A stretch of DNA of 64,000 nucleotides, from contig OY979716.1 of assembly GCA_963855995.1 (NCBI GenBank), positions 50,952,846 through 51,016,845 on the forward strand, given 5' to 3'. The position numbers and the translations under genes are program-made. The notes under the pieces were generated by a model. It saw nothing but the letters and a program-made list of their open reading frames with translations, was not told the origin of the DNA and ran no database searches. The DNA comes from Muricea muricata. Lineage: Eukaryota; Cnidaria; Anthozoa; Malacalcyonacea; Plexauridae. This document shows positions 1-64,000 of the stretch, one piece after another (position 1 is the first letter of the stretch; each line of letters starts with the position of its first letter).

Positions 1-208
1 ATTAACACTTAGTTTCTTAATCTACCGAGCAAGCGATTATTAGCGCGAAATATTTATACTTACATATACGTTACATGTGGTACAATTACCACCTTTGACC
101 AGCAAGCGGTGGATCATGATTGTAGATTTTGCGATGGTCTATATGTGTCATGTACATTGATTTTGTAACGTTAATTTGAGTGCTTAAATTAACATTTTTA
201 AGGTATGT
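1..208. repeat. Left arm of a ~208-bp inverted repeat (possible TIR)
   Basis: The first 208 bases match the reverse complement of 20540-20747 at roughly 92% by eye, with a few 1-2 base indels. The repeat begins ATTAACACTTAG and may continue upstream of the window, so neither the true end nor a target-site duplication can be tested. The pair encloses the OTU-like gene and both recombinase/helicase modules, so it may mark the ends of a ~20.7-kb element. It could also be two unrelated inverted copies of a shorter repeat. Confidence 0.8.
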
Positions 209-1841
209 AATAGTGCTTCACACTTCCTAAAAAGACCTGATTGATGACTTTCAAAATTATTTTAATGTAAGTTCAATAACAGTTTGCAACGAGCACGGGC
301 CGCACGGCGTCAAGTTGATGGTATTCAATGGTTTATTATGCAGAAATTTCAAAGTTAATATCATGTCACTGCGTTCTGTGTTCTTGTAATTGCCTTGCTT
401 TGCTTTGCTTGATTACAATTATTAGCGCAAACATATAGTGTGAACATTGTATCCTGCATATAATGTGGTACATTTACTAATAAACTTGACAAACAGGCTT
501 GGAATACTACGATGACGAAGATTTAATGAGCAAACCTAAAATGTTTTCATCACCTTTTATATTTGCGTAGGCTGCAATCTGTCAATCCTCGTCTAAAGGG
601 CATTTTAATCTAAATTAATCAAACCTGCCGGCAAGGCTGCAACGTAAGAAACAAATTTGAAAATCCATGGCGTGGCAATGTTTTCATACTGTTGATTTGT
701 CGAATCCGTGGATTTGTTAGACACTTTCCACGGTTAGGAAATGTACAATTTTTACGGAAAATCAAAGTTTATTCTACTGTACTTTTGATAAAAGTCCATA
801 CGATTTACATACTATGGATTTTCAAATTTATTTCTGTAGGGCATTTGGACACAGATAGTTACGGAGGACAAAAAACTGTTTATCTTTATTTATATTTACA
901 TAAAATCTATACATATATACATACATACGTATACTGTACATACATATATACAACATATTACAATGAATATATCAGGTTTCGTCTGGATTATATTCGTTAC
1001 AACCTCAGCTAAGTCCCCGTATATAAGAAACTGACATGTAGCTAACTAAAAAGATACAGTCTGCCTTTAGTGGGAACATTTCCTTATAACAGTACGTACT
1101 AGTTTTCTTTATTTGAAAAAGCTATCACATAACTCAATTTGTTGTTAACATACAATATATTGGGAGGCCATATTTGAAACTTTTTTCAAATATTGGAGGC
1201 TGAGCAACCTAAATTTCAACATCGTACAAAAATTTCGTACTTTCGGAGTTACTGCACGTGTAAAAATCGACAATGATAAACTCGATATAAGATTAATTAG
1301 AAAAGCTGTCTCACTATCAAGTATCATTTCGTTTGCAGCTACTACATATTTGGTACCAGTTTATTTTGCCTTTTACTAGATTTTCCTTCTTGCTGCGATC
1401 TTTTAACTTCATTAATCCGCAGATATAAATTTATAAAATTATATTTTACTACAACACTCTCGTAATGCACGCATCTCGTATTTTATCGTGTCGCGTTAAT
1501 GCAAGCAAAATTACTCACTCTTATTTATCACTAGACTATATTCATGTTGAAATTAATGTACAGCCTGATCGAAATTCTTTCACGACCTGATGTTTCGGGA
1601 TTACATCATCCTCATCCCTGTGTATGCAAGGAGCATGTGTTGATCTGCAGGCATAATGATTATTACTGACCTGCTTCCCGAGAACAAAATAATTCAGTCC
1701 TGTGTGAATCGCCAAACGAAAAACCAGTAAAAGAAAATTGTGACAAAAACAATAAGGTATTTTAAAGTTTATCTGCAGGATTCATCGATAACTTACTGAA
1801 GTTCTTGTTCCATTTGAATAGACTTAAATTTGCCAAGCTAG
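209..1841. other. AT-rich stretch with no supported gene
   Basis: Open frames here (for example 692-1012 +) have Tyr/Ile-rich, low-complexity translations typical of AT-rich noncoding DNA, and show no recognisable domain or splice-consistent extension. It holds a short run of TTGCT/TTTGC repeats near 395 and poly-TA-like stretches near 900-960. It may contain the promoter and first exon of the OTU-like gene that follows, but I could not resolve either. Confidence 0.6.
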
Positions 1842-3137
1842 ATAATAATTCCAATATTAAATAAATTTAATTATCATAAGGATACAAACAAAAAACTCAA
1901 GAAGGCCAGTATTCCATCAAAAACTGAAAGAACTGTTGCAAAATCATCGGTAAGTAACTGCATTTATGTAGTGTTCCTTCGATGTATGCATTTGCGATAG
2001 CTTTTTACCCAAATTCATATCTTTTTTTTTCTATTTGTATGTATTCAGCCATCAATTGAGAGGAACGAAAAGACGGAGAAAAGGATGAAACTTGCCACGA
2101 ATGAAGATGAGACTACGGTTAGTATTAATAAGCTAATTTAGCATAATTGATTAGTACTGCCGCGTAGTAATCATATCGATTGTTATATTTACGATTGTGC
2201 ATGATGTTTGTTTTATAGTAACTTGCAACAAGCGTGAATTCATAAATAATTTACACTTTCTATTTGTTGTTAACAGGTCAACAAACATAAAGCACTTGAT
2301 TGGGTTGCAGTGGCATACGAAGCAAAGTTTTACATAGGCCAAGTTGTGCAAGAGGTTGATGACTGTAACGTTGTTATCAAGTTCTTGGAAAGGAAGGGTG
2401 GGGATTACTACCAGTGGCCAAAAAGGGACGATGTTGCAACAGTTGAAAGCAAGTTCATCTTTACCAAAGCCATAATTTCACCGGAGGGCAAACATTTCGA
2501 ACTGAAGGAACCACTAGAAAATATGCAAAAGCTGTTCAAAGCTTATAAAAAGAAATATTTTCAGCCATCATGTAAAGATCAGAACGAAGTTGTTTGCACA
2601 GCTACTATAAAGCCTAAATCCAGTTTCTACTTTTGGCCTGTTGATGGAGATTGGCAGGGAAAAAAGCAGCTTAAATTTGGTTTGGAGTTAATTAAGAAAC
2701 ACTTTACCAAGAAAAGAAAAGCTTTGAAACGCAGAACTGCACCAGCAAAAACTGTTCCAATCCAGGCTGACGGCAACGGTTTTTATAGGTCTATTTCCTA
2801 CTGGTTGACTGGCGACGAAGAACAATATGAAAAAGTTAGAACGATGTTAGTTAGTTACATGGGCGAGGATGAGTGGAAAGAGCGCGGGAGAAACATTGTT
2901 GGACGAGATATTGACGAATACCTAACAAAGGGTCGAATGAATGATTCTGGTGTTTGGGCTACGAAGACAGAAATACATGCTATGGCTAACTTTTTACTAA
3001 CAACAATTTTCGTTTATCATACTTATGATGAAAAGAACTATGAGTGGTTGCCTCATTATCCGCTTTGTGACAAACAGGAAAAATGCATTTATTTGAAAAA
3101 CACCGGTTTCCACTTTGAGCCTGTTATTGCAAATTAA
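1842..3137 (+). CDS. OTU-fold protein with altered catalytic centre, 5' end unresolved
   Basis: At least three exons join in phase 0: an open segment from ~1842 (after a TAG at 1839-1841) to 1949, then 2049-2117, then 2277-3137. All have clear GT/AG borders. The last exon opens with a segment (WVAVAY.A.FYIGQV) that I recognise from many invertebrate transposon-linked proteins. An OTU-like cysteine protease fold follows over about the last 130 residues: DGNGFYRS-IS in place of the usual DGNC motif, GVWATKTEI, and a C-terminal FHFEPV that supplies the histidine. The nucleophile Cys is a Gly here, so deubiquitinase activity would be lost even though the frame is intact. OTU domains are common transposon passengers. 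The initiator ATG was not found; GTG at 2310 is only an internal valine codon. It lies upstream of, and in the same orientation as, recombinase copy A. Confidence 0.6.
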
Positions 3138-3719
3138 TTAATCAAGGCTAATGAATGAAATATGAAGTTTTGTTTGTTCTTGGCAACCAGGTATGATAAT
3201 CATGTTACGCTCACTACTCTGGTTATGTTTAAACCGAAACAAAACCCGATAGAATTGCATTCACGACTCAACGTTTTAACACTCCAACCGAGTGTCTTCG
3301 TCAGGGGTGATATGATGTTGCAACTCTGCTCCTTATATACTCGAGAGATGACGTCATTTCTCGAGAAGATAGAAATATTCTTGCGTTAGCTATTTGCCAC
3401 AAGAATATTTCCACCACCTTGGTAAATGACGTCATCCCCACATAGCGTTCCCTTTTGTTGTTCCCTTTGTGGTTCCTTATGTTGTTCCGCAAAGGGGAAA
3501 CACGTCTTATGATTATCATTATTATGCTCGCAATCAACTTAATAATCGGAACAACAATTTGTTATGCACATACCATTCCCTTTTGTTGTTCCTTCTATTG
3601 TTCGTTTTAATATTGGACAATGTTATGTTGATGAACATGGAATTTGCATGCTTATTGGCATCGTGTTTAGAATAAAAGCCGAAGAAGTTGCTCACGTCGA
3701 ACGTTTGTCCAGTTTGTAC
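3138..3719. promoter_or_regulatory. Intergenic region with GTTCC/GGAAC cluster before recombinase A
   Basis: Between the OTU-like gene and recombinase copy A, the pentamer GTTCC or its complement occurs about six times between 3448 and 3600, embedded in T-rich DNA (TTTTGTTGTTCC-like). The same pentamer is far denser ahead of recombinase copy B, which suggests a shared cis element. Two TGACGTCA-like palindromes lie near 3352 and 3427, separated by an imperfect inverted repeat around CTCGAG and AAGAATATTT. Function is inferred only from position and recurrence. Confidence 0.4.
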
Positions 3720-5338
3720 ATGTTTACTCACAAAAAACCTCAGATCAATTGGAAGTCTTTAGAAGAGCATTTAAAAAGCTGAGACGATTGCATTTGGTAA
3801 AAGGCACCAATGGGTTAGAACATTGTCCAGTAACAGGCTGTGAACATGCAGGATTTGCAAGTCAAAGAGGCTGTTGTAAACATGTAAAAAATATTCATGC
3901 ATGGTATTTCTATTTCGACACTAAACCCACCATACGCTCTTCGCCTTTTGCAAAAGTCTGTAGGCAGCAAGTTCCTGGCTGTTCTACAGACAATGATTTT
4001 GCAAGCTCGTTTTCACAGTGGCTTCAAAGCAGCTGCGGTGGCGGAAAATCTCGCAAACAATCGGATAATTCAGTCACAAGAGCTTCAAAGTTTTTAAAGT
4101 TTTGTTGTGACGAGAATGGCGCCGCCGAAGAAGACGTGATGAACTGTCCTAGCCTGATTGACTATGCGTTGGGATCACCGCAACTTTTGACAAACTTTGT
4201 TGACAGTCTAAAAGACAAGTGGGGAATTGGACAATCAGGACAAATATCATACGTGTATTTCAGATTTATTGGATTTTCGAAAATTTAATTGTCCGCCTGC
4301 ATCAGTGCTTAAAAATTTTGCTGTCACTGAGGTGTATGTGAAAAGAGTGTGAAAGTGCTTAGCAAAGGACATGAGAGCAAATTGGACAACCGAACTAGAC
4401 ATTGAAACCCTCGAGTTGCAAAGAAGTTGGGCTACCCTTTCTGAAGTTCAATCCGTAATTCCATTTCACCGTGAACGTTATGAATCCGTGTTGGAAAACT
4501 GTATGGCGTGTCGTTCTTCAGTTACACCTGCGGACGTCACCTTTGCCACCCGATTCGTAGCTGCCTACTTGTTCCTAAAAGTAAAAGGTTGTCGCCCAAT
4601 GACATACCAGCATCTAACTTTACGAATGCTTGAAAGTGCCAAGAAAAACGAAGGTATGATTGACCAGAAAATTTTAAAGACAGCCAAAAAGTACGGTTTC
4701 AACAGCGTGTACTTAGACAAATGTTCCATTGACATGTTAGAGAAATATATCACGTTCATCAGACCCCTTCTGAAACCCACTTGCAAGTATGTATTGGTAA
4801 ATCGAAATGGAAAACAATTTCAAAAGCTTACAGATCTTTTCAGCGTCTTGGTATTCCAAGCCATTGGCAAATACATTCACCCCACTCGATACAGACAAAT
4901 TATCGAAATGCAAAGTGCCGAGTTTCTCCAACCAAACGAACAGAAATGGATATCTGAAGACCAAAAGCATAGCTCCAACGTAGCAGGTGTTCACTATCAA
5001 AAGAAACGTTCTCGAGAAGTTGCGATGAGAGGTCACCAATGCATGGAAAAATTAGTTGTGAGAGTAAGAACTTGGACGATCAATGCGAAAAGATTCAGCA
5101 TTTGTCAGCTGCACAAGATGACATACATCAAGCTGCTGCAATCATATGCACCCGTAAGATAACGCCAACGCGTAAGGGCATTCGCTTTACATCTGAAGAG
5201 GAATATTGTATTAGATTAGAAATACAACAATTTGGTTTGTGTTGGTCTAACATACTGTGCCATTCTGAATTCAATTTTAATGCATGTCGCGTTCCAAATA
5301 CTTTAAGAAAAAGGGCTGAAGCTTTAAAATTAGTGTGA
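3720..5338 (+). pseudogene. Tyrosine recombinase with zinc finger and SANT domain, copy A (decayed)
   Basis: This is the same gene as copy B at 11157-12791. From an ATG at 3720 it shows a C2H2-like finger (C-x4-C-x13-H-x4-H, complete in this copy), then a conserved segment around SSCGGGKSRKQS. The tyrosine recombinase core follows: GCRPMTYQHL carries Arg I, HPTRYRQI is the HxxR box, KHSS is the second His position, and VHYQK is the candidate nucleophile Tyr. A SANT/Myb-like tail ends in RVPNTLRKRAEALKLV. The catalytic residues are all present but the frame is not: an indel near 3760, a short deletion near 4253, TGA at 4350-4352 and a frameshift near 5085. It converges on helicase copy A across the hairpin array. 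Crypton-like recombinases are the nearest group I can name; that assignment is inference. Confidence 0.75.
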
Positions 5339-5569
5339 TTGAAAATCGTAACCATAATGTTGTAAAAATGGAAGAATTACAAAATGCTAGCATAAATAAT
5401 AATAAAAAAGTTCCAAGTTAGCAATGTGTATACTATTAAAAAAACAACTTACAAAATTGACCAAAGGCTACTGCCTGTTCGCCGCCCGTTGTGCATGAGT
5501 TTTTTTACTGGTTAACTTGGTGTTGTTGAGTCTTGTTGATATTATAGTAACAATAAAGAATTTTACTTT

Positions 5570-7095
5570 AAAAAAGTCTTGCCTCCCTTATGGTAAAGAA
5601 AAACCTTCAAAAAACTTCAAGGGCAGGCTACTGTTTGCCAGTAGCACAGGGTTGAATTTTTTCTAAGTGTCGTTTACACTATAATAATAGGAAGAAATTT
5701 AGTTGAAAAAATTCTAAGTCTTCTTCACCTTATGGTAGAGAAAAACTTAAAAAAACTCCAATGAACTTAGTGTGCTGAGAATATCACGGGCTACGGGCTA
5801 CCCCATACAAATTCTAATAAATATCACGGGCTACCCTCGGGCTACCACTCAAAATGACGGGCTACCAGTGAAAGTAGCCCGTGGTGATTTTTTTAAGTGT
5901 CATTCAGACTATGGTAAGACAAAGAAATTCAGTTGAAAAAATTCTAAGTCTTGCCTACCTTATGGTAGAGAGAAAAACTTTAAAAAAATTCAAGGGCAGG
6001 CTACCGTTTGTCAGTAGCCCATAGTTGAATTTTTTCTAAGTCTCCTACATACTATAGTAAGAATGAACAAATTTATTTGAAAAAATTCTAAGTCATCTTT
6101 ACCTTATGGTAGAGGAAAACTTAAAAAAAAATTCGAAGGCGGGCTACCGATTGTCAGTAGCCTATGCTTGAATTTTTTCTAAGTCTCCAATGAACTTAGT
6201 GTGCGGAGAATATCACGGGCTACGGGCTACCCCATACAAATCCTAATAAATATCACGGGCTACCCTTGGGCTACCGCTCAAAATTACGGGCTGCCACTGA
6301 AAGTAGCCTGTGGTGATTTTTTTTTCTAAGTGTCGTTCAGACTATGGTAAGATAAAGCAATTCAGTTGAAAAAATTCTAAGTCTTGCCTACCTCATGGTA
6401 GAGAGAAAAACTTTAAAAAAATTCAACGGCAGGCTACCGTTGTCAGTAGCCCATGGTTGAATTTTTTCTAACTCTCCTACATACTACAGTAAGAATGCAC
6501 TAATAGTATGTAGGAGACTTAAAAAAAATTCAAGCATAGGCTACTGACAATAGGTAGCCCGCCTTTTCAATTTTTTTTTCAAGTTTTTCTCTACCATAAA
6601 TAAGGTAAAGATGACTTAGAATTTTTTCAACTAAATTTGTTCATTCTTACTATAGTATGTAGGAGAGTTAGAAAAAATTTAACCATGGCTACTGACAAAC
6701 AGAAGCCTGCCATTGAATATTTTTAAAGTTTTTCTCTCTACCATGAGGTAGGCAAGACTTGTAATTTTTTCAACTGAATTTCTTTATCTTACTGTAGTCT
6801 GAACGACACTTAGAAAAAAAATCACCACGAGCTACTTTCAGTAGTAGCCCGTAATTTTGAGCGGTAGCCCGAGGGTAGCCCGTGATATTTATTAGGATTT
6901 GTATGGGGTAGCCCGTGATATTCTCCGCACACTAAGTTCATTGGAGGCTTAGAAAAAATTCAAGCATAGGCTACTGACAATCGGTAGCCCGCCTTTTCAA
7001 TTTTTTTTCAAGTTTTTCTCTACCATAAGGTAAAGATGACTTAGAATTTTTTCAACTAAATTTGTTCATTCTTGCTTAGTATGGACGAGACTTAG
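5570..7095. repeat. Hairpin array A, inverted arms of CGGGCTAC-bearing units
   Basis: The left arm (about 5570-6490) carries repeated ACGGGCTAC/GGGCTACC motifs separated by AAAAAATTCTAAGTC-type spacers. The right arm (about 6500-7095) carries the same units inverted, as GTAGCCCG. The turn lies near 6495, flanked by CCTACATACTA and TAGTATGTAGG. Within each arm smaller palindromes recur: AAAAATTCAA, a GTAGCC pair, then TTGAATTTTT. The single-stranded form would therefore fold at two scales. A longer unit beginning CCAATGAACTTAGTGTG recurs at 5757 and 6187 and inverted near 6930. The array sits exactly between the converging recombinase and helicase genes, as in copy B. Confidence 0.9.
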
Positions 7096-7235
7096 AAAAT
7101 AATGGAGCTACTGCCTATTACTGCCTTACTCAATTTGCACTTCATTTCGTTTTTGCTCTTTGGTTTAATCACACTTGATGTATATGTTAAAGAACAGTAT
7201 TATCAAACACACTAATTATAATCTTGGTTAGATCA

Positions 7236-7463
7236 ACTATAACACACTAATTTTAATCTTGATTAGGTCAATTATGTCATTGTCAATATGTCACACAGTG
7301 TTTACAAGTTTTTAGCGTCACCACGGGAACTTAAAAAACAATGCAAGACACTTATAATATAATACAGCTACGGCCTATAAAACACACTAATTTTAATCTT
7401 GATCAGATTAAGGAGTATTTCATTGTCACAGAGTTTTTACAAGTTTTTACCGTCCCCACGGCA
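7236..7463. repeat. Short direct repeats beside hairpin array A
   Basis: The string ACACACTAATTTTAATCTTGAT and close variants occur three times between about 7208 and 7405. A second segment ending in TTTACAAGTTTTTAGCGTC/TTTACCGTC plus CCACGG occurs twice (about 7295-7330 and 7432-7463). These look like a local tandem duplication of ~140 bp abutting the 3' end of helicase copy A. No function is apparent. Confidence 0.6.
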
Positions 7464-7516
7464 TCCAGCGTTTTACGACCATCCAACACGACTGCGACGG
7501 GACTTCTTGTCGTTCG

Positions 7517-10298
7517 TCAATTTGGCTTGTCTCCTCGTGGACTTTCTTTGCCTTTCGTTCTTTGCCTTTCTATCTCTCTTGCTACCGGACAGCGATCGCA
7601 CAAAACTCGTATATTCGCTGCACTTCGAAGGCTTTGGAAGCTTCGCGATATCCTCGGATGATGGTTGACGAAAGCCGCGATGTCGAAGATTTCTCGCTTT
7701 CGTCCGGTCAGAAGCATCCACGCATCAATCCACGGGTCGGGCGTTGTCCAGAAATCCTGTTCTTGTTTGGATCTTCTCAGCTCCGCCTGTAGTAATCTTT
7801 CCAAAAAAGAGTGAGCGTGTGCTTTGGAAACAAAATTGACCAGACCGTATTCAATTAATTCGGTGACTCTAGCCATGTAGTTCGGCTCGTTGAGTGTCCA
7901 ACCTCCTGGTGGAGTCTTGGCGTTCATTCTGTTTATTTGAGGGAATTCAGATGGTGCTGCGTCGTCGGTTTTTTGTTCACCAACTTCCGCCAATTCTGCA
8001 CCACCGGCCGTTTCGGCCATTGACACTGGTGGATGGTTGCTGTTGTTGAGTTTGGGGCGGTTCGTTCACGTCTCCTTCATCGGAGGGTTGTGGAGTATTC
8101 CGTCGCGTCTACAAGAAGAGGTGGACGCTGTGTCAATGATCCTTGCATTAGTGACATGGAGGATGCAGGATCGCTGCGAACTTCTGTAGAATCATCAATT
8201 TCCCCATCTGACGAATCACTGGAGATTGTTTGTCGAGCCCTTCTTCGCTTTCGTCTCGTCTGGCGCTGTTGGAACTCCGTGGCGAAGGTCTGGTGGATTA
8301 CTGGCAGATTTTGTTCAATGACATTTTCTGGACGCAGACTGGCTTCTGATATATGTCTTACCAGCGCGTTGTCAAGCAACATTTCACCCTCGTTTGCCGA
8401 AATGGTTAGCGGTTTAGAAGTGGTTCCTTCATACCATAAGTCGCTTTCTGGAATCACATGTCGGTTGGCACTGATCTCTTCTGCCATCCAGGCAATGCAA
8501 TCCATTGCATTGCCATACAACCAACGATTGATGCCTGGTCTTGGATGTGGGAGGGATTCTGTTACAAATATATCCACTCGACGCCTTACGTTCTCGTCTT
8601 CATCGCCGAAGTCTGGCACGTGGTTTGTCGTAATGTAATACGGACTATTGTTGAACACGGTGCGTGGATTTCCGTGTTTCACGGCGGTCACCATCCATCC
8701 ACCTTGTAAGATGCTCTTTGCAAGATCCGATTCCATGGTGTTGGCCGACCATTCGTCAACGATGACAAGTTGGGTTTCGTTCGTTATCATTGCAGCAGCA
8801 AACTGTTTTTCCTTGGTAAGGGAAGATGGCAGAGGATGGAATTATGCGGTGAAATATATTAGACCAAAACGTTTTTCCTGAATCCTTTGGACCTGCAACG
8901 ACCAACTTTTTTACCTTGTGTGGCATGTTAAATGCAGAAAAGCACTGGTAAAATTTGTTGAGGAATCTAACACGCTCTTCATCCTTGGGAAACGAGTTGA
9001 GTATTGCTTCCTCGAAATACTGTGGATCCGGTATAGTGGTATGATCATACGGTACAAACGCTCTGGGAGAGATTTTGCCAAGCTTTGACGTCGGTATTGG
9101 GCAGGGAATGAAACTGCGGGATTTGATCGAAAAACAGTAACCATTTGAGACCTCTATGAGATCGAGATCAAATTTGATTTGTTCAATGATCTCGCACGCA
9201 GGATGACTTAAAAACTTTTCGATGGACGCAAAATGTCGGAGGATGTTATCTCAAAAGGTTTCGTTTCCCAATAGATGGTGCAAGTAGCTGGACACATCTG
9301 TCATTCTCACGAACGTAAGTGCAGCTTCGTCGGGCTTCACGTACACATCGGAACGGTAGATGGCATGATGGCAAATGGTCATGACCTTGTCGATTTGGTG
9401 GATTGTTGTAGCTAATGGTGGTGGTCACGAAACAAGGGTTGTCAAAGCCATGTCCTGCACCCATTTCAACAACGAGCTCGTCTGCTTGAAGCCTTTCGAT
9501 CGCTGTACTCAGTTGCTCGCCAAATTCCTGCACATTTACAACAAAAAGGCAGGAAGGAACAAGGGGGAAACGCGTCGACCGGGAGTGAAGCAAATCATCA
9601 ATCTCTTCTTTGTCGCAGCTGTCAGATGACAACGATTCTTGGGCGTGGCGAAAGCAGTAAACATTGGAAACGTCCAGCATTTCTTGTATCGTTGCGTTGT
9701 TGTGGTCTTTCACCATGTTAAACAGTTGACGCGTGGTTGTTTCCATCTCCCTGTTGGAAGAGGCGGCATTCAAAGGCATACGCGGTCTCACTCGAATGGC
9801 TGTGATATCAGGCTCCATATCTTCATTATGTATAGCCGAAAACAAGGGTGCCTCATTGAACGTATCGCAATTTTTGTACGCTATAAAGAACGCAACAGCT
9901 GGGTAACTCTCTCTCGATGAAGAACTTTGCGAGTCAACGGTTTGGCTGCTCTTCACGTTACACATCACACTCGTGACGCAAGAGAAATAAAATTGCACAC
10001 CCTGTGTTGTCGACAAAACGTCGTCTAGACGCAAACGTTTGGATGCTATTTGGTGTCTGGCCAGTTCGAAGTCTTCACTGTCTACCTTCCACACGGCACG
10101 AAATGCTATCGCTCGCAAGCAGTTAAAAATCTACGGATACAAAGAGTTAAAAAAATTCAACAGTATTGTAGAAAGAGGGCCACAAAGCAACTCGAAGAAT
10201 GTATAAGAGATCATTGAACTTACCAAGTTTAAAATGTTTGCACGAAGCGAGTTTTGCAGTCGCGTGGAGTCAAGCGATTTACGAGGCCTAGGAGGCAT
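7517..10298 (-). pseudogene. Superfamily 3 helicase gene, copy A (decayed)
   Basis: Exon 1 is 10298-10224 (25 codons) and exon 2 runs from 10130, the same structure as copy B. The helicase core has a Walker A (GPKDSGKT), Walker B (LVIVDEW), a motif C region ending SPYYITTNHVP and an Arg-finger stretch (DENVRRRV). This order and spacing is that of SF3 helicases of small DNA viruses and their relatives (parvovirus NS1, papillomavirus E1). The C-terminal region shares an IDAWML segment with copy B. Breaks: frameshift near 9400, TGA at 9251-9253, frameshift near 8820, and a frame change near 8050-8090. I could not identify an HUH nickase N-terminus. Whether it derives from a virus or a plasmid-like element is open. 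It lies tail-to-tail with recombinase A and its 5' end faces recombinase B across 0.86 kb. Confidence 0.75.
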
Positions 10299-10429
10299 TG
10301 CTATATCTGTCTGCTCGAACTTTTCACTTTAAATAACCACTGTAATAATTGTATAAAGAGCTTTCTTGTGAGCAGCTTGTGAGCGAAAAATATTTTATTT
10401 GCTTCAAAGAAGTGTTTTTATACAAAAAG

Positions 10430-11035
10430 TATGTCCGAATTTGCATTTTATGTATGAAGGGAACAGATTTATGTACTTTGGTGATCTAGCATATCCTTAA
10501 ATATTGTTCCTTTTGTTATTTTTTTTAAAAAACTTTTTTCGCATGGTTTCGCGCCATTATTGTAAAGTAATTCGATTGGCTGAAACCGTAAGGGTGGGAA
10601 GATGTTAACTTCAGCATTAAATAATTTAGGATTTCTAATTGCTTATAGAAAATGGGATTTCCTCACGCCTTGCTTTATGCATCTATTTAAAGCGCCAATT
10701 AGGAACACATGTTAATTGCGTAGGCAGTTCTCATTTTAAAAAGGAACGCGATTTGAAACGGAACAAATTGTTCCGACTTCAATTTGAACGTTCCTTATAC
10801 TTAATTGTTACTCAAATAGGAACGCTATCACAAATATTGCAATTAGGAACAACAAATATGTTCCCTATTGTGGTTGCTTATTTAGGAACAAAAGGTTCCG
10901 CTCTGCGAAACAGGAACGAATAGTAATGCTATAAACTATTATTCGTTTATTGCTAATCAGCTTACTGAAAGGGAACAACAAAGGGTATTGTTCCCTTTAA
11001 TTTTGTTCCGTTTTATTGTTCCCTTTGCAGCATTA
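10430..11035. promoter_or_regulatory. Dense GGAAC/GTTCC iterated motif between divergent helicase A and recombinase B
   Basis: GGAAC or GTTCC occurs about 14 times between 10740 and 11035, plus two more near 10460 and 10505. They are often in paired inverted orientation (for example GGAACAAATTGTTCC at 10759). The region is the shared upstream space of helicase A (minus) and recombinase B (plus). A conserved block, GGGAACA followed by GTACTTTGGTGAT, lies upstream of both helicase copies (about 10460 and 18378). Iterated short motifs of this kind often bind a transcription factor or replication initiator; that role is inference. Confidence 0.55.
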
Positions 11036-11156
11036 CATTAACACAATGCAATGTAATCTATATGGATGAATGGATTTTGCAAGCTAATAATTACGCTATG
11101 TTCACTATAAAAAGCAAAAAGATTTTGCTCGCGTAGCATTTGCTCTTTGTACATGC

Positions 11157-12791
11157 ATGTTGTCACGAAGGAAAACACAAGTAAATTGGAAATCTGTCGA
11201 TGGGGCATTTGCAAAGTCGAGACGTTTGCACTTGGTGAAAGGTAGCGATGGGCTAGATCATTGTCCTGTAACGAGCTGTGAACACACAGGATTTGCAAGC
11301 AAAAGAGGCTGTCGTAAACATGTAAAAACAAAGCGTGCTTGGTATTACTATTTCGACGAGAAGCCCACCGTATGCACTTCGCCTTGTGTAATAGACGAAA
11401 GCAACGCAAATAAAGAGTCTAAAACAGTACCCTGCTGTTCGACAGACAATGACTTTGCTCGTTCATTTTCCAAGTGGCTTCAAAGCAGTTGCGGCGGCGG
11501 AAAGTCTCGTAAACAATCTGACATTTCAGTAACGAGAGCTTTGAAGTTTATAAAGTTTTGTTGCGATGAAAATGGCGAGGGGGAGGAAGAGGTTCTTCGT
11601 ACTCCTAATCTCATCGACTACGCCTTGGGATGTCCTCAGCTGTTCACAAAATTCGTGGACGCTCTAAAAGACAAGTGGGGTATTGGAAAATCAGGACAAA
11701 TATGTTATGTAGCAAGCATATCAGATTTGCTTGATTTTTGCAAGTTCAATCGTCCTCCTGCATCGGTGCTTCAAAACTTTTCGGTTACCGAAGTGTATGT
11801 GAAGAGAGCGCGAAAGTACCTAGCGAAAGACATGCGATCCAATTGGACAAGCGAATTAGACATAGAAACCCTTGAATCGCGGAGAAGTTGGGCGACCCTT
11901 TCCGAAGTGCAATCTGTAATTCCATTTCACATCGAACATTACGAATCGGTATTAGAAAATTGTATGGCAAATCCTTCCTCAGTCACACCAGGCGATGTTA
12001 CCTTTGCTACCCGCTTTGTCACAGCTTATCTGTTTCTTAAAGTAAAGGGCTGTCGTCCCATGACATACCAGCATCTTACCTTGCAAATGTTTGAGAGCGC
12101 AAAGAAGAACGAAGGAATGGTAGATCAGAAAATTTTTAAGACAGCTAAGAGATACGGTTTTGACAGTGTGTACTTTGACGAATGCAGCATGGATATGTTA
12201 GAGAAATATATAAAGTACATCAGACCACTTCTCACACCCAGTTGCAAGTACGTGTTGGTAAATCGTAACGGCAAACAGTTTCAGAAACTTACAGAACTTT
12301 TTAGTGTGTTGGTATTCGAAGCGATCGGGAAATAGATTCATACAACCAGATACAGACAAATCATCGAAACCCAAAGTTCTGAAGTTCTTCCACCAAGCGA
12401 GCAGAAGTGGATATCTGAAGATCAAAAACATAGTTCTAACGTTGCCCGTGTGCACTATCAAAAGAAACGTTCGCGAGAAGTAGCCATGAGAGGATGCTTG
12501 TGCATGCAAAAATTACTTGACCAGAGCAACTGCGTGGATAATGATTGCAACATAGTGGAACAGCTGCCAGCCATACCAAACAAAGTCAATTCAACAAACT
12601 TGACAAACAAATTATCCACACGTCGTGCTGGTGTCCGTTTTACATCTGATGAAGATGACTACATTAGACTTGGTATTAAAAAATTTGGTTTAAGTTGGTC
12701 AAAGATTCTGCGTCATGCAGATTTCCATTTTAATTCATGTCGTGTTCCAAATACTTTAAGAAAGAGAGCTGAAGCTTTAAAATTAGTATGA
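11157..12791 (+). pseudogene. Tyrosine recombinase with zinc finger and SANT domain, copy B (one stop codon)
   Basis: A 545-codon frame opens at the ATG at 11157 and is interrupted only by TAG at codon 393 (12333-12335), where copy A has a Tyr codon. Order of domains: finger-like C36-x4-C41-x13-H55 (the fourth ligand of copy A is Arg here); a conserved middle region with CGGGKSRKQS; Arg I near residue 300 in GCRPMTY; HxxR at H395-R398; second His H425; candidate nucleophile Y434 in VHYQK; SANT/Myb-like domain about 490-540. The stop separates Arg I from the rest of the active site, so the truncated product could not recombine. It could still bind DNA. No frameshift is present, so it died recently or is read through. 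It converges on helicase copy B across hairpin array B. Confidence 0.8.
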
Positions 12792-12977
12792 TTGCATGCA
12801 AAGCATAAAAGTGGGTTTTATCATATACAACTACTGTGGTTGCTAATAGTGTTGACAATATATATAGGTTCCTGACAATATACTCATACGTCTTATACTT
12901 GTATAAAAAAGATAAAAATGAATGTATCACACCTAACAGCAGTCGTTATTGATCTTCTTCCAAGTGATCTTTAAAAT

Positions 12978-15120
12978 TAGTTTGTTAAGAAAGCAACGGG
13001 CTACGGGCTACCCAATACTATTCCTAATAAATATGACGGGCTACCAACGGGCAACTAATGCAAATCACGGGCTACCAATGATCGTAGCCCGTCTCTATAC
13101 TTTTCTAAGTTTCGTATAGTAAAACAGAAAAACATAGTAAAACAGAAAAAATTTTACTTAAAAATATTCTAAGTCTATCAAACTTGATGGAATGAGAAAG
13201 ACTTTAAAAATATATGAACGGGCTACCAAGGATGAGTAGCCCGTGATCAATTTATTTCTAAGTGACGGCTAATGTTAGTTTGTGAAGAAAGCAACGGGCT
13301 ACCCAATACTATTCCTAATAAATATGACGGGCTACCAACGGGCTACCAATGATCGTAGCCTGTCTCTATACTTTTCTAAGTCTCGTACAGTAAAACAGAA
13401 AAACATAGTAAAACAGAAAAAATTTTACTTAAAAATATTCTAAGTCTATCAAACTTGATGGAATGAGAAAGACTTTAAAAAATATATGAACGGGCTACCA
13501 AGTACGAGTAGCCCGTGATCAATTTATTTCTAAGTGACGGCTAATGTTAGTTTGTTAAGAAAGCAACGGGCTACCCAATACTATTCCTAATAAATATGAC
13601 GGGCTACCAATGATCGTAGCCCGTCTCTATACTTTTCTAAGTCTCGTATAGTAAAACAGAAAAACATAGTAAAACAGAAAAAATTTTACTTAAAAATATT
13701 CTAAGTCTATCAAACTTGATGGAATGTGAAAGACTTTAAAAAATATATGAACGGGCTACCAAGGATGAGTAGCCCGTGATCAATTTATTTCTAAGTGACG
13801 GCTAATGTTAGTTTGTTAAGAAAGCTACGGGCTACCCAATACTATTCCTATAATAAATATGACGAGCTACCAACGGGCTACCAATGCAAATCACGGGCTA
13901 CCAATGCAAATCACGGGCTACCAATGGTCGTAGCCCGTCTCTATTTTTTTCCTACTCGTTCAATGTAGCTCCTATATGTTAAAAATAAAAAGTATACACG
14001 ATCAAGCTTAAAAGACTTGGAATGTTTTTAAGTAAAATTTTTTCTGTTTTACTATGTTTTTCTGTTTTACTATACGAGACTTAGAAAAGTATAGAAACGG
14101 GCTACGATCATTGGTAGCCCGTGATTTGCATTGGTAGCCCGTCATATTTATTAGGAATAGTATTGGGTAGCCCGTAGCCCGTTGCTTTCTTAACAAACTA
14201 ACATTAGCCATCACTTAGAGATAAATTGATCACGGGCTACTCATCCTTGGTAGCCTGTTCATATATTTTTTAAAGTCTTTCACATTCCATCAAGTTTGAA
14301 AGACTTAGAATATTTTTAAGTAAATTTTTTTCTGTTTTACTATGTTTTTCTGTTTTACTATACGAGACTTAGAAAAGTATAGAGACGGGCTACGATCATT
14401 GGTAGCCCGTCATATTTATTAGGAATAGTATTAAGTAGCCCGTAGCCCATTGCTTTCTTCACAAACTAACATTAGCCGTCACTTAGAAATAAATTGATCA
14501 CGGGCTACTCATCCTTGGTAGCCCGTTCATATATTTTTTAAAGTCTTTCTCATTCCATCAAGTTTGATAGACTTAGAATATTTTTAAGTAAATTTTTTTC
14601 TGTTTTACTATGTTTTTCTGTTTTACTATACGAGACTTAGAAAAGTATAGAGACGGGCTACGATCATTGGTAGCCCGTGATTTGCATTGGTAGCCCGTTG
14701 GTAGCCCATCATATTTATTAGGAATAGTATTGGGTAGCCCGTTGCTTTCTTCACAAACTAACATTAGCTGTCACTTAGAAATAAATTGATCACAGGCTAC
14801 TCATCCTTGGTAGCCCGTTCATATATTTTTTAAAGTCTTCCTCATTCCATCAAGTTTGATAGACTTAGAATATTTTTAAGTAAAATTTTTTCTGTTTTAC
14901 TATGTTTTTCTGTTTTACTATACGAGACCTAGAAAAGCATAGAGACGGGCTACGATCATTGGTAGCCCGTGATTTGCATTGGTAGCCCGTTGGTAGCCCG
15001 TCATATTTATTAGGAATAGTATTGGGTAGCCCGTAGCCCGTTGCTTTCTTAACAAACTAACATTAGCCGTCAATTTGAAAAAATTGATCACGGCTATACT
15101 CATCCTTGGTAGCCTGTTCA
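12978..15120. repeat. Hairpin array B, four direct then four inverted ~275-bp units
   Basis: The left arm has four tandem units starting AGTTTGTTAAGAAAGC at about 12978, 13276, 13549 and 13811. Each carries CGGGCTACC motifs, a paired AACATAGTAAAACAGAAAA segment and a TTTATTTCTAAGTGACGGCTA tail. After a short centre near 13960-14010 the same units appear inverted, with GCTTTCTTAACAAACT at about 14184, 14450, 14744 and 15040. The whole is a ~2.1-kb near-palindrome made of smaller palindromes. It shares the CGGGCTAC core with array A and CCTAATAAATAT spacers, but the two arrays are clearly diverged. It begins 187 bp after the recombinase stop and ends 313 bp before the helicase stop. Confidence 0.92.
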
Positions 15121-15432
15121 CATATTTTTTTAAAAGTCTTTCATAGACGATCGAGTTTATTTTTAAGTAAAATTTGCTCTAATTTACTATACTATACATT
15201 GAATGAGACTCAAAAAGAAATAGAGACAAGCGTAACAAGTAGCTATCATGTATCTTTCAAATTTGTCTATATACAAAAAGCTCTTTCGCTTTACGAACTC
15301 AACATGCAAAATATAGTGTGCAATTTCACTGGTATACTTCAATAGAATATTGTAAACATTTCATTTTTTAATGAAAAGTGATGAACTCAACGTTGTATTT
15401 TTTAATGCTGTTTTCACACGCTGAAAGAATGT

Positions 15433-18239
15433 TTATTTGCTGATCCAACTTCTAAAAGTTGTCCACAGTGTTTGAGAAGACAATTGCGGGGCTACTGTGG
15501 TGTCGGCATTGTCCAATGCTTGTTTGACAGGGCACCGGCTTTCCAAAACAAGAACGTTCATTGTTTTTCTTAGTTCTTGAAGTTTGGGGAAAATATTGGG
15601 ATGTCTTTTCACAAAACTTTTCAAATCGAACACCTCGCGAACATTTCCAGTCGCCAACATCCATGCATCGATTTCAGGGTCCGCCTTTTCCCAGAATTGA
15701 CGGTCTTTGTGTGTACGTTTGGTCTTCGCATTATCACGTCGTTGTAGAAAGGAGTGAACATGACCTTTTTTTAAATCTTTGTATAAGTTACACTCGAGAT
15801 AGTTAGCCACTTTGTCGAAGCACTCAAGGTTGTTAAGGGCCCAACCTTCTGCAGGGGTTGAAGAATATCGTGTGGTGAATAAGTCGTATGGGGGAGGAGT
15901 TTTTTCTGCATCGTTTGCGTCGTTGTCGACACGAGCTGGTTCTTGTTCCACCGGCAGGACAGCATTTTCAGTTTCGGTCAAGTTATTACTGAGTGGCGAC
16001 GATTGTTGCTCGTTTGTTGTCTTGTCTTCGTCAACTTGTCCGCATGGTGACGGTTCCACATTGGCCAAAGGACTCTCGTCGTCGCTCAAAGTGTCGCCCT
16101 CATGCTGTGCGATAGAAGTGGATGGTTGATCGACCTGCGAATGGGAAGTTGGTTCGTGGATGGGGTTCGTTATGTTAGTATTAACAGTGATGTTGCTGCT
16201 TACAGGTTGTTCGTCCTCTTCGTTCGAGCTGTCAGAGAGAAAGCCTTTCGTCTCTTTCTCGCAAGACGTCTGGACTTTACCTCAGCCGTGAATCCTGGAT
16301 GTATCTGGTGTGGTTGGAGATCGGCTTTCGTTATTTGTTGCACTTCGTGTCGTTTCCACAAACTCTCGCCATCTACCAAATTTATAACAGACTTGTCGCA
16401 TCTTTCGTGCCATAGCTCGTCAGTAGGAATCATATCACGATGCTGGTCGATTTCTTTGGCGACCCAGACAATGCAATCCCATTGCATTGTCGTGTATCCA
16501 GCTGTCGATGCCTGGGATTGTATTTGGTAAAGAAGACGTATTGAACACGCGAATTCGACGCTTCACGTTCTCATCTTCCTCTCCAAAATCCGGAACGTTA
16601 TTGGTACTAATATAGAAGGGACTATTGTTGTTCACGCATTTAGGAAGAGCATGCTTGATTGACGTGACCATCCAGCCACCTTGTAGAATGGTTTTCGCCA
16701 GGTCCGACCGCATTTTGCTACTGGACCACTCGTCGATGATAGTTAGCTGGGTCAGATCTGTAATCATCGCTGCGGAAAACTGTCCTTCGTTTGTGACGGA
16801 CGCTATATACTCGGGTGGGATAATTCGGTGGAACACTTTGCACCATGACGTTTTCCCAGAATCAAGAGGCCCAGCGACAACTAGTTTTCTCGTATTCTGC
16901 GGCATTTTGAATGCAAAAAGGCACTGATAGAACTTGTTGAGAAACTTTACACACTCTTCCAAGTCTGGAAATGAATTTAGGATGCCTTGTTCAAAGTATC
17001 GAGGTTGAGGTGGTGTCGAACAGTCATACTCAAGGAACACCCGAGGTGAGACTTTGCCAATTTTTGATGCTGGAATGGTGTTTGGCACGAATTCACGCTT
17101 GCTGATTGAAAAGCAAAAGCCGTTTGATACTTCTATTAAATCCAGGTCAAACTGGAGTTGCTGCACAATCTCGCATGCAGGATGTGATAGAACTCTCTCA
17201 ACCGCTTGGAAATTGCGAAGAAGGTCATCGTTGAGGGCATCATTCGCCAGCAATTTGTTGAGGTAAGTGGAGACGTCCATCATCCGCACGTACGTCAGCT
17301 TTGCATTGTCCGGTAGCGCATAAATTCCGGAACGGTATAAGGCGTGGCGACAAATTTCCATAACACGAGTGATCTTTCTTATAGTACGGGTAACATGATT
17401 GGAGTCCCACACGGATTGCACATTGCTTGAATGTGCTGGCGCCAAAGATCTTTGTAGAACAAGGCCATCGGATTCAAGCTTGTCAAGAGCGGTGTTGATG
17501 GCATCGAAATAGCCTTGGTGGTCAACTACAGTAAAAACGCAAGGGCAGGTTGGAAAGTGCGTTGGGTGGAATTCGTCCATTTCCTCCGAGTCGCTGTCGT
17601 CATCTGTGGAACCGCCAGATGCATTCTCGTAGCAGTACACGTTGGATACATTGAGCATCTCCCGAATGCTGTTGTTGTTGTGGTCTTTCAAGCGTTGAAA
17701 AAGATGCCTCGCCACGGTCTCTATCTCGTTGCGACCGAACTTGCGAATGGTCAACGGAGTAATTGTTGGCTCCAAGTCTTGGTTATGCAATGCGCTGAAA
17801 AATGTGTCATCGTTGCAGCTCTCGGTTACAGTATACACAATAAAATAGGCTATTGATGGATAAACATCGTTTGTATCTTTGTTTTGGAAGTCTTCCTCGT
17901 CCACTTTTGTCTTCGCGTTCGAGCACACACTTGTTATACACGAAAAAAAGAAATGTACGCCTGGAATGGCAGTGATTGCCTCGTCAAGAAGCAAGCGTTT
18001 GGAGGCGATTTGAAATCTTGCAAGTTCTATATCTTCCTTGCAAACGCGCCAAGTAGCACGGCAAGCAATTGCTTTGTGATTATCTTTAATCTAATAAATA
18101 TAAAAAAAATATGCTTTTTTCTGTGTTTGCATTGATTTTTATCGCAAGCAAAATGTCGACTTACCAGGGTTAAGATGTTTGCTCTCAAAGAGTTTTGAAT
18201 TCGCTTGGAATCTAACTGTTTTCGTGGTTTAAAAGGCAT
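15433..18239 (-). pseudogene. Superfamily 3 helicase gene, copy B (two frameshifts)
   Basis: Exon 1 is 18239-18165 (75 nt, opening MPFKPRKQLDSKRIQNSLRA), then a short intron, then exon 2 from 18090. The helicase core is intact over ~500 codons: Walker A GPLDSGKTSW (about 16850-16872), Walker B LTIIDEW (about 16730-16751), motif C ending SPFYISTNNVP, and Arg finger region VKRRIRVF. Just after the core an extra G in a GGG run (16478-16480, compared with copy A) shifts the frame, and a second shift lies near 16235. Beyond it a Ser/Glu-rich linker leads to a conserved C-terminal block with HVHSFLQRR and IDAWMLATG. SF3 helicases are hexameric DNA unwinding motors used in replication initiation. 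No rolling-circle nickase motif was found, so the replication mode cannot be inferred. Confidence 0.75.
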
Positions 18240-18394
18240 ATTGCACAACGGCATGAACCGCTATAAGTTGCACTCGCAGTCTTTTGATTTTGTGTCGCTG
18301 TGCAAATTTGCATGGGGAATGTGCAAATAGAGAAATTGGAATAGAGGAATATGGGAATTTGCAATAGTTTAAATGGGGAACAATATTTAGTACT

Positions 18395-18775
18395 TTGGTG
18401 ATGATGATGATGATGATGATAATGATGATGATGGTGATGATGATGGTGGTTGTGATGGTGAGGTGGTGGTGAAGATGATAATGGTGGTGTTGGTGCGTGA
18501 TAGTAGTTGCTGATTGGGATTAGGGTGAGGATGGTAATGGTAGTGATTGTGGTGGTGGTGGTGTTGGTGATGGTGGTGGTCAGGTTGTGGTGATAATGAT
18601 GGTGATGATAATAATAGTGATGGTACAGTGGTGATGGTGGTTGTGATTGTTGTGGTGATGACGATTATGATGGTGAGAGTGTTGGTACAGTGGTGATAGT
18701 GGTAGTGATGGTAAAAGTGGTGGTGATAGTGCTGGTGATGATGGTGGTGGTGATGTAGCATCATCTTCTTCACCA
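18395..18775. repeat. GAT/GGT trinucleotide-rich tract, first orientation
   Basis: Plus strand is almost pure GAT, GGT and GTG triplets (reads as poly-His on the complement). It begins directly after the conserved GTACTTTGGTGAT block upstream of helicase B, so the expansion may have grown out of that GAT. Translations rich in His are artefacts of the repeat and not genes. Confidence 0.9.
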
Positions 18776-18784
18776 CTATCCCTG

Positions 18785-19375
18785 CCGGACAATCACTATC
18801 ACCATCATCATCATTATCATCAATATCATTATCATCATACCATCACTATTCCCATCATCATCACTATCACCGCCACACCATCACTATCCTAATCGTCACT
18901 ATCATCACCACCACTATCATCATCACTACCATACCATCGTCACCACCATCATCACCACTGTACCACCAATATCATTACCACCATATTATTATTATCAACG
19001 CCATTGCCACCATACCATCACCACCGTTATCGTCACCAAACCATCACTATCGTCACCATCATCATTTTCATCATTATTATCACCACCACCACCTTCACTA
19101 TCACCATCATCATTATCACTGCTATCACCATCGAACTATTACCATTATTATCATCATCGCCACCACCATCACCAACCTACTATCACTATAATTATCATTA
19201 TCATCATTACCATTACTATCATCACCATCACCACTGCCACAGTACCATCACGATCAGCATAAACACCACCATCATCACCACCATACTATACATCACCATC
19301 ACCACTGTATTATGAAGAAAAATTATCAAGACCACCACCACCGCTATCACTATTACCAACACCACCACAACAATC
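18785..19375. repeat. ATC/ACC trinucleotide-rich tract, opposite orientation
   Basis: After a ~15-bp turn near 18775-18785 the purine strand switches: the plus strand becomes ATC/ACC/CAT triplets for ~590 bp. A further block of the same kind lies at 19548-19745 after ~170 bp of ordinary sequence. Together with the preceding tract this forms an imperfect giant inverted repeat of degenerate trinucleotides. Confidence 0.88.
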
Positions 19376-19547
19376 ATCTATCTCTATCTGATGTCAGTCC
19401 ATCCAATGTTATGTTTTGTATTGGAACCCCGTTATTGGGGACTTCATCTCTGTGTAATCATTCCAGCCATTGTATGTATGACATTTATTTAGTGTATGTA
19501 AATTCTGTTGTGTAATTGTTATTCTAATGATGGCAAATTTTGTAAAA

Positions 19548-19745
19548 ATAAAGTCATCATCATTGTCGTCATCGTCAACGACACCAACGCCATCATTTCC
19601 ATACAACAATCACTGTTACCAACAACACCATCAGCATCATCACCATCATCATAATCATAATCATTATCATCATCATGATCATGATCGTCGTCGCCACCAT
19701 CAATACCATCGCCACCATTACCACCTTCGCCATCATCACCACCAC
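19548..19745. repeat. Second ATC/CAC-rich tract
   Basis: A 200-bp block of CATCATCACC-like triplets in the same orientation as 18785-19375. No coding potential is credible. Confidence 0.85.
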
Positions 19746-20539
19746 AAAAATTCAAAATTCGTTATGAGGTACCAGAGACGACTTTACTTGGTATTTTCAA
19801 AGCATCATTTTATTATTTAGTGTAATAGAATATATTTTTACACGTTACCCTCAATTTTGGCATGAAATGCAAGTGTTTAGAGGAGTCTGGACAGAAACCA
19901 AACCATCTGTAAAAACGAAATAAACCTAGGCTATTCCCAGACCTTGACTGAGACTGTTCTTTCTGTTGATTGGAAAAATCCTTTGCATATATTTTATCAT
20001 ATATTTATTAAAAGAATTATACGAAAAACAATGTTGCGCCCATAGCTGGCATCCATCCTACATTCATTGCAGTTATAATGCCACCCTCTCTAACCACACA
20101 GAGACTCCTCTAATAGTCGATGGACGACTTTGACTAGCTGCATGGGAGGACAATGCACTGAGCCCAAACTCATCACGCGCGACAGCACGCGTATTATTGC
20201 CACCTTTACTATCACTAGCCACATAGTACATTCCTCTTGGTTGGTATCTATACACGTATCTGCAAACAAATCCAGTGATTGTGGGAGGCAATCAAGAACA
20301 CAAACTGCAGTGTGCATGATATTAGCTGTGAAATTTCTGTAAACCTTTCCAAAATCAACCAATAAATATTGGAGAAACAAACAAGGTTTTGAATTACCAA
20401 TGAATTACCAATAAACAATACATTGCGCAGCACATTAACATAGCGCTGTGCTCGTAACAGACTTTTATCAAGTTCAAATTTGAAAAAATTCTAAAACAAT
20501 TAGATCTTTATTTTTTGGGACGTGTGAAGTGTAATTGTA

Positions 20540-20747
20540 TATCCTAAAACTGTTAGTTTGAGCACTCAAATTAAAGTTACGAAATCAATGTACATGACAC
20601 ATATACGACCATCGCAAAATCTAAAATCATGATCCACCACTTGCTGGTCAAAGGTGGTAATTGTACCACATGTAACGTAGATGTAAGTATATAAATATTT
20701 TGCGCTAATAATCGCTTGCTCAGTAGATTAAGAAACTAAGTGTTAAT
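20540..20747. repeat. Right arm of the ~208-bp inverted repeat
   Basis: Reverse complement of 1-208, ending CTAAGTGTTAAT at 20747. If this is a transposon terminus, the flanking base run after it starts TGTTACCTATAC; the corresponding left flank lies outside the window, so a target-site duplication cannot be checked. Confidence 0.8.
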
Positions 20748-22344
20748 TGTTACCTATACTGACTCTTTCATGTTATTTTAAACGCGTATATATCAACGGC
20801 ACGCAATACAACTTAGGATTCTTTTATAGGCAGTTATTTGCTGTTGCAACCAATAGAATGACGACCTCTAGAAAACATTTCTGAAATCGACCAATAGACA
20901 AACGCGATGAAGAAAACCTTTCCGAAATCGACCAATAATCTACAACATTGGAAAAAACCTTTCCAAAATAAGCCAATAGCTTTGCGTTTTTTTCAGCTGC
21001 ACGCTGCTTTTCTGACACAATTTTTTAACAAGTTTATTTGAACAGCTTCGATACTAGGTAATGACTGCCTATACTGGTTATAGTTTCACAATGTTACATG
21101 GTTTTACAATTCGAGCTTTATTCATACCGACAATAACGTATGGAAAATGTCGAGATGAACCAGATGCTATATGAAGCTGAAGCAACTGTATATTTAGACA
21201 CTGCTACCATAGGTAACATGATGATATGCAGCATGTAATGGCGCAGGCAGAGTTATCTGTTTCAGAAATATCTGTTTTCAAACTGATGGAACTGGTTCAA
21301 TACAGGTAGGTACATCATTAAATCATTCTGCGTGATACGTATTTATTTGATTTTGTTTATTGTAAATCAATGTACAGTTGATATTACTTTCCTCTTTGCA
21401 GTCTTTGCATTGTTATTCGCGCCATAAATTTATGGCGAGAAAATGTGAGACAATCATGTGGGCTAATTGCGCAGTCGCTTAACATTATCTCATAAAAAAT
21501 TCTGCAACCTCGAGCAACGTGTTTGTCTTCCCCTCAAAGTACAAAATATAGAAAATTGTATTCCACAATACGTCTTCGACATTTCTCCCACGATCGGAAA
21601 TATGACACGGTGGCTAGACTGCATGTCAAGCCTAGCCTTCACGGGCATCTTGTTTGGCTTGGTTTACAGATATGGCCATTTAATAAACACCAGGTAAAGA
21701 TGCGTATGTGGAATACTGCCGATTCTTAATTTATATTTTAATCAAAATGACTTTTGACTAGATGATTTTTGAAATATATATAGCCATAGATATATATGTT
21801 TCAAACTGTTTGATGTTTTTCATCTCATGAGGAAAGAGGTATTGACAGACAATTAACACCTGCATAGCATGTGATGGTCTTGCAATGAGATTTTAGCGAG
21901 TCTATGCCGCACTGAAAATATCAAACATGTTTATGTATTTGCGTATAGATACTGTAGCTGCATGAGGATTTGCCTCCCAAGACTAAGTTGTCTAAAACAC
22001 GAATATCTACGGCTTTTTATGAAATTAGCTCACTAAATAAATGTTAATAAACAATTAATATAAATGTATATTGTTAACGTGAAATGGCTGTTTAAAATTC
22101 TGTTTCAACTGAAGATTCATACACCATGTGAAATTCCCCAGTTGAAAAGATTGTATAACCAGTGGCCAGTTGTATAACATTACATATTTGTTCAGAAATT
22201 CAGAAAAGTAAGCACGGCACACTTTTTAAGCTAGGGTCTTAAGAAGCCAATGGTGCCCTAATACATGTATCAAATACTAGAAACTAAAAGGTCTGTGCAA
22301 GAGAATTTAGACATCAATCTTATAAGTCAACTATTATATGTGAG
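20748..22344. other. No gene recognised; repeated CCTTTCC-CCAAT motif
   Basis: A ~22-bp motif resembling CCTTTCCGAAATCGACCAAT occurs three times between 20869 and 20990 and once more near 20344 outside this stretch. Open frames at 21467-21729 overlap in two registers and have no family signature. The rest appears to be unannotatable AT-rich DNA. Confidence 0.5.
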
Positions 22345-22629
22345 GTCATATTGCACCACAGGCTTATAAACAAACTCAGTTTCATTCGATCTTTTTATTT
22401 CGACACGAATACAACCCTTTAAAAGACAGGGAATCAGCTATAAATCATGTAAGTTATTTTATGATCATTAAATAAGAGTAGATAATATTTTTACAATTTT
22501 TCATATCACAGTATACATTGTCATCATATAACAGTATTTATTACTGAAATGTATATCCTGTTAAAATATTCCGCAAAAGTACTATTGAACATTTTATAAT
22601 AAATTACTTAGTGTATGTACAAGTTAAAA

Positions 22630-23060
22630 AATTTTGTCATTGCTTGACCATTCAGGAGATTTGTCAAGTTCATTCTCACAGTTTGTGCAGTCAATACATT
22701 GGCACATATCATTATGTGTGTTTAATGCTTTTTTTTGCAGGAGCACGGTTTGGTTCCACAACCTGTTTTACACTTGCAGTTACAATTTGCAAGCAAAGCA
22801 TCTGGGGCACAGTTTCCATCCATCCACTGAATACTTATTTTGCCTTCTTGATTTAATTTCCAACCATTGTTGACTGGGCTTGGGGCATCAATGCAACAGC
22901 TTGTAGATTGCTTCCATACTGCTGCTTGGTAATTGGCTCTCTGGAGATGCTTTAGAAGGCAATCTTTATTTAGTGGCATAGAAGAATCAGAAAATTTTCC
23001 AATTCGGAACATGTTGTATCGTAGAACATTGACACTGGATTCCTTTTTTTACCTTGTACG
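22630..23060 (-). pseudogene. CXC (tesmin/TSO1-like) domain C-terminal fragment, left arm copy
   Basis: The minus-strand frame shows a segment ending ISIQWMDGNCAPDALL followed by a cysteine cluster CNCKCKTGCGTKPCSCKKKH, a TAA in frame, then MCQCIDCTNCEN in the same register. Spacing of the cysteines is that of a CXC/CRC zinc-binding domain, frequent at the C-termini of transposon proteins in cnidarians (recalled, not checked). Only the last part of the gene is present. Confidence 0.55.
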
Positions 23061-23859
23061 ATTTTCATACAGCTGCCTCTATTTCCTTTTCGAACTACTC
23101 ATCAAAGGAAAATTCAGCTCCCTGGGAGGTTAATACAGCCACAGATGTTGGGTCATGCAATAGCATATTCTATGAAGATACCTTGCTGTAACCATGAAAT
23201 AAGCAGGTTGAATCACATCCTAGAAATTACCTAACGAGTAACCTTTGAGAACTATGTAACTGTTGAGAACTCCCTCCCCCCACTGAAGAAAGGCACTAAT
23301 CCCTTTCCCCTACACATGTCATTTTACTCCACATTTTACTAAGAAAATTTCTGTGAGTGGAGCATGGACCAATTCAGACATGGCCATGAATGATAATGAA
23401 ATTGTGACCATACATGCAAGTTGTTTACCAGATTCAGTCAGATGCACTCATACAACCCCTCCCCTATTCTAAATGTTTCAAGTATTTACAGGTGGTGTTG
23501 TCTAAGTCCATGTGACCAAGTCTGATCACACTGCAAATGATATAAGAATGTGTTATTCATACCTTACCAGTAAGTGCATGAAATCCAATCGATGCTCTAC
23601 ATTTTTCTTCACCTGATTGCTGTGCGATATACTCTGTGTCAAGTATTCTAGGATGTGATTCAACCAGCTCATTTCATGTTTACAGTAAGGTATCTTCATA
23701 GAATATCCTATTGCATGACCCAACATCTGTGGCTGTATTAACCTCCCTGGGAGCTGAATTTTCCTTTGATGAGCAGTTCCAAAAGGAAATAGAAGCAGCT
23801 GTATGAAAATTGTACAAGGCAAAAATGAATCCAGTGTCAATGTTCTACGGTACAACATT

Positions 23860-24235
23860 TTCTGACTTGGAAAATTTTCTGATTCTTCTATGCCACCAAA
23901 TAAAGATTGCCTTTTAAAGCATCTCCAGAGAGCCAATTTCCAAGCAGCAATCTACAAGCTTGTAGCATTGATGCCCCAAGCCTGGTCAACCATGGTTGGA
24001 AATTAAATCAAGAAGGCAAAATAAGTATTCAGTGGATGGATGGAAACTGTGCTCCAGATGCTTTGCTTACAAATTGTAATTGTAAGTGTAAAACAGGTTG
24101 TGGTAAACCAAACCGTGCTCCTGCAAAAAAGCATTAAACACATGTAATGATATGTGCCAATGTATTGACGGCACAAACTGTGAGAATGAGCTTGACAAAT
24201 CTCCTGAATGGTCGAGCGATAAAGAAATTTTTTAA
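23860..24235 (+). pseudogene. CXC (tesmin/TSO1-like) domain C-terminal fragment, right arm copy
   Basis: Mirror copy of the fragment in the left arm, with the same WMDGNCAPDALL block and cysteine cluster CNCKCKTGCGKPNRAPAKKH. A small indel scrambles the last cysteines in this copy. No upstream part of the gene survives on this arm. Confidence 0.5.
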
Positions 24236-24525
24236 CTTGTAAATACACGTATACAGTAGATAAGTAGTTTAATTAATATAAAATGTTCAATAGTACTATT
24301 ATGGAATATTTTAACAGAATATACATTTCAGTAATAAATACTTTTATATCAATATGTATACTGTGATATGAAAAATTGTAAAAACATTATCTACTCTTAT
24401 TTAATTATCATAAAATAACTTACATGATTTATAGCTGATTCCCTGTCTTTTAAAGGGTTGTATTCGTGTCGAAATAAAAAGATCGACGAAACTGAGTTTG
24501 TTTATAAACCTGCAGTGCAATATGA

Positions 24526-25804
24526 CTTTGGATACTTCATGTTAAAATGCCGTGAGATGAAAGGTGCCGCCAAATCAAAAATGGCCGAAACGAAGTAACT
24601 TCGATAGCCGTTTATGAAAAAACTGCGGGTTTACGCAAGTGGGAATAACAAAATTTTAATTCAGCACATCGAAAACTATAGAACGGCAACGAAACTAAAC
24701 AATTTCGGTCCACAGCCCACAGACTATCTGCAGAAATTCCTTCGAATTTAAAGTTAACCTGCTTTTGAACAACCAGCCACAGATGTATTTACCATGCCAC
24801 AAGTTTCCTAGTCGAAGTCATCAGAATATCGAGTAAAGGAAATTTATTTCTTATTGCAATGTAAGCACATGCAGGTAGTCGTATTTGCCTATTACCAAAG
24901 GGACCACATATAAGTCTTGTAAACTCTCTATGCGAAATGCTGCGTAAAAACTAAAATAAAATAAATAGGAATTTATGAAATATATTGTGGTCTTGAACAG
25001 CAAAAGAAATTTAGAGATAATTTTATATTTTAGTGATAAGCAAATAGACAGAAGTTTAACGACGAAATAAACCAAATAAATTGTTTATTACCCAGACTGC
25101 AGAGTATGGCTTTGGCGTACCCGAGATTTATTTCGGCATTATTTTTGGCTCCCCTAAAGTGTATTATGTAATAATTTTGGATAGCCTTGCCCGCCTCGAC
25201 ACTTTTCTTAGATTTGGGGGAGGGGTGATACCCGGTGTTAGATTTGGTCCATTGTAAGAGGCCCTTATAATTACAATTTACAAACCAGAGTTGATTCTAA
25301 TCATTCAACAATGTGGCACAATTTTCCAAGTTAATATATCAATTCCTTAAGCACAAGTGAAAAGTGGATCAGATATGCAAGTAAATTAATTTATTTACTT
25401 TATAAAATTAAAAACATGTTGCACCCCACTAGTACTGCCACATTGCATATATACTAGCCGATCAAATTCTAAAATTCAAAAAACAGATACTAAGATAACA
25501 TTTTTCAGTATCTATTGCTTTTTGAATTTAGTCACATAGATTAAAATTAGACATACATGTAGAATGTGATAAAAGACACTTTAAAATATTGTGGGATATT
25601 TACTTATCTAACAACGAGTAACAGGGTTTTTTAACTTTGTACATACCCTGTATGTCACTAGCAGTGTACAAATAAATGTCAATAAATGGCTCTACTATCA
25701 TTTAAAAAAATGAATTGTCAAATATCAACCAAGCATATTTCGTGGCTGCTCGTCCTTTCTTATCTGAAAATATTGGGAGGTGATGTCTGGAGATGCCAAG
25801 TTAC
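24526..25804. other. No gene recognised
   Basis: AT-rich sequence without a convincing open frame, repeat or splice-consistent coding segment. Confidence 0.5.
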
Positions 25805-27348
25805 TTATCTCCTTCAGTGTAAAGCCATCCTATCTCTTCCATGGTGCGCCGGCATGACAATGGGTTAGGCAAGCTCCAGTCAACAATGGCGCGTTGTGTT
25901 AAGACATCGTTACTTTGTCCTTGATGACACTGTAGAAACCTTCGACGACTGCTTCACAGCCTCCTGCTGCCAATGCTGCACCAAGTGCAATGCAGAATTC
26001 CTTTCCAATTGACTCAATTATCAACTTGTTGTTGTAAATTGCTGAAATAATATTTTCTTCGCACAATCGAGGCTCTACAACTGCACCAGAGGCGAAACAC
26101 AATTAAAACCACTTATCCAAGGAATCGTTGTTGACAATGGACAAGGCAGTTAAGTGACTTTGTTTGAATACAAGGATGCTCTTTCCATCACGGTCAGAAA
26201 ACGTGGTGTCAGTGCAGTTTCCCAGTTTTTCACACAAAATCTTCTGTAACGCTATTTTGAACTTTTTCAGTGTGGCTACGCTGTCTTGTGGCAGGAGATT
26301 CAAATCACGACTTTCATCAGTGGGTGCTCGGACATAAGGCAACATACATATTCTTCGGTAGAATTCACTGCATCTATTTGCTTCCCATTCAATCCTATCT
26401 TCCCTGGAAATCATCAATTTCCCATTCTCGATCTTAAATCTGCAAAGTTGCTCCACTGCATGCTCAAGATCGAAAACTTTACCAAGTTTTTTCACTGTAC
26501 TTGGGACAATGTTTTTGAAACGAGCATCTAGTGCCACTTGAAGCTGTTGGCTCAATGTCACGAGATCGGCAATACAGTCATATGGCGTTCTAGCGTTCCA
26601 AGTGTAAGTGGTATTTTTCTTACCATTTTGCATTTCCATAGCTTCGCTTACAACAATCCATCCAAGTAGAACAGGTACACCCTAGAAGGTTGGTATAGTA
26701 CAGTATAATAAGTTTTGAGTGCTACAAAGTACATAAATAGGGAAACAAGTAATAATATAAAGAACATGCCAGACAAATACCAAAATGTTAAAGCAACATG
26801 CAGAAGACAGCTTTCATGTATGCACATCTGTTAGATTACCTGAAAGGTACCTCTTTCAGTAGTGTCATCATCATCATCGTAAGTCACATTTAATTCATCC
26901 CAATGCTTGAACAGCTTCGGTAGCAGCTCTTTACACGGTTTGCTTCCACTCTGCACATCCTTTAAGTTTGCTTCAATCTTTTTAAGGATTTCTATCACTC
27001 TGTAAAACCATGTCACAAATTTCCAGGGAGGAAGATTTACTGCCTGGGTCCTGAGCATTAGCAATGTTACTGGTCACAAGACAAGTGTGCTGCACAAGTC
27101 TATTGTATAATCTTGTCCACCAACCTCAAAGAAAATTAAACATCGTACGAGTTAGTTTCCCAAATTCCTGTCATTAATAAAATATTTTATTGAAAGCTAT
27201 TTTTACTGCATTTAATTTGAATGACATCCAAATGAGATTTCTTACTTAAACAATTTATAGACTTTCGAATTTTCGAAATAAATGAAACAAACCTGATATT
27301 TCGTCATTTTCGTTCTCCCTACATCTCCTGAACGCTTCCATTAAAGCT

Positions 27349-27601
27349 ACAATCCTGGACAAAACTATGGACTACATTCTAATTATTTGCTCGACATGTG
27401 CGTACCTAATGAAAAAACATCAAAATAGGCCCCTCAATTTTCCCCCTCGCCCCCAAAACAATGTTGAATCTGTAAAAAATGAAAACAACAAAACAACATT
27501 GATCGGTGGGGGAATGGGGGAGGTTTGTTCTATGTAATAACAATGAGCTAAGAAGATGACCATATTAGGAAAAGTGTCGTCAATGTTTTGTCCAGGATTG
27601 T
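27349..27601. mobile_element. Miniature inverted-repeat element, 253 bp, copy 1
   Basis: Bounded by ACAATCCTGGACAAAAC and its complement, flanked by CT on both sides (27347-27348 and 27602-27603). A second copy of exactly the same length sits 1.6 kb downstream in the same orientation. Both lie in an intron-like gap of the hAT-like gene. The interior is non-coding. Confidence 0.85.
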
Positions 27602-28331
27602 CTGAAATTGTGTAAAATTTTGAAAACTCGCGATATGGACTAATTTCATTTTTTTTTATTGTTGTGGAGAGAAAGGATGTCGGTCATACACGTGGCCTTG
27701 TTAATATGTCAAAAGATGCATGTCTTTCATTGAAACGTTACAAATAGAATTATAATTTTTGTATCACCTAAAGAGGGAATAATGTGAAATTGCGATAAAC
27801 ACGTGCTGATCTGTTTGCAAAAACCCGAAAGTTCGAAGATACATGAAGTAAGCAATCTTTTTACGTATTAAGCAATAAATGACTTTTAGGTCAGAAATAC
27901 CTGTAGTCTGTCACGTTTAAATCCTCTGGTAGTCTGGCACCTTCTCACGATATGAAGCAATTGTGCCGTTCATGAATGAATGAACAATATCATAATAATA
28001 TATAGAACTGTTGAACCAACGCGTTATATTCAATAACCAATAGGTTCTAGCGCTAACTTGCAACATATTTACATAGTAGAAATACTTGGCAAAAGATCAT
28101 AAAACAAAATCGATTACTTTAACTAGCCGAAGTCAATATAGGGGGATAGAATTACATGTGACGCAATGCAATATTCACAGTACACCACACACGCAAGCAC
28201 TGAATTGACCGTATTTTGGCACGATTTACATTAAATCGTAAAATTGAAGGTGGAATTACTACTGCAAGTGATTATTAGTATTTTTACGTTTTTAAATAAT
28301 TTAGAAATCCTGTAGTTTACGAAATCTCAAC

Positions 28332-28405
28332 GGTGCACCATTTTCCGACATCGAAATAACTATTATTATATATTCTAATTTCTCACGGTGCACCAATGGT
28401 GCACC
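28332..28405. repeat. Three GGTGCACC palindromes within 74 bp
   Basis: GGTGCACC occurs at 28332-28339, 28387-28394 and 28398-28405; the last two are separated by only AAT. The surrounding bases (ACGGTGCACCA) are also shared. Could be a dimeric factor site or a decayed repeat; no gene lies close by. Confidence 0.6.
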
Positions 28406-28995
28406 GTCTGCGCACGCAATTTCCATAGTAACAATTACTTTAACAGTTCGCCAGTTTCAAAATAACATCTATGGTTAATACGTCAACCGGGAAAAGTTTA
28501 TAGTTGGGACACAATTACTCCGTTAGCCGCATACATTCAGTCAATGTGAATGTTTTATAAGGAACAAATTTACAAATGCGCGATACATGCAGTACAATGT
28601 TTCAACTCAGTCGAAACTATGATACAGCCAAACTAGTAATATACTTGCGCATATACTATGTATAAATGCTTAGCTTGAATCTTATAGTTTGATAGTAAAC
28701 ATAATAATCTATCTACAATGCCCGGTTTTAATCTTAATCGCTTGCCTTTTTCTTATCTGCTTATTAAATATAGATACACCAGTTGCATGAGAATTAATAC
28801 ATGTAGTTTAGCAAGTTAGTTGCCTATCATAAGCCGGCCCGATTATTACAAAAATCGCCACTGTTTGGTTACACTACCCAAAATATTGAAATTAAAGGTA
28901 TAAACAGACATATACAAAACACTAAAATTCTGACTTTTGCACAGAGCGAAATAGATTACGTATTGGGATTGTATACCTGAAACATCATCTCGCAG

Positions 28996-29248
28996 ACAAT
29001 CCTGGACAAAACTATTGACTACACTCTAATTATTTGCTCGACATGTGCGTACCTAATGAAAAAACATCAAAATAGGCCCCTCAATTTACCCCCTCGCCCC
29101 CAAAACAATGTTGAATCTGTAAGAAATGAAAACAACAAAACAACATTGCTCGGTGGGGTAATGGGGGAGGTTTGTTCTATGTAATAACAATGAGCTAAGA
29201 AGATGACAATATTAGGAAAAGTGTCGTCAATGTTTTGTCCAGGATTGT
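28996..29248. mobile_element. Miniature inverted-repeat element, 253 bp, copy 2
   Basis: Same termini and length as 27349-27601, differing at a handful of positions, and flanked by AG on both sides (28994-28995 and 29249-29250). The two different two-base flanks support a 2-bp target duplication. Confidence 0.85.
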
Positions 29249-30191
29249 AGCTCACATAAATCTTGTGTCATTGCTCATAGAATGAACTGAAAAAGTGGGT
29301 TGTGGCAAATACTACGGTTTCCAAGACTTTTAATCCAAAAGAGGAAGCCTATCCCTTATACTCTATATGTCCACGACCACATGCAAACATGGTGTAAAGC
29401 CTGTTGGATCTCTTGATGAGCCTTTTCAAGAACTCTGACGAAACACTTTCTCCAAGCATTTCCACCATTACGAGGTCCATCCAATGCGATACATCCCATG
29501 GTGTCAAGAAGAATGGATCAACAGACAGGTTGTTCTTTCCTAGTTTGGCATAAATTGAATCTTGGAAGGTATCTGACTGATACTGGCTGTCAGCATGAAC
29601 AGCTAAAGTGTCAAAGATGGAACAGAACATTTTTTCTTACTAATACTAAAGTAGGGGATAAGCTCATAAGTTCATAACTGACATACCTCTTAAATATATC
29701 ATATCTTCATTACTAAATTCCAGTTTGTCACGTAAAACTGTCACCACCTGATTGGCAAGATCTTTACCACTAACTCCTTCAATGTCATTTGTTGCGCGAG
29801 AGATGGAATAGACGAGAGGGGCATCCAGTGGCATAGCAACATGTTTTCCATCAACAGGAAGCAACACCAAGATGGCATGATTCATGTCGCGGTGGGGTGT
29901 CGACTAGTCAACAGCAACAAATATATGCGGACGTAAGCCAGTTGATAGTAGAGGTTCTTGTAGGAATTTCTTTGTCTACAAAACCGCAACTTTCTGGGAA
30001 CTGGTTACTGTAGTAGAACTTGAAGTAGAAAATTACTTTACACGAGGGGTTTTCAAGGATAGTTGTTGACATTTGTAAAATTGTGAAAAATCTATATTTT
30101 TATTTTTCTGATATGTAAGAAATGCAAAAATAGTAAAATGTTGTGAAGCTACTTTTATTACAATTACACATGCACTGCATCATTTCATCTT

Positions 30192-30883
30192 ATGAATATG
30201 GATGATTCAGATTCTTCTCTGGAGGAAGAACTTGACGGACTAGAAGAAGGTCATAGCAGTTGTTCCTCGCATTCAAAAATAAAGCGCAAATGTCCGAAGC
30301 AGGTTCAAGCTTTTGTGGACAGTTGGTTGACTGACAAACAGTTAAAGGGTGGCTGTGCAAGAGAATTGGAAGAGACAACACTCCCCAACCATTTTGCAAG
30401 GTGTGTGATAAATTTTTGGCATGCTCAAAGACTGGTTTAAAGCAACATTTAGCTGTTTTTACACCAAAATCAGAGTGCTACTACAGGGAACACCAGTACC
30501 ATCACAGCCTTTTTACAAAAGCTGCATCTCAAGAGCAATCTAGTTCTATGGAGATAAAATTATGCACATTTATCGCTGAGCATAATTTACCAATATCTTT
30601 GTCAGATGATCTGCTAGGTCTTCTTGGGTCACTTTTTCCACTCGATAACACTCTAAAAAATGGTACCGTTGGGAAGCAGAAAGCAACCAATGTGATACGA
30701 CAAGTTCTTGGATTTGATCATTTAAAGGAAGCAGTATCAACGCTGTGTTATACAAAATTTAGCTTCATTATCGATGAAACAACCAATAAAGGTACAGCCA
30801 AGCAACTTGCCATCTTGGCCACATACTTTGACATGGAAAGTTTGGTTATTAAGCCGTGTAGCAAAGCACAGAACACGTCATAA
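30192..30883 (+). pseudogene. hAT transposase 5' fragment with BED-type zinc finger
   Basis: Starts MNMDDSDSSLEEEL (acidic head), then KCPKQVQAFVDSWL. A one-base shift near 30350 leads into WLCKRI…PFCKVCDKFLACSKTGLKQHL, a BED-like C2H2 finger. The beginning of a hAT catalytic core follows: FSFIIDETTNKGTAKQLAILATYFD, where the Asp of IIDE is the likely first catalytic Asp. The frame stops at 30883 and the remaining ~60% of a hAT transposase is missing, replaced by a tandem duplication. Non-functional remnant. Confidence 0.65.
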
Positions 30884-31120
30884 ATAATGAACATAGTTAT
30901 TGTGTTTAAAGTAATATATGCGTGGTAATTATACAAACGATATCTCACGTCATGTAAAAGCTCTCAATACTATACACCAAAATGATGTAGTAGCGAAGCA
31001 CAGAACATGTCATAAATAATTAACATAATTATTGTGCTCAAAGTAATATATGCGTGGTAATTATGCAAACAATGTCTCACGTCATGTAAAAGCTCTCAAT
31101 ACTATACGCCAAAATGATGT
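30858..31120. repeat. Tandem duplication, 2 x 132 bp
   Basis: Two adjacent copies starting GTAGCAAAGCACAG (30858) and GTAGCGAAGCACAG (30990), about 93% alike. The first copy contains the stop codon of the truncated hAT frame, so the duplication arose after truncation or created it. Confidence 0.85.
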
Positions 31121-31149
31121 GCATTTTTGACAAAATTTTGCCAGTGCCA

Positions 31150-31375
31150 GTTTTTTAACAGCTAGTGCTTGCTTGCTTGCCAGAGTGCCAGTTTGCCACT
31201 TTTGCCACTTTTGCCAGAGTGCCAGTTTGCCAGAGTTCCAGTTTGCTAGAGTGCCAGTCTCGCCAGTTTTGCTAGAGTGCCAGAGCACCAGCTTGCCAGA
31301 GTGCCAGTTTTGCCAGAGCGTCAGTCTGCCGGAGCGCCAGTTTCGCCAGAGTGCCAGTCTGCCACAGCGCCAAGT
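31150..31375. repeat. Minisatellite of TTTGCCAGAGTGCCAG-like units
   Basis: About 13-15 degenerate copies of a 16-17 bp unit built on GCCAG and GCCACTTTT. Translations of the repeat (LPECQFARVP) are artefacts. Confidence 0.85.
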
Positions 31376-33590
31376 TCCATCGCACTTGACTGACCGTATG
31401 TGTTCGTTTCAAAGCACTAAATCAGAAATTACTTGGACGCAAAGAAAATGCGACGCTCCAAATATTACAAATGAAGATTATTTGTTAAAGTTGTATAAAT
31501 TCTGGACAGTTTAGGAGGAACTTATTTTTTGCCTTTAATCTTGTTTGTTATTTGTGTTCTTTATTGATCAGTTGTACTTGAAAAATTATTCATTACTCTA
31601 TATATGATCATCCTGTTTCAAATAGCAAGTTATTGCTCAGTTTTTGCTTATATTTGTTCTTGTTCAGCAAATATTGTACAATTCTTGTATGTAATAATTG
31701 AACCACAGGGTTAAACTGAAATTTCTATTGTTTGCCCTGAAGCAAAACTGTGATCGCTTTTATCACTAAACAGTTCTCATGCAGTAACACTACAATAATG
31801 GAATATGTGGAATAGTTGGAGTCTATGAATATATTCTCTCAGTTTTCAGTCATTTAGCTTTAAGTATGCTCGTAATATTTAATGTGCCATGGATAATATT
31901 ACGCGCGTAACGGGACTAACCGAAAAATTCAGTTTTACGTTTACATTTACTCTCATAACATAAAAAGGAAATGAAGGAAGTGTGCTAATTAAAGCTTGCA
32001 ATTAATACAAATATGCGTACACATTCCTCCCAGTGGCGCAATTCGAAGAGTCTGTTTTGCAAGCTTCAATTCAACTTATACAGCCAATTCAATAAAGGTT
32101 GTCCTTCCAAACGCTTAAACTGCGCGCAAAACTATAGAGTGACCAAGTATTGCTTATTTTCACCTTTAAACACAGAATTATTTCTTTGAAACAGAAACGA
32201 GGGCTGGATTGAGGGAACATAGGAAACTTACTACAGCAAATTTCCTTGCTATAAAAATAATTCGCTGAGCTCGAGTATCAGCCCCTAAGTAAACAATAAT
32301 CCATCATCCTTTGTGCGCTCATGGTTCACAATAATCCATCATCGTTTGCCTGCTCATGGTTCACAGTTCACGCTTTTCGAAAGACAACCCTAATTAGAAT
32401 AGCTGTATAGTTTCACTGACACATAAAACCACTGAACGTGCAATGTATGCAATTGAAAAGCAATTATAGAACTTGACGGACACGATCGCACATTTGTTCC
32501 TGTTACTACATTATTAGACAGACTAAGTCTTCGAAGACATGGAATTTTTGCAATAAATAAACTAGTAGTATCATACAAAGTAAACAACACGTATTAATAC
32601 GCTTAAATTTTGCGTTTAGCACTTCTTTAATATCTTTTAATCAACAGAAATGTATTCACTAACCTTCAGTTTACAACCAGCGGCCGTAGTTTGAGATTCG
32701 AATCGTCCGTTAATGAAAAAACCCAGATTTATTCAGCCAAACAACCATTCTGTGATACAAATCTCTAACAAATTGACCGGCTTTTACTAGCTGCGAGTTA
32801 TTAGAGCAGTCAACTTCCGGTCTGCGCGAAACGACATGCGCGGCTTCAAAAACTTTAAAGGCTCCGACGCAAGTGGCCCTTCTATGTATTCTTATTCTAT
32901 GGCTGCATGTTATAATTCTTACAAGTTTGGTTGTAATTCGAGCATTTGTTTATTTGTGGCGACTGTTTACGCAAGTCTCTTTGGATTTTCCCGTGCGCTC
33001 GAGTATGTGCGCTAACCTTTGAAAGCCGACGATCTAGCGATTGCGTTGGGGTAAACTCAAGGGGAAAAATGCCGTATTGTAAACTTTGACCTGTAGAACT
33101 GATTTCCGTTGTAATTCGTTGTGTAGGTAACACGCTTTCTTCAAAATAAAGCATCGAACATCTCACTTCCAGTTTGGAATGTTTTCTTGTCGGATTACGC
33201 GGCCGCTTAGAATTATATTTTCCTTATAACTTTCTTGTTTTTCTCTGTATTGAGCTAAAACTTGGTGACTAAATAATATTTTCAAAGGGCTATACAGTGG
33301 TGTAAAGATAAAAAATAGCCGAGAAGCGAAGGCGATATTACCAGCCGTAAAACTTGGAGACATATAAAATTTCGTGAACCTAATTATATACTCATACACA
33401 ATTCTCACTTCCCGACAAGAATTTGCTTCAAATACCACAAAAACGTTTTCAAAACGCAAGTAAATATACACTAAGTAGACAAACTTAATGCTGCGGATCC
33501 AATGGTGGTATTTTCATCGAAAATCTCAACCTGAAGCGAAGATATTTTAATTTTTAATTCGAGTATGCCAGTGTCCCCAGCGCAAGGAGC
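31376..33590. other. No gene recognised; one small tandem duplication
   Basis: Contains a ~48-bp tandem pair around AATAATCCATCATC…CTCATGGTTCAC (32290-32370). Open frames on the minus strand (32897-33471) have no recognisable domain. Nothing else supported. Confidence 0.5.
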
Positions 33591-33599
33591 CTGTCGGCA

Positions 33600-33735
33600 A
33601 TGTGTTGATGTGGTTGATCTAATGTTTGATAATTGTTATATTATCGATCGATCAAATGACTGGTCGTTGTTATTTAAAGAAGCTTACCACATTCGTCATT
33701 GTGATCCATCACTGAACCACGGCACATGCAGCAAA
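33600..33735 (+). pseudogene. Possible GIY-YIG-type endonuclease tail fragment
   Basis: A short translated stretch (LLFKEAYHIRHCDPSLNHGT) resembles the end of the GIY-YIG endonuclease domain found in Penelope-like retroelements. Only ~45 codons remain and the flanks are unrelated. Identification is weak and rests on memory of the family. Confidence 0.25.
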
Positions 33736-35046
33736 TAGTATTGCTCCATCACTTACGCATATTTTTAATCACGGTTTGATTTCAAGCTGTTTTCCAGATG
33801 AGTGGAAAATAGCACGGCTTGTACCAATCCACAAGAAAGGGCCTCGGGATTTAATCGAAAATTACAGGCCAATATCAATCTTGCCCGTTATCAGTGAAAT
33901 AATGGAAAGAATATTGTACGGACAGGTATATCAATATCTTAGTGATAATTCTTTGCTCACTGAATACCAATACGGTTTTCGTAAAATGCACTCAACTGTT
34001 TCGGCTCTGCTTGATAGTACAAATAGCTGGTATGTTAATATGGACCGTAAAATGTTCAATTTGGTCGTTGTGTTAGATCTTAAGAAAGCATTTGATACTA
34101 TTGATCATAGTATATTGTTAAGCAAATTAGAACTTTATGGTGTAACGGGAAATACTTTGTCTATGATACGCTCATATTTATCTGGTCGTAATCAAAAATG
34201 CCAGATGGGTGACAAGATGTCAACTGCAAGGCGTATTGAATGTGGTATTCCTCAAGGGTCTATTTTGGGCCCGCTCTTTTTCCTTATATATATTAATGAT
34301 CTTCCTCAGTGCTAAATCATGCTACTGCCCGGCTGTTTGCCGATGATACAAATTTAAGAGTGGCTGGTATAAGCATACAGGAAATTGAATCGAACATGAA
34401 TAGAGATCTTGCATATGTAAATGAGTGGCTTTTGGCAAACAAACTGAGTCTTAATGTTGTTAAAACAGAATTTATACTAATTGGCTCAGCTCAAAAATTA
34501 AACAGTATTGTTATACAGCCAAATATTGAAATTAATCAAGTTAAGATAAACCAAGTCGGTAATGCAACTGTACTTGGAGTTGAGATCGATGATAGATTAT
34601 CGTGGGATAGTCATATTGACAAAGTTGCCAAAAAAGTTATGTCAGGAATTGGAGCTATCAGAAAAATTCATGACTTTGTTGATCGAGAAACTCTGATAAA
34701 TGTCTACAATGCCTTAATCAATCCTCATTTTGACTACTGCAGTGAGGTATGGGATACCATGGGTGTCGGACTCTCAAACAGGCTTCAGAAACTTCAAAAT
34801 AGAGCTGCGAGGGTAATTATGAACTTTAGTAATGAAATTCCAGGACCAGAGGCACTAAATGCATTAGGGTGGGAAAATCTTGTTACTCGACGAGCCAAAA
34901 CAAAAGCAAAAACAATGTACAAAGTTCTAAATAAATTGGAAAAGTTTTTCTTATGATGGAGCAAAAGTTTGGAATTCTTTATCAGCGGATGTGCGTGGTT
35001 CAGCTACATTTACAATATTTAAAACTCGTCTTTGCGCTCATAAATA
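33736..35046 (+). pseudogene. Non-LTR retrotransposon reverse transcriptase, 5'-truncated
   Basis: Translation from about 33736 gives the RT palm in order: VPIHKKG…NYRPISILPVISEIMERI, VLDLKKAFDTIDH (first catalytic Asp block), GIPQGSILGPLFFLIYINDL, then FADDT with the paired Asp, then the thumb/C-terminal region ending …VWNSLSADVRG and KTRLCAHK. A one-base shift at ~34308 separates the GIPQGS and FADD blocks. A missing internal stretch near 34950 joins the C-terminal region abruptly. The endonuclease domain is absent, as expected of an incompletely reverse-transcribed LINE. The 3' end runs to about 35270 and ends in AATAAA plus ACTACTACTTACAT repeats. Closest to the CR1/L2/Jockey side of LINEs by motif style. 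Confidence 0.85.
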
Positions 35047-35270
35047 GTTGATTTACTTTTAATATTTATTATCTACGCATATGTCTAATCATAACTTGTT
35101 TTATTTGTGTTGTTAATATATTAGTATAGAATGTAATGTAATGTAGATATAACTATATGTATGTGCACACGCCCCTAGTGGAAACAAGCTATAAGTAGTT
35201 GACTAGGCTAGCGTGTGATTTTTTAAATAAAGTTTTTACTACTACTTACATACTACTACTACTTACATGA
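35047..35270 (+). mobile_element. LINE 3' untranslated tail
   Basis: Non-coding sequence after the RT stop leading to AATAAAGTTTTT and then TACTACTACTTACATAC-type short repeats, the usual 3' terminus form of CR1/L2-like LINEs in place of a long poly-A. Confidence 0.55.
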
Positions 35271-35774
35271 GCGTCGAAAGAACTAACCATTTTCCGTTAG
35301 GTTAATTGAATGACGCAAGCAAACTTTGGAACTCGTGAGCATATAAACAGTTTAATTTGTAACAGGCATTATTCTACTGGAGATGACATGTAATACTTGT
35401 CGAAACGTATAGAATAAAATGTTGACAATTTACGGAGTTTCAATTATTTTGTGTTTTATAAAAAGTACCTTTACGAGTTAAGTTACTATGTAATTGCTTG
35501 AATAAATCAAATGCAAAAGTCTTTTAAGCAACATATTCAGTTTTGCAAAATTGTTAATTTATTCAAAGTGGTGGCCAGTGATCCGCTTTTTAAAATCTGC
35601 TCTACAGATTTGTTCCCAAACTTTTCCAATCGGTATGGAAGATAATTTGACAATAAATACCATAAAGAACATAAACAAATCATCAAACTTTACTTGCCAA
35701 AGGTTGGTCACGGGACTTGGGGTTTTGACCCTACTATCTGTAACATAACAATTAACAACAATGGGTCAATATGT

Positions 35775-35998
35775 TTAATCTAACAATGTCTCTGCATTGG
35801 TAGTTTGGAAAGATTGTAGCAACTCCTTTCCAAAATTCTGCTCATTAGCAATGACTGGCTTATTATAAAACTTAGCAAAGGTGTCTGCATTAGACCATCC
35901 TGCACTAGTCGTTATAGTACTGAGAGGGATGTTGGCAAAACCTGCTGCCGATATTGATGCTTGTATTATGGCCTTTAAACATGACCTTGGCCTTAAAA
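35775..35998 (-). pseudogene. Tyrosine recombinase C-terminal fragment (DIRS/Crypton type)
   Basis: The minus-strand frame reads ISAAGFANIPLSTITTSAGWSNADTFAKFYNKPV and stops at 35775. SAA.....P...I...AGWS...TFA.FYNKP is the form of the second His/Trp and nucleophile Tyr region of tyrosine recombinases of DIRS-like and related elements; the Tyr of FYNKPV would be the nucleophile. The HxxR box upstream is eroded. It is unrelated in sequence to the two recombinases of region 1. Confidence 0.5.
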
Positions 35999-37655
35999 AA
36001 TATGTAGAGAATATCATAATAATAATAAACAACATTTCCTCATATTTGAATGTATATAAAATATATAAGGTGTATTTTCCACAAAAATAAAGATTCCCGT
36101 GTATACACAAACAAGTTAGCAAATATATAAAGAAACCTTAAATATTTAAACAAAGTTGAATAAAAATACGCGAGTCCATAAAGATAAATCGCTTCATACG
36201 ATTAAACGATGTTTTCATATCTATGATAGCAAATGTTCCCAAAATTATACAAAAATGCAACCCGTAATTGTAAAAGCATTGTGAGGCAAATTATTTTGAA
36301 CAAGGCCCATTTCTACAAAGTAATGCGAATGCCGCATATATAAAGCGGCGTATGTGATTCCCAAATATAAACCGACATTTTACCGAAATTAATTTCCAGC
36401 AACAGTACGAGAGGTTGTATTCGCATGGGTTTACTACTACCATTGAACTTCACCCATCTATGAGTGAAAATGATGTGAGAATGCTTTTGGAGGAAAGATT
36501 TGCTAGGAAATTATGTGATTTATGCAAATCACCTAAATTTGAGTTTGTAAGAGCTGTATACAACAAAGTGGTCTCCATTGACCAAGGGCAAACATCTGGT
36601 GCTAGGCTGCTGAAACATATCTCGGGCCAAGGTCCTATATACATCAGGTCTAATGAGACAATTTTTAGTGTTATTAATGCTTGTGTAGTGGTAAAAGATG
36701 AAAGCTTTTCTGAAAACAGCACTGATGATGAAGAAAGTTTAATGAGAACATCTATGTTTTCCCAATCTTTGACTGTTGGCACTGCTAACATTGCAACCAT
36801 TGTTGACAATGACAATGCTTCCACATCAGATCTGACAGCAGAGTCCACAACAAATACTGACATACAAGTTTTGCAAAGTGTTATATCCTGTCCCACTTGC
36901 AATGAAAAATTTCCACTCGATCAAATTGCGGAACATGCTGACAGATGTGCAGAATCAGCATGGACTGGCACTGAACAACAGTATGTCAGCCTTATGTCAG
37001 AAGTTGATAGAGTTGAATATAATGACCAAGAGTCATCTGAATCAGCCACAACCCAAGCTTATGAAACAAGTGCTCATGAAATTTGTGATATTGGCATTGA
37101 TTTCAAAACAGAATTGGTTCATGAGATACAGAGTCTTATGACAAATATGGGCACAGAAACCAATAGGATTAACATTCAAAAGAAGAGTGTGCTAGATGAT
37201 TATGTGGCAAAACGTAGCAAGTGCTCATGGTTTTACCCTCAAAATAAGCTAAAAGTGGTTTTTATTGGTGAGCCTGCTGTGGATGACGGAGGACCAAGGC
37301 GCGAGTAATTCTCAAGCTCATTAATAATTCATGAGTAAATAAACCAATCGCAAACCCGTATTACATCACATGCACAACTTTTGAAACCCCGGTAATAAAC
37401 CGGTGGTTGAATAAATAATTAAGAAATTAGATAATAAACGTTTTTAACATTAACCAACACGTTATTACAACATTTCTTAATTATAAATGCACTCAAAACA
37501 ATGAAAACGGTTTTATTACAACATTTCTTAATTATAAACGCAGCAGACATACCAAACTAAATAATCACATATTTACACACAATAGCCTATTATATTAACA
37601 CTATAAGTGTGTAAATTATACTATATTTACACACAATAGCCTATTATATTAACAC

Positions 37656-37707
37656 TTAACCCTAACCCTAACCCTAACCCTGATCAAGAGACCGAGAACT
37701 CTTGATC
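37656..37707. repeat. Interstitial telomere-like repeat with adjoining hairpin
   Basis: Four CCCTAA units (TTAGGG type, the metazoan telomere repeat) are followed immediately by GATCAAGAG…CTCTTGATC, a near-perfect inverted repeat with an 8-base loop. Confidence 0.85.
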
Positions 37708-37871
37708 TATTAACATCTTGACTCGACAAGACAACGCTCATGTTTCCTTCCAGCACTCATTTTACAGCATTGCTTCAGTAAATAACTTCGTTTTTAAAGC
37801 AACGGCATGTAATTAGGGAGTTCCACTTCAGCAATAAGCGATTGAGAAGTTATTTCATAAGCTCGTGGCTT

Positions 37872-38052
37872 GTGTTTTACCAGGGTTTCCAAACACTTGA
37901 GAACAATAGAATACACTCGACTGTTTACTGCGCGACATTTATTGTGCTTCAAAGCTTCGTGCTTTACAAGCTCTTAAGAACAATAAACGTCGCTTGGTAA
38001 ACAGCTCGTATATTCTATTGTTCTCGCGTGTTTTGAAACCCTGGTAAAACAC
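37872..38052. mobile_element. Palindromic miniature element, 181 bp
   Basis: Termini GTGTTTTACCAGGGTTTC and its complement, with the inner sequence also largely self-complementary (GAGAACAATAGAATA… pairing with TATTCTATTGTTCTC). No clear target duplication. Non-coding. Confidence 0.75.
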
Positions 38053-38748
38053 TCTCACTCATTTATGAAATATTACAACTGCAATGCCTGGTATTGGAAA
38101 ATATCCTTTGACCAAACAATCTATTCAAATTTTTTTAAATATTGCAGCAGCATGTAGTGAAGGTATGCATACAGTTGGTTGTTTACAAATTAAAATTTCT
38201 TTTCATTTATTTATATAAAGATGCACTTCAATTTGTACGAATGCAGTTGTTTCAAAATGGCATGCCAGTTCAAAGTACGGTTGCCCTAACACAAGATTTG
38301 TTTAAGTATGCAGGAGAGCTGATGGCTGTGTCTATCCTACAAGGAGGACCAGCACCTAATTACTTCTCCCCAGCAATTTATGAAGTAATAGCCATAGATT
38401 ATCTGGAGCAAATCTCAATGTTGATATGATTAAAAAACTCCTTTGAAAGAAATTGCAAACAAGGTAATTTACTCAATATCATATATGGTATGGGTGTGAT
38501 AGGAATGTCAAGGGAATGCTGAACATTAATATTGAGGGATTTATTTTTCTTTGATTTATTTTTTAAGGGAAGTATGGATAAAAAATTGTGCATAGACTGT
38601 TTTTTATTACACTGAGAGATCTCAACTAGAGGAGGACAAGTGCAATAAAAGACTGAAATATGTACACTGTACTGAATTTTTTATATTCTATTTTTTTAGA
38701 TAACTGATGCAGCCACAGATGGTGAGTTACAAACATTGTTAACAAATG

Positions 38749-39167
38749 TATGAGGCGCCATAGTGGACAAAAGTCCACAACAATTATAATGATTCCTTTT
38801 TAAAAAATAGTGCATGTTAGTTATCATTATATAAATTCTATTTTATTTATATAAGGTGTATTTTATTTATATAAGATCTATTTTACTTATATAAGGTCTA
38901 CTTTATTTATATAGGGTCTATTTTATTTATATAAGGTCTATTTTATTTATATGAGGTCTATTTTATTTATATAAGGTCTACTTTCAAAAGGCCCCGTTTA
39001 TAAGGTCTAAATTTGGTTATTTATAAGGTCTATTTTGGTTTTTATTTATAAGGTCTGATTTGTTATACATATATAAGGTCTATTTTGGTTTTTATTTATA
39101 AGGTCTAGATTTGGTTTTTATAAGGTCAGATTTGTTGTACATATATAAGGTCTAAGCTGGGAACGAG
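38749..39167. repeat. Left terminal repeat of the 17.1-kb element
   Basis: A unique ~75-bp terminus is followed by a tandem array of ATTTATATAAGGTCT units, then TTTATAAGGTCTATTTTGG units, ending near CTGGGAACGA. Length 419 bp compared with 537 bp on the right; the difference is repeat copy number. Confidence 0.9.
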
Positions 39168-39285
39168 TCAGAGCGAGTATTGCACAATATTTTGCCCTTC
39201 CCGGAATTCGTAATTGTTTACATGAAGTATATCTTGTTCAGTGAAAAATTTTAACGAAATAAGCACAGAAGTCGATCGAGTTGAA

Positions 39286-41573
39286 ATGAATTTCGAAGTC
39301 GATTTAGAGCAGTTTATTCTTGATTTGCCAAACAAAATAGAGCAGGCAAGGCGACAATTATTCAGTGGAAATTTAAATGCTGTAGAATTTTGGCATCGAC
39401 GAATCGCTGACTATATAAATGTGCTGAACGTGTTGTGCAGGCGTTTTGAAGAAAGTCAGTGCGATCGTGAGTCTATCAATTCTTTCAACAATCTTCTTGC
39501 TGAAATACATAGTATTTATGGACGGTTCGAAGCTGTTATCTTAACAAACGCTGATCAATATAATGACGAAGTAGGTGTTTTCCGATTTCCTAATAATATT
39601 CCTGTTGAAGTTACGTGGGGTAGACCTAAATTACAAATTACGAGAGTAGAACTTGAACGTCTTTTTGATATTTACAAGTCGTGGAAAGAAGTTGCATCGT
39701 TTTTGGGTGTTTGTGAACGAACAATTCAACGAAGAAGGATAGAATTAGGAATGCCAACGTCAAGTAGATCTGGTCCGCGTAGTACTTACTCAAATATATC
39801 TGAAGATAATTTATGTCAAGTGATTAGAGAAATCTTGAACATACTGCCAAACGCCGGAGAAAGTTACGTGTTAGGCGCATGTAGAGCTCGAGGTATACAT
39901 GTCCAACGCAGACGTTTGAGGGATGCAATAAACATAGTAGATCCAGTAAGTCGAGCTTTACGTAGAACAGTAAGTATTGTGAGAAGACGCTACAATGTTC
40001 GTGGACCAAACTCATTATGGTAAGTTGATTACTTGAAAATGTGAAATCTTGAATACATAATTTGGCCACAGTTAATAGAATAGACAGGGCGCGACTAGAG
40101 CGTAAGTTCTGGGGGGATCGATTTATATTCATATATTCGTGCACATGTTCTGCTTGACAAATTTCGTTTGAAATAAACTCTAATTAACAACTGACTTGAA
40201 AAGAAATTAGTCAGGCAGAACAGGTCTGAACATATGACAATACACCCTTCTCCCCCCCCCCCCTCAATTAACGCTCTAACACCGTCCTTGCAAATAGATA
40301 GTTTGGAAACTCATTACAATTACAATCCAAGTCATCATCTAATATGTTTTTGTTCTGGATTATGTGGGAATAAGGTCCTTTATCATCACATGCATATTGT
40401 ATTCTTGCTAACGAATAGTAACATTTTAGGAAAGTTACATGGCCATCCCCAACTTCAACAAATGGGTAGTTCAAGAATTACTATGTGCGGATTTGGTAAA
40501 AACACAATATACAAGTGACAATGACGGATCATATTTTTGCATAAACGTTAACCAAGAGTATTGTTATTTGGGTCTTGTAAGTTTCTTATTTAGTTGATCT
40601 GCCACTATATTTTGCATTTCACATGAGCAAATTACATTCATATTCTAAATAAATGAGTTTTCAATCCATCTATTCTGTTAACTATTATTCGGCTTGGACC
40701 ATATTTCAGGTGAATTCCCATGAGCCATTATTTCAATCACTCAGTATCAACTGGTGGTTTGTCACTTTTAATATAATCTATTCACAATTAAGGCACATTG
40801 ATGGCAATCATAAGCTTATCAGATGGCGTTTTATCATCCATGGAGGGATAGATGGATATAGCCGATTGATTGTTTACCTGCAATGCAGCACCAACAATAC
40901 AGCGCAGACAGTTCTTCAACTATTCCAAGCTGCTGTTAATGCCCATGGTCAACCTTCAAGAGTGCGTTCTGATTTTGGCACTGAAAACGTTGACGTTGCT
41001 CGGTATATGCTTTGTGTAAAAGGCATAAATAGAGGCAGTATGATTACTGGCCGATCAGTACATAATCAGCGAATTGAGCGTTTATGGGGTGAAGTTAAAA
41101 GGGTGGTTGTGCAACACTTCCAAAATATCTTTTATTTTATGGAAGAAAGCCAAATTTTGGATCCTGTAAATGAGCTTCATCTATTTAGTCTTCATTATGT
41201 CTATCTGCCTCGTATAAACAGAGCATTGCAGGAGATGGAAAGAGATTGGGCTCACCATCCCATATCCAGTGCAAATAATCAATCACCTTTTCAGTTATGG
41301 TACTCTGGAATGAATCGCTTATTACATATTGATCCGCAATCAGCTGAGGATGCACTTGTTAATACTTGGGCAGATTATGGAGTTGATGAGGAAGCCCCAT
41401 TCCCAGATGTGGAAACAGACAATAACGTGGTTATTCCTCCACCCCTTGTTGAATTAAATGAAAATCATCAATTGTACTTACAACAGATGGTAAACCCACT
41501 TATGGATGATGGTAATGAAGGCATTGACCTATACCAGCAAGCTGTACAAGTACTTGAAAATATCTTACGGTAA
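39286..41573 (+). CDS. Intact DDE integrase of the 17.1-kb element (504 aa)
   Basis: Two exons, 39286-40019 and 40793-41573, join at a Trp codon (SL-W-HIDG) and total 505 codons with no break. ATG 39286 is the first in frame after an upstream TGA. Residues ~122-160 form a helix-turn-helix ([20 protein letters not shown]). The rve fold follows, with D248 (HIDGNHK), D305 (RSDFGTEN) and E340 (NQRIERLW), a D,D(34)E triad of retroviral-integrase style. [12 protein letters not shown] and [11 protein letters not shown] are hallmarks of an integrase family widespread in fish and cnidarian transposons. It would cut and join the terminal repeats. The gene converges on the HECT gene of the same element. 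The intron holds one copy of an 81-bp direct repeat. Confidence 0.88.
40557..40637. repeat. 81-bp direct repeat, copy in integrase intron
   Basis: AGTATTGTTATTTGGGTCTTG through GAGCAAATTACAT; matches 41958-42038 at ~97% by eye. Confidence 0.88.
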
Positions 41574-42787
41574 TATCTTTATTTGTAAGTCCAAAAATGC
41601 CTACATTGGGTCATGCTGTACAAATTGAGCTTAAAAATGAACAGCAAAAAAAGTTGATTTAGGCAGAAAGAACTTGTAAAACCTTCAATGCATTATTTCA
41701 CAGCATCACTGTTGTTAATGAAGGAAGGCTGCTATCTTGAAAATTTGCTTGCAGCATAATAGATTTCGTCCATTTAGATACAGAGTGTACAAAAAACTAG
41801 ACTGCGTTTCAAATTGGGATTAGCCACAAATTGCTTCTGAAAGCGAAAAAACTTTTTAGCAAGTCTATTGTTTTCAGTGGCGCATCCAACACGTGTCACA
41901 TAAATGAGACAGAAATTTAAAATTCACAGTTTCTAAAGAATAAGTCAGATAACCAATAGTATTGTTATTTGGGTATTGTAAGTTTCTTATTTAGTTGATC
42001 TGCCACTATATTTTGCATTTCACATGAGCAAATTACATCCTCGTTTACATGCATGAGACTTTTTACTTAATTAGATTATAAATTTATCTATTGGCAAAAG
42101 AAGAGCTTGTAAATACTGTATATTTGCAATATTTGTACATGTGCATCGCATTATTACTATCTTAATTTCCCATGCAAGAGTAGCAGACCTTGTGCTTTGG
42201 CACACCATCTGGGCAATTGGCGCTGTCAAATTAATACAATACAATTGAATTTATACACCCGGTATAAAATGTAAATATAAAACTTTGTTAGAAAATGCAA
42301 TTAATTACAATTTATAACTTTCTCTTGAAACCAAGATGCAACTGACAAAACATGTTTACATGATATCCATTTAAATTGAATGATTAAAGCAACCAGCTCC
42401 ATTGTAATACTAAAATCACAGTTACAGATGAAACCACTTCAATGTATATTTACTCGATTGTGATATGGTTGTTGCATCTATTTTTTACTTCTCTCACACC
42501 ATCTAAACAAAAACATTTTGGTGGCTTCAACCATTCAGTTTTCACAATGTACATTTGTTTCTTAATGAATATAACATAACTGTAACAAAATGCTTAAATC
42601 AATGTAACGAGGGTCAAATAGCTTAAGTCCAACTACATGTATATAATTTATTATATACTACATGTATATAAATTCAGTTTTTACAATGTACATTTGTTAC
42701 TTAATAAATATAAGTAACATAACTTGAACAAGGCAAGATCTCTGAATCTCAGATCAGATAATCTAAGTAACTACTATATAATTTCTT
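41574..42787. other. Intergenic space between convergent integrase and HECT genes
   Basis: Contains the second copy of the 81-bp repeat (41958-42038) and a diverged pair of TTTACAATGTACATTTGTT segments at about 42540 and 42675. No open frame of note. Confidence 0.6.
41958..42038. repeat. 81-bp direct repeat, copy 3' of the integrase
   Basis: Same orientation as 40557-40637. One copy is spliced out with the intron and the other lies past the stop codon. Confidence 0.88.
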
Positions 42788-43719
42788 TCAGTATTCAGTA
42801 AAACCAGAATGTCCATATTTTAATGCCACATCCATATTTCTATAAAAAGCTTGCTTTGACGAATGGACAGTGGGTATGAATATGATATTTGAGCAAGCAA
42901 CAGCCTTTACCAACTTTTCTTCATCATCATCTTCAAGAAATTTCACCTCTATACTCATCTCTCTTTGTAATGGTGGAATGGTCCACAAACCAGTCGAAAA
43001 TTTCAACAGAGTAGAAAGCTTACCACGCGGAAAATCATCAGATCTTACACAATCAGAAGATGTTATATAATCTAGAAACCACTGGTATGCCTGCCTTTCA
43101 GCATTTGAATTCGGGCTGCTCTTAAGAAATGCAGTGAATATATCTGCTGTAAGCTCAATCTTACGGAATGATAGAACGTGAACTGCGACCTTACGATGCA
43201 TTTTGAGCATGTATAGAAAGCCTAGAGACTCCAAGCCTTTGCGTAAAGAATCAAGCTGGTCTTTTCTATGCCTAACAAGCTCATTGTGTATCAGCTCATG
43301 AACCAAGCACCCCTTAGTTCCAATATTAATCAACTCAGTACTTGACCATTCAGACGCGTTAATAACCTCCCAAAAAGCGGCAGATTTTGGATGTGTTTCT
43401 AACACACCGTGTAACGCCTCTTCAGTTTTGGCTTCATCCAACTCTTCAATCAAATTCAGGAGAGTTGATGTCATTTCACTTAAAGTTATGTATTCCTTAG
43501 AAATTGGCAAATTAGAAGGATCCTCTCCTAAAATGTAGTCTACTACCCAATCGGCAAGGTAAGGAAAACCCGGACCACTTTGCAAAACAGAATGAGCTAT
43601 TAATGCTCCAACAACCTCAAACCGAATGGATTTACTACTACCAATCCCCCTTCTTGGGGTCAAAACCGTATCTCCCTCAAACAATCTTTTAACAACCTTA
43701 TCAAAACACAGACAAAAAA
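42788..43719 (-). pseudogene. HECT ligase of the 17.1-kb element, 3' portion
   Basis: This single open exon continues the HECT domain interrupted at 51993 by the 8.3-kb insertion. It carries VFCLCFDKVVKRLFEGD, then VGALIAHSVLQSGPGFPYL (HECT N-lobe), a long middle region, and a C-lobe with KAVACSNIIFIP, where the Cys codon at 42893-42895 aligns with the ubiquitin-accepting Cys. It ends at a stop at 42788. The catalytic Cys is retained, so function was lost through the insertion and an upstream stop. The frame is kept across the insertion if one CATG copy is removed. Confidence 0.85.
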
Positions 43720-44474
43720 CATGGCCAGAAATTCGCGACACGCGATATTGCGCAAGCGCGCGCACGGCAAAATATGGCGCGTGCCAGTTGTATAAAATTA
43801 TTAGCAATAGTTCATAAAAAGTGCAATAGAAGCCTACCTGCAAAATAATTCAAATTTGTTTTGTCGGTTTACAGTTTTACATGCCTAAACAGTCTTAAAG
43901 GGCAATATTTGAAATTTTCTTTGGTCAAAATAACATGTCCAAACTGAACGAGAACTTTAACATACGATTGCTATACTAACCTGTATTGAAACGTGCAGAA
44001 TCTCTGTATTTCATAATGTTCATGGGGTTCTAGCGACTTACTCAGCATTTGTTTCCAATTTGTCCTGTCTATACTGCGAAGTCTGGATAGTAAATCACAC
44101 AATAGCGCTTCTATTTGTTAACAGATAAGCTGTTCGACATGTCCAATTTCTTCGTGAAGAAGGTACATTTTCAATTCACAGACAGAAAATGTATGCTTGG
44201 AATACGGCACTCGAGCGTCTTGTCTTTGAATGTAAAATTTTTAACTTTGTACTTGCCCAAATATATCGAGCAATATATCAAATGAAAGCTCAGAAATAGC
44301 GCTTTCTCATCAAACATATATTTTGAAACTGCGCAATTACTGCACAGCGTGCAACCCTCTTAAATGCTTACTTCCTGTCTTGTTACCATGGTAGCTACTA
44401 CTTGCGCGTTGAGGCGGGAAAATAGAATCTTTCTCTGATATGCAAATTGATGTAATTGTTTCTCATGCAAATTT

Positions 44475-46984
44475 ATGGCAAACCCCTTAGGTATCTATTC
44501 AAACACAAAATTTAAGAAGGAAATAGTTGTTGATAGCGAGCATTGGCCAAACTTGGTGAAAAGATCCGATGTGGTTTCGGAAGAAATAGCTTTTACAGTA
44601 CATATTCCATTCGAGCAACTAAATAGTTGGCAAAGTATAAAGAAAATGGCATTGATCAGCTGTACATACGTACAAATATTGAACGCATTCATTAGTAAAC
44701 GGTATTCCTTGAAAATTCAGGAGAACTGTTGGCGAATTGAAGAACGCCTGCGCATACATTGCACGATAGTTGCAAAGCAACTTGTTGGGAAACAGGGAGG
44801 TAGCAGGCAAAGACTACTGGCAAAGATAAAAAGTGTAGCTGTTCGACATAGCGAACTGAGTACTGTTGCCTCAGTAGATCAGTTACTAGTTCAAGTATCG
44901 CAACTTCAAAGTGTGAGTGTGTCGATTAAAACTGAAAATAGAGCATTGAACATTAAATGTCAAGAAGCATCAGCACAGGTGCATCAAGCCCAGAAAGTAA
45001 TCGAGAAGGCTACTGTTGACATAGAAAAACTTAAAACGGAGAACAACAATTTGTTTAAGATTATTGAAAGAATATCGCCCCAAAAAAGATTTGAAGACAA
45101 AGGGAAAACCTTTATAGAAGTAGGAAAACGCCAGCAAGAGCGGAAGCTTCAAACTTTGGCAACAAGAGTCGAGCAAGCTCTTTGGTTCAGTGAATCTTTT
45201 GGGCTCCACTTGGACAGTGTGAAAGTGGTTGACGACTCTGGGAAGGCTCATCGCTTACCTCTTGGATCTGAGAAGTGTTTGAAAGGCTATACACAATTGT
45301 CAGATGAAGAGCAGCAAGATATCCAGCAAGTTCAATATTTGTTGGATAAATTCTGCATTGGTGAAGCTGCATATCATGAGCTAACTTGTTGTCCCGGAGG
45401 AGAAGAACTTCCTCGGTCTTACCTTGTGAAGCAATGTAAAGAGAATTTAAACAAGCTTTTTTATATTGAAAGAACACCTGGTCAAGCAAATGGTGCTTCA
45501 CTTAATTTCCATGATGAATTAAACACTGTCATTGAAAAGATGGTAAGTTTAAAATATTTTCTAAAAATGCACAGGAATATAGTTACAAGTAGTGAACAAT
45601 TTTAAAAAAGAGAAAATTGGATCAGCAAGAGTAAGACCAGTAGCATAAACAGTTGCTGCTCAGTGCTCATAAGCATAATACACAATCTGACTTTGCGAAG
45701 TCAGACTGTCCATTATGCTATTGAACAGCAATTGTTTATATCAATTTGTACATTGTGGACATGCACAAATATAGTTTCTGTAACTTTCTATTTTCAGATA
45801 GAGTCAGATGAGAAACTAAAAGAAAGTGTCATTAAGGTGAAAATCAGTGGTGATGGGGCAAAAATGACTAGACTAACAAATTTTATCATCATTAGCTTTT
45901 CAATATTGAATGCTGAAGATACTGTAATGTCATCAGAAGGTATGCTTTTGACTGTTTCAGTCTGTATGGTACATAATTTGTCATTATTATAATAATACTT
46001 ATAATAATATGTAGTATCTGCTCCAGAAAAAAACAGTATTGCTTGTTTCTCAATGCAGGTAATCACACAGTTGCTGTAATCAAGGGACATGAAGACTATG
46101 ATATTTTAAAAAGATCATGCTGCAAGATTTTTGATGATATCAACAAGTTGACAAGGGCAGGTGTAATCAAAATTAAGGATAAAGATGTACCTATTGAAAT
46201 ATTTCTTGGGGGTGATTACAAGGTACAGTGATATTTGCCTCATAGGGTAGCAGGATACAGTGCTTGGGTATATATTTATATGAATGCAGTACTCATAGCA
46301 TAATGTGAGTTCAATGGAATATAAAACCTATAAATCATAAGGCCCATGCAGTCTCATTACATTCAGTTTTCCAATGCCTAAAGACTCTAACAGTTTCATA
46401 AGATTTAATTATCCATTCTACTTCAATACCTTGAAATTTTTATTGTCAAGGGGTGGACCTGGCATAATCCCAATAGATGAAATTGAAGCTATGCTATGTT
46501 TTTCACCACACAAGTGTCTTTGTATTTAGACATATGATACATGTACTTATAGTGTGGATTAAAATAGGAAATATATAATAGTTGTATGCATGTTGCCACA
46601 TATGAGTATTTCTTTTTAGTTTCTGCTGTTGATATTGGGCTTTAAGGGAGCTACCTCAGACCATGCTTGTATTTGGTGTAAAATACACAAATCTTTAAGG
46701 TAAAACAGATTTATTAGATTCAAATGGTTTTGACTAAACTTGGCAATGTTAAGTTTATCTATGCTATGTAAATAATGTTGCTTGCAATACTTATACTAGA
46801 TGGGACATGTCTAAGCCAATGGATTTTTGGGAAAGTCATGATTGTCGGTCACTCAAGGACATTGTGAATTGTGCTCTAAAAAAACAATTTTCATGCCAGC
46901 ATAAGCCATTACTTGAAGTGAAACTTGAGAATGTAGAGTTGGATGAACTGCATTTGATGCTTCGTATCACAGGTATGTATGCAA

Positions 46985-47055
<71 letters not shown>

Positions 47056-48222
47056 TTCATTCATTCATTCATTCATTCATTCATTCATTCATTCATTCAT
47101 TCATTCATTCATTCATTCATTCATTCATTCATTCATTCATTCATTCATTCATTCATTCATTCATTCATTCATTCATTCATTCATTCATTCATTCATTCAT
47201 TCATTCATTCATTCATTCATTCATTCATTCATTCATTCATTCATTCATTCATTCATTCATTCATTCATTCATTCATTCATTCATTCATTCATTCATTCAT
47301 TCATTCATTCATTCATTCATTCATTCATTCATTCATTCATTCATTCATTCATTCATTCATTCATTCATTCATTCATTCATTCATTCATTCATTCATTCAT
47401 TCATTCATTCATTCATTCATTCATTCATTCATTCATTCATTCATTCATTCATTCATTCATTCATTCATTCATTCATTCATTCATTCATTCATTCATTCAT
47501 TCATTCATTCATTCATTCATTCATTCATTCATTCATTCATTCATTCATTCATTCATTCATTCATTCATTCATTCATTCATTCATTCATTCATTCATTCAT
47601 TCATTCATTCATTCATTCATTCATTCATTCATTCATTCATTCATTCATTCATTCATTCATTCATTCATTCATTCATTCATTCATTCATTCATTCATTCAT
47701 TCATTCATTCATTCATTCATTCATTCATTCATTCATTCATTCATTCATTCATTCATTCATTCATTCATTCATTCATTCATTCATTCATTCATTCATTCAT
47801 TCATTCATTCATTCATTCATTCATTCATTCATTCATTCATTCATTCATTCATTCATTCATTCATTCATTCATTCATTCATTCATTCATTCATTCATTCAT
47901 TCATTCATTCATTCATTCATTCATTCATTCATTCATTCATTCATTCATTCATTCATTCATTCATTCATTCATTCATTCATTCATTCATTCATTCATTCAT
48001 TCATAAAATGCCTCAAAAGCTTACCACTACAGCCTGTAGTGATACGAAACTATATTTGTGCAAGTCCACAATGTACAAATGATATAAACAATTGCTGTTC
48101 AACAGCATAATGGACAGTCTGACTTTGCAAAGTCAGATTGTGTATTATGCTTATGAGCACTGAGCAGGCTGTAGTGGTAAGCACATTGAGCACTCTTGTA
48201 TTTTGCAAGCCAAAACTATCTC

Positions 48223-48263
<41 letters not shown>

Positions 48264-50710
48264 ATACATTATATGATATATTACGTATATAATTTGTGTA
48301 TATGTATATATGTATATATATGTTAGTTATATGCTCCAAATATTCACTTCCACCATGGGTACACTGAAGCTACCCCGTCCTCCCGTTTTAAGGGGTATGG
48401 GGGGAAATATTCATCATCTTTGTCATCACCTTTATCATCACTGACATTAGAGTTTCCTTTGTCTGAGTCGCTGGATAACATTACGTCAGTATCAGCACCT
48501 TGAAGGTCTTCGTCTGTATCTACTTCCTTTTTTTCTATTTTTGTTCTCTTTTCTCTCTTTCTTTTTTTTCTTTTTTTCATTTTTTTCGGTGAAACCTCGT
48601 CCAATGTGAGCTTCACAAAATCTTTTTCTAGTTTTCGCTTGGAGTTTGAACGCCTGGCACATTTTTGCTCTTGATTACTGACCTCTTCTTTAACTAGTTG
48701 ACATAATTAAGTTACCCTTATTAAACTTATTTTTAGACAACTGTGTGCATTTCGTTTTCGCCTAATGCAAACAAAGCTGTTCAATTTTTCGTTCTTATAA
48801 ATACTTGTAACGTTTGTCGTTCGTGGTCAGGGCATTGTGTATCGAAATTCGAATGCTAACATATTATTATTGTGAAGCTACATACCTTGACTAATTGATT
48901 CACGGTCGACATCCATATCTTTGACTTTGTTCATATGAGAAAAAATGGCTACTCCTACTGCGAAGTCTTTATAGTCAACGAAAGTTACAGAATTTAGTAT
49001 TTTACACAGCCCACATGAGCCCACGTGCAATTTATAATCCAATTTATACATCGGATCGGTTGTATCAAAGGCTTACAAAGGCGTTTAGCTAAGCCTAAGC
49101 TGGAAAAGTCAAAAATATAAAACATGTTTGTACATTGCATAATTTTTTAACCTTATTCATAAGGACAGTCACATATGAAACTGAATATTTATTCCATAAA
49201 ACTTATAAGTTCGGTTAAGTACCAGACGTAAAAGTGTCTTGACTTATCTACTGTTTAAGCTAAACACCTTTATTAAAACCGGTCCTAGGTTACTAATAAA
49301 TGAGGCGCTTTCTTTGATAAGATTTTATTAGTAATCTTCAACTAGTGTTTCTTTTCCAAACTGAGTTAATATCAAAGTTTATAGTAGCTTCCACATAGGA
49401 GACCAGCAATAAATTTCCAATTAAAGTGACCCATATTTTATGGCAATATGCGTCCATGGCATTTTACTTAATTTTTCAAAATTTGTAGACATATTGACGA
49501 GAAGTTTGGTTGATGTTGCGCTGGAATGGGACAAAAAGGAAAATTTGAATAAAGCTCTAAAGGATAGGTCAAGCAAACACCTCTCAGATCTTCTTGACTG
49601 CATCCACGAATGTGGCGTGACTTTCAATGTATGGGAAAAAAGGAATGCAGATGGCAAAGGGAGTGGCATGCACGAATCCACCAGCCTTATGGGTTCTGAC
49701 AAAAAAAAGCTGATGAGAGATCTTCCCGACAAGTTACATCGGGTAATCAAGCCAACTACCAGTGATTCAGTTGTCAAGATATGGAAGGTAATATCTTGAC
49801 AATTTGCTTGCAATATTGTAGAAAAATAGAGACAACACAATACCAAAATTCTCTTTTTAGGACTTTTATACAATTTATAACATGATGGGCGAGCAAAATC
49901 CATCACCTGAAAAAATTAATGAATTTTTTGAGCTGGTGAGTGGTGTCAGTGTTTATTACTTTATTTATAGTGCAAAGTGTATTTAGTAACAAATTTATTG
50001 TCAAAACTAATGTTATTAAGCCATTTCTGAATATACTAAATGGCTGCCTTAAATGAAAAAAAAAAGCTAAATATATTAAAGTTTACATTCCATTATTTGA
50101 TTTATATATTAGGCTAGAACATGGGTGGAGCTATTTGTTCAGCTTGGTGGTGAAGTAATTGGGTTTGGAAAACAACATGTTACACCTTACATGCACTGCC
50201 TGGTGTACCATGTTCCAAACTTCATGCAGAGACACAATGGTATAAAAAAGTTCACAGGACAAGGTAACAAACCATAGTATAAATAATATGATGACAAACA
50301 ATAGTTTTAATACGCTACATCTTTGCTTTGCATTTTCAGGGGTTGAAAAAAATAATGACGATGTTAGAAAATTTCACCTGACAAAGTCAAACAAGTGGGA
50401 TGCCCCAAAAGATATTTTGCTTGCAAGTAAGCGCCAACAGATAACTTCAGAACATGCACGAGTACATAGGCATTACACCAAGTCAAATACAGAGTACTGG
50501 TCAACAGAAATACGAGAATCGAGAGAAAAAAGAAGGAAGTTGTCAGCTGCTCATGATGATGAAGTTACAGAAGACAGTTCAGATTTAGATATTCAAAGCC
50601 TTTCTGCAAATGAAATTAAAGAGAAACTGAAAGAATTAGGAGTGCCAACACGAGTACGAAAACTGGAAAAATTAAGGGATATTTTGAAGGAAACACTCCT
50701 CAAAGAGTGA
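44475..50710 (+). CDS. RAG1/Transib-like DDE transposase with C-terminal SAP domain (840 aa)
   Basis: Nine exons: 44475-45542, 45798-45939, 46059-46222, 46620-46699, 46800-46972, 49489-49787, 49861-49935, 50113-50263 and 50340-50710. The total is 2523 nt, exactly 841 codons, with all borders GT/AG. Residues ~150-210 are a coiled coil. D375 lies in KISGDGAKMTR, followed by an insert with C475-x2-C478 (HACIWCKIH), D533 in ELDELHLMLRI, and E720 in GQGVEKNNDD. The segment YMHCLVYHVPNFMQRHNGI before E720 matches, in my recollection, the layout around the third catalytic Glu of RAG1 (YxHxxxAHVPExxxRxGSI). Residues ~804-840 are a SAP DNA-binding domain. It would catalyse cut-and-paste of the enclosing element. 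Intron 5 is 2.5 kb, holds a huge microsatellite and hosts an antisense gene. Confidence 0.88.
45655..45783. repeat. Diverged inverted copy of the 164-bp miniature element (intron 1)
   Basis: About 125 bp match the reverse complement of 48045-48167, including the palindrome CTGACTTTGC-GAAGTCAG and CATTATGCT…AACAGCAATTGTTTATATCA. Terminal repeats of the complete copy are not preserved here. Confidence 0.75.
46988..47051. repeat. (AT)n microsatellite, ~32 copies
   Basis: Uninterrupted AT dinucleotide run starting 15 bp after the exon 5 donor and leading directly into the ATTC array. Confidence 0.97.
47052..48004. repeat. Near-perfect (ATTC)n array, ~238 tandem copies
   Basis: About 953 bp of pure TTCA tetranucleotide with no interruption visible. 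It reads as an endless IHSF or similar peptide in three frames and as FIHS-type open frames spanning the array; these are artefacts. It sits inside intron 5 of the transposase. Such length and purity suggest recent expansion or an assembly estimate. Confidence 0.97.
48019..48182. mobile_element. Miniature inverted-repeat element, 164 bp
   Basis: Bounded by GCTTACCACTACAGCCTG and its complement. The interior shares ~125 bp with the inverted copy at 45655-45783. No clear target duplication can be read because the left flank is A-rich. Confidence 0.75.
48223..48260. repeat. (AT)n microsatellite
   Basis: About 19 uninterrupted AT units near the 3' end of the antisense 171-aa gene. Confidence 0.95.
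48344..49051 (-). CDS. Small basic/acidic protein, antisense in transposase intron (171 aa)
   Basis: Two exons, 49051-48886 and 48693-48344, join in phase (Q|VKEEVSNQ) to exactly 172 codons including stop. ATG 49051 begins MYKLDYKLHVGSCGLCKIL. The C-terminal half is a Lys/Arg-rich stretch (KKMKKRKKRKREKRTK), a probable nuclear localisation and nucleic-acid binding segment, followed by an Asp/Ser-rich acidic tail. I do not recognise the family. The intact frame inside a young element, and canonical splice sites, argue that it is a real accessory gene of the 8.3-kb transposon. It is transcribed against the transposase gene from within its fifth intron. Confidence 0.65.
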
Positions 50711-51018
50711 TGACAAATTTTTCTAGAATTATATGTATATACTTTATATTTTGGGGTGAGCTGTATGAGGTCTTCATTGGCTAATCAGTAAGTGGGTACT
50801 GCATGGTGACCATCAAATACAGATTTTGATTACCATACCACACATCCCAATATAGTGGGACTATTCATAGAGTATAGTTTACATTTTGTTGCTCCATATG
50901 CAAAAATAGTTTTGTTGATGTACTAGCTAGAATTCACATCCTCAATAAACTTTTGGACTTCATACAAAAACTGACCCCAACACTAACAACTAACTTCCAT
51001 TCATAAATTCAAGCAATG

Positions 51019-51927
51019 TTATTCAATAAAAAGGTTTCTCTCATTACAAGGCAGCCGGGCAAATGAAACACTTAATTTTTCAATTGGAAACCTTGGTCCA
51101 TCCTCAATTTTTCCTCCCTTGCAAATGTATTTTCTTGGTGACCAACTGACAATGGCCTTGATCTTCATGGGAAAGTCTATCTTCTTACCTTCCCCATGTC
51201 GATTTAAAAAATACCACCAGTCAGGAGGTAGCATTGGAAGACGACCAAAATCATCTTTGCCATACATATAATGCCCTCCATGTTCTGATGGTACCCCTTT
51301 TCCTTGGGTAATATATCGCCACCAATCATGGTCAATTTCAATGTATCCATTGCTCAGTGCCCTTGACTTTAGCAGTGACAAAACACCACAAGCAAATGCT
51401 CTGGCAGTAGACTCTAACCTGCTGGCAGCAGGCTTTGGCGGTCTCTCATAGCCCCTAGAAACAACATAATAAAAGAACTTGATAACGAAAAAGTTCAAAT
51501 TTGTTAGTGTGAGTATGTCAGTGTCATTTTTACTTGACCTCAATAAATTATCCGGCAAGTGATCAGAAGGTTCCCATGTACACTCGTGTAGAGGCCATCC
51601 AGCCCATTTAGTAAGATATACATAGTCCTAAATATAACAAAATCAAGAATGACATGCCGAAGAACAGTTAAATGATCTCGGTAACCGGAAAATATACAAG
51701 ATACTGGTTCAAACAAAATGTCAGAATAATAATTTTAAGTTATATATTGGACTAGTTTCACTAGTAATACTTACGTGATTTTTCTTCTTTCTGGTAATAA
51801 TTCTCTCCACTTCAAAAATTTTTCCTTTTTTGTTTCGGGGAACAAGATTATCGTACAAGACAACGGAGCTAAAATTGTCTAACTGCACGTAATCAGTCAC
51901 TCGTGTCGACAAGCGCTTGGCCGCCAT
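51019..51927 (-). CDS. Chromodomain protein of the 8.3-kb transposon (225 aa)
   Basis: Three exons, 51927-51775, 51627-51539 and 51454-51019, sum to exactly 226 codons including stop. ATG 51927 opens MAAKRLSTRVTDYVQL. A chromodomain spans the first intron: FEVERIITRKK then YVYLTKWAGWPLHECTWEP and DHLPDNLL, the classic aromatic-cage framework for methyl-lysine reading. The C-terminal region (DHDWWRYITQGKGVPSEHGG, PPDWWYFLNRHG) is rich in Trp and not familiar to me. Chromodomains in transposons can steer insertion toward particular chromatin, usually fused to the integrase; here it is a separate protein next to a DDE transposase. It converges on the transposase gene, about 300 bp apart. Confidence 0.82.
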
Positions 51928-51992
51928 CTTTAATTTTAACGCGGTTAACCGCTGGCAAAATATTGGCTCAATGTCGCGAATTTCTGGCCATG

Positions 51993-54900
51993 CTCGTTGC
52001 GTAGCGCCCCAGCATCAATACCCGACTCTCCAGATCCTACGAATTTAACACAAAGATTTTTTTTCAGCCTTTCAGGATGTTTTAGTGCCAATTTATAAAA
52101 TGCCAAACAAATACACCACAAATCGTCCCTATTCACATCCAACCATAAATCATCGTTAGAGCCAACAACATTATTAGCAAAATTCTGCAGTATATCATGC
52201 AAGGACCTGTTCTGACTCAGAGGTGAAAGGAGAATAAGATCTTGATCTGAATCTGATGATGAAGACAGAAAGGTCGACCCACAGATACTAAGACCCTGCT
52301 CATGAACATCTAAGGAAGAAGATGGAACAGTGGATGAACTGCTGATAACTTCAGGTGCATCAGCATCTAACAATAACTGTACAGCTTCATCAGTACAGCC
52401 TTTTGAGATGGTGAGTGCTGAAAGAAGTTCTGATTGCTGCTTATTAGGGTAAATTTCAGCGAGTTTACTCATTGCTTCAGAATATCTGTCGTCATTTTAA
52501 TCATCGTCATTTTGATCATCAATTGTCTGAACATCATCCTACACAATGTATATATCATGCATATAAAAAATCAATACCATATGAAAAAATATCCCATATG
52601 CCATATGATAATTTATATACATATCCTTTTAAAAAGAAAACAGGACAAATGGTATTGTTTCTTCTAAAAGTCAAGAAAAAACACATGATTGTAAAATACA
52701 TTCTTGCTACATGACATTGATTCAAATCAATCTGGGAAATACAGTATTTATCAGTTACATACCTGCAACGAGTGGTATTTTGTTGAATACAACAAGATGC
52801 AGGTATATAATTGACATACTCACACCAATTTTATGCACAAAATACTTAAAAATAGACCACATTTATGTGAGAAATATTCAAAATATCTAATACAGATTTA
52901 ACTGAAGAAACATTTCTAAAATCATTGCTATCTTAATTTCTTCACTAATTTCTTGTTTTGCTATCTCATTTTGCCTCTGCCAACTTGAATATTTTGACAA
53001 GACTAGGTAATATACCCAACCGTGTGAATCATTGCCATGATAACATAACATATTTACTACATCTCACTTTTGTAGTATTGGGGGGGGGGATATTTGGGGA
53101 GATAACTCCATCATGAGATAGAACTACATTTTTTATTGGATGGTTTGAATCTGAGGTGTAAAATTAAGATTTAATTGCCATTAAGATTTTCATATATATT
53201 CATACCTCATGAAGTTCATCCAATGTCATTTGACAGGACTGTGAGGAACATGGAAGATCATTAAATGGTCTGAGCCATATAATTTTTTGAGAAAAAAGGC
53301 GGCTGATCATAGCCCCATCAAGCAACTGGTCTTTTGTTAAACATGGTCTTCTCAAACTTGACCCAACACCAAGAAGTATTTCAAATCTTAATGAAGAAAT
53401 AGAAAGGATTTGGAATTATGGAGAACTATTTGCCACCACTTGTGTCTTACGAGAGTTGCTGTGGGAATTTTTCATTCTTTATTTTGGAGATGTTGGAAAA
53501 ATTTATAATAAGTAACTTGTCTCATGTGGGTTTGAAAACTAAGTGACCATACAATCAAGACCGCCCATTAAATTTTGAGGCCTGGGACAATCCCCCTCCC
53601 CTGCAAAAAACCCTTTGAAAATAGGATATCAGTTTACAATTATAATATGTGATTTTGTATACTGAATTATTAAGGTCATTGTATACACTACTGCATTGCT
53701 GGAGGCTTGCATACTAATGCAATATTACTTTTTATTTCTATTGTACTTTTGTCCCCCCCCCCTCTGGAAAGCCTTGAAGCCTGAGGAAAGCATGGGTTCT
53801 TCTGACAGAGCCAACAAATTAAGTCTGGTAATATTACACTGACATGCAGAAATCAACTTGGTCATTGGAATAATAATTGTTTTCAAGTAAACTAACCATA
53901 TTATATTCAAACAACCTGTTATATTCAAAACATGGAACCAATAACCATGCATATTAAGATTACAGGTACGAGTACATATACTAAGTACAGGGTTTGCACA
54001 GTTTCATCTGAAAATCAACTGTACACCCCCACCAAAATACCCTTCCCAGTTTAATTTCCTCAGTAGGCCAATGGCTATTTAGTAATCATTTGCGCCCTAG
54101 CCTGCATAACAGGCGGTAATGAATATACCACCTGCTGAAATTCTTCACTGATATTCTGAGTTCCCTGTCAGCTGAGTGACTGAGCATTCTGATTGGTCAC
54201 AATACCAGTGCTAATTTTGGAGGTGCAAACTTGTGAGTCACAGGTAAGTGTAAATTGATTCTCAGACAGGCGTTAAAAGCCGTATTTTAAATGTAGATCA
54301 ATTTTTTTGCCGACCCTATTACTTTTTTTAGGCCGTTGACCACGCAATCCTATTTTCTCTGGATGGCTGCGGGCTGATCATGTGGCGTGCCAATTAATGG
54401 CGTGTGTTATCACAATAAATTAATTTACTCACAAATCCGCCAAAAACCATGAAAAAATTATTTAAAAAACTTTTTTCTGACCTACCGACCCTAATTTTTT
54501 AACGATATGTAACTGGAACCACAAGTATTTTTTAGGCCTTAGTCTGCATACAAAACAAAAAGCGTACCGTGTTGAGATAGTTGTACCTCCAACATCCACA
54601 GACAAAAAAGACTCGCTGGAAAGCTTTTCTTTGAAACCTTATCTGACCAATTTTTATCAATCATGACTTCGTTCAGCACCAACCCTCGCTCCATGAGACT
54701 CGCTTTTTCGGATGCCCGTACAATCCTGTCTGTCTTAGAATCGGGTAACAATATAACCTCTTTTGATCTAAATATTTCTCTCTTTCGATGTCGGTTGCTG
54801 TCAGAACCTCGTGTGTAAGGCACATTTGCTGCTCGTCGGCGTGCCCTAGCAGATTGGCGATGGCTAATTCCTCTCTGAAATATTGGGGCTCTGCCACGAG

Positions 54901-55235
54901 AGGATCCTTGTCTGAATAGTGCGGAAAATTCTTCGCTCAGCGTAGTGTATGTATTTGTTGATGCTGTTCGATTTGTAGTGCTTGAATTGGATTGCAGAAC
55001 AGACGACGTAGAGCTCGAGCTAGCATTTGTTGCGGAGCCAAACGAATTGTCATTTCTTAGGCGAAACAATCCAGGTGAGTATATTAACAAAGTCTCCCTG
55101 GTGGATGTTGCTGTGGACGACGACGACGACTGATCACATGAATTATTCAAAATGTTACTTAGCGATGCACGAAACGATGGGTGACTAATGATATTTTCAA
55201 CGACCTCTCTTACTTTCTGATCGTCCGTGGCATTC
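51993..55235 (-). pseudogene. HECT ligase of the 17.1-kb element, 5' portion
   Basis: Exons: about 55235-54552 (Ser-rich head, then RARRRAANVPYTRG and FRSKEVILLPD), 53386-53206 (FEILLGVGSSLRRP…LDELHE), and 52538-51993. The last has a CUE-like domain (IYPNKQQSELLSALTIS…AVQLLLDAD) and the beginning of HECT (CVKFVGSGESGIDAGALRNE). Borders agree in phase if the first exon ends at 54552. An in-frame TAA at 52497-52499 lies just before the CUE domain. The frame is cut at 51993 by the CATG insertion and resumes at 43719. The initiator exon was not found; an in-frame TGA precedes exon 1. Confidence 0.75.
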
Positions 55236-55332
55236 CTTTTGAAACATCAATTTGAAACATCAAACATCACAAAATACTTCACGGTATATTATTTATAGAA
55301 TGTTTACGCATTGACCGCGCAGAATAAAAAAG

Positions 55333-55869
55333 TCGTTCCCAGGGTAGACCTTATATATGTATAACAAATCAGACCTTATAAATAAAAACCAAAATAGACC
55401 TTATATATGTATAACAAATCAGACCTTATAAATAAAAACCAAAATAGACCTTATATATGTATAACAAATCTAGACCTTATAAATAAAAACCAAAATAGAC
55501 ATATATGTATAACAAATCAGACCTTATAAATAAAAACCAAAATAGACCTTATAAATAAAAACCAAATTTAGACCTTATAAACGGGGGCTTTTGAAAGTAG
55601 ACCTTACATAAATAAAATAGACCTCATATAGATAAAATAGACCTTATATAAATAAAATAGACCTTATATAAATAAAATAGACCCTATATAAATAAAGTAG
55701 ACCTTATATAAGTAAAATAGATCTTATATAAATAAAATACACCTTATATAAATAAAACAGACCTTATATAAATAAAATAGAATTTATATAATGATAACTA
55801 ACATGCACTATTCTTTAAAAAGGAATCATTATATTTGTTGTAGACTTTTGTCCACTATGGCGCCTCATA
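55333..55869. repeat. Right terminal repeat of the 17.1-kb element
   Basis: Reverse complement of 38749-39167 with more copies of the AGACCTTATATATG…/AGACCTTATAAATAAAAACCAAA units. Ends in GGCGCCTCATA at 55869. Confidence 0.9.
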
Positions 55870-55875
55870 CAAATG

Positions 55876-56976
55876 ACAATGTATTGGATGTGCTTGGTGA
55901 TGTTGGGTACAGGGGAGTGCCCTCCAAGGAGACTTAAGCCAGCAAAGAAAAGCTGGTCAGGTATGAGCATAAGTGTGAGTTGTAAGAACATGTATAAAAA
56001 TAAATGGAATTTTTTTTTAAATTCCTACCGTATACATAATACTGCAAATCATTTTTATGCTATGTAGGTCGATCATTATAAAATCCCACATTGAACCTAG
56101 ACTTGGAATGATTAAGCAACTGGAAGAAGGCCTTATGTTATGTGGCTTGCTAAACAAAGTCATAACCACACCTAGCTTATTTCGGTCGGTGTTTGTGGAG
56201 GACGGCACATTCACTGTGACTGCAAAGGACTTTCTAGATGGGTTAGTTGTGATCTATAGTGAAAGGCAGCTGGAAAAAATGAAAGAAACAAGCACATTCA
56301 AACATTTTTGTGATTTCATTGACAATCTCAGTCATGGTGGTAAGTAATATTAGTGTGAGTAAAATGAGTATTTTAGCTTATTTTTAATCAATATTTATTT
56401 CACTGCTGTGCCTAACTGGTGCCAGGGTTGAACTATTGTGTATATTGTTCATCCAGGTACAGTACACATGTATAGTTGTATTAATTGTTATGTGTACAAT
56501 TCTCACGTTAACTTACTGAATGATCAACAGAGGTTGGCTGCCTGATTTGCCAAAGTAAGGTTATTTCGTAAACAGATAACATCAACTAAAATCATCTAAA
56601 GCTTGATAATTGTGGTATCAGAATCAAACTTATTGAATAATTAAATAAATGTACAGTATAGCATTATAATTATATTGGCACTGCATGTTCACACCAACAC
56701 CTTTTTATCTATTTGTGTCATAGAAATGAATGCCAATAACTTGGAACTCAACAAGTTTTTCGTTTTATCACTGGATCTTATAGTTTTCCACCGCTTGGAC
56801 TCCCAGAACCCATCAAAGTAAAATTTGTTCATGGTTGCCCTGATCATTGCAAATGCTGCCCAACTGCATCAACCTGTCAGCTGACAATTAACCTCCCAGT
56901 GCATGCATCAACATTGAGTGAGTTGGAAGAAATGGTTTCTGCACTGCTAGAAGGATATGGATTTGGTAACCTGTGA
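55876..56976 (+). pseudogene. HECT ligase of the older element, 3' portion
   Basis: Continues the exon cut at 38748: DNVLDVLGDVGYRGV, an in-frame TAA at 55935-55937, a donor near 55960, then exon 56068-56339 (IIIKSHIEPRLGMIKQLEEG…) and exon 56724-56976. A one-base shift in a T run near 56759 is needed to reach RFITGSYSFPPLGLP. The C-lobe follows with CPTASTCQLTINLP, where the Cys codon at 56875-56877 is the ubiquitin acceptor, ending GYGFGNL and a stop at 56976. Multiple lesions show it decayed, before or after being split. Confidence 0.82.
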
Positions 56977-57089
56977 CACTTATTGCACATTATAACATGT
57001 CATATTCATATAATGGGTGTGATATTCTGTGAACTTGTAATGGTCTGCTTTTAGATCATAAATCCAGTGGAGGTAGGGTTTAGGGTTAA

Positions 57090-57607
57090 AGGGAAATGGC
57101 AAGAAAAATTTTTATTGTCTCATTTGAAAGAGACTCTAAAACAATAAAAAGAAGTATATTGCAAAATTTTTATACTTGTTTTACTTCGGAAGATATTCTC
57201 ACCCAAATCAATGAACTGTCCACCATCTTGGATTAATTTTTCACCTCATTAACTATGTTTTGGTGACGTCACAACAGGGATAAGCCTGTCAAAAATCCTC
57301 CTAAATACCTACCAACAATCAAATATTGTTTTGAAATCTTCTCAGTCTGTGCTGGAATCTGAAACACTTGCCGTACATGCGGTTATGAGAGCATATTAAC
57401 CATTGTGTCATAAGAAATAAAATCGCATGATCCCAGTTGTGACGTAATGTGCATATCCCCAAATATCCAAGATGGCAGACAACTAAAGATTTCAAGTCAA
57501 AATACTCACCAGATAAGGCAGATATAAAAATTCTGTAATAGACTTCTATATATTGTTTTGAAGTCTCTTTCAAATGAGACGATAAAAAATTTTGTAGCCA
57601 TTTCTCT
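57090..57607. mobile_element. TTAA-flanked miniature inverted-repeat element, 518 bp
   Basis: Terminal repeats of ~85 bp begin AGGGAAATGGC and end GCCATTTCTCT, with TTAA on both sides (57086-57089 and 57608-57611). TTAA duplications with AG termini fit the Kolobok superfamily. It lies between the convergent HECT and integrase relics of the older element. Confidence 0.85.
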
Positions 57608-57730
57608 TTAAGCATTTATACTGAGGTTATTCACCTAAAATTCTTTGTAATATTTCACAAGTGTTACTGGGTTACTGGTAAGGCACTGAAAAGGTTTTTC
57701 GACATTCATTATCCTCCTCAAGAGGTTCCA

Positions 57731-58482
57731 CTAACAGTGCAAAGCAGCCATGTCCTCATCACCCAAGACAATACTTGACTGTGGTATTTCCACATGATTT
57801 ATGGTCTGTATGTCCGGCATTGGGCAATCATCATCAACTCCATACGAGGTGACATCCAGAGTGTCAGGGTCAACTACTTCTCTAATTGTCTGAGATGTGG
57901 AATTGGCAAATCGGTAAAACCCCTCAACCCACAATTGATAAGGGGTCATATTTCCTTCTGTGGATAAAGGATGACTGTTCCGTTGAATTGCAAATAGTTT
58001 TAAAGCCCGGTTTATTCTGGGTTTATATATGTAGTGGAGAGCAAACAGGTGAACTTCATCAAGTGGGTCAAGTATTTCCAATGATTCCATGTAATAGAAT
58101 AGGTTGCTGAAATAACTTGTAACATACAAGTTAACATCTTTCCATAGCCTTCCTATCCGCTGGTTGTGAACGGATAAGCCAGTTAGGAAAGGCTTGGCTG
58201 AAGGACCAAAAGATTGAGCATCCATCTGGCAACATCAATATTTTCTGTGCCATTATCACTACATATACGATGTGGGCATTTGAAGGTAGGCAAACTATCC
58301 TAGAAAAGCTGAAACATTGTCTGACTTTTGTTGTCTGCTGAACAGGAGAGATAAATTATAGTCCTTGAGAACCCATCAATAGCTCCGTGGACCACAAATC
58401 TCCAACTTATTAATTTGTGGTTCCCGTCCATGTGCCTATTTTGAAAAAGAGGCACTGAAGCACCCGCTGAGTTCTGTACCAC
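57731..58482 (-). pseudogene. Integrase of the older element (catalytic Glu lost)
   Basis: The minus-strand segment 58482-58300 carries the first Asp ([20 protein letters not shown]). After a break, SDNGTEN preserves the second Asp. The last part, 58225-57731, reads SVHNQRIGRLWKDV, where the intact relative at 39286-41573 has [11 protein letters not shown]: the catalytic Glu is Gly. A stop/frameshift separates the two pieces near 58230-58300, and the N-terminal exon is not recognisable. It converges on the older HECT gene exactly as in the 17.1-kb element, so the older element is a relative lying in the opposite orientation. Confidence 0.82.
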
Positions 58483-59887
58483 TGAGTCTTGCTAATCCTG
58501 ATGGTTCGCACAGAATCAGGGCCAAAAGTAAACTACAGAATATAGTTTTATCATATTGTACCCTCCCGGTTCGCCACCCAAAGGAAAGTCTGGCAGAAAT
58601 ATGCAGCGTTGTAGCTTTTTTTATTGACATGATGGCGGTCATCCGTACTATGAAAGAAATCCCCGATACCTATGAAGAGCTGACGTGGAAATTTGCCAAA
58701 TGAATTACATGCGAGTCGATATAGTTGCAGACTCATATCTAGAAGAATCGATTAAGATGGCAGAAAGAAATAAGAGAGGATCCTCTGAAAAGATAATAAT
58801 AATCCAGTCGGGCAGATCAAAAATTCCTTGTAATTTCAGCAAATTTTTGAAGAATGGAGAAAATAAGCGTTGTCTTATATCGTTGATGCTAAGTGTTCTG
58901 GTTGAAAATCGAACAAAGGTCACGCACGCACGCATGGCACGCACGCACGCACGCACGGCAGGCACGCACGGCAACATAAACAGTATCCACAAATGAATAT
59001 GCTTTCTCATCTTTGTACCTGCATGCATTTAACATCAACAGCTTTCACATGGAGTATATAACGAAAAAGTTTACCATCATCAACATGTAGCCATAATACG
59101 ACATCATCTTTCCAAAACGCAAATTAGGGTTGCTCTTTATACCCAGAGGAGGTTGGACAGCTTATTGGGCAAATCTGGGCGAATGTCTCGACCAATCAGA
59201 TTGCAACATTTCTTTATGCTCGCAAGGAGCTTGTGTTGACGAAAATTTACATACCGCTTATAAATATCGATTTTTAAAATATTTTTTGAAATTTCATTCT
59301 TTACTACTTTTAAAACAGTCAGTCACCGGAACGATTTCTTGAAAGGTAAGCGTCATTTTCCAGTTTATTTTGACCTTTCACTTAGGCACAATGCCATCGC
59401 CATGTAATTTAATGCCGTTTCTGTCGACAATCTTTGAGGACAAAAATCCTCGATTTCGCTATTTTTTTAAAAATTAGCTAAAGCATAATCTTTAATTCTA
59501 TTTGGACACTGACCCCCCTCTCAGCCACGAAACCGTTTTCAAGATATTCACCATTGAATGTAGCCCTCTGTAACATATGCTGCTTTGTCGCTCAGGTCAT
59601 GGATAAATGCAATTACTCGCTTTTCTTCTAAAGAAATTTCATATACTATAACAGTTTCAACATATTGTATGTTATATATGTATATATTGTTTAAAATATC
59701 TAAAACAACAATATTTTATAACTGAAATGTATTGTTTGGCCTGTGTTTTAGATTGAGCTGAATTCGTGATTTTGGCTGGACTATATTTTTGTCAATGATT
59801 TTGTATGCAAGAATTGGGCATCATCATTAAATTTTACATGCAAACAAGTTTGTGTATTGAACTACGTTTTTTTTCTTTGGTAGAATA
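58483..59887. other. No gene recognised; short CACG microsatellite
   Basis: Holds a (CACG)n-like microsatellite at 58920-58972. The missing first exon and outer terminus of the older element should lie here but were not recognised. Confidence 0.5.
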
Positions 59888-60562
59888 ATGTCTGATGCAA
59901 CAAAAAGAGATCATGATCCACTAACTGGTCTAGCACCTGGGAAAAAAGAACCAAAGAGGAGATCTACCAGTGGACAATTCACCAAAAAAAAATTGCTTGA
60001 ACCAGATATCCAGTCAGAAGATTGTGAGAATGTACATGTATGAACTGCATTACAGTATAATTTTCACTTATGAAATGACAATTTTGTCATCAAACTCATC
60101 TTAAACCGTCATCATCCTGTATGTATGTGCAATTATTGGTCCTATATACTCAGGATATATGTCTGTTTTTTTTTTTGGTACAGAATGAGTGGAGCTACTA
60201 TGAGATGTCAGCCTTAGCTGAATACATTGCTTTTTATCATGCATCTGTTGAACGTTTCTCTAAAGAATGGCCAACACACAATAATGTTGAGTTTTGGGGT
60301 GCATGTGCTGATGCTGTCAACAGTCTTAGTAGTGGATACAATAGGACTGGCGAGTGTGACTGTTTAGTATTCGTAGTGTTTTGGAATAAATGTTTTCGTA
60401 TAACATAAAATTAAACACAAAGTAAAGCACCAAGTACCTGTAATTAATGCTTAACTTAATGCTTACAATCATGTTTATTTAGGATCCGCATGCAGAGCCA
60501 AAGTAAGAAGATTCCTGGTGAATAAATTCCTGACAATAGCTGATGCTGAGGAGGCTTATTGA
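59888..60562 (+). CDS. Small SANT/Myb-like protein with a GC-AG intron (129 aa)
   Basis: Exons 59888-60031, 60184-60349 and 60483-60562 sum to exactly 130 codons including stop. The second intron starts GCGAGT and ends TTTAG, a GC-AG intron. Exon 1 (MSDATKRDHDPLTGLAPGKK…) is basic and disordered. Exons 2-3 read WSYYEMSALAEYIAFYHAS…WGACADAVN…ACRAKVRRFLV, the Trp-spaced three-helix pattern of Myb/SANT-like DNA-binding domains that often accompany PIF/Harbinger-type or related transposons. No catalytic partner was found beside it. It could be a transposon accessory gene or a small host gene. Confidence 0.55.
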
Positions 60563-61185
60563 ATTACGTATATTGGTCCTTCCAATCTGTTCAGACCTTC
60601 TATTTCAAAATAAAATATGAATAGCAGGCAAAAAAGCAACTTACAGTCATGTTGCAATGTTGTTCATATTCAGAAAATATAAGAAAATGTATGATTGTGC
60701 CAAAAACCATTGAGCAACCACCCAAAATATGGTAGTTTGTATTCTCATTTAATGTACCACAAAGTATCAGCAGCATGTTATTGTGGGACACCTTTGATCA
60801 ATTTGTATATGCAGTAAATATTAGAAATATTTTTTATTGTCGCATTAATTTTAATGAAAAGTTACCCACAAGTGAACGTATGAGCTGCTTATTTATTCAT
60901 TAAGTTCAGCACATGTTACAATTATTATCTATTTATAATTGCATTTGTGTGGGACAGACACTGTTTTAGTTATACAATTACACACATTGTTTTAATGCTT
61001 AATTAAAATGCTAGAAAAAAATCTGAAAAGTTAGCCAATTGAAATAGCAGCATTTCTATAACTTGCTAAACAACCTAGTGAGTTCACTAGGCTGCTAAAC
61101 ATCTGTCAACATACAATCATGCTCTTCCTTATCACTCGAGTCTCCCACTCACCATGTTGATTTATGCAAGTTTTTGGATAAAATC
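60563..61185. other. No gene recognised
   Basis: AT-rich, with CCTAGTGAGTTCACTAGG-type short palindrome near 61073 and no supported coding sequence. Confidence 0.5.
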
Positions 61186-61985
61186 CTATTTTAAGAAAGT
61201 CAACCCTATAACATCCAAAATATCTCCTGTGGCAATTAGTGGGTGCAAATACTTGCATAGTTCAGAAGCAATGCATGCCCATCCAGTTCCATAGTTCAGA
61301 TCAATTGCAATTGCATTTGGGTCCATTGGATTCAATGGCTCTGGCCATATTACATTCACTGGTTTATCTTGTTCATGAAGAGCAAGGTATGCCTGTTCCA
61401 AATGATATTGGTTGTTTTTCTCATGAGCAGCACCAATGCAGTTAAATGGTACAGTGTGGGTGATTTCATCTTCGCCACTTTCATTTTCATTACTTTCTGC
61501 CCTATCACCTCATTACCCTATATATTCTGACCAGGCTCAAAACCAGCCAACCACTCAAGTAAATCTCTTTCTACAAAATCATAACAACAAAATTTATTAT
61601 TTTATGCATAACTGTTATCTCTAAAATTAGCAGTTTGTAATTGGCAATTACATATTAACTGTAATCTCTAAAATTAGCAAGTTGTGTCATTATTTACAAT
61701 AATATCAGAACAATGCACAAATATGGCAATATTTTACATATTAAAATTGAAAAATATCTCATTGTATACATATATCATGTGTAAAAATCTATCCACAACT
61801 AGATACAGACATACTTGTAAATATCATGCAAAACATGTACATATGTATCACAGTGACACACTAGAACATAGACAAACAATACCTTTAGATTCATCTGAGA
61901 ACCAATGTTCATCATCTGAATTATTCCTATTTTGTCCATCAAGATTGTCCTCATTTCTATCTGTTGGTTCTGGTTCTTTCAGGAG
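61186..61985 (-). CDS. HIRAN-like domain protein, 5' end unresolved
   Basis: Two segments join in phase: about 61985-61883 (LLKEPEPTDRNEDNLDGQ…, acidic) and 61508-61186. The second encodes VPFNCIGAAHEKNNQYHLEQ, PVNVIWPEPLNPMDPNAIAI, TGWACIASELCKYLHPLI and GDILDVIGLTF. The PENPxDxNAIAV and IGYIxxEL pattern is typical of HIRAN-type single-strand DNA-binding folds, common in transposon-linked proteins of invertebrates (recalled). The first Met was not found. It is oriented toward the SANT-like gene. Confidence 0.5.
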
Positions 61986-62789
61986 TCACATCTGAAAGTA
62001 GGAAGGTAGTAAAACTTTGTCAGTATGTGGAAAGTTAGAGCAATTGCAACTTAGCACATCTACAGCCAGCAACAGGGTTTAATAATTTCTTTGGAATCAG
62101 GCACAACAGCAGCCACTTCACTTATATTTGCTGACAACATATGATCCACATTGAAATCCAAAATCAAAAGCACATGCTCGGTTTTTCCTCTTACAAACTC
62201 ATCAGGAATAGGGTCAAACTAGAGGCATTATAAAACACAAAATTATATTATGCCACACTATATTACAGTACAGGAATAAAAACAACAAAGCAGGAATTTG
62301 AACGAGATAACTGTAATGCAGTGTATTATACCAATTTTAAATACTGCACTTGTTTTCACATTGATGATACACAGAGATTTGACAGGAATACTGGGAATAA
62401 AACAACCCTTCACTCAGACGGATTATTTATAAAGCTAAAATGACAGCACGTCCCATGCAATTTAAAGAAAGGTAAACTTGGTATAGTAAAACACAAGTCA
62501 TAATGATGATCGCAACAATGCACCAATAACATGCTATTTTCACAAAGTATTGCAGCCTGACACTCTTGTCGTTTGAAAGCTCCATATTGGTTTAATAATC
62601 AGAGAGATGTTCACTCCTCAACAGTCAATGAAGCCACACCTGGAATTAGGCACTCAATACCCATGATGCTTTGCGGCCTGCTGTCCAACCTCCTCTGCTT
62701 TATACTATTAGTTTCAAGCCTGTTAGCATATTTATTCTTTGTAATATCAAAGATTTGCTCTTGCATAAACTTTTTTGCAATCTCCAGTT

Positions 62790-62905
62790 CTATGCTGTAA
62801 AAGCTCTGGCAACAAGCTCGACCTTTTTGCCAGTCTTCTTTAAACCATGCAGCACTAGAAAATCTTTGAGCGGTCCTACTGTCAACCCAAAAAAATCATT
62901 CTAGC
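62790..62905 (-). pseudogene. SAP-domain fragment
   Basis: Minus-strand frame GPLKDFLVLHGLKKTGKKVELVARAF is a clear SAP helix-extended-helix motif, followed by a TAG at 62790-62792. Upstream and downstream coding sequence could not be linked, so this is probably a relic of a larger transposon protein. Confidence 0.5.
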
Positions 62906-63412
62906 TGCTCACCTGATTTGTAGCCATAAGGCAAAGTAACAATAACACAGTGTAAACCATAAGGAACAACATAAAATCAGTATACTGTGACGTCCTAAAC
63001 ACAAAAGGCAACGGTCTCAGCGGGTTACATGCTTAAAAGCAATCACCTCGCTATCTCAAGTTACACTTTTGCAACTGGAACTCCTTATTATGCTTTGGCA
63101 GCACTCTGGTCATATTTGTGCACAGTACTCTTGCAAAATATTCCATTGTTGTAGACAATATATTTTTATATGCATCTTCTGTGAAGGACCACTGGTAGAA
63201 ATGTGTTGGGAAAATCAACATTTTTGCACATTTGATCATATTAGCATGTAAATTTGCACTATATGAGTTTTAATTATTATTATTATTAATTATCATGTTT
63301 CCTGCCTCAAAGAATGTTAAAACCAGATATTGGACCCAGAAAGTTAAAACACTCCAATATTTCAACAGAAAATCAAGATTATATATGTACTAGAAATACA
63401 TGCATGTACACA

Positions 63413-63755
63413 GGATGAAAAATCATATTTGCCCTCATTGGCATCCGGTGCCAAAATGCAAATGCCGCGAATGCAACACATTTGCTATGGTGCGAATTCA
63501 TGTGCAAATGTTTCAAGCGATGTCAGTTAAAAGATATCGGATGACTAATGTGTCGATATTTCACTACACTTCATATGATTTTGTCTTTCAATCATGGCCT
63601 CACAAAAATGATTTTCAAACAGACCATTTATGCATTTTAAGTGGTTGATCACATTTGCACATAAATTCGCACTATAGCAAATGTGTTGCATTGGCGGCAT
63701 TTGCATTTTGGAACTGGGTGCCAATGTGAGTGCAAATCCGATTTTTCATTCTGTG
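63413..63755. mobile_element. Inverted-repeat miniature element, ~340 bp
   Basis: Arms of ~100 bp (about 63413-63515 and 63653-63755) pair through GATGAAAAATC…CATTTGC and GCAAATG…GATTTTTCATTC. The target duplication is not clear. Non-coding. Confidence 0.7.
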
Positions 63756-64000
63756 GTAGCAACCCCTCGCCACTAACTAAGAGCATGCAACTATATTTTT
63801 GGAATTACATGAAGTACTGTTATAGTTTGTTGTCATAGCAACACGGCAATTGTTATTCTTTCTGTATATTTTTTCAAAATGACAAAATATTGAGTTTTTA
63901 ACTCTTGTTTTATTGACAATTTTTTAAAATGGCACGTAGTCAATTCTTGGCGCTTCTGTGTATTTTCCCAGAATTAATCTCTCTTCAAGAGTCTTGTCGC

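What the first reader, a model, noticed from the sequence alone, without database searches (positions are those of the whole stretch)
3720..18239. Duplicated module: tyrosine recombinase, hairpin array, convergent SF3 helicase
Two copies share gene order, orientation, a 25-codon first helicase exon, and a hairpin array placed precisely between the converging genes. Cryptons and DIRS elements have tyrosine recombinases but, to my knowledge, no SF3 helicase; SF3 helicases belong to small DNA viruses and plasmid-like replicons. A replication motor, a site-specific recombinase and a cruciform-capable locus together suggest an excising, episomally replicating element.
Basis: partly seen in the sequence, partly recalled or inferred. 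Interest (0 to 1): 0.88.

Follow-up and report, generated by a model that had tools for sequence, protein, structure and literature searches.

The report
Coral jumping gene with own replication helicase
Two related mobile DNA elements sit end to end in the genome of what is probably a soft-coral relative, each with a cut-and-join enzyme, a virus-type replication helicase and a large two-sided array of short repeats that looks like a start site for copying DNA, which suggests a transposon that can pop out and copy itself like a plasmid.

Summary
Two copies of tyrosine recombinase (YR, +) / inverted-repeat array / SF3 helicase (-) lie at about 3439-10482 and 10489-18399. They are not a local duplication but two subfamilies of one transposon, joined head to tail through a 6-bp core (TACTTTGGT-GATCTA-GCATATCC; five such junctions in the 453-Mb genome, no control hits). 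Both genes and the array lie between one pair of ends: close copies match up to 99.8% to sharp ends with different flanks. 41 of 49 helicase loci have a convergent YR within 12 kb (random placement: 0.3). Insertions favour CAT/GGT trinucleotide repeats. The YR has a conserved YR active site, an Xer/Cre/Tn1549-like predicted core and a TRF-like Myb domain; the helicase models as SF3 (SaPI5, D5, Rep, E1). Seven of seven arrays sampled carry 24-128 copies of GGCTAC, mostly in two opposed halves; the preceding triplet differs by subfamily (ACG, ACC, CCT), as expected of initiator iterons. Best reading: an integrative, self-replicating element, Crypton-like in integration and PICI-like in replication layout. 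Excision and replication are inferred. Both window copies are broken; copies with open frames exist elsewhere.

The parts
3439..10482 (+). Element 1 (closest to subfamily A), left-truncated: about 357 bp of the subfamily-A left end have no counterpart; right end present
   Evidence: blastn to subfamily-A loci L031/L007: homology from window ~3439-3459 to 10482
3720..5338 (+). YR1, tyrosine recombinase, broken (stops and frameshifts)
   Evidence: rows C1:50956609-50958180
5560..7110 (.). Array 1: repeats with GGCTAC/ACGGGCTACC motifs in two opposed halves
7520..10130 (-). HEL1, SF3 helicase, main coding part, broken
   Evidence: rows C1:50961345-50962960
10224..10298 (-). HEL1 first exon, 25 codons, followed by a GTAAG donor
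   Evidence: read by eye from the sequence; compare P0012 N-terminus
10474..10482 (+). Right end of element 1, TACTTTGGT
10483..10488 (+). 6-bp core GATCTA between the right end of element 1 and the left end of element 2 (head-to-tail junction)
10489..18399 (+). Element 2, 7,911 bp, both ends present
   Evidence: left end GCATATCC (10489) and right end TACTTTGGT (18391-18399)
10498..10510 (+). Left subterminal repeat TAAATATTGTTCC, inverted partner of 18377-18389
11157..12791 (+). YR2: C2H2-like finger, core-binding and catalytic domains, C-terminal Myb; one in-frame stop at 12333-12335
   Evidence: first ORF 98% identical to P0121
12955..15200 (.). Array 2: ~260-290-bp units, direct in the left half and inverted in the right half, centre about 13,950-14,090; 50 GGCTAC words in 12801-15400
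15433..18090 (-). HEL2, SF3 helicase, main coding part, frameshifted near 16,465 and again further 3'
18165..18239 (-). HEL2 first exon, 25 codons, followed by a GTAAG donor
   Evidence: read by eye from the sequence
18377..18389 (+). Right subterminal repeat GGAACAATATTTA
18391..18399 (+). Right end of element 2, TACTTTGGT, followed by (GAT)n target repeat

Best explanation
Each module is one transposon of about 7-11 kb with two genes and an origin-like array. Inferred cycle: (1) The YR, guided by its zinc-finger-like and TRF-like Myb domains, recombines the two ends across a 6-bp core and releases a circle whose junction is TACTTTGGT-N6-GC(A/G)TATCC, flanked in the window type by inverted GGAACAATATTTA/TAAATATTGTTCC arms. 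(2) The SF3 helicase, through its N-terminal domain, binds GGCTAC iterons in the array just 3' of its own gene; the two opposed iteron sets load two hexamers that unwind outward, and host polymerases copy the circle. (3) The circle reintegrates by YR recombination at CAT/GGT-rich sites, including the core beside an existing copy, which makes head-to-tail tandems. Replication before reintegration would explain how a recombination-only mover gains copies. Shown: gene pairing, shared ends, a hexamer core, target preference, subfamily-specific iterons, conserved active sites, open copies. Inferred: circle, initiator-iteron binding, replication.
Confidence: 0.74

Rival explanations
1. A Crypton-like cut-and-paste or circle-integrating transposon that captured an SF3 helicase for another use (regulating itself, or unwinding during excision). 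The array is the helicase's binding platform but not an origin.
For: The YR and ends alone explain integration. No replication is shown. Copies could also increase if excision is repaired from a sister copy (inference).
Against: The helicase core is an initiator-type SF3 motor with conserved motifs. The arrays have two iteron sets 3' of the helicase gene, the layout described for PICI origins. 24-128 sites is a lot for autoregulation.
Confidence: 0.17
2. A degenerate endogenous DNA virus (parvovirus, papillomavirus or polinton-like) that kept replication and integration genes and lost its capsid.
For: E1/D5-type helicase: 35 of 45 members hit PPV_E1_C at E <= 0.01, P0003 itself below the curated cut-off. 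YREC and an SF3 helicase both occur among polinton-like viruses (PMC12220804, passages).
Against: In the two complete elements scanned (A on C15, B on C3) no ORF of 180 aa or more exists besides YR and helicase; ORFs were judged by length, not by profiles, and introns were not modelled. No IMG/VR contig gave a relative.
Confidence: 0.06
3. Two unrelated transposons (a YR element and a helicase element) that happen to be neighbours.
For: 8 of 49 helicase loci have no convergent YR within 12 kb, and both genes cluster on contig C1.
Against: One pair of ends encloses both genes; copies share both genes, array and ends at about 99% identity in different places; 41 of 49 convergent pairs.
Confidence: 0.01
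4. The array is an amplification device like the inverted repeats of the yeast 2-micron plasmid (recalled): the YR inverts it during replication.
For: YR plus large inverted repeats plus a possible replicon; arms up to 273 bp at 97% complementarity.
Against: Neither ACTTTGGT nor GCATATCC is found exactly in the four arrays searched, on either strand; the conserved array word is GGCTAC, not the YR core.
Confidence: 0.04

Closest known systems
Crypton (eukaryotic YR DNA transposons)
   Same: YR as the recombination enzyme; short 4-6-bp terminal repeat as presumed crossover; proposed circular intermediate (PMC3212892, passages only).
   Different: Second gene (SF3 helicase), internal iteron array, 13-bp subterminal inverted repeats, and finger plus Myb on the YR. 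The paper's passages say animal Cryptons have no C-terminal domain and that no terminal repeats were found in them; the word helicase has 0 occurrences in its main text.
PICI/SaPI bacterial islands
   Same: Integrase, initiator, and an origin of two iteron sets immediately 3' of the initiator gene (PMC6092414, passages only). SaPI5 primase-helicase is the top VIA match of the helicase; by Foldseek the top match is ASFV PrimPol.
   Different: Bacterial, phage-induced, packaged, with further genes; no sequence homology shown. Analogy only.
Tn916/Tn1549 conjugative transposons
   Same: YR that recombines a circle with loosely specific sites across a short core carried from the donor (recalled); Tn1549 integrase is among the VIA matches.
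   Different: Conjugative bacterial elements without SF3 helicase (recalled).
Polinton-like viruses and virophages
   Same: YREC and SF3 helicase are both found among them (PMC12220804, passages only).
   Different: 14-40 kb viral elements in protists; SF3 fused to a polymerase in the cases quoted there; no counterpart of the array known to me (recalled).
Papillomavirus/parvovirus initiators
   Different: Free viruses with capsids and no YR (recalled).

Membership tests
Crypton | YR with R-H-R-Y catalytic residues | tested here: met
   R 52/52, H 41/52 (10 N, 1 T), R 51/52, Y 49/52
Crypton | 4-6-bp direct repeats at the termini | tested here: inconclusive
   A hexamer lies at both ends, but left and right hexamers are identical in only 2 of 10 elements
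Crypton | No terminal inverted repeats | tested here: not met
   13-bp inverted repeats lie 9-10 bp inside the ends of element 2
Crypton | Animal Cryptons: no C-terminal domain on the recombinase | tested here: not met
   C-terminal Myb in 39 of 52 at E <= 0.01 and TRF1-like fold
Crypton | YR falls in the Crypton clade of a YR tree | not tested
   no Crypton reference sequences were gathered
SF3 helicase superfamily | Walker A, Walker B, motif C and arginine finger in an SF3 fold | tested here: met
   motif names recalled
Polinton-like virus / virophage | Capsid genes and a viral DNA polymerase | tested here: not met
   two complete elements (A on C15, B on C3): no ORF of 180 aa or more besides YR and helicase; by length only, introns not modelled
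Parvovirus/CRESS-type rolling-circle initiator | HUH nickase domain ahead of the SF3 motor | tested here: inconclusive
   no HUH motif recognised by eye in A1; the N-domain was barely covered by the fold comparison
PICI/SaPI | Iteron origin immediately 3' of the initiator gene, two sets | tested here: met
   layout only (compared); origin activity and common descent not claimed
PICI/SaPI | Phage-dependent induction and packaging | not testable with these tools
   animal genome; no helper known
DIRS/Ngaro | Reverse transcriptase beside the YR | tested here: not met
   no long ORF besides YR and helicase between the ends of element 2 or of the A and B elements scanned; by length, not by profiles

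The most novel reading that the evidence does not exclude
Cnidarian genomes carry integrative plasmids of their own: capsid-less elements that excise by a tyrosine recombinase, replicate as circles from a two-sided GGCTAC iteron origin with a dedicated SF3 initiator whose specificity has split into subfamilies (ACG, ACC, CCT), and reinsert into CAT/GGT repeats. They would be an animal counterpart of bacterial integrative replicating islands and a possible bridge between YR transposons and small DNA virus replicons.
Probability: 0.5. Interest if true: 0.92.

Novelty: new variant of a known kind. Interest (0 to 1): 0.83.

Why it matters
YR transposons have no known built-in way to raise copy number (recalled). 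An element that pairs a YR with its own initiator-type helicase and an iteron array offers one, in an animal. It also joins a small-DNA-virus type of replication module to a transposon integration module, which bears on where such viruses and plasmid-like elements come from. The prediction is sharp: a junction TACTTTGGT-N6-GC(A/G)TATCC on circles, and binding of each subfamily's helicase to its own iteron. In eight searches of the open-access library I saw, in the titles and abstract starts of the listed papers (lists capped at 6-20, and in several cases many more papers held the terms), no YR transposon with an SF3 helicase in animals; subscription papers, preprints and Repbase were not searched.

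Tried and rejected
Rejected: local duplication (the two elements are different subfamilies); two separate transposons; arrays as YR crossover sites (no exact ACTTTGGT or GCATATCC in the four arrays searched); viral relatives in IMG/VR (no pattern match; 28 and 23 pattern matches, none confirmed by tblastn). Third inverted-repeat region at 22,386-24,486: among the top words printed no 12-base GC-rich word occurs more than twice, and there is no blastn match to element 2, so taken as unrelated. PDB sequence search of the helicase gave nothing. Pfam on window pieces gave only hits below the curated cut-offs for YR and helicase. Helicase synonymous sites are saturated, so no ratio. The left end of element 1 was not found in the window. 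The empty-site search in the genome and the left- and right-end copy counts by pattern (and repeats of the first) did not complete, so non-autonomous copies were not counted. Flanks of two of three subfamily-A insertions joined without duplication read as open acidic frames across the junction; such low-complexity frames are weak evidence. ALOG paper PMC3537659 and Troyka paper PMC12440569: passages seen, no such element in them.
Full report
WHAT IS THERE. The window lies on contig C1 of a 453-Mb, 74-contig genome. Named helicase homologs are from Dendronephthya gigantea and Paramuricea clavata and the closest named YR homologs from P. clavata; both are octocorals. The two modules exist as described. 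The 25-codon first helicase exon is present in both, and the D. gigantea protein P0012 begins with the same segment. The genes are broken in both window copies. Copies with open frames of each gene exist elsewhere in the genome.

ONE ELEMENT, NOT TWO. The 92 helicase and 86 YR match rows merge into 49 and 56 loci; both counts are lower bounds, because the tool scores only the best candidates. 41 of 49 helicase loci have a convergent YR within 12 kb, against a mean of 0.28 and a maximum of 3 in 1000 random placements. In two cases one YR serves two helicase loci, so 39 YR loci are distinct. The null does not keep clustering, but orientation is a second test: of neighbour pairs within 12 kb with the YR on the helicase's 3' side, 46 of 47 face each other; on the 5' side the tally is 15 to 13, as expected for neighbouring elements. 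Of 25 near-full-length YR loci (514 or more of 544 residues matched), 22 have such a partner (read). In other assemblies, 7 contig lengths are shared exactly between the 120 listed of 173 helicase hits and the 120 listed of 151 YR hits, among them contigs of 34,153 and 44,213 bp; ten offset controls gave 0 in nine cases and 1 in one. Over ten pairs, identities of the two proteins correlate (r = 0.61; 2 of 20,000 permutations); one pair is nearly identical to subfamily A of this genome, and shared descent of hosts could add to the correlation.

ENDS AND JUNCTIONS. Close copies of one subfamily match at up to 99.8% and stop abruptly at the same place with different flanks. The helicase-side end is TACTTTGGT (CACTTTGGT in L017, L018, L028, L029), the YR-side end GC(A/G)TATCC, with one GCATATCG. 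In ten elements with both ends held, the hexamer left of the YR-side end is fixed per subfamily (CATCAT 4 of 4 in A, CATCTA 5 of 5 in B, GATCTA in the window type), while the hexamer right of the helicase-side end varies: CTTTAT, CATGTT, CGTGGT and CATAAT in A; CATCTA, CATCAT and CGTGGT in B. Two of the five B rows share flanks, so nine sites are independent. In the CATCTA subfamilies (B and D) the element's own hexamer also stands on the right in 5 of 9 non-tandem copies, but in A it does so in 0 of 6. The first fits recombination across a 6-bp overlap whose heteroduplex can be resolved either way; the second fits equally well a fixed end without exchange. The circle junction that this predicts, ACTTTGGT-N6-GCRTATCC, occurs exactly five times in the genome, each between neighbouring elements by the coordinates, and 0 times in the control; one of them is the junction in this window. 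Right flanks are trinucleotide-periodic in 17 of 23 rows (14 of 20 distinct) against 0.2% of 878 control 50-mers; the control leaves out the window's own microsatellites, and in clusters a locus's row can show a neighbour's flank, so the ratio is a rough one. 37 of 49 helicase loci are on C1, which holds 27% of the bases.

THE WINDOW. Element 2 runs from 10489 to 18399 (7,911 bp), with 13-bp inverted repeats at 10498-10510 and 18377-18389. Element 1 ends at 10482 and lacks its leftmost ~357 bp. Element 1 is closest to subfamily A among the loci compared (81% DNA identity over 2 kb with the YR); HEL2 with its end is 96% identical in DNA to the copy at C1:41.84 Mb. So the tandem probably arose by insertion of one subfamily at the end of another. 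Lengths elsewhere: about 7.0 kb (A, contig C15) and 11.1 kb (B, contig C3), computed from the coordinates. In these two complete elements no ORF of 180 aa or more exists besides YR and helicase.

THE ARRAY. In all seven arrays sampled (two in the window, and one each of A, B, C, D, E; A and D held in part) the word GGCTAC occurs 24-128 times where about 0.6-2.7 are expected from equal base use. It points one way in one half and the other way in the other half most clearly in window 2, B and E, also in window 1 and A, less regularly in C; only one half of D was held. The three bases before it are mostly ACG in window 2 (44 of 50), A (22 of 26) and D (16 of 24), and most often ACG in window 1 (11 of 27); ACC in B (81 of 88) and E (126 of 128); CCT in C (38 of 52). 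Subfamily C also has the most divergent helicase N-domain (41-44% to the others, against 49-61% among them), and E's helicase core is closest to B's (73%). This is what one expects if the helicase N-domain reads the word, but six subfamilies are few, and the pattern could also simply follow descent. In PICIs the origin lies immediately 3' of the initiator gene with two iteron sets flanking an AT-rich stretch (PMC6092414, passages); the layout here is similar, though the array centres are only slightly richer in AT than the rest.

AGE AND RANGE. Copies up to 99.8% identical mean recent activity. YR dN/dS between subfamilies A and B is 0.13. Clytia hemisphaerica, a hydrozoan, has proteins of both families (P0212; P0252 and P0253), but on contigs of different lengths in these lists, and whether they are linked there could not be tested. 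No IMG/VR contig gave a relative by this method.

WHAT IT IS MOST LIKE. Integration is Crypton-like, but inverted repeats and the Myb domain break two Crypton features as given in PMC3212892 (passages), and the helicase gene is an addition, so I do not file it as a Crypton. The replication side is PICI-like in layout and SF3-initiator-like in fold. YREC and SF3 helicase are both known among polinton-like viruses (PMC12220804, passages), which are larger and viral. The steps that remain inference are excision as a circle, initiator binding and replication.

Noticed in passing
window 2274-3137 (+): ORF of 287 aa with an OTU-like cysteine protease domain (Pfam E 3.7e-8) just upstream of the truncated left end of element 1; no homology to the element loci held.
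   Followed up: partly
window 22386-24486: Large inverted repeat (arms up to 180 bp, 91-98% complementary, 420-1835 bp apart) with no sign of the GGCTAC arrays.
   Followed up: partly
window 18396-19744: Long GAT/CAT/CAC trinucleotide region with a strand switch near 18760; the likely original target of element 2.
   Followed up: partly
window 33716-34956 (+): Two ORFs that read like a non-LTR reverse transcriptase (by eye).
   Followed up: no
window 39226-41573 (+) and 57731-58234 (-): ORFs that look like an integrase-core family with a helix-turn-helix region, the core present twice (by eye).
   Followed up: no
window ~46990-48010 (+): About 1 kb of a short tandem repeat open in three frames (FIHS repeats), which may explain the low GC and strong skew there.
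   Followed up: no
G000 contig C1: 37 of 49 helicase loci are on this one contig (27% of the bases), in clusters with tandem and opposed copies; cause unknown.
   Followed up: partly
L002 and L030, beyond the helicase-side end: Both are followed by GGGGTATCGTAT(T/A)GGTAAAATTTGTT(C/T)CC, which resembles a left end of another subfamily.
   Followed up: no
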